DNA of 35,446 nt from an archaeon. Its GTDB lineage: Archaea > Nanobdellota > Nanobdellia > Woesearchaeales > UBA11576. The stretch spans positions 1-35,446 of the forward strand of contig JAGVOD010000027.1 in assembly GCA_020052935.1 (NCBI GenBank), written 5' to 3'. The notes beneath the pieces were generated by a model. It was given only the letters and a program-made list of their open reading frames with translations. It had not been told where the DNA came from and ran no database searches. This document shows, one piece after another, positions 1 through 35,446 of this stretch (its first letter is position 1; the number at the start of each line of letters is the position of its first letter). The translations under genes and the position numbers were made by a program.

Positions 1-200
1 TCACCGCCGAACGAGGATACGTCAACGCCTGAAAGGCTTGACGAGGGAGCGAGGCGGAACGGGGATTATAAGGGGTCGCAACCCCTTATCTCATACTGAA
101 AAATCCAATTATTTCAGTTACTAAATTTGTTGCACTAGCGGGCTAAAAAGGCAACGACGGCCACGCTGCTGCTAATGTTCACCTCGGTTTTGCTCTTATA
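1..200. repeat. Truncated hairpin-rich intergenic element (long sub-family), cut by window edge
   Basis: Hairpins CGTCAAcGCC-tgaa-GGCTTGACG (~20-43) and ATAAGGGGT-cgca-ACCCCTTAT (68-89). Motif CTGAAAAATCCAATTATTTCAGTTACTAAATTTG...GCGGGCTAAAAAGGC (from 96) and CCTCGGTTTTGC (182-193) are shared with the 29339-29641 locus. Confidence 0.6.
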
Positions 201-215
201 AACTATTACAGTATG

Positions 216-224
216 TTTTAAATA
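216..224 (+). promoter_or_regulatory. Candidate archaeal TATA box (TTTTAAATA) for the primase gene
   Basis: Identical 9-mer to the one ~27 nt upstream of the radical-SAM ATG (17634-17642). Confidence 0.45.
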
Positions 225-251
225 TCTTCCTCAATTATTTCAGAAGAAACT

Positions 252-385
252 GCAGCAGTGCCACGCCAGGCTCCGCTTATTGATGCTTTTTATGGAAACT
301 CGACATCCCCGTAGGGGGCGACCCCCTGTCGAGTGTGATTGAGTTTCCGTGCAACGCTTCGCAAAAATGGCGGTGGCACTGCTGC
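252..385. repeat. Hairpin element copy E1 with terminal inverted repeat GCAGCAGTGCCA/TGGCACTGCTGC
   Basis: Perfect 12-bp TIR 252-263/374-385; inner stems GGAAACTC/GAGTTTCC (294-301/341-348) and ACTCGACA/TGTCGAGT (298-305/327-334); core TCCCCGTAGGGGGCGACCCCC (306-326). Confidence 0.8.
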
Positions 386-396
386 TTATGTGAAAA

Positions 397-1998
397 ATGG
401 ACCCGATACTGCTGAGCAAGGTACTGAAGCACTACAAACGGATTGAGGTGCAGAACGAGATAGTTAATGCTGCGAGGAACAAGGAGGCAGTAGGCAGCTT
501 CGAGGGACATGGGTACGCAAAACGACCGGATACGATACTCTATCCCAACGACGTGATGGAACAGGTGAAGAACGGCGTCACGTCATTCCACCTATCCGAA
601 GAGACATGGCAGAACCCGCAGATGATAGCAGTCGAGATGAAGAAGCACGAATACGACAAGCTACGCATCGGATGGGATCTTGTGTTGGATATAGACTGCC
701 CGCAGTGGGAATTCGCTAAGATAGTCGCATGGCTATTCATACGCGCGCTGAAGGAGCACGGCATCGACGCCATAACAGCCAAGTTCTCAGGCAACAAGGG
801 ATTCCACATAGCAGTGCCGTTCGAGGCATTCCCGGAAACAGTGCAGAACATACCGACAAAAGACCTCTTTCCCGACGGGCCAAGGAAGATAGCGGCATAC
901 CTGCTCGACTACATAAGCAACAAGCATGTCATAGTCAAAGACAACAAAGTGACTTTCGGCGGAAGGTTCAGCTATGACATGAAAGAGCTGGAAGAGAAGA
1001 CCCATAAGACTGCGCAAGAGCTCGCGCACACATACTGCGCAAACTGCGGCAAGACAACAAAAACCGACACGCGGAGGCAGATACAGTTCACCTGCCCCCA
1101 ATGCGAATCGACAATCATCGGCACAGAGGAAGAGCAGTACAAGAGCTGCCCGAAATGCAAGATAATAATGGAACGCAGTGTCACAGAACTAGGAAAGAAA
1201 TGCTGCGCAAAGCCGAAACACACCACAAGATTCAACCCGCTAGCCATCGTCGAGGTCGATACGGTTTTGATAGCACCACGCCACCTTTACAGGGCGCCAT
1301 ATTCCTACCATGAGAAGTCAGGCATGGTATCAGTGCCTATCGACGCTAACAGGATACTTGAGTTCGAGAAGAAAGAGGCAGAGGCAGACAAGATCAAGTT
1401 CACACACAAGTTCCTCGACCGCGAGGAAGCCAGGTCTGGCGAGGCGACAAGACTGCTCGTAGAAGCATTTGACTTCTCTGCGCGGAAAAACCAACGCGTA
1501 CGCGAGATGGAAGACGTAGAGAAGCTGGAACACGCAGGCATGCACCGCGAGTTCGACGAAATTTTGACTGCAATACCTGAAAAATTCTTCCCACCATGCG
1601 TGCAGCTCATATCACGCGGACTGCCTGACGGAAAGAAAAGAGCAGTATTCATAATGACAAACTTCCTATCAAGCTGCGGATGGGACTACGACAAGATAGA
1701 AGAATGGTTCAAGGCATGGAACTCCCGCAATCCTGAACCGTTGAGGGAGCAGACAGTCCTCGGTCAGGTAAGATACGCAAAACAGCAGCGCAAGAAAATA
1801 CTTCCTCCAAACTGCGACAACAACGCATACTACAAATCGTTTGGAATATGCAAACCAGACCAGTTCTGCAGATACATAAAGAACCCAGCGAACTACGCCA
1901 TCAAAAGGGCGAGGTACTCGCAGAGGGATGAGGAGAAGGGGAAGAAGCCGGCAAGAGAGAAGAAGGCGAAGAAAGAGGCTAAGAAGGCCAAAGAGTGA
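397..1998 (+). CDS. Fused archaeal-type DNA primase: PriS catalytic domain plus PriL C-terminal Fe-S-like domain
   Basis: PriS motifs DLVLDIDC (DxD) and SGNKGFHIAVP; CxxC zinc-binding insert; C-terminal FPPCVQLISRGLPDGKKRA...PPNC...GICKPDQFC resembling the PriL-CTD; Lys/Glu-rich tail. Confidence 0.88.
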   Translation: MDPILLSKVLKHYKRIEVQNEIVNAARNKEAVGSFEGHGYAKRPDTILYPNDVMEQVKNGVTSFHLSEETWQNPQMIAVEMKKHEYDKLRIGWDLVLDIDCPQWEFAKIVAWLFIRALKEHGIDAITAKFSGNKGFHIAVPFEAFPETVQNIPTKDLFPDGPRKIAAYLLDYISNKHVIVKDNKVTFGGRFSYDMKELEEKTHKTAQELAHTYCANCGKTTKTDTRRQIQFTCPQCESTIIGTEEEQYKSCPKCKIIMERSVTELGKKCCAKPKHTTRFNPLAIVEVDTVLIAPRHLYRAPYSYHEKSGMVSVPIDANRILEFEKKEAEADKIKFTHKFLDREEARSGEATRLLVEAFDFSARKNQRVREMEDVEKLEHAGMHREFDEILTAIPEKFFPPCVQLISRGLPDGKKRAVFIMTNFLSSCGWDYDKIEEWFKAWNSRNPEPLREQTVLGQVRYAKQQRKKILPPNCDNNAYYKSFGICKPDQFCRYIKNPANYAIKRARYSQRDEEKGKKPAREKKAKKEAKKAKE

Positions 1999-2041
1999 CG
2001 TTATATGTTGGTGACACTATATTATAGGGGGTAAATCTAAA

Positions 2042-2050
2042 CCTTTATAA
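2042..2050 (+). promoter_or_regulatory. Candidate TATA box for ribosomal protein operon (CTTTATAAG)
   Basis: TTTATAAG ~240 nt upstream of the L3 ATG in a 288-nt intergenic region. Confidence 0.4.
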
Positions 2051-2135
2051 GTAACCGAAATCTCGGGTGTTGTGTTCGGAATAAGCGTTTAAACGACTGA
2101 TTCGATGTTTAAATGCGTTGTAGGAATTAACGAGC

Positions 2136-2248
2136 CTGAAAAGACGGGTTTTCAGTACGAGTTTAGTTCAAATAAGCTCTTGTTCTTGAAAAAACGTCAT
2201 AAATAGGCTTTTTCGAAACAGCAAGGCTGTAAAGAGGCTTCGAAGAGC
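2136..2248 (+). promoter_or_regulatory. Potentially structured 5' leader of the L3 operon
   Basis: Hairpin CTGAAAA/TTTTCAG (2136-2142/2149-2155); stem GGCTttTTCGAA/TTCGAAgAGC (2207-2248) enclosing hairpin CAGC-aag-GCTG. Confidence 0.35.
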
Positions 2249-2286
2249 TATTCCCTTTAATCAGGCTAGGTTGAAGACTCTAAAAA

Positions 2287-3273
2287 ATGGCAAACGTAAG
2301 AAGACCGAGACACGGAAGCATGCAAGTCTGGCCTAGAGTAAGGGCCAAACGCATCTACAAACGAGTCAAGAAATTCCCACAGGTAAAAGAGGCAAAACTT
2401 CTCAGCTTCGCAGGCTACAAAGCAGGAATGACGCATGTCCTGATCACAGACGCAAGAAAGTATTCTATGACAAAAGGCGAGGACATAACCTGGCCAGTCA
2501 CGATCATCGAATGCCCACCGATAAGGATAGCGGGCGTAAGGTTCTACAAGATATTCGAAAAAGCCATGAGGCCAGCATTCGACATACTAGCAAAAGCAGA
2601 CAAGGAACTCGGAAGGAAGATCGACGTGCCGAAGAAAGAGACAAAGAAGCTCGACACGGTAAAGGCAGAGGATTTCGACGAGCTCCGCATGCTCATCGAG
2701 ACGCAGCCAAAGATGACAGGCATAGGCAAGAAGATGCCAGAGTTCTTCGAGGGAAGCGTCGGCGGAAACAAAGACGAGAAATTCAAGTTCGCAAAAGACA
2801 ACCTCGGCAAGGAGCTGAGCGTAAAAGACGTGTTCAAGGAAGGACAGATGATAGACATCCACGCCGTGACAAAAGGCAAGGGATTCCAAGGGCCGGTGAA
2901 GAGGTTTGGCGTAAAGATACGAAACCACAAGGCAGAGAAGACAAAACGAGGACCAGGATCACTCGGCGGATGGAGCGCGCAAGGACACGTCATGTACAGG
3001 GTAGCGCACGCAGGACAGATGGGCTACCACAACCGAATAGACTACAACAAGCAGATACTCATGATCGGAGACGATGCAGAGCAGGTCAAGATCAAAGGCG
3101 GGCTCAAGAACTATGGCGTCGTGAAGAACACATACGTACTCGTCAAGGGCAGCGTACCCGGACCAGAAAAGAGGATAATAAGGCTCGAAGCAGGAAGAAA
3201 GGTCAATAACAAGGTAGAGCAGGTCCCGCCGACAATACAATACATAAGCACCGCGTCAAAGCAAGGCAACTGA
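2287..3273 (+). CDS. rpl3: 50S ribosomal protein L3 (uL3)
   Basis: RPRHGSMQVWPRVRAKRIYKRV and GYKAGMTH motifs; operon position. Confidence 0.95.
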   Translation: MANVRRPRHGSMQVWPRVRAKRIYKRVKKFPQVKEAKLLSFAGYKAGMTHVLITDARKYSMTKGEDITWPVTIIECPPIRIAGVRFYKIFEKAMRPAFDILAKADKELGRKIDVPKKETKKLDTVKAEDFDELRMLIETQPKMTGIGKKMPEFFEGSVGGNKDEKFKFAKDNLGKELSVKDVFKEGQMIDIHAVTKGKGFQGPVKRFGVKIRNHKAEKTKRGPGSLGGWSAQGHVMYRVAHAGQMGYHNRIDYNKQILMIGDDAEQVKIKGGLKNYGVVKNTYVLVKGSVPGPEKRIIRLEAGRKVNNKVEQVPPTIQYISTASKQGN

Positions 3274-3275
3274 AG

Positions 3276-4199
3276 ATGAAGCTCAAGATACTAAACCCGC
3301 AGAACAACGAGAAAGGCAGCATAGACATGCCACAAGTGTTCAGCGAGCAGATAAGGCCCGACATAATCAAACGAGCTGTCGAAGCGCTCCAGGCAAACGC
3401 AAGACAGTCATACGGATCAGACCCGCTGGCAGGAAAGAAGTCCAGCGCAAAGCTCTCGAGGAGAAGACGCGACTACAGGGGAAGCTACGGGCACGGAATA
3501 TCAAGAGTGCCGAGAAAGATAATGTCACATTCAGGGACAAGATTCAACTGGGTAGGAGCATTCGCGCCAGGAACTGTCGGCGGAAGGAAGGCACACCCGC
3601 CCAAAGCGACCAAGTCATTCGAAAAGAAGATCAACAATCAGGAAAGAAGGAAGGCAATAAGGTCTGCGCTGGCAGCCACGATGGAGAAGAAGCTCGTCGA
3701 GGCACGAGGCCACATAGCGCCAGAGAAATACCCGTTCATAATCACCAACGACTTCGAGACGATGAAGAAGACACGCGAGGTCATAGACGCCCTGGTCCAG
3801 CTCGGACTGGCGAAAGAGCTCGAGCGAGCGGCAGAGAAGACATACCGCACAGGAAAATCAAGGCTCAGGGGAAGGAAATACAGGAAAAGGAAAGGCCCGC
3901 TGTTCGTCGTGGCAAAGGAATGCCCGCTCATAAACGCTGCGCAGAACATACCTGGCGTCGATGTCGTGATGGCAAACGCACTCAACGCAGAGCTGCTCGC
4001 GCCAGGAACCGTGCCAGGAAGACTGACGCTATTCACAGAAGCAGCGATAGAAAGGATCGCCAAAGAGAACATGTTCACAGGCATGCAGATGACTGAGAAG
4101 AAAGACAAGACTGAGAAGACAGCGAAGACCGAAAAGCCTGCCAAGCAAGACAAGCCCAAGGCAGCAAAGCCTAAGGCAGTGAAGAAGGCAGACAGCTGA
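3276..4199 (+). CDS. rpl4: 50S ribosomal protein L4 (uL4) with Lys-rich C-terminal tail
   Basis: RRRRDYRGSYGHGISRVPRKIMSHSGTRFNWVGAFAPGTVGGRKAHPP; follows L3. Confidence 0.95.
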   Translation: MKLKILNPQNNEKGSIDMPQVFSEQIRPDIIKRAVEALQANARQSYGSDPLAGKKSSAKLSRRRRDYRGSYGHGISRVPRKIMSHSGTRFNWVGAFAPGTVGGRKAHPPKATKSFEKKINNQERRKAIRSALAATMEKKLVEARGHIAPEKYPFIITNDFETMKKTREVIDALVQLGLAKELERAAEKTYRTGKSRLRGRKYRKRKGPLFVVAKECPLINAAQNIPGVDVVMANALNAELLAPGTVPGRLTLFTEAAIERIAKENMFTGMQMTEKKDKTEKTAKTEKPAKQDKPKAAKPKAVKKADS

Positions 4200-4201
4200 A
4201 A

Positions 4202-4462
4202 ATGGAGATCACAAACGTCATCAAATACCCGTTGTCGACGGAAAAGTCGATAAGGCTCATGGAAGCGGAGAACAAGCTCATATTCGTCGTAGACATAAAA
4301 GCAAACAAGCACGAGATAAAGAAAGCCATAGAGAGGACATTCAAGGTGAAGGTCGAGGACGTAAAGACGCTGATCACGCCCAAGGGCCAGAAACGAGCAT
4401 ACGTCAGGCTTTCGCCAGAGACGCCGGCGCTGGACATAGCGACGGACCTCGGACTCATGTAA
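4202..4462 (+). CDS. rpl23: 50S ribosomal protein L23 (uL23)
   Basis: IKYPLSTEKSIRLMEAENKLIFVVDIKANKHEIKKAIE; operon order. Confidence 0.95.
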   Translation: MEITNVIKYPLSTEKSIRLMEAENKLIFVVDIKANKHEIKKAIERTFKVKVEDVKTLITPKGQKRAYVRLSPETPALDIATDLGLM

Positions 4463-4478
4463 TGATATAAGGTGTATC

Positions 4479-5195
4479 ATGGGAAAAAACCTAATACAGC
4501 AGGCACGTGGAAAAGGCGGCCCGACATACAGGGCGCCGAGCTTCAGGTACAAAGGAGAGGCAAAACACATCCGCCTCGCGCCAGAAGCGATAGAAGGAGA
4601 AGTCCTAGACTTCGTGCACTGCCAAGGCCACTCAGCACCGCTCGCCCAAGTCAGGTACAACAACGGCGATGTATGCCTGCACATAGCGCCGGAAGGGATG
4701 CGCGTGGGACAGAAGGTACAAAGCGGACCCAAGACAGAGTTAGAGCCAGGCAATACCATGCAGCTCAACGAAATACCTGACGGAACCGCGATCTATAACA
4801 TAGAAGGAATACCTGGAGACGGCGGAAAGTTCGTCAGGGCATCAGGCACATCCGCACGCGTGATGGGCAAGTACAAGAACAATGTTGTAGTGCTGCTCCC
4901 GTCAAAGAAACGGAAGGAATTCCACCCAGCCTGCAGGGCGACGATAGGAATAGTCGCGGGCGGCGGCAGGACAGAGAAACCATTGCTGAAAGCAGGCGTT
5001 GCGTTCCACAAGATGAAGGCAAAGAACAAGAAGTATCCGATAATGGCGGGCTCTGCACAGAACGCAGTCGACCACCCATTCGGAAACAAGAGGACGTCAC
5101 GCAAGTCAAAGGCAAGGCCTGTCGGCAGGAACGCCCCGCCAGGAAGAAAGGTAGGAATGATCGCCGCAAGAAGGACAGGCAGGAAGAAAAAGTAA
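4479..5195 (+). CDS. rpl2: 50S ribosomal protein L2 (uL2)
   Basis: MGKNLIQQARGKGGPTYRAPSFRYKG; AGGGRTEKP; DHPFGN motifs. Confidence 0.96.
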   Translation: MGKNLIQQARGKGGPTYRAPSFRYKGEAKHIRLAPEAIEGEVLDFVHCQGHSAPLAQVRYNNGDVCLHIAPEGMRVGQKVQSGPKTELEPGNTMQLNEIPDGTAIYNIEGIPGDGGKFVRASGTSARVMGKYKNNVVVLLPSKKRKEFHPACRATIGIVAGGGRTEKPLLKAGVAFHKMKAKNKKYPIMAGSAQNAVDHPFGNKRTSRKSKARPVGRNAPPGRKVGMIAARRTGRKKK

Positions 5196-5207
5196 AGGCA
5201 GGAAAAA

Positions 5208-5591
5208 ATGGCTAAAAAAGAATTCACATTCCGCGGAAAACCACTTGACGAGCTGCAGAGGATGAGCATGAGCGAACTAGCGGAACTCCTCCCATCCGCA
5301 GCCAGGAGAAAGATCAAGAGAGGGCTCACAGAACAGGAGAAGATACTCCTCAACAACCTGAAGACGAGCAAGAAGACAGTCAAGACGCACTGCAGGACCA
5401 TGATCGTGCTGCCAGAGATGGTCAGCAAGACAATAAAGGTATACAACGGCAAATCATTCGAGGACGTGATGATACAGCCAGAGATGATAGGCCACTACTT
5501 CGGCGAGTTCGTGATGACCAGGAAGAAGGTATCTCACTCAGCGCCGGGAATAGGCGCGACGAAGTCGTCCGCAAACGTATCAGTCAAGTAA
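5208..5591 (+). CDS. rps19: 30S ribosomal protein S19 (uS19)
   Basis: FTFRGKPLDELQRMS; IQPEMIGHYFGEFVMTRKKVSHSAPGIGAT. Confidence 0.95.
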   Translation: MAKKEFTFRGKPLDELQRMSMSELAELLPSAARRKIKRGLTEQEKILLNNLKTSKKTVKTHCRTMIVLPEMVSKTIKVYNGKSFEDVMIQPEMIGHYFGEFVMTRKKVSHSAPGIGATKSSANVSVK

Positions 5592-5602
5592 ACAGATAAA
5601 AA

Positions 5603-6112
5603 ATGGCACAATACAACTACGCATTCCAGGGATTCAACAAGGAACTCATGGCAAGAGCGGTAGCGAGAGACGTAGAAGTCAGCTATAAACAAGCAATAGA
5701 GATATGCAACTACCTGCGCCACAGGAAACTCGCCAATGCCAAGGCCACGCTCGAGAGAGTGATGGAAAAGAAGCAGGCCATACCCTTCAAGAGATTCGTG
5801 AATGGGCTGGGCCACAAGCCCGGGAAGATGACTTCAGGACGCTACCCTGTGAAGGCATCAGGCACGTTCCTCAAGCTGCTCGAGTCCATAGAGGCCAATG
5901 CGCAGACAAAAGGCCTCAACACAAACGAGCTCGAGATAGTACACATCTGCTCACACAAGTCGGCGAGACAGCCGCACTATGGAAGGAACGGCGGAAGGCA
6001 GTTCAAGAGATGCCACATAGAGGTCGTAGTCGCGGAGACCACCGAGAAGGAGAAAGGCAAGAAAGAAGAGAAGAAGAAAGCGCCAAAAGGCAAGGAAAAC
6101 AAAAAAGAATAG
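5603..6112 (+). CDS. rpl22: 50S ribosomal protein L22 (uL22)
   Basis: Archaeal L22 features (LRHRKLANAKATLERV, GHKPGKMTSGRYPVKAS, HYGRNGGRQFKRCHIEVV); operon order. Confidence 0.94.
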   Translation: MAQYNYAFQGFNKELMARAVARDVEVSYKQAIEICNYLRHRKLANAKATLERVMEKKQAIPFKRFVNGLGHKPGKMTSGRYPVKASGTFLKLLESIEANAQTKGLNTNELEIVHICSHKSARQPHYGRNGGRQFKRCHIEVVVAETTEKEKGKKEEKKKAPKGKENKKE

Positions 6113-6158
6113 ACAAGCATAACCACAAAAGGATAATCACACTCACGAGGAACAAAAG

Positions 6159-7058
6159 ATGATCGAAAGACAAATCGTGGCGGCAAACGTCAAGGAACTG
6201 GAGATACAGGAATACGTGCAGAGCGTGCTGAAGAACCTCGGGCACAGCCACATAAAGCTCCAGAAGACGCCGCTCGGAGAGAAGATCATAGTATATGCAT
6301 CAAGGCCAGGGCTCATCGTCGGAAGGAAAGGACAGAACATAAAGAAGCTCACAGACGACCTCAAAGCCAAGTTCAAGCTCGAGAACCCGCAGATAGAGAT
6401 AAACGAAGTAGACAGCCCGGACCTAGACGCCCAGATCGTGGCAGAGAGGGTCGCGAGCTCGCTGGAGAAATTCGGCACGCAGAGGTTCAAAGGCATAGGC
6501 CACAAGATAATGGCAGACGTCATGAATGCGGGCGCGATGGGAGTCGAGATACTAGTATCAGGGAAGATACCGAGCTCACGCGCCAAGAGATGGAGATTCT
6601 ACCAAGGCTACCTGAAGAAGTGCGGAGATGTCGCCATCGTCGGAGTCAGGAAAGCATACGCAGCAGCACAGCTGAAGACAGGCACGATAGGCATCCAGGT
6701 GAGGATAATGCCGCCGGATCTCAAGCTGCCAGACAAGGTCAGGATGCTCGAGCCAGGAGAAGTCGCTGAAGGGATGAAGAACCAGATACAGATGCAAGCA
6801 GACAAGAAAGCAGCAGAGAAGAAGGCAGAAGAGAAGAGAGAAGAAGCCAAGAGCGACGCGACAAAGGCAGAGGAGAAGAGACAGAGACGCTCAAGCAAGA
6901 AGGAAGAGAAGCCGCAGCACGAAGAGAAGACGGAGAAGGCCGAAGATAAGAAGCCCAAGAAAACTCCGAAGAAAAAGGAAGAGAAACCGGAGCAGGAACA
7001 GAAACTGCCGGAACAACCGCAACCATCACAATCAACAAGCGAAGAGAAAAAGGAATAA
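6159..7058 (+). CDS. rps3: 30S ribosomal protein S3 (uS3) with ~90-aa charged C-terminal extension
   Basis: KH domain IVYASRPGLIVGRKGQNIKKLTDDL; operon order. Confidence 0.95.
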   Translation: MIERQIVAANVKELEIQEYVQSVLKNLGHSHIKLQKTPLGEKIIVYASRPGLIVGRKGQNIKKLTDDLKAKFKLENPQIEINEVDSPDLDAQIVAERVASSLEKFGTQRFKGIGHKIMADVMNAGAMGVEILVSGKIPSSRAKRWRFYQGYLKKCGDVAIVGVRKAYAAAQLKTGTIGIQVRIMPPDLKLPDKVRMLEPGEVAEGMKNQIQMQADKKAAEKKAEEKREEAKSDATKAEEKRQRRSSKKEEKPQHEEKTEKAEDKKPKKTPKKKEEKPEQEQKLPEQPQPSQSTSEEKKE

Positions 7059-7065
7059 CTGAAAA

Positions 7066-7254
7066 ATGAAAGACCTAGACGTAACAAAGATGAGCAAGGA
7101 CGAGCTGAACGCCAAGATACTCGAACTCAGGAAAGAGCTCATCAAGCTTAACGCTCAGACAGCAACGGGCACTACACCAAAGAACCCGATGCAGATCAGA
7201 ACAACAAAGAAAAACATCGCAAGGCTCATGACAGCCTTGAGAGGAAAGGAGTAA
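7066..7254 (+). CDS. rpl29: 50S ribosomal protein L29 (uL29)
   Basis: Short helical protein ELNAKILELRKELIKLNAQ...TKKNIARLMTAL; operon order. Confidence 0.92.
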   Translation: MKDLDVTKMSKDELNAKILELRKELIKLNAQTATGTTPKNPMQIRTTKKNIARLMTALRGKE

Positions 7255-7259
7255 AACAA

Positions 7260-7568
7260 ATGAGTGAGATTTGTTCAACGTGCGGACTGCCAAAAGAGCT
7301 GTGCGTATGCGAGACAATCGCAAAAGAGAACCAACTCATCGAAATAAGCGTCGAGAAGAAGAAATTCGGAAAGCAATACACCGTGGTAACGGGCATCGAC
7401 ACGAAAGAGATCGACCTTGAGCAGCTCCTCAAGAAGCTTAAGAACAAGCTCGCTTGCGGAGGGACAGCCAAGGACGGCAAGATTGAGTTGCAGGGCCAGC
7501 ACAGGCAAAGAGTCAAGAAAGCGCTCCTCGAGATGGGATTCGCACCAGAAACAATAGTCATGAGATGA
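7260..7568 (+). CDS. Translation initiation factor eIF1/SUI1 homolog
   Basis: CSTCGLPKELCVC; KKFGKQYTVVTGID; LKNKLACGGTAKDGKIELQGQHRQRVKKALLEMGF. Confidence 0.92.
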   Translation: MSEICSTCGLPKELCVCETIAKENQLIEISVEKKKFGKQYTVVTGIDTKEIDLEQLLKKLKNKLACGGTAKDGKIELQGQHRQRVKKALLEMGFAPETIVMR

Positions 7569-7819
7569 ACATGCAGAAGCAAGCCAAGCCCGCAAGGACC
7601 GTGCTGATAGGCGAGACGATACGCATCGTGTCGTCGAAAAACAAGAGCCTCGAAGGCATCGGCGGGAAAGTGACGGACGAGACAAAAAACATGCTCAAGA
7701 TCATGACGCCCAAAGGCGAAAAGACAGCAATCAAGGACCAAATCACGATCAAAATCGGAGACAAGACGATCAACGGAGAACAAATCCAAGGAAAGATCGA
7801 GGCCAGGATCAAACAATAA
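7565..7819 (+). CDS. rnp1: RNase P protein component 1 (Rpp29/Pop4 family)
   Basis: LIGETIRIVSSKNKSLEGIGGKVTDETKNMLKI; canonical archaeal position between SUI1 and S17. Confidence 0.88.
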   Translation: MNMQKQAKPARTVLIGETIRIVSSKNKSLEGIGGKVTDETKNMLKIMTPKGEKTAIKDQITIKIGDKTINGEQIQGKIEARIKQ

Positions 7820-7830
7820 TGGTGAACTAA

Positions 7831-8277
7831 ATGCCAAGGACAAGAAACGCAGGATTCGAAATCACAATTCCCGAAAAAGCATGCACTGACAAGAAATGCC
7901 CATTCCACGGCAACCTCAAGACGCGCGGAAGGCAATTCACAGGCAAAGTAGTGTCAGAGAAGATGCAACACACAGTAGTCGTGGAGTGGGAAGGATGGAG
8001 ATACATCCCGAAGTACGAGAGGTACAGGAGGACAAGGACAAGGCTGCTCGCGCACAACACCCCCTGCATAAACGCTGCGGAAGGAGACATGGTCCTGATA
8101 GCCGAATGCAGGCCGCTCAGCAAGACAAAGAACTTCGTAGTGCTCAAGGTCCTAGGAAAACTCGAGAAATACGCACTTGAGAAAGAGGCCATGGAGGAAG
8201 CGAAGCACAAGGCCAAGGCCGCAGAGATAGAGAACCTCGCTAAGCAAGAGACGAAATCCAAGGAGAAAGGAGAGTAA
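7831..8277 (+). CDS. rps17: 30S ribosomal protein S17 (uS17) with C-terminal extension
   Basis: KCPFHGNLKTRGRQFTGKVVSEKMQHTVVVEWE; operon order. Confidence 0.94.
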   Translation: MPRTRNAGFEITIPEKACTDKKCPFHGNLKTRGRQFTGKVVSEKMQHTVVVEWEGWRYIPKYERYRRTRTRLLAHNTPCINAAEGDMVLIAECRPLSKTKNFVVLKVLGKLEKYALEKEAMEEAKHKAKAAEIENLAKQETKSKEKGE

Positions 8278-8279
8278 AG

Positions 8280-8681
8280 ATGCAAGCCCACAAAGCACGC
8301 GTGACAAAAGGACTCCAGCTAGGGTCCTGGATACCGACCTGCGACAACTCAGGAGCCAACATAATCAAGATAACATCGATAAAGAAGACCAAGACCTCGC
8401 AGAGACGCATCCCGTCATGCGGCGTCGGCGACATGATCATGGCGGCAGTCAAGAAAGGAAAGCCTGAGATGAGGAAACAGGTCGTATTCGCGATCATAGT
8501 CCGGCAGAGGAAGGAATACAGAAGGCTCGACGGCATGAGGATAAAATTCGAAGACAACGCGGCAGTCGTGCTGAAGGATGACAAAGGCAACCCGAAAGGC
8601 ACGATACTCAAGGGACCCATAGCGAAAGAGGCTGCAGCGAGATGGCCAGCAGTCTCGAAGATCGCAAGCATAATAATATGA
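8280..8681 (+). CDS. rpl14: 50S ribosomal protein L14 (uL14)
   Basis: CDNSGANIIKITSI; GVGDMIMAAVKKGKPEMRKQVVFAIIVRQRKEYRR. Confidence 0.96.
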   Translation: MQAHKARVTKGLQLGSWIPTCDNSGANIIKITSIKKTKTSQRRIPSCGVGDMIMAAVKKGKPEMRKQVVFAIIVRQRKEYRRLDGMRIKFEDNAAVVLKDDKGNPKGTILKGPIAKEAAARWPAVSKIASIII

Positions 8682-8695
8682 TCAATAATATGATT
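8672..8695. repeat. Tandem 12-bp repeat AATAATATGATC/AATAATATGATT spanning the L14 stop codon
   Basis: Direct reading of 8672-8683 and 8684-8695. Confidence 0.7.
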
Positions 8696-8724
8696 AATAT
8701 ACTCACAACCGAAGAAGGCATAAA

Positions 8725-9117
8725 ATGAAAAAGGAATTTTCAAAAAGCTGGAACTCAAGCAAAAGGCCCGGAAAACAGCGCAAGTACAGGTACAACGCCC
8801 CGCTCCATATAAAGCACAAGTTCTGCTCAGCACACCTGTCGAAAGAGCTGAGGACGAAGCACGGAAGGAGGAGCATAGAGGCGAGGAAAGGCGACAAGGC
8901 CAAGGTAATGAGAGGCCAGTACAAGGGAAGGGAGAACAAGATAGAAAGGGTAGACATAAAGAAGATAAAAATCTACATAACGGGCATAGAGACGACCAAG
9001 AAGGACGGCTCAAAATCACTCTACCCCATAGACCCGACGAACATCATGATAACCGAGCTGAATCTCGAAGACAAGAAAAGAAAGGCCACACTAAGCAAGG
9101 CCAAAGAGGAAGCATAA
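8725..9117 (+). CDS. rpl24: 50S ribosomal protein L24 (uL24)
   Basis: KOW region KGDKAKVMRGQYKGRENKIERVDIKK; operon order. Confidence 0.94.
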   Translation: MKKEFSKSWNSSKRPGKQRKYRYNAPLHIKHKFCSAHLSKELRTKHGRRSIEARKGDKAKVMRGQYKGRENKIERVDIKKIKIYITGIETTKKDGSKSLYPIDPTNIMITELNLEDKKRKATLSKAKEEA

Positions 9118-9118
9118 A

Positions 9119-9832
9119 ATGCCAAAGAGTCATCTCAAAAGGATGGCAGCACCAAAGAGCTGGCCCATACCTAGGAAGGAGACCAAATATGTCATGAGGC
9201 CCACGTCAGGACCCCACAAGCTCCGCAACGCGATGCCGCTATCCTTGGCAATGAGAGAACTGATCAAAGTCGCAAAGACGTCAAAGGAAGCGAAACACAT
9301 CATCAAGACCAAAGACGTCTTCGTAGACAAAAGGAAAAGGACAGACGAGAAATACCCTGTCGGCCTGATGGACATAATAGAGTTCCCTCAGCTCGAACAG
9401 CAGTACAGGATGCTCATCGACAAGAAAGGAAGGCTGAAGGCAGTCAAGGCAGATGCCAAGGAAGCCGCGACAAAGCTATCGAGGATAGAGTCCAAGACAA
9501 AGATCAAGGGCGGGAAGACACAGCTCGGCATGTCCGACGGAAGAAGCATCATAGTCGACAAGGACACATACGCAATAGAAGACGTCCTGCAGCTGGCGCT
9601 GCCAGAGCAGAAGATACTCAGCCACATGAAGCTCGAGAAAGGCACCCTGGTACTCATGACCGAAGGCAAGCACGCGGGCATGATAGGCACAGTGGAAGAG
9701 GTAGGCAAAGACAAAGTCACAATCAAAGCCGGGAAGAACCAGAACTTCGAGGTCATGAAGGCGCAGACATTCGCCGTAGGAAAAGAGAAGCCGGCCATAG
9801 ACAGCATAAAGCAACTGATGGCAGAAAATTAA
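9119..9832 (+). CDS. rps4e: 30S ribosomal protein S4e (eS4)
   Basis: KSHLKRMAAPKSWPIPRKETKYVMRPTSGPHKLRNAMPLSLAMRE. Confidence 0.95.
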   Translation: MPKSHLKRMAAPKSWPIPRKETKYVMRPTSGPHKLRNAMPLSLAMRELIKVAKTSKEAKHIIKTKDVFVDKRKRTDEKYPVGLMDIIEFPQLEQQYRMLIDKKGRLKAVKADAKEAATKLSRIESKTKIKGGKTQLGMSDGRSIIVDKDTYAIEDVLQLALPEQKILSHMKLEKGTLVLMTEGKHAGMIGTVEEVGKDKVTIKAGKNQNFEVMKAQTFAVGKEKPAIDSIKQLMAEN

Positions 9833-9833
9833 A

Positions 9834-10346
9834 ATGAAAAGCCCGAGAGACATAAGGATAGAGAAGGTAACGCTCAACATAGGCGCGGGAAAGAGCGCGG
9901 ACAGGCTAGAGAAAGGACTCAAGCTGTTCGAGATGCTGACCCAGGTCAAGCCAGTCAAGACCATCACCAACAAGAGGATAGCAGGATGGGGACTCAGGCC
10001 AGGACTGCCCATCGGCTGCATGGTCACGATAAGACGCGAAAAAGCGGCAGAGCTGCTGAAGAGGCTGCTGGGAGCGGTCGACAGGAAACTCAAGCCCGAG
10101 CAGTTCGACAACGAGGGAAACGTCGCTTTCGGAATAAGCGAATACACAGACATACCAGACATGGACTACTCGCCGGAGATCGGCGTGCTGGGATTCCAGG
10201 TCTGCATAACGCTCACAAGAGACGGCTTCAGGGTGAAGAGAAGGAAGCTACAAAGAAAGAAGATCGGCAGCAAGCACAGGATAAGGAAAGAAGAAGCCAC
10301 CGATTTCATGAAGAAGAACTTCAATGTAGTGTTCGAGGAGGAATAG
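9834..10346 (+). CDS. rpl5: 50S ribosomal protein L5 (uL5)
   Basis: [35 protein letters not shown]; operon order. Confidence 0.95.
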
Positions 10347-10350
10347 CCGA

Positions 10351-10581
10351 ATGACAACATCTGATCATAGGAAGATCCTGGCACAGCTCGCGGTCAAGCC
10401 TGCGATATACCAGAAGTTCATAAAGCACAACGCGCCCAAGAAAAGGACCTGCGGGATAAACCTGAAAAGATGCAAGCGATGCGGCACATACCATGGGTAC
10501 ATAGGCAAGTACGGCCTCAACCTCTGCAGAAGGTGCTTCCGCGAGGTAGCTGTCAAGATAGGATTCAAGAAATACAACTAG
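10351..10581 (+). CDS. rps14: 30S ribosomal protein S14 (uS14), zinc-binding
   Basis: C-x6[27 protein letters not shown]. Confidence 0.9.
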
Positions 10582-10983
10582 GTGCAAAAAATGTCACTGA
10601 ATGATACATTGTCAAACGCGATGTCCAAGATACTCAACTACGAGAAGGTCGGAAAGAAGGAGTGCGTAATAAAGCCCACATCGACCATAATAAAGAAGGT
10701 CCTGGACACGATGAACGCAGAAGGATACGCAGGCAAGTACGAGGAAGTCGAGGACTCCAGAGGCAAGTACATCAAGCTGGCGCTGCTGGGCAACGTAAAC
10801 AGCTGCGGAGCGATAAAGCCGAGATTCTCGGTCCAGCTCGACGCATACGAGAAGTTCGAGAAGCGCTTCCTGCCTGCAAAGGACTTCGGCATACTCATAG
10901 TCTCGACATCCCAAGGGATGATGACACACTACCAGGCCAAAGAGAAGAAGCTCGGCGGCAGACTGATGGCATACTGCTACTGA
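10582..10983 (+). CDS. rps8: 30S ribosomal protein S8 (uS8)
   Basis: LNDTLSNAMSKILNYEKVGKKECVIKPTSTIIKKVLD; ILIVSTSQGMMTHYQAKEKKLGGRLMAYCY. True start is probably MSLND at 10591. Confidence 0.94.
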   Translation: MQKMSLNDTLSNAMSKILNYEKVGKKECVIKPTSTIIKKVLDTMNAEGYAGKYEEVEDSRGKYIKLALLGNVNSCGAIKPRFSVQLDAYEKFEKRFLPAKDFGILIVSTSQGMMTHYQAKEKKLGGRLMAYCY

Positions 10984-11006
10984 ATAAAGGAAAAGAATAA
11001 AGGAAA

Positions 11007-11555
11007 ATGAGAATCAAACAACTCACAGAGAAGCTCGAAATACCAGAGAAGGCCCAGCTGACCATAGAAGGCAACCTTGTGAAGGTCAAGGGCCCGAAAG
11101 GAGAATTACAGAGAAAGCTCGAGCTCCAGAACACAGAGACCAAGATAGAAGGCAACAGGCTGCTGCTCATAGTCAAGGACGCGAACAAGAAAGACAAGAC
11201 AAGGATAGGCACGGTCAAGTCACACATAAAGAACATGCTCCAGGGAGCGGTGGCAGGCCACATGTACAGGCTGAAGATGTGCTCAAGCCACTTCCCGATG
11301 ACCGCCACAATGAGCGGAAGCTCGTTCGTCCTGAAGAACTTCCTCGGAGAGAAGGTCCCGAGGACACTCACGCTGAAACAAGGCGCGACAGTAAAGATCG
11401 AAGGCAACGAGATAACCGTCGAGAGCCCAGACATAGAGAAGGCAGGGCAGGTCGCGGCAGACATAGAGCTCCTGACACGCATAGTCAAGCGAGACATACG
11501 CGTATTCCAGGATGGCATATACATAACAAAGAAGTCCAAGAAGGAATCGACATAA
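11007..11555 (+). CDS. rpl6: 50S ribosomal protein L6 (uL6)
   Basis: VKGPKGELQRKL; CSSHFPMTATMSGSSFVLKNFLGEKVPR. Confidence 0.95.
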   Translation: MRIKQLTEKLEIPEKAQLTIEGNLVKVKGPKGELQRKLELQNTETKIEGNRLLLIVKDANKKDKTRIGTVKSHIKNMLQGAVAGHMYRLKMCSSHFPMTATMSGSSFVLKNFLGEKVPRTLTLKQGATVKIEGNEITVESPDIEKAGQVAADIELLTRIVKRDIRVFQDGIYITKKSKKEST

Positions 11556-11556
11556 A

Positions 11557-12159
11557 ATGAACACGAAAGAACTGCTCCAGAAAAGACGCGAAGTCAAGAG
11601 GAAGAAGCCAGAGTTCATAATGCAGGACGCGCACAAGAAAAAGAGGCTGCCCTGGAAGTGGAGCAAACCAAAAGGCTCAGACTCAAAGATGAGAGTGAGC
11701 AGGCGAGGTTATAAGAGGATGTTGAGGGTGGGCTGGGGCTCGCCATCAGAAGTCAAAGGGCTCAACAGACAAGGGCTAGTGCCGGTCACGGTCAACAACG
11801 TCAAGGAGCTGCAGAAGATAAACCCCAAGACAGACATCATAGTCATAAGCGCCAGCGTCGGCACAAAGAAGAGATGCGAGATAATAGAGGCTGCGCTGGG
11901 AAAGAACATGCTGATAGCCAACTACAAAGACTCGCGTAAGTTCCTCGAGACAGTCAAGCAGGATGCTGAAGCGAAGAAGAAAGAGAAAGAGACGCTCAAA
12001 CAGACCCGCGAGAAGAAGAAGGAAGAGGCGGCAAAGGTGGCGCAGAAGAAGGCCAAGGAAGCGAAGAAAGAAGAAGCCAAGAGCGAGGAAGAGAAGCAGG
12101 CAGACAAGAAGGCTGAAGAGAAGAAAGAAAAAGACAAGATGCTCATAACGACGCAATGA
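11557..12159 (+). CDS. rpl32e: 50S ribosomal protein L32e (eL32) with charged C-terminal tail
   Basis: WKWSKPKGSDSKMRVSRRGYKRMLRVGWGSPSEVKGLNRQGLVPV. Confidence 0.94.
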   Translation: MNTKELLQKRREVKRKKPEFIMQDAHKKKRLPWKWSKPKGSDSKMRVSRRGYKRMLRVGWGSPSEVKGLNRQGLVPVTVNNVKELQKINPKTDIIVISASVGTKKRCEIIEAALGKNMLIANYKDSRKFLETVKQDAEAKKKEKETLKQTREKKKEEAAKVAQKKAKEAKKEEAKSEEEKQADKKAEEKKEKDKMLITTQ

Positions 12160-12166
12160 GGTCAAG

Positions 12167-12724
12167 ATGAAACTCAAGGTACAAAGAAGGCTTGCAGCAG
12201 CGGTCTTGCGATGCTCCCCGAAGAGGGTATGGTTCGACGAGGAAAGGCTCGACGACATAAAGGAAGCGATAACCAAGCAGGACCTCAAAGGCCTCGTGAT
12301 AGACGGAGCCATACGACCCAAGCCCATCAAGTCCATCTCCCGCGGGAGGGCAAGGCACAAGAAACGCCAGAAATCAAAAGGCATGCAGAAAGGGCACGGC
12401 TCAAGGAAGGGCGGCCATAACGCAAGAAACCCCGGCAAGAAAGCATGGATGGCAAAGATAAGGGTGCAAAGAAGCTTCATCAAGATACTGAGGGACAAGA
12501 AGTACATCGACACAACGCTGTACCGAGACCTCTACCTGAAGTCCAAAGGCGGATTCTTCAGGAGCAAGCGCCACATCAAGCTATACCTGGAAGAGCACAA
12601 CCTCCTCAAGCCGCAAGACGCTAAAAAGCTGCAGCCTGAAGAGAAGAAACAGGAACAGACGCCAAAGCCAAAAAGGAAACCTAAGGCCAAGGCAGAAACC
12701 AAGGCAGAAAAAACAGAGCAGTAA
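12167..12724 (+). CDS. rpl19e: 50S ribosomal protein L19e (eL19) with charged C-terminal tail
   Basis: LKVQRRLAAAVLRCSPKRVWFDEERLDDI; GRARHKKRQKSKGMQKGHGSRKG. Confidence 0.95.
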   Translation: MKLKVQRRLAAAVLRCSPKRVWFDEERLDDIKEAITKQDLKGLVIDGAIRPKPIKSISRGRARHKKRQKSKGMQKGHGSRKGGHNARNPGKKAWMAKIRVQRSFIKILRDKKYIDTTLYRDLYLKSKGGFFRSKRHIKLYLEEHNLLKPQDAKKLQPEEKKQEQTPKPKRKPKAKAETKAEKTEQ

Positions 12725-12730
12725 GGCAAA

Positions 12731-13321
12731 ATGACAATCAAAAAATACGGCCAAAGACGAACTGTCCCGCACAGAAGGAAACGCGAGTCACGAACGAACT
12801 ACAAGAAGAGGCTCGCGCTCCTGAAATCCGGCGAGAACAGGCTAGTCATAAGGAAAGCGAACAATACAGTGACGATGCAGCTCGTCGAATACAGCCCTGC
12901 AGGAGACAAGACGCTCGTCTCAGCATGCTCGACAGAGCTGAGGAAGCTGGGATGGAAGATGCACACTGGAAACATGACGAGCGCATACCTGACAGGGATC
13001 CTCATAGGCGTGAAAGCCAAGAAGAAAAAGATCGGCCAGGCTGTGCTGGACCTCGGGCTCCAGACACCGAACAAGGGCGGAAAGCTCTTCTCGGCGCTGA
13101 AAGGGGCTGTAGATGCAGGCATGCAGATACCGCATGACGCAGAGGTATTGCCCGGCATGGACAGGATAAGCGGAAAACATGTCGCAGAATACGCAGCAAA
13201 GATAAAATCCGACAAGGCAAGGTACGAGAAGCAGTTCTCGCGCTACCTCAAGGAGAAAGCAGATCCAGAACAAGTCACAAAGATGTTCGAGGAGATGAAG
13301 AAGAAGATACTAGCTTCATGA
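12731..13321 (+). CDS. rpl18: 50S ribosomal protein L18 (uL18)
   Basis: RRKRESRTNYKKRLALLKSGENRLVIRKANNTVTMQLVEY. Confidence 0.95.
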   Translation: MTIKKYGQRRTVPHRRKRESRTNYKKRLALLKSGENRLVIRKANNTVTMQLVEYSPAGDKTLVSACSTELRKLGWKMHTGNMTSAYLTGILIGVKAKKKKIGQAVLDLGLQTPNKGGKLFSALKGAVDAGMQIPHDAEVLPGMDRISGKHVAEYAAKIKSDKARYEKQFSRYLKEKADPEQVTKMFEEMKKKILAS

Positions 13322-13335
13322 TCCGGGAGTAAAAA

Positions 13336-14148
13336 ATGGCAAGAGAAGAGGAAAAGAAACAACCGAGAAAGCTTCCAAAGGAAGATGAAATCATAGTAAA
13401 GGAAGAAGAGAAGCACCTCATAAAGCCCATCGAAGAGGAGGCTCCAGTAGTCAGACCATTGTCCTCGTTCGACTCCGACAGATGGAAGCCCAAGACATCA
13501 CTCGGAAAAAGGGTAAAGACCGGAGAGATAGCCAACATAGACACGATCCTAGATAATAATGACAGGATACTCGAGGTCGAGATAGTCGACATGCTCCTGC
13601 CTACGCTCGAATCAGACCTGCTCCTGATAGGACAGTCAAAAGGAAAGTTCGGCGGCGGACAGAGACGCGTATTCAGGCAGACACAGAAGAAGACCAAGGA
13701 AGGCAACAAGCCGAGCTTCGCCACATGCGCGGTGGTCGGAGACAGGAGAGGGCACATCGGCCTCGGCTACGGGAAGTCGCGCGAGACAGTGCCTGCCCGC
13801 GAGAAGGCATTGAGGAACGCCAAGCTCAACATAATAAAGATAAGACGCGGCTGCGGCTCATGGCAGTGCAACTGCAAGGAATCACACTCAATACCCTTCT
13901 CAGTGAATGGAAAATGCGGCTCGGTCATAGTGAAGCTGATGCCCGCACCAAAGGGAACAGGCCTCTGCGTCGGGAGCGAAGTGGCAAAGGTGCTCAAGCT
14001 CGCAGGAGTAGGAGACGTATGGTCCAGGACAGAAGGCAAGACGACATCAAGGATAAACCTGATGATGGCGACGATAGAAGCGCTCAAGAAGCTCATGACC
14101 ACAAAGGTCCAGGAAAGATACAAGGAAAAACTCAACATAACAGAGTAA
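13336..14148 (+). CDS. rps5: 30S ribosomal protein S5 (uS5)
   Basis: ATCAVVGDRRGHIGLGYGKSRETVPAREKALRNAKLNIIKIRRGCGSWQC. Confidence 0.95.
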   Translation: MAREEEKKQPRKLPKEDEIIVKEEEKHLIKPIEEEAPVVRPLSSFDSDRWKPKTSLGKRVKTGEIANIDTILDNNDRILEVEIVDMLLPTLESDLLLIGQSKGKFGGGQRRVFRQTQKKTKEGNKPSFATCAVVGDRRGHIGLGYGKSRETVPAREKALRNAKLNIIKIRRGCGSWQCNCKESHSIPFSVNGKCGSVIVKLMPAPKGTGLCVGSEVAKVLKLAGVGDVWSRTEGKTTSRINLMMATIEALKKLMTTKVQERYKEKLNITE

Positions 14149-14156
14149 ACGCGAAG

Positions 14157-14582
14157 ATGGAAACCAAAAAACCCGCACAAAAACAGGCGCAAAAACCGGC
14201 ACAAAAGGAAGCCAAGGGCAAGCTCGCAGCAATCAGGATAAGGAATATCACCAAAGCAGACGGCAAGATGCGTGGCACACTAGACATGCTCGGCCTGCGG
14301 AAGAGCCACACCTGCGTGATTGTACCAAACACAGAAGCAATGCGCGGCATGATCAACAAGGTCAAAGACTACGTCACATACGGCGAAATAGAGGAAGAGA
14401 CAGCCAAGATGCTCGAACAGAAACGCGGAAAGAAAGGCAAGGACGGCGCAAGGAAAGACTTCCACCTCAGCCCGCCAAGGGGAGGATTCGAGAGGAAAGG
14501 CATAAAGCACAACTACGAGCAGGGCGGAGCTCTCGGATACCGCGGAAAGAAGATAAACGAGCTGATCAAGAAGATGCTCTGA
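14157..14582 (+). CDS. rpl30: 50S ribosomal protein L30 (uL30)
   Basis: ATG 14157 (METKKPAQKQAQKPAQKEAKGKLAAIRIRNITKADGKMRGTLDMLGLRKSHTCVIVP). The ORF-track start at 13725 is an in-frame upstream extension through S5. Confidence 0.9.
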   Translation: METKKPAQKQAQKPAQKEAKGKLAAIRIRNITKADGKMRGTLDMLGLRKSHTCVIVPNTEAMRGMINKVKDYVTYGEIEEETAKMLEQKRGKKGKDGARKDFHLSPPRGGFERKGIKHNYEQGGALGYRGKKINELIKKML

Positions 14583-14591
14583 TGATCCAAA

Positions 14592-15113
14592 ATGGTAATC
14601 AATAAAAGAAAGAAAAACAGCAGGCAACGAGGATACCAGACCCATGGCTGGGGCTCCATGAAGAAGCACCGCGGCAAAGGCCATCGCGGAGGAGCTGGCA
14701 TGGCCGGCACAGGAAAAAGGGCAGACCAAAAAAAGCCATCGATCTGGAAAGACGAGAAATACTTCGGAAAGTTCGGCTTCATCTCTAAGTCCAGGATGCC
14801 TGAGATGATACCCATAGACATCAAGACCATAGAGGACAGGCTGGAATCTCTCGTGAAGAAAGGCCTCGCGAAGCACGAAGGCGGTGCGTATACCCTAAAC
14901 CTGGCAGACCTCGGATACAACAAGCTCCTCGGAAACGGCAAGGCAACAAAGAAACTGATGATCACTACAGACTTCGCAGCAGCGAGCGCAATAGAGAAGA
15001 TAAAAAAGGCTGGCGGAGACGTCAAGGTGCTCATAACGAAGAAAGAGAAGAAGAAAAAGCATAAAGAAGAAGAGAAAGAGGGGAAAGGAAAAGAAGCAGA
15101 GGCCAGCAAATAG
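14592..15113 (+). CDS. rpl15: 50S ribosomal protein L15 (uL15)
   Basis: KKNSRQRGYQTHGWGSMKKHRGKGHRGGAGMAGTGKR. Confidence 0.94.
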   Translation: MVINKRKKNSRQRGYQTHGWGSMKKHRGKGHRGGAGMAGTGKRADQKKPSIWKDEKYFGKFGFISKSRMPEMIPIDIKTIEDRLESLVKKGLAKHEGGAYTLNLADLGYNKLLGNGKATKKLMITTDFAAASAIEKIKKAGGDVKVLITKKEKKKKHKEEEKEGKGKEAEASK

Positions 15114-15174
15114 AAATCCAACAATACATCCCGATCTTCTTCAAATCCTTTAAACAAAAACCAACAGGCTGACC

Positions 15175-16563
15175 ATGACACTCTTCGAAAAAGTCATCTC
15201 ATACCTTCCTGAGGTCGCAAGACCTATGCAGAGAAGGCTTTCTTTCAAGGAAAAGCTCAAGTGGACGATAATCTGCCTCGTCCTGTTCTACATGATGGGC
15301 CTCATACCCCTGTTCGGCCTGGGCCAGAACGCGCTGCAGCAATTCGAATACCTATCTATAATACTGGGCGCACAGTTCGGCTCGATAATATCCCTAGGTA
15401 TCGGACCGCTCGTCACAGCATCCATCGTCCTCCAGCTATTGAACGGCTCAGGACTCGTCAAGTTTGACCAGAAGACGCACGAGGGGCGAAGACGCTTCCA
15501 GGGGACGCAGAAGATAATGAACATCTGCTTCGTGATATTCGAGGCAGGCATATACGTATTCATGGGCGGACTAGCGCCCCCACCTGAACTTGCAGGCACA
15601 CCATTCTTCTTCCAGCTAGAGCTGTTCCTGGTATTCCAGCTCATCCTCGGCGGAATAATCATCATGTTCATGGACGAAGTCATCTCAAAATGGGGCTTCG
15701 GCTCAGGAATAAGCCTCTTCATCGTAGCAAACGTGGCACAGGAGATATTCATGCGGTCGCTGAGCCCGCTGCCCAGCCCGACAAACCCAGGCATAGCGAC
15801 AGGAGCCATACCTGCGTTGTTCCAGAGCCTGGCCGCGGGAGACGCAGTGACTGCGGGGCTGATGCTGTCTGTCTTGATTGCGACAGCCGTAGTGTTCATG
15901 GTCGCAGTATACGCGCAGGCCATGAAGATAGAGATACCATTGTCATTCGGAAGGATACGCGGACACGGAATAAGATGGCCGCTGGCATTCATCTACACAT
16001 CAAACATACCAGTCATACTCGTCGCAGCACTGATGGCCAACATACAGCTGTTCGGCAGGCTGCTGCAGAACTGGGGACACCCCTGGCTAGGAACATTCGT
16101 CGGCAACACACCATCCACAGGCATGGTGGCGTGGATAAACGCGCCAGACATACTCGGAAAGATAATACGAGGCAGCATCACAGGCACTGATTTCACGCAA
16201 GGCCTCGCATACACGCTTTTCATGGTCGCAGGCGCGATTTTATTCAGCGTCTTCTGGGTCCAGACATCAGGCATGGACGCGAGAAGCCAGGCAGAGAAGA
16301 TAATGGCATCAGGACTGCAGATACCTGGCTTCAGGAAAGACCCGAGGATACTCGAAAAAGTCCTCGACAGGTACATAGGCCCGCTGACAGTCATGGGAGC
16401 GATAACAGTCGGACTGATAGCCGCGCTGGCGGACCTCACCGGAGCGTTCGGCAGAGGCACAGGAATCCTGCTCTCAGTCATGATCATATACAGGATGTAC
16501 GAAGACATAGCAAAGCAGCACATGATGGACATGCATCCCATGATGCGCAAGTTCATGGAATAG
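15175..16563 (+). CDS. secY: Preprotein translocase subunit SecY
   Basis: Polytopic membrane protein; LGIGPLVTASIVLQLL; ISLFIVANVAQEIF; IPLSFGRIRGHGIRWPLAFIYTSNIPVIL; DMHPMMRKFME; follows L15. Confidence 0.95.
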   Translation: MTLFEKVISYLPEVARPMQRRLSFKEKLKWTIICLVLFYMMGLIPLFGLGQNALQQFEYLSIILGAQFGSIISLGIGPLVTASIVLQLLNGSGLVKFDQKTHEGRRRFQGTQKIMNICFVIFEAGIYVFMGGLAPPPELAGTPFFFQLELFLVFQLILGGIIIMFMDEVISKWGFGSGISLFIVANVAQEIFMRSLSPLPSPTNPGIATGAIPALFQSLAAGDAVTAGLMLSVLIATAVVFMVAVYAQAMKIEIPLSFGRIRGHGIRWPLAFIYTSNIPVILVAALMANIQLFGRLLQNWGHPWLGTFVGNTPSTGMVAWINAPDILGKIIRGSITGTDFTQGLAYTLFMVAGAILFSVFWVQTSGMDARSQAEKIMASGLQIPGFRKDPRILEKVLDRYIGPLTVMGAITVGLIAALADLTGAFGRGTGILLSVMIIYRMYEDIAKQHMMDMHPMMRKFME

Positions 16564-16567
16564 GAAA

Positions 16568-17338
16568 ATGTTCGAAGCACTTCTAGCCCCAGTCTTCTCG
16601 CCGCTGCTCAGACTGCCGCCCGTAGCCGCGATAGGCATAATAGCGCTAGTCATCTCGCTGATAATCATCATAGTCTACAAGTACATGACAGACCAGACCC
16701 TGATGAAGGACATCAAGCACAGGCAGAAAGAGCTCCAGAAAAAGATGAAGGAGTACAAGAAAGAGCCTGAGAAGATGATGAAGGTACAGAAAGAGCTCAT
16801 GGACCTCAATATGAAGTACATGACCCAGAGCTTCAAGCCTACAATCATAACATTCCTGCCTATAATAATAATATTCGGATGGCTGAACGCCAACCTCGCG
16901 TACGAGCCGATACTGCCAGGCCAGGAATTCACCACTACACTCGCACTCAAGGAAGGATTCAACGGCAACGTAAGCATAACAGTGCCTGAAGGAGTTGAAG
17001 TTATCGGCGATTCGGTGACTGAGATAAATGAAGGAAAGGCAGAATTCAAGCTCAAAGGCAAGGAAGGAGACTACCTACTGGTATTCAACTACGACGACAA
17101 GCAGTACAACAAGGAGCTCACGATAACAAAAGACAGGCGATACGCAGCAGTCCAGAAACTGCTCAAGGACGAGCCTGTCAGCGCCATAACCCTCAGCAAC
17201 CCGAAATTACTGGCTGTGAACCTCTTCGGCAAAGAGGAAGGCGGGTTCTTCAGCGGAAGAGTCGGCTGGCTGGGCACATACATCATATTCTCGCTGCTGT
17301 TCAGCCTTGGATTGAGAAAAGTCCTTAATATATACTGA
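16568..17338 (+). CDS. DUF106/EMC3-TMCO1-like membrane insertase with extracytoplasmic domain insert
   Basis: TM1, Lys-rich coiled coil KEYKKEPEKMMKVQKELMDLNMKYMTQSFKPTIITFLPIIIIFGWL, TM3 near C-terminus; downstream of secY. Confidence 0.75.
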   Translation: MFEALLAPVFSPLLRLPPVAAIGIIALVISLIIIIVYKYMTDQTLMKDIKHRQKELQKKMKEYKKEPEKMMKVQKELMDLNMKYMTQSFKPTIITFLPIIIIFGWLNANLAYEPILPGQEFTTTLALKEGFNGNVSITVPEGVEVIGDSVTEINEGKAEFKLKGKEGDYLLVFNYDDKQYNKELTITKDRRYAAVQKLLKDEPVSAITLSNPKLLAVNLFGKEEGGFFSGRVGWLGTYIIFSLLFSLGLRKVLNIY

Positions 17339-17394
17339 GAAGAAGAACAGTTCAATTCTCTATTATGGCAAATCCACAACAGTATCTTGCTAGA

Positions 17395-17616
17395 GCAAAT
17401 TCACAGCCGTCGCCGCCAATCAGCCCGCTACAACGGCGAATTTAGTCATAGAAATAATAGGATTTTCTCAGTTTAGCTTCGCAAAAGATAGTTAGGCGGG
17501 CGTGGCGGCGACGAGAGCTGAGTGAGCATTTAAAATGCCGCAGCATTTTTAATGTGCTCAGAAACCAAAGGTTTCTGACACAGCAGCGAACGAGGCGAAG
17601 TAGGCTGTGAATTTGC
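17395..17616. repeat. Hairpin element (long sub-family, shared motif on minus strand), 13-bp TIR GCAAATTCACAGC/GCTGTGAATTTGC
   Basis: Perfect TIR 17395-17407/17604-17616; inner IR CGTCGCCGCC/GGCGGCGACG (17408-17417/17504-17513); hairpins 17532-17549 and 17558-17578. Confidence 0.75.
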
Positions 17617-17633
17617 GCCTTGAAGCAGGCATG

Positions 17634-17642
17634 TTTTAAATA
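17634..17642 (+). promoter_or_regulatory. Candidate TATA box (TTTTAAATA), probable leaderless transcript
   Basis: About 27 nt upstream of the ATG at 17665. Confidence 0.5.
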
Positions 17643-17664
17643 GCAATCCTGATTATCAGCGCAT

Positions 17665-18693
17665 ATGGAAACCGAGATGCAAAATCTCATAAAGCAGGCA
17701 AACAAGGCATTCCTCTCAGAGTTCAAGCCAGAGACCTGTTTCGGAAGATGCATATTCTTGAGCTGGTACTGCGATGTCGGCACGTGCAAGTTCTGCTTCC
17801 GCTCGACAATAAAGCACAAGATAAGATACGCGAAGAACGCCAAGAGGACACTCGAATCTGTGCTGGCAGACGCGCTCATCAGCAAGAAGATGGGATGGCG
17901 GCTGGAGTTCCTGACAGGCGGATACAGGATCTTCTCACCCGACGAGATGCTGGATATAATCAAGAAGGTGTCTGAGGTATACGGCGAGAAGATATGGATC
18001 AACCTTGGGACCATGGACAAAGATAGGCTGGCTAAGCTGAACCCATACGTCCAGGGAGTATGCGCATCAATAGAGACTGTCGAGCCTGGGCTGCACAGTA
18101 AGATATGCCCTGACAAGCCGATTGCACCCTACTCAGAGATGCTCAAGCAGGCGAAAGAGCTGGGATTCAAGACAAGCATCACGATAGTAATAGGCCTCGG
18201 CGAGAAAAAAGAGGACTTTCCTCTGCTGGAGAAGTTCATATCTGAGCATAAGCTGGACAGGATAACGTTCTATGCGCTGAAGCCAGTACGCGGGACTGAA
18301 TACACTGCGAGCCCTGAACCAGAACAATATGCCTGGTGGATAGCGAAGACGAGGATAAGATTCCCGAAGCTCGAGATAATGTCCGGCCTGACGCCAAAGA
18401 AAGTCGAGTATGCAGAACTGCTGCTTATAGCTGGAGCGAACGCAATAACAAAATTCCCTGCGATAAAGCAATTCAATTCTTTGAACGCAAAATCGATAGA
18501 AAAGCAGGCTGCTGCGGCAGGAAGGAAATTCCTGGGAAGCCTCACAGAGATGCCAAGGATAGATTGGGACAAAGAGATAGAGAATCTGCCATTCGACAAA
18601 GAGCTGAAACGCAGGATAAAAGCGAAACTCGAGCAGCAGCTAGAGACGATGAGGAAGACGAAGAAAACGACTGCGGATGATGAATTCTGCTGA
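17665..18693 (+). CDS. Radical SAM protein with CX4CX2C cluster motif
   Basis: LSWYCDVGTCKFCFRST; LTGGYRIFSPDEML; Rossmann/TIM-like segments; GLGEKKEDF. Confidence 0.78.
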   Translation: METEMQNLIKQANKAFLSEFKPETCFGRCIFLSWYCDVGTCKFCFRSTIKHKIRYAKNAKRTLESVLADALISKKMGWRLEFLTGGYRIFSPDEMLDIIKKVSEVYGEKIWINLGTMDKDRLAKLNPYVQGVCASIETVEPGLHSKICPDKPIAPYSEMLKQAKELGFKTSITIVIGLGEKKEDFPLLEKFISEHKLDRITFYALKPVRGTEYTASPEPEQYAWWIAKTRIRFPKLEIMSGLTPKKVEYAELLLIAGANAITKFPAIKQFNSLNAKSIEKQAAAAGRKFLGSLTEMPRIDWDKEIENLPFDKELKRRIKAKLEQQLETMRKTKKTTADDEFC

Positions 18694-18876
18694 AAGCGGT
18701 GCCACGCCATGCTACGCTTGTTTATTAGCTTCCTGAAACGTGACCTCCCCGTAAGTCTCTCAAACCCTTGGTTTGTGAGAAGTTACGAACGCCGGGCGTT
18801 CGAAACTGGACTTCCCCCCGTCACGTGCTATTTTCTAACCGAAAAACGCTTCGCAAAATGGCGGTGGCACCGCTTT
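18693..18876. repeat. Hairpin element copy E2, 13-bp TIR AAAGCGGTGCCAC/GTGGCACCGCTTT (18694/18864 region)
   Basis: TIR ~18693-18705/18864-18876; stem ACGTGAC/GTCACGT (18738-18744/18820-18826); nested hairpins ~18756-18780 and CGAACGC-cgg-GCGTTCG (18786-18802); CTCCCCGTA partial core. Confidence 0.75.
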
Positions 18877-18938
18877 TAGTTGATAAGGGCATTAAACTTC
18901 CGAAAGAAATAAAAACAGCAGACGCATAAGATAATACG

Positions 18939-19859
18939 ATGGCATTCACACTCAACCAGACGATATACCTTGTACTGCTGCTATTCACCTTCTACGGATG
19001 CCTAAAGTCACTCATGGTGTACAAGGAGAAAAGGGAGTTCAAGTACCTCGTCATACTCGCGTTCTTCCTAATCATATCACCACAGCTATGGATGAAGGCA
19101 TACGGCGTAAAGATGCAGGAATTCCTCGTCACATTCCAGTTCGTGGTGCTGCTCGTACCTCTGGCGCTGTTCCTGTTCTACGACTACTGGGAACGAAAAA
19201 GGCTAGAGGAGCAGAAAGACAAGATAAAGATAAAGACATTCTTCGAAAGCTACGTAAACCCCAAGATAATCAACGAGCTCCTGCAGAAGGAACGCGTCGA
19301 ATTCAAGGGAAAGAGACAGGACGTAACCGTGTTCTTCATGGACATCCGCGGATTCACGAAACTGTCAGAGAAGCTGCCTGCAGAAGAGGTAATCCGCATA
19401 CTCAACAAGTACTTCGACATCGCGACATCCATACTGTTCAAGCATGACGGCACGGTAGACAAATTCGTCGGCGACGCAGTCATGGCATTGTTCAACGCGC
19501 CCACGGCGGTAAAGGACCACGAGCTTAAGGCAGTCAATGCAGCATTGGAGATACAGCGAGCGCTGAAAGAATGGGGCAGAGTGGAAGCAGGCATAGGCAT
19601 CAATACCGGCGAGGCAATCATAGGCAACATCGGCAGCAAGCATAAAGTAGACTATACTGCGATAGGAAACACAGTCAACATAGCATCAAGGCTCGAAGGC
19701 CAGACCACTGCGGGTGATATAGTCATAAGCAAAGACGTGTATGACCAAGTCAAGCACAGGTTCCCAACAAAACACAAGGAGACAGTCACGCTAAAAGGCA
19801 AGGAAAAACCCCTCGAGATATATAGGTACAAGACAAAGACCGAGAGCTACAGGACATAA
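18939..19859 (+). CDS. Membrane class III adenylate/guanylate cyclase
   Basis: Three N-terminal hydrophobic helices; catalytic domain VTVFFMDIRGFTKLSEKLPAEEV, DKFVGDAVMALF, GIGINTGEAIIGNIGSKHKVDYTAIGNTVNIASRLE. Confidence 0.88.
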   Translation: MAFTLNQTIYLVLLLFTFYGCLKSLMVYKEKREFKYLVILAFFLIISPQLWMKAYGVKMQEFLVTFQFVVLLVPLALFLFYDYWERKRLEEQKDKIKIKTFFESYVNPKIINELLQKERVEFKGKRQDVTVFFMDIRGFTKLSEKLPAEEVIRILNKYFDIATSILFKHDGTVDKFVGDAVMALFNAPTAVKDHELKAVNAALEIQRALKEWGRVEAGIGINTGEAIIGNIGSKHKVDYTAIGNTVNIASRLEGQTTAGDIVISKDVYDQVKHRFPTKHKETVTLKGKEKPLEIYRYKTKTESYRT

Positions 19860-19860
19860 A

Positions 19861-20559
19861 ATGGACCTAAGAAGGATAAAGACACACCTGGAGATCGGCA
19901 GGATGCGCCTGCACCGCAAGGCGAAAGAGCTGCACCAAACAGTACACAGCAACATAAAGGGAGCGATGCCGAAAAGCGGAGAAGAGATAGGAAAGCACAT
20001 AGAGCACAAGCTCTCAGCATCACAGAAGATATGGAGCAATGTCTCAGCAGCATTGTTCTCCCAGACATCGCTCGAGAATATAAGCCATTTCTCAGGTATC
20101 CTGCTCGGCGTGGTCATGCTACTGCTCGTAGACATCATACTCATATTCCCGACAGATAAGAAATCGCTCGCAGCAGGAGTCATGGTGACGAACTTCTTCG
20201 TCGTGCTGGCAGGGCTGGTAGTGATAAACCTCATAACTTACGGAGCTATGCGGCTGCTCGGATCAAAAACAGAATTCAAGGTATATTTCAGCACAGTCAA
20301 CACGGCACTCTTCATGAGCCTCCTGTGCATCTCCATACCCCTCGCGCTGGTATCGTTCGCATTATTCTCCACGATGCTGAAGAGCGACTCTGCGATAAAC
20401 ATGTTCTTCAGCATAATACCATTCTACAACTATCTCGTATATGGCTGGGCATCTGAGACACTAGCCCGGCTGAAAGGGATAAAGTCAATACTTGTCGCGC
20501 TGATAGCTCTGCTGGTGATACTTTTCTTCAACCTCTTGCTGCCGCAGATAGTGGTATAA
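19861..20559 (+). CDS. Multi-pass membrane protein, possibly Yip1-like
   Basis: About five hydrophobic helices; starts 2 nt after the cyclase stop, so likely co-transcribed. Confidence 0.55.
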   Translation: MDLRRIKTHLEIGRMRLHRKAKELHQTVHSNIKGAMPKSGEEIGKHIEHKLSASQKIWSNVSAALFSQTSLENISHFSGILLGVVMLLLVDIILIFPTDKKSLAAGVMVTNFFVVLAGLVVINLITYGAMRLLGSKTEFKVYFSTVNTALFMSLLCISIPLALVSFALFSTMLKSDSAINMFFSIIPFYNYLVYGWASETLARLKGIKSILVALIALLVILFFNLLLPQIVV

Positions 20560-20576
20560 TCAAATAAAAGTAGCAG

Positions 20577-20738
20577 GCTCTGTAGAAAAGTTCACCTTCG
20601 GTGGGTGCCGCCAGGCTTCGCGCCACAATCCTGTTTCTGTAGACCTGACATCCCCGTAGGGGGCTTCCCCCTGTCAGGTGCAATAGTGCAGCAGATATGC
20701 ACTTCGCAAAAAGGCGGCACCTCACTTTTCTACAGAGC
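20577..20738. repeat. Hairpin element copy E3, 14-bp TIR GCTCTGTAGAAAAG/CTTTTCTACAGAGC
   Basis: TIR 20577-20590/20725-20738; second IR GGTGCCGCC/GGCGGCACC; stem ACCTGACA/TGTCAGGT (20643-20650/20672-20679); core TCCCCGTAGGGGGCTTCCCCC (20651-20671). Confidence 0.8.
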
Positions 20739-20750
20739 TGAATCAGCCAT

Positions 20751-20762
20751 AATATTTAAATA
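20751..20762 (+). promoter_or_regulatory. Candidate TATA box (AATATTTAAATA), probable leaderless transcript
   Basis: About 27 nt upstream of the ATG at 20786. Confidence 0.45.
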
Positions 20763-20785
20763 CGCCACAAGACATAGTCCGCCTG

Positions 20786-21952
20786 ATGGAGTCTAAAAAG
20801 AGAGAGTTCTTGCCAGCGAATAACCTTTTCGCCATAATCTCCATCCTGTTCATGATAAGCTCTGTGACGAGCTCTTACCTCACCTACACGCACTCTAAAC
20901 AGCTGGCAGAAGAGCTCACAGGCAAAGCAGCGACAGAGGCAGAGGCAAGAGTCTGCATCAACAGGCCGCCTATGATAATCCAGAACTGCAGCAACACAGC
21001 CACAGTCGGCGCTGGATATTACTGCGATGTCGATGCCACAGACCCTGACAATGACACAATAACATTCTACGACGACACAACCTTGTTCAACATAGACCCG
21101 ACTACAGGAGAGATAATATTCACGCCAGCAGCAGGGCAGGAAGGCGCGCATAGCATAACAATAACCGCAGCAGACAACAACACCTGCTCGAATTCCAATT
21201 CAACAGCGACACTCACGCTCACAATATCCACACTGCCGGGCGGTGGCGGTGGCGGCGGTGGAGGGGGAGGAGGCGGTGGCGGCGGAGTCACTGTAAAATG
21301 CTCCCCGCAATGGGAATGCACGCCCTGGAGCAGCTGCCAGCCAGACGGCACCTCGACCAGGGATTGCTATACGCTCAATAACTGCCCGGAAGGCAAGCCT
21401 TCTGAGGAGGAAGAATGCATCTACCTGCAGCCGCCCGCACCTAGAATCAAGCAGTACTACCTCTGCAACTTCGATGAAAGAGACGAATGCTTCGCCAGCT
21501 TCGGCATGGGAGAAGACTGGGTCTACACATACAAATCAAGGAACAGCACAATAAACATGCTGAGGATAGATGAGGCTGGGGCGGATGTGAGCATAGACGA
21601 CTCTATACTCTTCTCAGCTCCGATAGAGAGGATAAAGCCTGTCGACGTCACCAACGACGACGTGCCTGACTTCGAGTACATACTCCATGCTGTTACGGGA
21701 GGGCGGGCAGAGATGACTGTAAGGCTGGTAAAACAGTTTGAAGTGGTGGTGGAGAGGCCAATCTACATAGAAAGGCTGCCAGCATTCATAATGATCATAC
21801 TGCTCTTTGTCTACCGGAATGCGTGCATAATAGCGCTGCTGGTGATAATACTGCTCGCAACACTGATATATGGCGGGCTGATGAGGAAAGTCGACGAGAA
21901 GAATGAGGAGAAAGAGAAGAATGCTGGCAAAGAAAGAAAACCTAAACCATAG
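20786..21952 (+). CDS. Predicted surface protein: N-terminal TM, cadherin/Ig-like region, poly-Gly linker, TSP1-like Cys-rich repeat, C-terminal TM
   Basis: DATDPDNDTITFYDDTTLFNIDPTTGEIIFTPAAGQEG; 16 consecutive Gly (codons 21239-21286); CSPQWECTPWSSCQPDGTSTRDC. Confidence 0.7.
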   Translation: MESKKREFLPANNLFAIISILFMISSVTSSYLTYTHSKQLAEELTGKAATEAEARVCINRPPMIIQNCSNTATVGAGYYCDVDATDPDNDTITFYDDTTLFNIDPTTGEIIFTPAAGQEGAHSITITAADNNTCSNSNSTATLTLTISTLPGGGGGGGGGGGGGGGGVTVKCSPQWECTPWSSCQPDGTSTRDCYTLNNCPEGKPSEEEECIYLQPPAPRIKQYYLCNFDERDECFASFGMGEDWVYTYKSRNSTINMLRIDEAGADVSIDDSILFSAPIERIKPVDVTNDDVPDFEYILHAVTGGRAEMTVRLVKQFEVVVERPIYIERLPAFIMIILLFVYRNACIIALLVIILLATLIYGGLMRKVDEKNEEKEKNAGKERKPKP

Positions 21953-22673
21953 AATTCTGCCTTGCAAGGATTATATCGTGGTGCTGCTTCCTGAATTCGT
22001 GGGCTGTCTCCAGCGTCACTCTTGCGTCGCCGGGCAGTATCTTCTCAAAATACCAGAACTTCAGATTGCCTTCTTTCAGATGCAGGTGCATATCCTTCTT
22101 GCCCTGGATCCTCGTGTCTGAAAGGTGGAAATACTTGGGCTTGAGCGAGAGGAGCTGCTTCACGAAATCGATGTAGTAGATATGGTTCTGATGCGCGAAT
22201 TCCGCTGCGTGCGGGAAATCAAGGCACATACCTTTCCTGGTCTTCTCGCGTATCCGCAGAATATCCTCGATGCTGCCGCCGACATGAGGCGAGCCACCTG
22301 ACAACGCAGGCATGTTCTCGACGATAAAACGCGAGTCGAGGCGCGAGAGGAAACGGATAGAGTGCTCGATGCTGCACCTCCCTGTATCAAGCTCGCCGGG
22401 ATGCACAACTATGAGGTCTGCTTTAAGTATGTCTGCTGCTTTTGAAGCGGCGTCTACGCCAAGCTTGTTTATGCTTCGCTTATCAGGATTGGCTGGATTG
22501 AAACCCCAATGAGAATGGATGGTATGCACTGTGAAAGGCTTGCCAATCTGCTTCAATGCGCGGAAATTTGACTTCGGAATGGCCATGACCTCGAAGAAAT
22601 CACAGTACTTCGCCATCCTCTTCGCGTAAGCGAGATCCTCTGGGAATATCTTGACACCGATTTCCATATTCAA
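21942..22673 (-). CDS. Sugar phosphate isomerase/epimerase-like TIM barrel protein (AP endonuclease family 2 fold)
   Basis: TVHTIHSHWGFN; LIVVHPGELD; FIVENMPALSG; MCLDFPHAAEF; FHLSDTRIQGKKDMHLHLKEGNL. Confidence 0.72.
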   Translation of the reverse strand: MNMEIGVKIFPEDLAYAKRMAKYCDFFEVMAIPKSNFRALKQIGKPFTVHTIHSHWGFNPANPDKRSINKLGVDAASKAADILKADLIVVHPGELDTGRCSIEHSIRFLSRLDSRFIVENMPALSGGSPHVGGSIEDILRIREKTRKGMCLDFPHAAEFAHQNHIYYIDFVKQLLSLKPKYFHLSDTRIQGKKDMHLHLKEGNLKFWYFEKILPGDARVTLETAHEFRKQHHDIILARQNSMV

Positions 22674-22718
22674 TCACTCATACCTCAAAGTCTGTCACTC
22701 ACTCTGTTCGTTCCTTGA

Positions 22719-22745
22719 CTTTGCGATACTATTCGTATCGCAAAG
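22719..22745. terminator. 11-bp perfect inverted repeat CTTTGCGATAC-tattc-GTATCGCAAAG at the permease 3' end
   Basis: Spans the last codons and the stop codon (22729-22731) of the minus-strand permease; function as terminator not established. Confidence 0.45.
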
Positions 22746-23937
22746 CGTCCACTGGCTTGAGCTTTGAAGCCCTGTTCGCCGGAAGCGTGCCAGCTATGGC
22801 ACCGACGAAAAATGAGAACGCGAACGCCCCCACTATAAGATACCAAGGATATATTGTCTGTATGAAGCTCCAGCCTGCTGCGTCCGCACCGAAAGCGACG
22901 AGCTTGCTCAGGCCAACGCCGATTACTATGCCTATAATCCCCCCTGCTGCCCCAAGCAGGCCTGACTCAATCAGGAAAAGCATGAAGACATCGCTATTCC
23001 TGGCACCTATGGCCTTCATCACGCCAATCTCGCTGGTACGCTCCATGACCGCAGTATACATCGTGTTGGCGATGTTCACTCCACCGACCAGAAGAGAGAT
23101 GCTCGCTATCCCGATAAGCACTATCTGCACTATGGTCAGGACGATGCCGAACGTCTCCATGATGTCAGAAGCGGTCATGACCGCAAAATCCTCATCACCC
23201 TCATCAACATTACGCGTCTTCCTAAGCTTCTTCTTTATCCTCTCAGAAACATCATCGACATTGGCGCCATCCTTCAAGCCGACTATTATGTAGTCGATAT
23301 CATCATCTCCTGTGCCGAAAATCTCATTCGCGGCGGCAAGAGGTATGTAAACCTGGCTGTCATCACTGGGATTCCCAACTCTGTCCACTTCGCCTACAAC
23401 CTTGAACTTCTTGTTCTCGATAACCAGCCTGTCACCGATCTCGACAGCGCGGTCAAAGAAATCAGCATGGCTGAAACGGTAAGGCATGACAGCTTCCCTC
23501 AGGCCTTCAGCGCCCTGGCCATTGATTATCTCCATCCCGAAGCCTTCCATAGCTTCGGTAAAAGATTGCTCAGAATCATCTATGCCTATTACAAAAGTAT
23601 ACTTCACCTCGTCTCCGAACTTAATCCTGGATATCTTAAACACCATGCCGCTCGCCACGTCTACACCTGGCACTGACTTTATCGCTGCAAGGTCGTCAGA
23701 GGTCAGCTTCACCGTGCTGGTGCCGAAGGATGCCATACTCGAGCCAGGCTGGACAAACACCTTGTCTGCGCCCATAAGCGAGAACTGCCTGTCGATGCTG
23801 TACTTAAGGCCCTGACCCAACGAGATGAGCGAGACTACTGCAGCAATGCCTATAAAAATCCCCAGCAAGGTGAGAAAAGTGCGTTTCTTCTGGCTGGCGA
23901 ATGTCTTGAACGCTAGCCTGAAATATTCAGTCCACAT
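22729..23937 (-). CDS. ABC transporter permease, MacB/FtsX family (copy 2)
   Basis: N-terminal TM FLTLLGIFIGIAAVVSLISLGQG, MacB periplasmic core-like region, three C-terminal TMs, PVDALRYE end. Confidence 0.88.
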   Translation of the reverse strand: MWTEYFRLAFKTFASQKKRTFLTLLGIFIGIAAVVSLISLGQGLKYSIDRQFSLMGADKVFVQPGSSMASFGTSTVKLTSDDLAAIKSVPGVDVASGMVFKISRIKFGDEVKYTFVIGIDDSEQSFTEAMEGFGMEIINGQGAEGLREAVMPYRFSHADFFDRAVEIGDRLVIENKKFKVVGEVDRVGNPSDDSQVYIPLAAANEIFGTGDDDIDYIIVGLKDGANVDDVSERIKKKLRKTRNVDEGDEDFAVMTASDIMETFGIVLTIVQIVLIGIASISLLVGGVNIANTMYTAVMERTSEIGVMKAIGARNSDVFMLFLIESGLLGAAGGIIGIVIGVGLSKLVAFGADAAGWSFIQTIYPWYLIVGAFAFSFFVGAIAGTLPANRASKLKPVDALRYE

Positions 23938-23958
23938 ATTATCTCCTTCATCTCTCTA

Positions 23959-25176
23959 TTATTTCCGTAAAGCGTCTACAGGACTCAGCCTGGCGGCCTG
24001 TATCGCCGGCAAAGTGCCTGCTGCAGCGCCTACGATGAATGCGAAAAGCAAAGCGCCGATTATCAACGGGGCGCCCATGTAAGCCTTCAGGGACTCGACT
24101 CCGTACTGCATGGCTGCAAACTCCGCGGCCTTGCCGATACCGAGGCCCATCACGACACCTATAACGCCTCCTACAACTCCAAGAAGGCCGGACTCAACGA
24201 GAAAAATGACCATTATCGCAGAGTTCCTGGCGCCGACAGACTTCATTATACCTATCTCGCGAGTCCGCTCGACAACCGAGGTGTACATCGTGTTCGTTAT
24301 ACCGACACCACCGACCAACAGTGAGATTGCAGCAAGCCCGACAAGCACTGCCTGCACAACACCAAGTATTGTCTGGAATGCGGCAATCGCCTGGGCAGAG
24401 GTCTGGACGCTGAAATCCTCCTCACCTTCCTTGACATCGCGGTAGCTCCTCAACTTTTTCTTGAGGTTCTCTGCGACAGTGTCGACTTCAAAACCCTCGC
24501 GCACCTTGACAAAAATGGCTGTTATCTCGCTAGGCTCAGCAAAAATCTCACGCGCACTGTCCAATGGGATGCGCACAGCATCATCGCTGGATACCGCCCC
24601 TCCCTTCTTCTCATTGATTCCGACGACCTGGAAAGGCATGGCATCTATGTATATCGTGTCACCGACCTTGATCTCCTTATCAAAAAGGTCATTAGCTATG
24701 TTCCAGCCTATGACCACTCGGTACTTGTCGCTCGCGCGAAGCATCCTACCATTATCGACGTCAAACATCGACTGAGTCTTGTAGAACGCCAGGCTGTCGC
24801 TGTCTGTCGGGAAACCCCAGACAAGCTGCTGTTTTGTCTCGCGGCCGAAAGTTATGTATGCTGTCTGGCTATAGACCTGAGCGGATATCGCAATGCCACG
24901 CGCGTTCTTTATCGCATCATAATCCCCCTGATAGAACTTCGTCGGGCTCATGAACCCGCCGACAGGACCCATGGCTGCGCCTCCTGGAGAAAGGACGATG
25001 CGGTCAGTGCCCATCTTCTTGAACTCATCAAGGATCGCGTTCTCCATGCCCTGCGAGAGTGAGACAAGGCCGACGACTGCCATTATGCCTATGAATATCC
25101 CTAGCACAGTCAGCCACGACCTCAGCTTCCTCCTGATAAGATTGCTCAGGGCAATCCGAAAATAGTCAAAAAGCAT
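23959..25176 (-). CDS. ABC transporter permease, MacB/FtsX family (copy 1)
   Basis: Same architecture: WLTVLGIFIGIMAVVGLVSLSQGM; TMYTSVVERTREIGIMKSVGA; PVDALRK end. Confidence 0.88.
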   Translation of the reverse strand: MLFDYFRIALSNLIRRKLRSWLTVLGIFIGIMAVVGLVSLSQGMENAILDEFKKMGTDRIVLSPGGAAMGPVGGFMSPTKFYQGDYDAIKNARGIAISAQVYSQTAYITFGRETKQQLVWGFPTDSDSLAFYKTQSMFDVDNGRMLRASDKYRVVIGWNIANDLFDKEIKVGDTIYIDAMPFQVVGINEKKGGAVSSDDAVRIPLDSAREIFAEPSEITAIFVKVREGFEVDTVAENLKKKLRSYRDVKEGEEDFSVQTSAQAIAAFQTILGVVQAVLVGLAAISLLVGGVGITNTMYTSVVERTREIGIMKSVGARNSAIMVIFLVESGLLGVVGGVIGVVMGLGIGKAAEFAAMQYGVESLKAYMGAPLIIGALLFAFIVGAAAGTLPAIQAARLSPVDALRK

Positions 25177-25209
25177 CTTCAGTCACTCGCAGTAATACCG
25201 CAATCGGCA

Positions 25210-26547
25210 TCACTTCTGCTGCGCCTTCTTCCTGCGCTTCTCCCAGGACCGATAGCCTAGCCAGACGGCCAGCATTATGACAATGACGACGGCGATTATC
25301 ATCGCGCTGGTGCTCTGAGCTTCTCCTCTCTCCTCAGGGGTGCGTATCTGGTACTTCATCATGACATCCTTGTCATAATCGATGTTGTTCGCATCCTTGA
25401 AGGTCACGTGCAACGGGAATTCGAGCACGCTCTCCTTCTTCGCGTTGCCGTTGTTGTTCAGGTATATCGAGAACTCCACGCTCTCAAAGTCATCAGAGTC
25501 TATGTTGCCGATGTATTCCTCTTTTGAAGATATTATCTTGTATTCGTCAGTCTCATCAAGGACGACGTCAAGGAACTTTATGTCTGTCACGCCCTTGTTG
25601 ACGAACTTGAACGAGACCTTTCCTGTCTTCTTGCCTGCGACGAGGTCCGAGCTGTCGATCACCGCATAGACATCAGGCTTCGAGCCGACGACGATGCCCA
25701 CCAGGTCGTCCTTCTCGAACTCGGTATCGAGCTCATCCTTGTATGTCATGATGACCGGAAGCTTGTAGACCCTAGATAATGCCGACGGATAGACCATCAG
25801 GTCATAATCCACCAAGACAGATTCGCCTGGCTTCAGAGAAGCTATCCTTTTCTCGCTTGAAGATGACGTCGGGACAAATGGCAATGCGTCATATCGCAAT
25901 GCCGCTTCGGTCCCTGTCGTAGGCTGAGGCATCGTCTCCAGCATCAGGTCCAGCTTGACGTTGATGTCCTTCATCAAAGAGTCTGCAAGATTAGTGATCT
26001 TGAGCGTAAGGCGGCCGCTGTTGCCAGGGGTTATCCTCTCTGGCTCCAGAGATACTGATTCGATAACCACAGCCGCGTCGACGCTCTGCACCCGGACATC
26101 AAAATTGCCGAGCTTTGTCCAGTCATCAACACCAGTGAAGCGGTACATGAGCGTGAGCTCATTTATTCCCTCAGAGGCGTCCTCGTCGATACGGACCTTG
26201 TAATACAGCACTACACCCTCCTCGCCTTTCTGGTGGCCCTGGATCGTGCCGAGCTGCCTGACTCCATCGTCATTGCCGAGCATCTGGAACGGATAATCCG
26301 AAACCAGCATGAACTCTACATCCTGAAGTGGAGTAGAGCCCATGTTTATCACCATCCAACGCAATTCAAGGTACTCCCCGGGCTTCACAGGATCGGGGTC
26401 CTGGCTTATCATCGAGACGCGTATGCTCGGGCCAGAGACGTATGTATCGACGTCTGCGATGGCTGAAGCAACCAACAAAAGCGTGAAAAGCAACAATGCT
26501 GCGCTGACAAAAACATATCTCTGACTGTTTGTGTTTGTTTTTTTCAT
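25210..26547 (-). CDS. Secreted NEW3/S-layer-domain-like (COG1361-type) protein with C-terminal TM
   Basis: Signal peptide, repeats of CARDB/NEW3-like beta domains (PVKPGEYLELRWMVINMG; ITPGNSGRLTLKITNLADS; GKVSFKFVNKG), C-terminal TM plus basic tail. Confidence 0.72.
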   Translation of the reverse strand: MKKTNTNSQRYVFVSAALLLFTLLLVASAIADVDTYVSGPSIRVSMISQDPDPVKPGEYLELRWMVINMGSTPLQDVEFMLVSDYPFQMLGNDDGVRQLGTIQGHQKGEEGVVLYYKVRIDEDASEGINELTLMYRFTGVDDWTKLGNFDVRVQSVDAAVVIESVSLEPERITPGNSGRLTLKITNLADSLMKDINVKLDLMLETMPQPTTGTEAALRYDALPFVPTSSSSEKRIASLKPGESVLVDYDLMVYPSALSRVYKLPVIMTYKDELDTEFEKDDLVGIVVGSKPDVYAVIDSSDLVAGKKTGKVSFKFVNKGVTDIKFLDVVLDETDEYKIISSKEEYIGNIDSDDFESVEFSIYLNNNGNAKKESVLEFPLHVTFKDANNIDYDKDVMMKYQIRTPEERGEAQSTSAMIIAVVIVIMLAVWLGYRSWEKRRKKAQQK

Positions 26548-28868
26548 TTTTTAGTACCTCTGCGGTTTTTTTGAACATCTTTCTTTGAGTCTACCCTGCA
26601 GGTAGCTGCATGAGCATGAGAATGCTTCTTCCCCTTTTTTGTACTGGCTATGGTCCCGTCCCTCAGGAACTCTATGCGCTCTGCGTGCTCGGCGACGTCA
26701 GCGTCGTGCGTCACCATCACTATGGTCTTGCACTTCTTGTTGTGGAGCTGCTTCAGGAACTCCATGACAATACCCCCTGTCTTCGAGTCGAGGTTGCCTG
26801 TGGGTTCGTCAGCAAGTATGACATCAGGGTCATTGGCAAGTGCACGCGCTATCGCGACACGCTGTTGCTGGCCGCCTGAAAGCTCTGTCGGCTTGTGATC
26901 CATCCTGTCTCCGAGCTCGACCAGATCAAGCAGCTCGGTCGCGCGCTGCTTCCTCTCGCTGCCGGGAATCCCCTGGAATGTCATCGGGAGCATGACATTC
27001 TCCAAAGCTGTAAGGTTCGGGATGAGATTGAACTGCTGGAATATGAATCCGATCTTCCTGCCGCGTATCTGCGCAAGGTCAGACTCTGAAAGATGAGAGA
27101 TGTCCTTGCCGTCGAGGTATATGCTGCCTTTTGTCGGGATGTCGAGGCAGCCGATCATGTTCATGGCCGTAGAATTGTGGATGATAAAATTATTCGCAAT
27201 AAAGTTATCCGCACCAGGAACAGTAATATCATATACACGAATGCGTTTATTCAATCTGCGGACGGATCTTATCCTGTCCCAGAAGATATCATCATCAACC
27301 AGATTTTTGAGCTTATCGGCAGATAACCCATGTTTTTCAAGCAAGGCGATGATTCCCTTAAGCTTCGCATTAGAGGCGTGGATCTTCTCCTTTTCATAAG
27401 GCCATAGAAGCTTATGGACCTTTCTTGGAAGAACGACCGAAGAGCCCTTTTTGATATCACGTATGATCTTCCCACAAGGGATGACATCCACGTTCGTGTC
27501 CCCTTTACCGAGCAAATGCCTGTTCAACCTTTCATCTTTATGTTTGCAGTTAAACCCTACGAATCTAGAGTATGATTTTAGGCTCTCAAGCCCGGAAATA
27601 GACAAGGCATAATATTTTCTGATAATCTTTCGCTTAGAGTTGGTTGCGCATTTCAATTTTTCAGAATACCTCGCAACAATGCCAAATCTCAAAAACAGAT
27701 AAATCAACTGCTCAATAAGGATCTTACTGGCAAGGGCGATAGAAATCTCTTTCCTATCTTTTGAGATGTGAGCATCACAATCAAAAAGACCCCTAATAAA
27801 AGAGGATATCTCATCATCGGCGCATTTGAACACAAAATCAGGGAGCTTGATGTGCCTCGCTTTTTTAACTAGTGGAAATCCGAAGATCTCCACAAAAAAA
27901 GATCTTAACACTTTACTGTTACAATCAATCCTTTTAGGAATGAACTCCCTGGTCTCAACCCCGAAAACCTCTTTGTATAAATGCCTGATCCTATCCTTCA
28001 ACCCATCATCTACATTGGTTATCTTGAGCCCATCTTCATCTATGTTCCCGTCTCCACATAAAAATCCGTAAAGCTCTAATAATTCCGGGCCGCTGTACGC
28101 CGGAATCTTGACTTTCTTACCAGAACTTAGTGCAGTAAGTTCCACTTTTCCGTCGTATTCCGCAATACTTTTTCCGCAAAAATCCAGAATCTCCCTGAAC
28201 CTATACAGTGAAACATTATTTTTGTACAACCATGAATCAAGAGTGCTGTATTTCACACCCAATCCCTTGCAAATGGCCCCCCTTGAAACGTGCGAGTCAC
28301 CCATCACTTTCTTGACCAGTCTTGGAGAGTCAAATACAATCAATGACCTGTCTCTGCAGAGCCGGTTCAATGAATCAAGGTACTGCCTCTTCCCACGTAT
28401 CCTTGTGGATCTGGAAGACGCCACAAACGCACCTTCCTCAAGATCCTTTGCAGGAACTTCACATAAACCATTTTCATCCAGTATAAAGAAAGGGTGCTCA
28501 ATAGACGTAATTATCTTTTTTCCACTGCAGGTCTCTACCTCAAGGGCATTTTCAACCTGTCTTTTGTAAAATCCTCTGATCGGGAATGGACGTATCTTGC
28601 GTGTCTTTTTATCCAGCGCCAAGATTTCGACATCTTTCATGTCCTCTATATCCTTGATTTTCATCGGCAAACCGTTGCTCAGAATAAGCTGGCTATCCCC
28701 CGAAATGCATTTGCCAGAGCCTGACGGGCCCATCACTGCGACAAACTCGCCCTTGTTTATCGTGAGGTCTAAGCCGCGCAATGCGGGTACTTCTACAGCA
28801 CCCATAGTGTAAACCTTCCAGACATCAGTCAACCGTATCACTGCAGTCTCTTTAGTCTTGTTTTTCAT
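26544..28868 (-). CDS. ABC transporter ATP-binding protein (MacB/LolD-like) interrupted by an intein
   Basis: Walker A MGPSGSGK | STAMNMIG split by intein; LSGGQQQRVAIARALANDPDVILADEPTGNLD; His-rich C-terminus. Confidence 0.93.
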   Translation of the reverse strand: MKNKTKETAVIRLTDVWKVYTMGAVEVPALRGLDLTINKGEFVAVMGPSGSGKCISGDSQLILSNGLPMKIKDIEDMKDVEILALDKKTRKIRPFPIRGFYKRQVENALEVETCSGKKIITSIEHPFFILDENGLCEVPAKDLEEGAFVASSRSTRIRGKRQYLDSLNRLCRDRSLIVFDSPRLVKKVMGDSHVSRGAICKGLGVKYSTLDSWLYKNNVSLYRFREILDFCGKSIAEYDGKVELTALSSGKKVKIPAYSGPELLELYGFLCGDGNIDEDGLKITNVDDGLKDRIRHLYKEVFGVETREFIPKRIDCNSKVLRSFFVEIFGFPLVKKARHIKLPDFVFKCADDEISSFIRGLFDCDAHISKDRKEISIALASKILIEQLIYLFLRFGIVARYSEKLKCATNSKRKIIRKYYALSISGLESLKSYSRFVGFNCKHKDERLNRHLLGKGDTNVDVIPCGKIIRDIKKGSSVVLPRKVHKLLWPYEKEKIHASNAKLKGIIALLEKHGLSADKLKNLVDDDIFWDRIRSVRRLNKRIRVYDITVPGADNFIANNFIIHNSTAMNMIGCLDIPTKGSIYLDGKDISHLSESDLAQIRGRKIGFIFQQFNLIPNLTALENVMLPMTFQGIPGSERKQRATELLDLVELGDRMDHKPTELSGGQQQRVAIARALANDPDVILADEPTGNLDSKTGGIVMEFLKQLHNKKCKTIVMVTHDADVAEHAERIEFLRDGTIASTKKGKKHSHAHAATCRVDSKKDVQKNRRGTKK
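27174..28709 (-). mobile_element. Intein (512 aa) with LAGLIDADG homing endonuclease domain, inserted after Walker A Lys
   Basis: Starts C (CISGDSQLILSNG), block B ITSIEHPFFI, DOD motifs LYGFLCGDGNI and FIRGLFDCDAHI, block F/G RVYDITVPGADNFIANNFIIHN, +1 Ser. Confidence 0.93.
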
Positions 28869-29269
28869 CTTGTCTTCTGCGCCTCCTTCCTCTCTTTCTC
28901 AAAGAACTCTGACAGCTTCTTGGAGAGTTCTGACTCGCTCTCGCCAGAGAACAGGCAATAAAGACGGACTGAATTTAGTACTTGGTTGAAGCAGGCGCTG
29001 CCATCGCCCATCTTGCTAAGCTCTGACCTGCCCTCTTTTGTCAGAAGGTATTTCTTGCTCTTGCCTGACTCTTTTACTGACAATAGGCTAGAAGCCTTCA
29101 GCTCTTCCAGCAACGGGTACATGGAGCCAGCACTTGGCTTCTTGCCGAGCCTTTTTCCTATGGATTTCATCAGGTCATAGCCTGACATCTCTTTCTCTTC
29201 AAGAAGGCGTAGAACAAGCAGCCTAAGATGGCCTTTTATGATTATGTCTTCGTGATGGGGGGTGTCCAT
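28865..29269 (-). CDS. PadR-family transcriptional regulator
   Basis: LRLLVLRLLEEKEMSGYDLMKSIGKRLGKKPSAGSMYPLLEELKASSLL winged-helix; 4-nt overlap with ABC gene. Confidence 0.88.
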   Translation of the reverse strand: MDTPHHEDIIIKGHLRLLVLRLLEEKEMSGYDLMKSIGKRLGKKPSAGSMYPLLEELKASSLLSVKESGKSKKYLLTKEGRSELSKMGDGSACFNQVLNSVRLYCLFSGESESELSKKLSEFFEKERKEAQKTR

Positions 29270-29286
29270 GATAAGTCACTAGTTGG

Positions 29287-29302
29287 TACCGATACATCGG
29301 TA
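29287..29302. promoter_or_regulatory. Palindromic operator candidate TACCGAT-ac-ATCGGTA
   Basis: Perfect 7-bp inverted repeat between the TATA box (29311-29320, minus) and the PadR start codon (29269). Confidence 0.6.
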
Positions 29303-29310
29303 ACGATACT

Positions 29311-29320
29311 TATATTTAAA
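29311..29320 (-). promoter_or_regulatory. TATA box (TTTAAATATA on minus strand) of the PadR-ABC operon
   Basis: About 42-51 nt upstream of the PadR ATG; TSS would fall on the palindrome. Confidence 0.5.
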
Positions 29321-29338
29321 GGTTACTTTTGCTTTGAG

Positions 29339-29641
29339 AGGCAGTGCCGCGCTAGGCTACGCCCTGATTCGCAAAACCGAGGCCTGTTTCGATGCTTCGC
29401 ATTGTAACCCTTCAGGCCGCTGCGTCCTGAAGTGACTCGCCTCGTCGAGCCTCGTGACGCCAAGCCCGCCTATTCTGTTTTACGAAGTTAGTCTGATAAA
29501 ACCCAATTATTTCGTTGACTAATTTCGCCTATGTGGCGGGCTATAAGGGCGAATCCGCCTACGGCGGAAGGGTCGCGTTCGCTTCGCTCGCGACCGTCAC
29601 CAGCCTCGGTTTTGCTATTGTTATTGGCGGCGCCACTGCCT
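29339..29641. repeat. Long hairpin element copy E4, TIR AGGCAGTG/CACTGCCT
   Basis: TIR 29339-29346/29634-29641; inner 12-bp IR GCAAAACCGAGG/CCTCGGTTTTGC (29371-29382/29604-29615); hairpins TCCGCC-tac-GGCGGA (29554-29568) and GGTCGCG/CGCGACC (29571-29577/29589-29595). Confidence 0.78.
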
Positions 29642-29703
29642 GCTTTACAGCTCCTATAATAATGCACAAATAATATAAAGAACGGATTTTTCATGGATAT
29701 AAC

Positions 29704-30345
29704 ATGTCACGCATAAGAAAACACAGGAGAACCAAGTCTGAGGCGCGAGAGGCACCCCCGAAGAAAAGCATGTCCAAGCAGATGATCATGACCATAATAC
29801 TAGGAAGCGTCATGGTCCTGAGCGTGTTCGGCATAATGTTCAGCAGCTACAACTCTGGAAACGAGAAAGAGAGATACGGCGAACACGTGTTCAAACGCAG
29901 CACAAACGGCTGGGTCACAGAGATAAACGGCCAGAAGGCAGAATTCACCTATCTTCCAAAAGACCTGGAGAACATGAACATAAGCACTGCGGCGGCAGAC
30001 AAACTCCGCGGAGCAAAAGTCGTGTATATAACATTCAACCCGAACTCGAAGCACGTCGACAAGTTCGAGCTTATGAGGTTCGAGCTGGGAAACGCACTCG
30101 TGCAGCTGGCAGACACATATGCGATGGCAGCCATTTCTGAAAACAATTCAGCATATACGCAGCCAATCGTGACCTGCGAGAACGCGACAGCAGCACTCCC
30201 AGTAATCAGTATAATGGAAGGCAACGAGACTGATGCCCGAGTCGAGGGAGAGTGCATAATACTAGAATCCGACGATTACTCAACCAGGGCACTGAAGGAC
30301 AAGTTCCTATATGACCTTCTCGAGATAAAGAACGAGCAAAAGTAG
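29704..30345 (+). CDS. Single-pass membrane protein of unknown function (paralog A)
   Basis: Basic N-terminus, TM MIMTIILGSVMVLSVFGIMF, extracellular domain with KVVYITFNPNSKH and IVTCENA. Confidence 0.7.
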   Translation: MSRIRKHRRTKSEAREAPPKKSMSKQMIMTIILGSVMVLSVFGIMFSSYNSGNEKERYGEHVFKRSTNGWVTEINGQKAEFTYLPKDLENMNISTAAADKLRGAKVVYITFNPNSKHVDKFELMRFELGNALVQLADTYAMAAISENNSAYTQPIVTCENATAALPVISIMEGNETDARVEGECIILESDDYSTRALKDKFLYDLLEIKNEQK

Positions 30346-30354
30346 GCAGAGACG

Positions 30355-31143
30355 ATGGCAAGGATAAAAGAAGAAACGCTGCAGAACATGGGAAGGGCCC
30401 AGAAGGCAGAGGATGACGACCTCGAGGTAGATGTCACAAAGAGCAAGAAACTTGCGAAGCATCACCACCATGAAGAAGAAAGAGAAGAAGACGGAAACGA
30501 CAGGAAAGACACAATAAAACTCCTGATTGCCCTGGGCGCAGTCCTGTTGATAATCGCGATTTTTGTCATCCTGTTCTTCGTGCTCAAGCAGCCGAAGAGG
30601 GTCATGACAATAGACGAGATGCACCAAGCCAACATGGACGGAAAGCTCGACCCGGCCGAAGGATACATTTACAACGGCTACTCATTCATAAACTTCGGCG
30701 GCGTGTGGTATTCGCAGGTCAAGAAGAACAACACCATCTATGATGTCACATTCAACTTCGACCCTAAGAACGTAGAGAACATAACTGTCGACGGGAAACT
30801 GACCAGCGACTTCGTGAAGAACAAGCACATATACGTCACGTTCGACCCTGAAGGACACTACCTGCAATACGTCGGAGTCGCGAACTACGGCTTGAGCAGG
30901 AGCCTCGCGTGGGCATTCAGCTACAACATGACAGCAGCATGCACGAAGAACATAACAAAAGCATGCGAGACTGCGGGAGTGGTGACTTGCGATGATGTCG
31001 ATAAGGCAGTAGTCTATTTCAAGGAGGCAGAAGAGACAAAAGTAATCCTTGGCGACAACTGCGTCACTGTCCAGGGCGCAGGGCCAGAGATAGTCCGGGC
31101 AAAGGACAGGCTGCTGCTAAGATGGTATGGAATGATGGACTGA
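30355..31143 (+). CDS. Single-pass membrane protein of unknown function (paralog B)
   Basis: TM LLIALGAVLLIIAIFVILFFVL, extracellular domain with DVTFNFDPKNVENI, KHIYVTFDPEGHY, VVTCDDV. Confidence 0.7.
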   Translation: MARIKEETLQNMGRAQKAEDDDLEVDVTKSKKLAKHHHHEEEREEDGNDRKDTIKLLIALGAVLLIIAIFVILFFVLKQPKRVMTIDEMHQANMDGKLDPAEGYIYNGYSFINFGGVWYSQVKKNNTIYDVTFNFDPKNVENITVDGKLTSDFVKNKHIYVTFDPEGHYLQYVGVANYGLSRSLAWAFSYNMTAACTKNITKACETAGVVTCDDVDKAVVYFKEAEETKVILGDNCVTVQGAGPEIVRAKDRLLLRWYGMMD

Positions 31144-31162
31144 GGGATTTTCTAATCTAACT

Positions 31163-31320
31163 GGGCAGTGCCGCGCCAGGCTGCGCTAAATTAGCAGTGG
31201 CACGCGAGGCTCGGCGTGCATCGGTTTTGTTGATTGGGCTATCTCCCCGTAGGGGGCATCCCCCGATAACGCCCCTGCAGATATTGTAGAAACGCCTCGC
31301 GAATTCGCGGTGCCACTGCT
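31163..31320. repeat. Hairpin element copy E5 (31193-31320, TIR AGCAGTGGCAC/GTGCCACTGCT) abutting a left-end fragment (31163-31190)
   Basis: TIR 31193-31203/31310-31320; core TCCCCGTAGGGGGCATCCCCC (31244-31264) with stem GGGC-TATC/GATA-ac-GCCC; fragment GGCAGTGCCGCGCCAGGCTGCGCT. Confidence 0.75.
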
Positions 31321-31350
31321 TAAGAAGTTATTGGCTATGCTGCTAAATCT

Positions 31351-31791
31351 TCAAGGCCTTAGGTACATTACCTTGGCTTCGCCAGTGTAGATGTCGGTCT
31401 TGTTCCAGCCATCTGGAATTGTAGCGTAGAAATAGACGTGTCTCAGCTCTTTCGGGCCAAGGATGAAATTGTTGTCATCAGTAGAGATGAACTGCGCAGC
31501 CTCGCCCTTGAGTCTTATCTGGACTAGGAGAGGGATATCCCAATCATTCGTAAGGATCATGTCCTTCTGTGAAGTGCCGCCACGGTTAGGAATCTTGCCG
31601 AAATGAAGCGTGGGGTCAGCATTGAATCCTATAAGATTCCCTTCTACACTCTTCACTTCAATATCATAAATCTGGACATATGCAACCTGGTATAGTGCGT
31701 AGTACCACATCGTGCCGCCAAAGCCTGCAAGAAAGATTATTATTATAAGGGCGACGGTTGCTTTCAGGCTCAATGCTTCTTTCTTTGCCAT
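31351..31791 (-). CDS. Small membrane-anchored protein of unknown function with N-terminal TM
   Basis: TM ATVALIIIIFLAGFGGTMWYYALY; TATA-like CTTATAAATGAG ~25 nt upstream suggests leaderless expression. Confidence 0.6.
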   Translation of the reverse strand: MAKKEALSLKATVALIIIIFLAGFGGTMWYYALYQVAYVQIYDIEVKSVEGNLIGFNADPTLHFGKIPNRGGTSQKDMILTNDWDIPLLVQIRLKGEAAQFISTDDNNFILGPKELRHVYFYATIPDGWNKTDIYTGEAKVMYLRP

Positions 31792-31823
31792 GGTATCCGG
31801 GACAAGAAACTCATTTATAAGTT

Positions 31824-33014
31824 TTATGGATTCTTCTTCCTATACACAGCAAGGAAGACATTGACTGCAGTGAGGATTATCACTATTATAACAAGGATGA
31901 TAGTAAGGGTGACAGGGCTCAAGCCTGCCTCTTCCTTCTCTGGGGCAAGAGTCTCATTCTTGGCTTCGACAGCAGGCAGGACAATATCTATCTTGCCATC
32001 GAATGTCGTAATTTTCTCAGCATAGTACAACTCTATCTTCAGGTTGTATTCTTTCGCCTCGAGGCTTGAAGTGTCTATAAAAGACTCTAAGGAAAGGATT
32101 TTCCAAGGCAAAAGGGCCACAGTAGCCGTTTTCGCATCCACACTCATGTTGGCATCATATACACGAATCTTTGCATAAATATTAAGAGGATCGTTCCAAG
32201 CGCTCTCAACATTGGCCATGAAGCGTTTTATGCCCCCTTTCTCAAGCGTCTCTGTGTGGTTGACAAGCTTAACATCAAGATTGCCTATCCTGAAACTCGC
32301 GTTTGCTTCTGTGTTTGTACCATCAGAATCAACAAAAGCTGTCGCGGAATAGTTTCCTGGAGGAAGGCCTAGAGTGTTGAACTGGGCTGTGAGCGACTCT
32401 GTCATGGATGAATTGATGGTTTTGCTGTCTAGATAGGCAGTGCCTACGTTCTGTTTCTCAAGATTATAGACTTCTACCTTTCCGGTCGCCTTGATGATGT
32501 CCTGCAGACCAAGGTTCTGGACAGTCACTGTGAACTCCATAGGCTCGTTACGGTTGACGTTTGGAGCAATAAGAGTCACCATAGGCATTATCCCTGGATG
32601 AAGGACGCGGAAAGATATCTGCCCGCAGGCGCTGGTCCTGCCGCAGACAGTGCCTTTCGTAGGGCAATCTTCGATGACACAGATAAATAAGGCATACCAA
32701 CCAGGAGGGTCAAGATGGTCTGGAAGCTCAATCCTGCCACCGAAAGGGACCCAGCTGCCTTTAGGTACATTCTCAAAATGCTTTTGGTCATTGTCAAACA
32801 CAACATACTTAGACAATGGTCCTTCCATGGCAAAGACATCATAGTTGTTGTCATAGTCTTTACTTGCTGCAATGGCATAAGAGAAGTTGTACACCATGCT
32901 CGGGTAGAATCTCTTGTATGTGAGAAGATCCTCTCCAGAGATACCGACTGCAAACACGGTCGAGGATAGGACAATCAAGAAGAATAAAGAAAATAACAGT
33001 TTGGAAGACCTCAT
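31824..33014 (-). CDS. Secreted CARDB/NEW3-like domain protein with C-terminal TM
   Basis: Signal peptide; NRNEPMEFTVTVQNLGLQDIIKATGKVEVYNLEKQNV; C-terminal TM VTLTIILVIIVIILTAVNVFLAVY. Confidence 0.7.
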   Translation of the reverse strand: MRSSKLLFSLFFLIVLSSTVFAVGISGEDLLTYKRFYPSMVYNFSYAIAASKDYDNNYDVFAMEGPLSKYVVFDNDQKHFENVPKGSWVPFGGRIELPDHLDPPGWYALFICVIEDCPTKGTVCGRTSACGQISFRVLHPGIMPMVTLIAPNVNRNEPMEFTVTVQNLGLQDIIKATGKVEVYNLEKQNVGTAYLDSKTINSSMTESLTAQFNTLGLPPGNYSATAFVDSDGTNTEANASFRIGNLDVKLVNHTETLEKGGIKRFMANVESAWNDPLNIYAKIRVYDANMSVDAKTATVALLPWKILSLESFIDTSSLEAKEYNLKIELYYAEKITTFDGKIDIVLPAVEAKNETLAPEKEEAGLSPVTLTIILVIIVIILTAVNVFLAVYRKKNP

Positions 33015-33017
33015 TTT

Positions 33018-33044
33018 TTAAAAAGAAGAAAAAAATAAAAAAAG
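33018..33044 (-). terminator. T-rich archaeal-type terminator downstream of the 33048-33707 gene
   Basis: Minus-strand T-rich run (about AAGCTTTTTTTATTTTTTTCTTCTTTTT) between the two genes. Confidence 0.5.
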
Positions 33045-33047
33045 CTT

Positions 33048-33707
33048 TTAAGAGCTTCTCGCAGCTGTAAAGACGACGTTATTATCGCACTGACCAGACG
33101 GACCAGTCGGGACATACAACTTGATTGTGACGTTGAAGTCATCTACGCTGTCGTCTGCTGACAAGTTTGTACAGAGCAACTGGTGTGCGCCGGTGAACTG
33201 GCCCTCTGAGGTGTCCAGTGTACCATAAGCTGCGCCACAACCACCGGATGCAAGCTCTTTACCTGCCCAGGTATAATCCGGATCGCCCGCGATTATCGTT
33301 GTCGTGCCGCACGTATTGAAATAGTTCGCAGCCACTGTCGAGTTGATAGTCACGTTAGCATAGACGTTACCATCGTTCTCCAGCCAGAAATCTGAAGGGT
33401 TGTAAGTACCCGTATTGACCCAGCAGCTAGGTTGTGCAGCAGAGGACGTTAGGTTGCACTCAGCGGCGTCTGCGACGACTGAAGAGTTCCTGTAGCCAGC
33501 ACCGAAATCAACATTGTTGTTCCTCAGTGTTATAGAAACGGTCTGGTTGATGTAGACCTTTGTAGTGCCTGTTGCGGTCGGCAACGCACCTGTTATAACG
33601 TTTGTGACCTGAGAGACACCCCTCATCGCGAAGAATGTGCCTGCCAATGAGATCACGATAGCAACAACTAGTAATGTCGCCAATGTCTTGTTTGAGATTT
33701 CATCCAT
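33048..33707 (-). CDS. Predicted membrane-anchored surface protein, Asn/Thr/Cys-rich
   Basis: N-terminal TM KTLATLLVVAIVISLAGTFFAM; strong SD GGAGG 13 nt upstream of ATG. Confidence 0.65.
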   Translation of the reverse strand: MDEISNKTLATLLVVAIVISLAGTFFAMRGVSQVTNVITGALPTATGTTKVYINQTVSITLRNNNVDFGAGYRNSSVVADAAECNLTSSAAQPSCWVNTGTYNPSDFWLENDGNVYANVTINSTVAANYFNTCGTTTIIAGDPDYTWAGKELASGGCGAAYGTLDTSEGQFTGAHQLLCTNLSADDSVDDFNVTIKLYVPTGPSGQCDNNVVFTAARSS

Positions 33708-33729
33708 CTTTTCTAACCTCCTCTTTTAC

Positions 33730-33960
33730 TCATTTCATTATGTTTATCGAAACCTTTCCGGCCTCATTAGACATTTGAGGTACCGTGGGCGCGTTGATGC
33801 TCAAACTGACCCTTCCAGGTGCGGGCCCGCCCAGCTCCATTGTCTTATAGATAGTTGTCGGCTGAGAAAGAATAGTCCAAGTGCCTACAACCGAGACAAT
33901 GAGCGTTAGAACCAATAGAACTAGGACTGTACGTTTCGAGATATCGTTGTCCTTATCCAT
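33730..33960 (-). CDS. Small (76 aa) membrane-anchored surface protein related to the neighbour
   Basis: Start at 33960 (MDKDNDISKRTVLVLLVLTLIVSVVGTWTIL), with GGAGG SD at the same spacing; the longer ORF start at 34077 reads through leader hairpins. Confidence 0.65.
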   Translation of the reverse strand: MDKDNDISKRTVLVLLVLTLIVSVVGTWTILSQPTTIYKTMELGGPAPGRVSLSINAPTVPQMSNEAGKVSINIMK

Positions 33961-34370
33961 CTTTTCTAACCTCCTTTTGTAAAACTGAAAAATCCTTTTT
34001 GAGGATTTTGTGCGCTCAGGAATTGTTGAAGCAATTCCTGACACATCACCTTTTGAAAAAGGCCAGTTTCTACTCAAATAATGATGATTAGAAGGGTTCC
34101 ATGAAGTAGGGACATATAAAGTTTTTGGTGGAGGGTGGTGTTTGGGGCGTCCTAACTAGGTTTTAGGGTATTTTAGCGCGGCCATGCGAAAATCAATAGT
34201 CACCAGTGGTGATAATGCGTTTTAGCAGGTTATAGGCGTTTGGAAGGGGTTTTTGCCAGGAATAGCTGGCAATTTACCTGCGTTGATCAATATTTAAAAA
34301 AGCGGTTTAATGGGTAAATATTATATACCCAGACGGTTTAACCCGCGTATCAAACTCCGGGGTGCAGACT

Positions 34371-35446
34371 ATGAGAACAATCAAACCTAACAATATCTCT
34401 CCATTAGAACAGGCAGTTGCTGATGATTCCAGGCTGACTGATGCTGACAGGATACCTGAAAGGAAATATTCCTTATGGCAAAGGATTGCGGCAGCCATAA
34501 CTTTCGGGGCGTTCTACATCGCGACACTAGCCAGCGCAGGAATCGCTGTAAGTTCTTGCGGCAATGGGGGCGAGGACAACAAAGACCCGGTCACTGTCTC
34601 CGGCAGCGCTACTGACGGACCATACATCGCTTTGACTCCTGTGAAGATAGTGGAGCTCAACGACAGGTTCATATCACAGCCCGGAAGCATAGACACATGG
34701 ACAGACGCTTTGGGGAGATTCACAGTAGAGCTCCGCAACAACACAACGTACATGGGATCTGTAGATGGCAAGAACTTCGACGAAGTAGCAGGAGTGACGC
34801 CAGCCGGCTCCATAGAGCTCAAAGGATTCTTCAGGACAGGGACTGCGCCAGCAGCAGAGTATAATATCAATGACTTCACACACCTCATAACAGAAAGGGT
34901 GAAGACACTCTATGCCACTGGACTCGCCTTTGAGGACGCGAGCATACAGGCACGTGACGAATTGCTTGCTGAGCTGAACATGATTGTTGCGGCTCCTGGC
35001 TGCCAGCCATATGAGATGGACATAATATCAGGACCTAACGACTGCGACAATACACTGCTTGCAATGGAGATACTCGTAAGGCAATACGCGCACACACGCG
35101 CTTTGACTAGCGGCAACGACGTCGAGACAGAGATACAGACCATACTCAACAATACAGCAGCTGCGTTCGGAACTGGAGGGATATTGCCTGACGCGACAAA
35201 AGAAGGCCTCAGACAGGCAGCGATGGACGCAGATATCATACAGGCGACGAACAACCTGCAGACATATTTCACTTCGAATGGGCTGACTGCAACACCACCT
35301 GATGCAGATGCTGTGATAGATTCTGACCTGGATGGAGAAGTCAATGCAACAGACTGCATGCCACGTGACTCTTCAAGATGGACTGGCCACGCGGATATTG
35401 ACGGGGATGGACACGACCACATAGCCTGCGGAGGGGATGACTGCGA
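34371..35446 (+). CDS. Secreted/lipoprotein-like surface protein with C-terminal MopE-type Asp/Cys metal-binding-like repeats, truncated by window end
   Basis: Open frame from ATG 34371 to window end with no stop; hydrophobic segment followed by VSSCGNGG; C-terminal DSDLDGEVNATDCMPRD...DIDGDGHDHIACGGDDC. Confidence 0.72.
   Translation, partial: MRTIKPNNISPLEQAVADDSRLTDADRIPERKYSLWQRIAAAITFGAFYIATLASAGIAVSSCGNGGEDNKDPVTVSGSATDGPYIALTPVKIVELNDRFISQPGSIDTWTDALGRFTVELRNNTTYMGSVDGKNFDEVAGVTPAGSIELKGFFRTGTAPAAEYNINDFTHLITERVKTLYATGLAFEDASIQARDELLAELNMIVAAPGCQPYEMDIISGPNDCDNTLLAMEILVRQYAHTRALTSGNDVETEIQTILNNTAAAFGTGGILPDATKEGLRQAAMDADIIQATNNLQTYFTSNGLTATPPDADAVIDSDLDGEVNATDCMPRDSSRWTGHADIDGDGHDHIACGGDDC

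Follow-up and report, generated by a model that had tools for sequence, protein, structure and literature searches.

Nested-hairpin elements of two related types in intergenic DNA of a DPANN archaeal order: probable modular descendants of MITEs

The window, by which we mean the whole 35,446-nt stretch analysed here, comes from an archaeal genome of 1.64 Mb (G000; 117 contigs, 85% complete) and carries copies of two types of hairpin-rich element, one long and one short. In the list below, R1 is the model of the short core and R2 the covariance model of the long-type motif.

1-95: end of another repeat
96-193, + strand: long-type copy 1, right part only, with the motif (105-130), S1′ (GCGGGC), A′ (GGCAACGAC) and the right outer-stem arms; R2 match 65-163, 41 bits
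252-385, − strand: short-type element with P1 and its bulged C, the GNA/GNA loop, P3 and the G/C-rich tip; R1 138.9 bits, fold z −4.7
17395-17616, − strand: long-type copy 2, complete (inverted pair I3), with outer stem 17395-17408/17603-17616, A 17504-17512 with A′ 17409-17417, S1 17496-17501 with 17423-17428, mini-hairpin 17476-17482 and motif 17439-17461; R2 127 bits, fold z −8.3
18693-18876, − strand: short-type element interrupted by extra small hairpins; R1 101 bits
18939-19859, + strand: gene with a class III adenylate/guanylate cyclase domain (Guanylate_cyc 1.7e-27), adjoining a short element
20576-20739, − strand: short-type element that keeps a transposon-like terminal repeat, GGCTCTGTAGAAAA at 20576-20589 with its complement at 20726-20739; R1 78 bits
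26544-28868, − strand: ABC transporter ATPase gene with an in-frame intein containing a LAGLIDADG-like domain (Pfam Intein_splicing 1.3e-25, LAGLIDADG_3 1.9e-16)
29340-29640, + strand: long-type copy 3, complete and nested, with a P1 shell (29340-29358/29626-29640), a second stem (GCAAAACCGAGG, 29371-29382/29604-29615), the motif (29503-29530) and extra inner hairpins; R2 82 bits, fold z −6.2
31191-31322, − strand: short-type element (repeat family D3), next to a further right-end-like P1 sequence at 31164-31186; R1 103 bits

Copy 1 has no left stems because a different repeat, at 1-95, replaces its left side. Five contig ends (C12, C53, C22, C30 and C21) carry that repeat with 98-100% identity, in each case followed by unrelated sequence after TCTCAT, and it is probably an element whose recent activity interrupted the assembly.

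A preliminary description had placed a motif of about 60 nt at three loci of the window. When the window was searched with CCNATTATTTCNNTNACTAA, allowing up to two mismatches, exactly three matches were found, at 105-124 (+), 17442-17461 (−) and 29503-29522 (+), compared with 0.04 expected from dinucleotide shuffles, and the coordinates and quoted sequences of the description proved right (its 'E5 CATCGGTTTTGTTG' was given without coordinates). The genome-wide search that it proposed returns about 60 copies in G000: ATTATTTCNNTNACTAANTT with up to two mismatches occurs at 52 places, versus 3 for the reversed control, and R2 yields 59 hits with E ≤ 0.01. Complete copies are found within blocks that end in hairpins and mostly measure ∼150-300 nt, and the motif occurs without surrounding inverted repeats only in truncated or interrupted copies such as the one at 96-193. 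The proposed consensus holds for CC-N-ATTATTTC-NN-T-N-ACTAA, whereas its 5′ end (CTGAnAAAA) is not conserved genome-wide; in the aligned genome copies, the conserved region also includes GC-GAA-GC upstream and GCGGGC/GGC downstream.

In complete long copies, the motif forms the center of nested, covarying inverted stems. Read on the motif strand, the 5′ part consists of an outer stem (GCAAAGCCACG), variable hairpins, stem A (GTCGCCGCC), stem S1 (GCCCGC) and a T-rich stretch. A two-base-pair mini-hairpin (GC-GAA-GC) follows, then TAA, ∼12 variable bases and CC-N-ATTATTTC-NN-T-N-ACTAA-N-TT-N-G, and the 3′ part comprises box B (GCCG or GTTG), S1′ (GCGGGC), about six bases, A′ (GGCGGCGAC) and the outer stem CGTGGCTTTGC. 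The A-A′ and S1-S1′ pairings covary, as does the mini-hairpin (GCGAAGC, CCGAAGG, ACGAAGT), and the stem covariation exceeds that of all shuffles and slid controls. A possible pseudoknot between B and A′ covaries as well as A-A′ does, the two pairings being inseparable because the sequences of A and B are nearly the same. As described earlier, CCTCGGTTTTGC is common to the first and third loci (182-193 and 29604-29615), and in the third it pairs with GCAAAACCGAGG at 29371-29382. It is one of many outer-stem variants, for which the opposite side almost always shows the complementary change, as in the GCAAATTCACAGCC/GGCTGTGAATTTGC outer stem of copy 2 (17395-17616). At two further loci (bases 1-99 of L028 and of L069, on contigs C76 and C75), the contigs begin with the same ∼99-nt sequence, directly before a long-type element, and small hairpin-rich inserts inside elements are identical repeats themselves (L028, L069).

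The short elements of the preliminary description form one family of ∼130 nt, or ∼165 nt with terminal repeats, and R1 finds at least 57 copies in G000. On one strand, the left arm reads P1 (AGCAGTGCCA, an extra C, CGCCA), four or five bases, GC-GNA-GC, a spacer and P3; the tip is GGGGG-NNG-CCCC-N-TACGGGGA; and the right arm reads P3′, a spacer, GC-GNA-GC and TGGCG-TGGCACTGCT. Among 32 copies compared, mean identity is 68% and the maximum 86%, which marks them as old, and identity falls to 47% in the spacers and P3. Of 480 P1 cells, 471 are nonetheless Watson-Crick pairs; A-C is absent, and there are two G-T oppositions, both at the terminal pair. In the 14 inner pairs of P1, 35 cells are compensated and none is uncompensated, where independence of the two sides would predict 54 non-paired cells; the cells are not independent events, because the copies share ancestry.

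Perfect arms might be explained without any function of the fold if these were ordinary MITEs whose arms look conserved only through continual replication template switching between them. Template switching is known to make the arms of inverted repeats alike and to preserve hairpins (PMC8604942, PMC8794818), and both the missing G-T intermediates and the multi-base changes agree with it. However, copying between arms is expected to erase unpaired features lying between perfect stems, and these are invariant: the bulged C is found in all 32 short copies, and the GNA/GNA loop keeps its G-A oppositions in 31-32 of 32. The 20-nt spacers also remain non-complementary and the tip is conserved across the order. 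We therefore regard template switching alone as an unlikely explanation.

The substitution spectrum bears on whether the folded molecule is DNA or RNA. Selection for RNA would tolerate G-U but not A-C. P1 contains 22 GT and 18 AC oppositions among 1725 Watson-Crick pairs, so there is no clear G-T excess, and there is a slight lean in P3 (5 GT versus 0 AC among 756 Watson-Crick pairs) and in the long stems (14 versus 6 among 539). Nor do the elements show a clear bias in orientation relative to neighboring genes. Because P1 lacks a clear GT excess and the elements lack a clear direction, these sequence comparisons suggest, with moderate confidence, that the hairpins reflect folding of DNA and not of RNA. 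A structured RNA, either cis-regulatory or a small RNA, that has been copied many times would account for the strong covariation, for the covarying possible B-A′ pseudoknot and for the conserved tip, which allows an alternative C-UACG-G hairpin, and the counts in P3 and the long stems lean toward RNA. With no clear excess in P1, no clear direction relative to genes and no Rfam family, we consider an RNA distinctly improbable. Rfam searches, at curated thresholds for the window and at E ≤ 1 for six loci, gave nothing on the elements and no match above the gathering score; the one archaeal RNase P match belongs to a neighboring gene.

Outside P1, many short-type elements have outer shells of transposon-type terminal repeats flanked by perfect direct target duplications of 8-11 bp. 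The duplications are 8 bp for GTATTTGTTTAGC ends (including L041 in G000) and for GGCGTTATTG/GGCGTTATTGAAAA ends, 9 bp for GGCTCTGTAG, GGCTCTGTAGAAAA and GGCTCTGTCC ends, ∼9 bp for GGTCGCATTGAAAA ends and 11 bp for GGGTTGGTGCG/GGGTTGGTGCGAAA ends. In one relative (G007), cores that are up to 83% identical carry ends of both the 11-bp and the 9-bp type. Many short copies in G000 are without recognizable terminal repeats; the window element at 20576-20739 retains ends of the IS5-associated type. One such repeat, GGCTCTGTAGAAAAT, also starts longer multicopy sequences at contig ends in two relatives (G001 and G009), and the protein end encoded in the sequences that it bounds has full-length relatives in the order. 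One of these matches DDE_Tnp_1 (1.2e-11) and IS5_2 (1e-34, with a score below NCBI's cut-off), which identifies it by sequence as a putative DDE transposase of an IS5-like type; a more distant relative lies inside an element with 9-bp duplications (L303). PF01609 proteins of G009 were rejected as movers, their matches occurring without these ends. For terminal repeats other than GGCTCTGTAGAAAAT no match to an autonomous element was found, no intact autonomous copy with both GGCTCTGTAGAAAAT ends was recovered, and no PF01609 (DDE_Tnp_1) protein is found in the 85%-complete G000.

The short type thus has the terminal inverted repeats and target duplications of a MITE and, for GGCTCTGTAGAAAAT, ends that match a transposase-associated element. 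The long type lacks the duplications (0 of 42 copies), and its mobility is unproven because of this and because the short copies of G000 are mostly without recognizable terminal repeats. We also considered single-strand recombination elements, namely integron attC-like sites or IS200/IS605/REP hairpins that are recognized as folded single strands. Such elements would fit the hairpin shape, the extrahelical base in the stem and the lack of target duplications in long copies. No Y1 transposase (PF01797, Y1_Tnp) is found in G000 at 85% completeness, however, inspection by eye revealed no attC boxes (R′/R′′), and the perfect target duplications and DDE-type terminal repeats of short copies weaken the idea further; we judge it very improbable.

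To compare sites across species, loci of G000 were matched by their flanks to loci of two relatives (G001 and G002). Only element-bearing loci were used, so the pairs give no frequency. Both species carry long elements at L017/L168 and at L051/L161. At the latter, one species has the outer stem GCAAATTCGTG/CACGAATTTGC with GCCCGC/GCGGGC as S1, and the other has GCAGATTCGTG/CACGAATCTGC with GCGCAT/ATGCGC; these compensatory differences indicate that the sequence at this site changed without loss of pairing. At the orthologous junction L128/L212, the outer stem is GCAGTGGC/GCCACTGC in both species, but L128 encloses a long module and L212 a short core. A third junction carries, in G002, a short element within GTATTTGTTTAGC ends and, in G000, a long module in a P1 shell beside the remnant AGCTAAACA. 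L045 is the empty site of L214.

The L128/L212 pair bears on the proposal that the longer type is related to the short elements through shared ends, as do the long modules enclosed by a short-type P1 stem at 29340-29640 of the window and at L119 (17525-17870). The relationship holds; the 'shared ends', though, are structural stems rather than transposon termini. The original observation was real, and its inference about the long and short types is largely supported.

The two cores differ in their distribution. R1 matches occur in 24 of 59 sampled genomes of the order, at dozens per genome at most, and among 281 sampled genomes of the class all those with matches at E ≤ 1e-5 belong to this same order. 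Over 84,980 species, the exact tip pattern was found in 30 stretches, all 30 in MAGs named Woesearchaeota or Nanoarchaeota, and it was absent from 2.9 million viral contigs. The long core is restricted to the genus, with 59, 13, 2 and 1 R2 matches in four species; in the sister species, several weaker matches keep the stems without the motif. A plain pattern search of relatives showed no enrichment and was misleading, the covariance models having recovered the relatives' copies. Among the openly available publications retrieved on MITEs, palindromes and transposable elements of Woesearchaeota or DPANN archaea, no title or abstract describes these elements, and an order-wide core inside unrelated transposon ends is, as far as we could find, undescribed.

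The interpretation that we favor, and hold to be probable, is that these are non-autonomous, modular, MITE-derived nested-hairpin elements in intergenic regions of a DPANN order (Woesearchaeota by record names) that are maintained as DNA structure. It draws directly on the observed copy number, stems and covariation, on the ends and duplications of the short type, on the different ends around related cores and on the different interiors at shared sites. Each element would be built like a nested doll, its structured core enclosed by an outer shell that can be exchanged and that consists either of transposon terminal repeats or of a P1-like stem. The short type would be a MITE moved, now or formerly, in trans by DDE transposases, IS5-like ones for the GGCTCTGTAGAAAA shell, leaving 8-11 bp duplications. 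The 60-nt motif would be the center of a genus-specific alternative inner module that replaces the short core in P1-type shells. Because long copies have no duplications, we suggest that this module arose within the genus and came to lie in P1-type shells either through recombination or by inserting itself inside the hairpin. What is conserved would be the ability of a DNA strand to fold, as a hairpin or cruciform, rather than an RNA, with selection, perhaps aided by template-switch repair between the arms, keeping the stems paired.

Known systems share parts of this organization. Prokaryotic MITEs (PMC10969869) are likewise short, geneless and intergenic, with terminal inverted repeats, target duplications, stem-loops and ends shared with an autonomous insertion sequence. 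In the elements described here, by contrast, cores related to one another are found with terminal repeats of several unrelated kinds, covariation extends to stems that are not the ends, and neither the bulge nor the unpaired loop varies; inner modules replace one another inside a single shell, and the long type lacks duplications. REP/REPIN palindromes are also numerous, dispersed and intergenic, with a bulge or mismatch in the stem, but ours are much longer and nested, and G000 has no Y1 (RAYT-type) transposase. The ERIC-type elements of enterobacteria (PMC2759123), intergenic imperfect palindromes of ∼127 bp, are alike in form; they belong to a different domain of life and have no described exchange of ends. 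Mitochondrial double-hairpin elements (e.g. PMC4478555) are alike by description, being intergenic with hairpins in pairs and inside one another, whereas the present elements lie in an archaeal chromosome and have DDE-type transposon ends and an order-wide conserved tip and internal loop.

A bolder idea, which we put forward tentatively and think possible though somewhat doubtful, is that the folded core is its own kind of DNA module. It would travel with MITEs as a passenger or parasite, moving from the shell of one transposon family into that of another, unrelated one, and after insertion it would be kept as folding DNA at the same positions in different species because its hairpin is of use to the cell or to the element. 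If our interpretation is right, miniature transposons can be modular, the ends seen by a transposase and the folded core that persists being inherited separately. The dozens of diverged copies in a genome, together with the many genomes and the pairs at shared sites, provide a natural data set for weighing selection against template-switch repair as the source of perfect pairing, and the elements fill many intergenic regions in an archaeal lineage about which little is known. Two of the relatives also harbor a very large miniature-transposon population: GTATTTGTTTAGCT, with at most one mismatch, occurs 106 times in G007 and 214 times in G009, with many inverted pairs ∼140-250 bp apart.

Follow-up and report, generated by a model that had tools for sequence, protein, structure and literature searches.

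The element E1, one of several palindromic sequences in the window (the whole stretch of 35,446 nucleotides analysed here), ends in two arms that pair with each other. The first-pass annotation had noticed that similar elements elsewhere in the window end in arms of other sequences that are still complementary, and had proposed that pairing is kept where the terminal inverted repeats (TIRs) of a transposon would keep their sequence. The locus therefore raises the question of what is conserved in such elements, the letters of the stem or its fold. A single palindrome is unremarkable in this respect, given that perfect 12-bp inverted repeats number 2 in the window against 0.5 expected, with a maximum of 3 in shuffles; since a lone palindrome is near the level of chance, the question concerns the family and not the single copy.

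Copies in the window

All the arms that had been quoted for E1, E2, E3 and E5 are present in the window where the annotation had placed them (Table 1), and the substitutions that had drawn attention to them, a C-G to G-C swap between E1 and E5 and an A-T to G-C swap between E1 and E2, are real.

Table 1. Element E1, its parts and the related copies in the window
Feature	Position	Strand	Sequence and remarks
E1, whole element	252..385	+	type A
E1 outer stem, left arm	252..264	+	GCAGCAGTGCCAC; pairs with 373-385; covariation
E1 outer stem, right arm	373..385	+	GTGGCACTGCTGC
E1 stem continuation	265..268	+	GCCA; pairs with TGGC 368-371; one bulged G at 372 in the right arm
E1 left GCTNCGC motif	270..276	+	GCTCCGC; other strand GCGGAGC, a GNA-triloop mini-hairpin sequence
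E1 inner stem	299..333	+	CTCGACA/TGTCGAG around conserved core CCCCGTAGGGG; 7/7 pairs covary
E1 right GCTNCGC motif	356..362	+	GCTTCGC; other strand GCGAAGC
E2	18693..18876	+	type A; part of core replaced by extra hairpins
E2 arms	18693-18705 / 18864-18876		AAAGCGGTGCCAC / GTGGCACCGCTTT
E3	20577..20738	+	type B; side hairpin CACC-TTC-GGTG
E3 outermost stem	20577-20591 / 20724-20738		GCTCTGTAGAAAAGT / ACTTTTCTACAGAGC
E3 inner stem	20604-20612 / 20713-20721		GGTGCCGCC / GGCGGCACC
E4	29340..29640	+	long element; outer-stem module as in the family (GGCAGTGCCGCGC / GGCGGCGCCACTGCC), interior different
E5	31164..31343	+	layered copy; inner type C element 31191-31322, arms paired
E5 inner element arms	31191-31203 / 31306-31322		TTAGCAGTGGCAC / CGCGGTGCCACTGCTTA
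E5 outer layer arms			GGCAGTGCCGCGCCA / TTGGCTATGCTGC; badly drifted

Other features were observed in the same stretch. A second repeat (CCAATTATTTCRTTGACTAA ... GGCGGGCTATAAGG) is common to positions 1-240 and to the interior of E4 (29340-29640); it carries a hairpin whose arms differ yet pair, and about 25 places in the genome match it in part. An ABC transporter ATPase gene (26544-28868, minus strand) contains an intein within its Walker A motif (GSGK|CISGDS ... IIHN|STAMN), with Pfam matches to Intein_splicing and LAGLIDADG_3, and an open reading frame at 20786-21952 (plus strand) has a long central glycine run.

Size, subtypes and spread of the family

Used as a DNA query, E1 gave 43 matches in its own genome (G000), and with a covariance model based on 37 copies the number rose to at least 131, which is a lower bound because it counts matches among the best 150 candidates scored. 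The same model matched 35 times in the related genome G001, 15 times in G003 and 44 times in G008, with few matches in G013 (6), G014 (4), G002 (2) and G004 (1) and none in G005, G006, G007, G011 and G012. Weaker DNA matches were found in G040, G041 and G057, and the core pattern also matches contigs named Candidatus Woesearchaeota. The E1 family is thus a set of palindromic repeats distributed patchily among relatives of this Woesearchaeota-type genome; a literature search outside subscription papers found no report of such elements in Woesearchaeota.

The copies fall into three types (A, B and C), and some elements sit within a further outer pair of arms. In these layered copies (n = 18) the inner arms are always perfect, against 11 copies with perfect outer arms, and the stem sequence of one layer differs from that of the other. 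An autonomous copy was not seen. A separate sequence, TGTATAGTCCCGAAATTGGTTAAC, recurs at contig ends (L170, L024 and L173) and is probably an unresolved repeat or the end of an insertion sequence.

Conservation of pairing in the stems

Covariation was evident already in the alignment of 37 copies, where 99 cells were changed on both sides of a pair, against 25.3 ± 4.2 in shuffles, and the covariation score reached 0.262, compared with 0.085. With 126 copies, two-sided cells numbered 560, against 138.5 ± 11.2 in shuffles and at most 132 when the partner was slid by 1-3 columns, and one-sided cells about 33, so that two-sided changes were some 17 times as frequent as one-sided ones, a ratio of counts that are inflated because this alignment was fitted to the structure. 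The score rose to 0.403 (0.115 shuffled, with none of 500 shuffles as high), and 93.0% of cells were paired, compared with 75.7% in shuffles and about 33-50% in the slid controls. The direct comparison of the outer arms is independent of the structure-fitted alignment.

Unpaired drift of the outer stem is rare: among the 63 non-layered copies listed, the 10-bp outer stem is, in the register of the model, perfect in 53, with one mismatch in 5 and two mismatches in another 5, the latter being side-hairpin types read out of register. Neither are the ends invariant TIRs, since the 87 copies with a perfect 10-bp outer stem carry 21 different outer stems and 47 different inner ones; if arms were drawn at random from the 21 stems, simple arithmetic predicts matching arms in about 12% of copies. 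The one-base bulge (a G in the right arm) is retained in 86 of these 87 copies. Parsimony on a tree built from the loops counted 283 switches from one Watson-Crick pair to another against 61 single breaks, figures of which only the ratio is usable given the poor resolution of the tree. A middle stem between the outer and inner stems was also considered and is not supported on inspection by eye.

That pairing, and not the sequence of the stem, is conserved is therefore supported across the family, as the first-pass annotation had proposed from a few copies. Recognition is probably by both shape and sequence, because some stem columns and the motifs of the internal loops are conserved in sequence as well. 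The co-changing arms show that pairing is maintained, but that selection maintains it does not follow from them alone, since copying from arm to arm by template switching can leave the same pattern (PMC8794818).

A fold in DNA or in RNA

Among 3500 cells, 3209 are Watson-Crick, 47 are G-T and 72 are A-C. G-T is not in excess on the modelled strand, and the excess of A-C, which corresponds to G-T on the other strand, is small and due in part to misalignment; the tolerance of G-U that is typical of RNA is absent. The GCTNCGC motif, with a variable N, is present on both arms and reads GCGNAGC on the other strand, and d(GCGAAGC) and GNA-loop DNA mini-hairpins are extraordinarily stable (PMC4686876). 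In the side hairpins of type B the stems differ and the loops, compared by eye, are mostly TNC (GNA on the other strand) with few exceptions, while the mini-hairpin loops of type C are not GNA, which limits the DNA-strand argument to types A and B. The strand carrying GCGNAGC is favoured by DNA folding in 67 of 87 copies and by RNA parameters in 64 of 87, so nearly equal that folding energy alone is not decisive. Orientation with respect to the flanking genes shows no bias (32/25/24/19), and no Rfam family reached its gathering threshold, E1 itself having just a weak match below it.

Insertion sites and copies within genes

The elements are inserted between genes and sometimes in frame within them, the share within genes being small. 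In-frame copies were found in the genes of methionyl-tRNA synthetase (MetRS; L165 and L187), a methyltransferase with an NPPF motif (L023 and L201) and, in the genome of E1 itself, TruD (L015). An intron or a self-splicing element is an unlikely explanation for these copies, because the reading frames are open through the insert in both species for MetRS and the methyltransferase, and in TruD. Target-site duplications of at least 7 nt were found in none of 96 copies and those of 4-6 nt were at or below chance, although decay with age is possible, and the flanks show no conservation except that a pyrimidine follows the right arm.

Three sites are shared between species, each with the element in the same orientation: the MetRS gene (G000 and G003), the methyltransferase gene (G000 and G001) and an intergenic site (G000 and G001; L180/L190). 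The MetRS insert is absent from G001, G002, G004 and others and the methyltransferase insert from G003 and others, and these patterns conflict, such that one gain cannot account for both unless an insert was also lost or gained in parallel. At the site of E1, upstream of a primase gene, the covariance model found no match in G001-G004.

The two MetRS copies are identical at 128 of 160 positions and differ mostly in loops. Their side hairpin reads CGTGC-GGA-GCACG in G000 and CGGCA-GGA-TGCCG in G003, so that three pairs have changed and all are compensated; in G003 the outer stem has one broken terminal pair. The idea that the outer stem in MetRS is an inverted copy of its target was dropped, as the outer stems of type B themselves form a family. 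At the other two shared sites the copies in the two species are of different subtypes; separate insertions or conversions may account for them, and for this reason they were not counted as proof of change in place. Since target duplications are lacking, it is the presence and absence of elements between species that points to mobility, and transposition is putative here.

Alternative explanations

The strongest competitor to the reading as a mobile element recognised by its fold is mutational upkeep, in which one arm is copied from the other during replication by template switching or quasi-palindrome correction, and E1 is a palindromic repeat of the ordinary kind whose folding is not under selection. 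Template switching can give rise to perfect hairpins that persist and change on both sides (PMC8794818). Intermediates are nearly absent in the E1 family, and all-or-none perfect pairing, as observed in it, was taken by the authors who described the coding palindromes of nematomorphs to indicate active conversion (PMC6649704). However, arm copying should erase the one-base bulge and the asymmetric loops, and the bulge has been kept almost without exception; in addition, the one coding block examined (2281-17300) contains no perfect 10-bp inverted repeat against 0.6 expected, so that there is no sign of general palindromisation there. These two points weigh against template switching as the sole cause, which we consider rather unlikely, and selection and copying may act jointly.

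An ordinary miniature element (MITE) belonging to a DDE insertion sequence, in which each of several master subfamilies has its own perfect TIRs and the copies are too young for the arms to have drifted, would account for the division into types A, B and C and for the partial drift of the interrupted outer layers; MITEs with TIRs are common in prokaryotes, have been described from archaea too and are able to form in-frame fusions with genes (PMC10969869). This explanation is nonetheless improbable, given the lack of target-site duplications, the very many masters that the diversity of outer and inner stems would demand, the preponderance of Watson-Crick switches over breaks even on a poorly resolved tree, and the compensated changes at the shared MetRS site. 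A structured RNA, that is, a regulatory or processed transcript whose fold is reflected in the covariation, appears very improbable: strong covariation and conserved internal loops are its usual sign and a number of copies fall within 5' regions or mRNAs, but G-U pairs are not favoured on the modelled strand, the elements show no orientation bias relative to genes, and Rfam offers no family at the gathering threshold.

Comparison with known systems

Nearest in kind are MITEs and the Rickettsia palindromic elements (RPEs). Like prokaryotic MITEs, the elements are short, non-coding and dispersed, with palindromic ends and no internal transposase gene; unlike them, they have neither target-site duplications nor a fixed terminal sequence, pairing being kept instead. 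RPEs are palindromic, multi-copy elements of about 150 bp found in frame within unrelated protein genes and elsewhere (PMC10969869), and the E1 family resembles them in being palindromic, multi-copy and in frame within protein genes, but its host is archaeal and the share of its copies in genes is small. The signature of covariation, bulge and GNA loops is documented for the E1 family, RPEs having been compared by description only.

Integron attC sites are also palindromes that vary in sequence, and it is their folded bottom strand, with its extrahelical bases, that is recognised (PMC3053210), yet the attC boxes RYYYAAC/GTTRRRY occurred at both ends in none of 124 copies, and E1 copies are dispersed singly instead of forming cassette arrays and have sequence-conserved internal loops. 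IS1272 chooses its targets by structure and makes no target duplications (PMC5678879); the E1 family likewise has none, and different subtypes occupy one site in the two genomes G000 and G001, empty sites having been examined by eye, but IS1272 codes for a transposase and has fixed inverted repeats, whereas the E1-family elements carry no gene. The palindromic repeats of Volvox carteri organelles are short proliferating hairpins often inserted into one another (PMC2670323); they are organellar and mostly shorter, and that paper nowhere uses the word "compensatory". The perfect inverted-repeat arms of nematomorph genes also change together (PMC6649704), but those palindromes are parts of conserved gene sequence and E1 belongs to a dispersed repeat family. 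By the tests run (attC boxes, target duplications and Rfam), the element fits no known family.

A proposed mobile element read as folded DNA

The explanation that we favour, at about even confidence, places E1 in a dispersed family of palindromic mobile elements of Woesearchaeota-type archaea that are non-autonomous, resemble MITEs and are recognised as folded single-stranded DNA. The functional unit would be a folded single strand of DNA in which an outer stem of 10-14 bp carries a single bulged base, GCGNAGC mini-hairpins lie on both sides, and an inner stem encloses the conserved core. A trans-acting enzyme would read this hairpin, more likely on the strand that carries GCGNAGC, and would move or resolve it, such that copies with mismatched arms would leave fewer descendants.

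No mobilising enzyme was found among the families searched. In assemblies that are incomplete, G000, G001 and G003 lack the Y1 transposase (PF01797), which among 13 genomes is present only in G002 and G008, the latter being the exception to its absence where the element is abundant; IS110 (PF01548) is absent from all 15 genomes; and reverse transcriptase (PF00078), which G000 has and G003 lacks, does not track the abundance of the element. All three were rejected, being absent or uncorrelated with copy number. The two reverse-transcriptase domains of the genome of E1 lie at G000:C96:1568-2206 and C102:3164-3697.

More tentatively, and with somewhat more doubt than confidence, these elements might belong to an undescribed mobility system of Woesearchaeota, in which palindromes would be moved as folded single-stranded DNA, marked by GNA triloops and the bulge, and tolerated in essential genes such as that of MetRS. 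The data suggest that whatever moves or keeps the elements reads the shape of folded DNA and not only its letters. If pairing is what is kept, the family would preserve a natural archive of compensatory changes in DNA, hundreds of them, would let selection on the fold and template-switch copying be told apart, and would offer a possible route to an archaeal recombinase that reads DNA hairpins, in a lineage where palindromic DNA lives in frame inside an essential gene.
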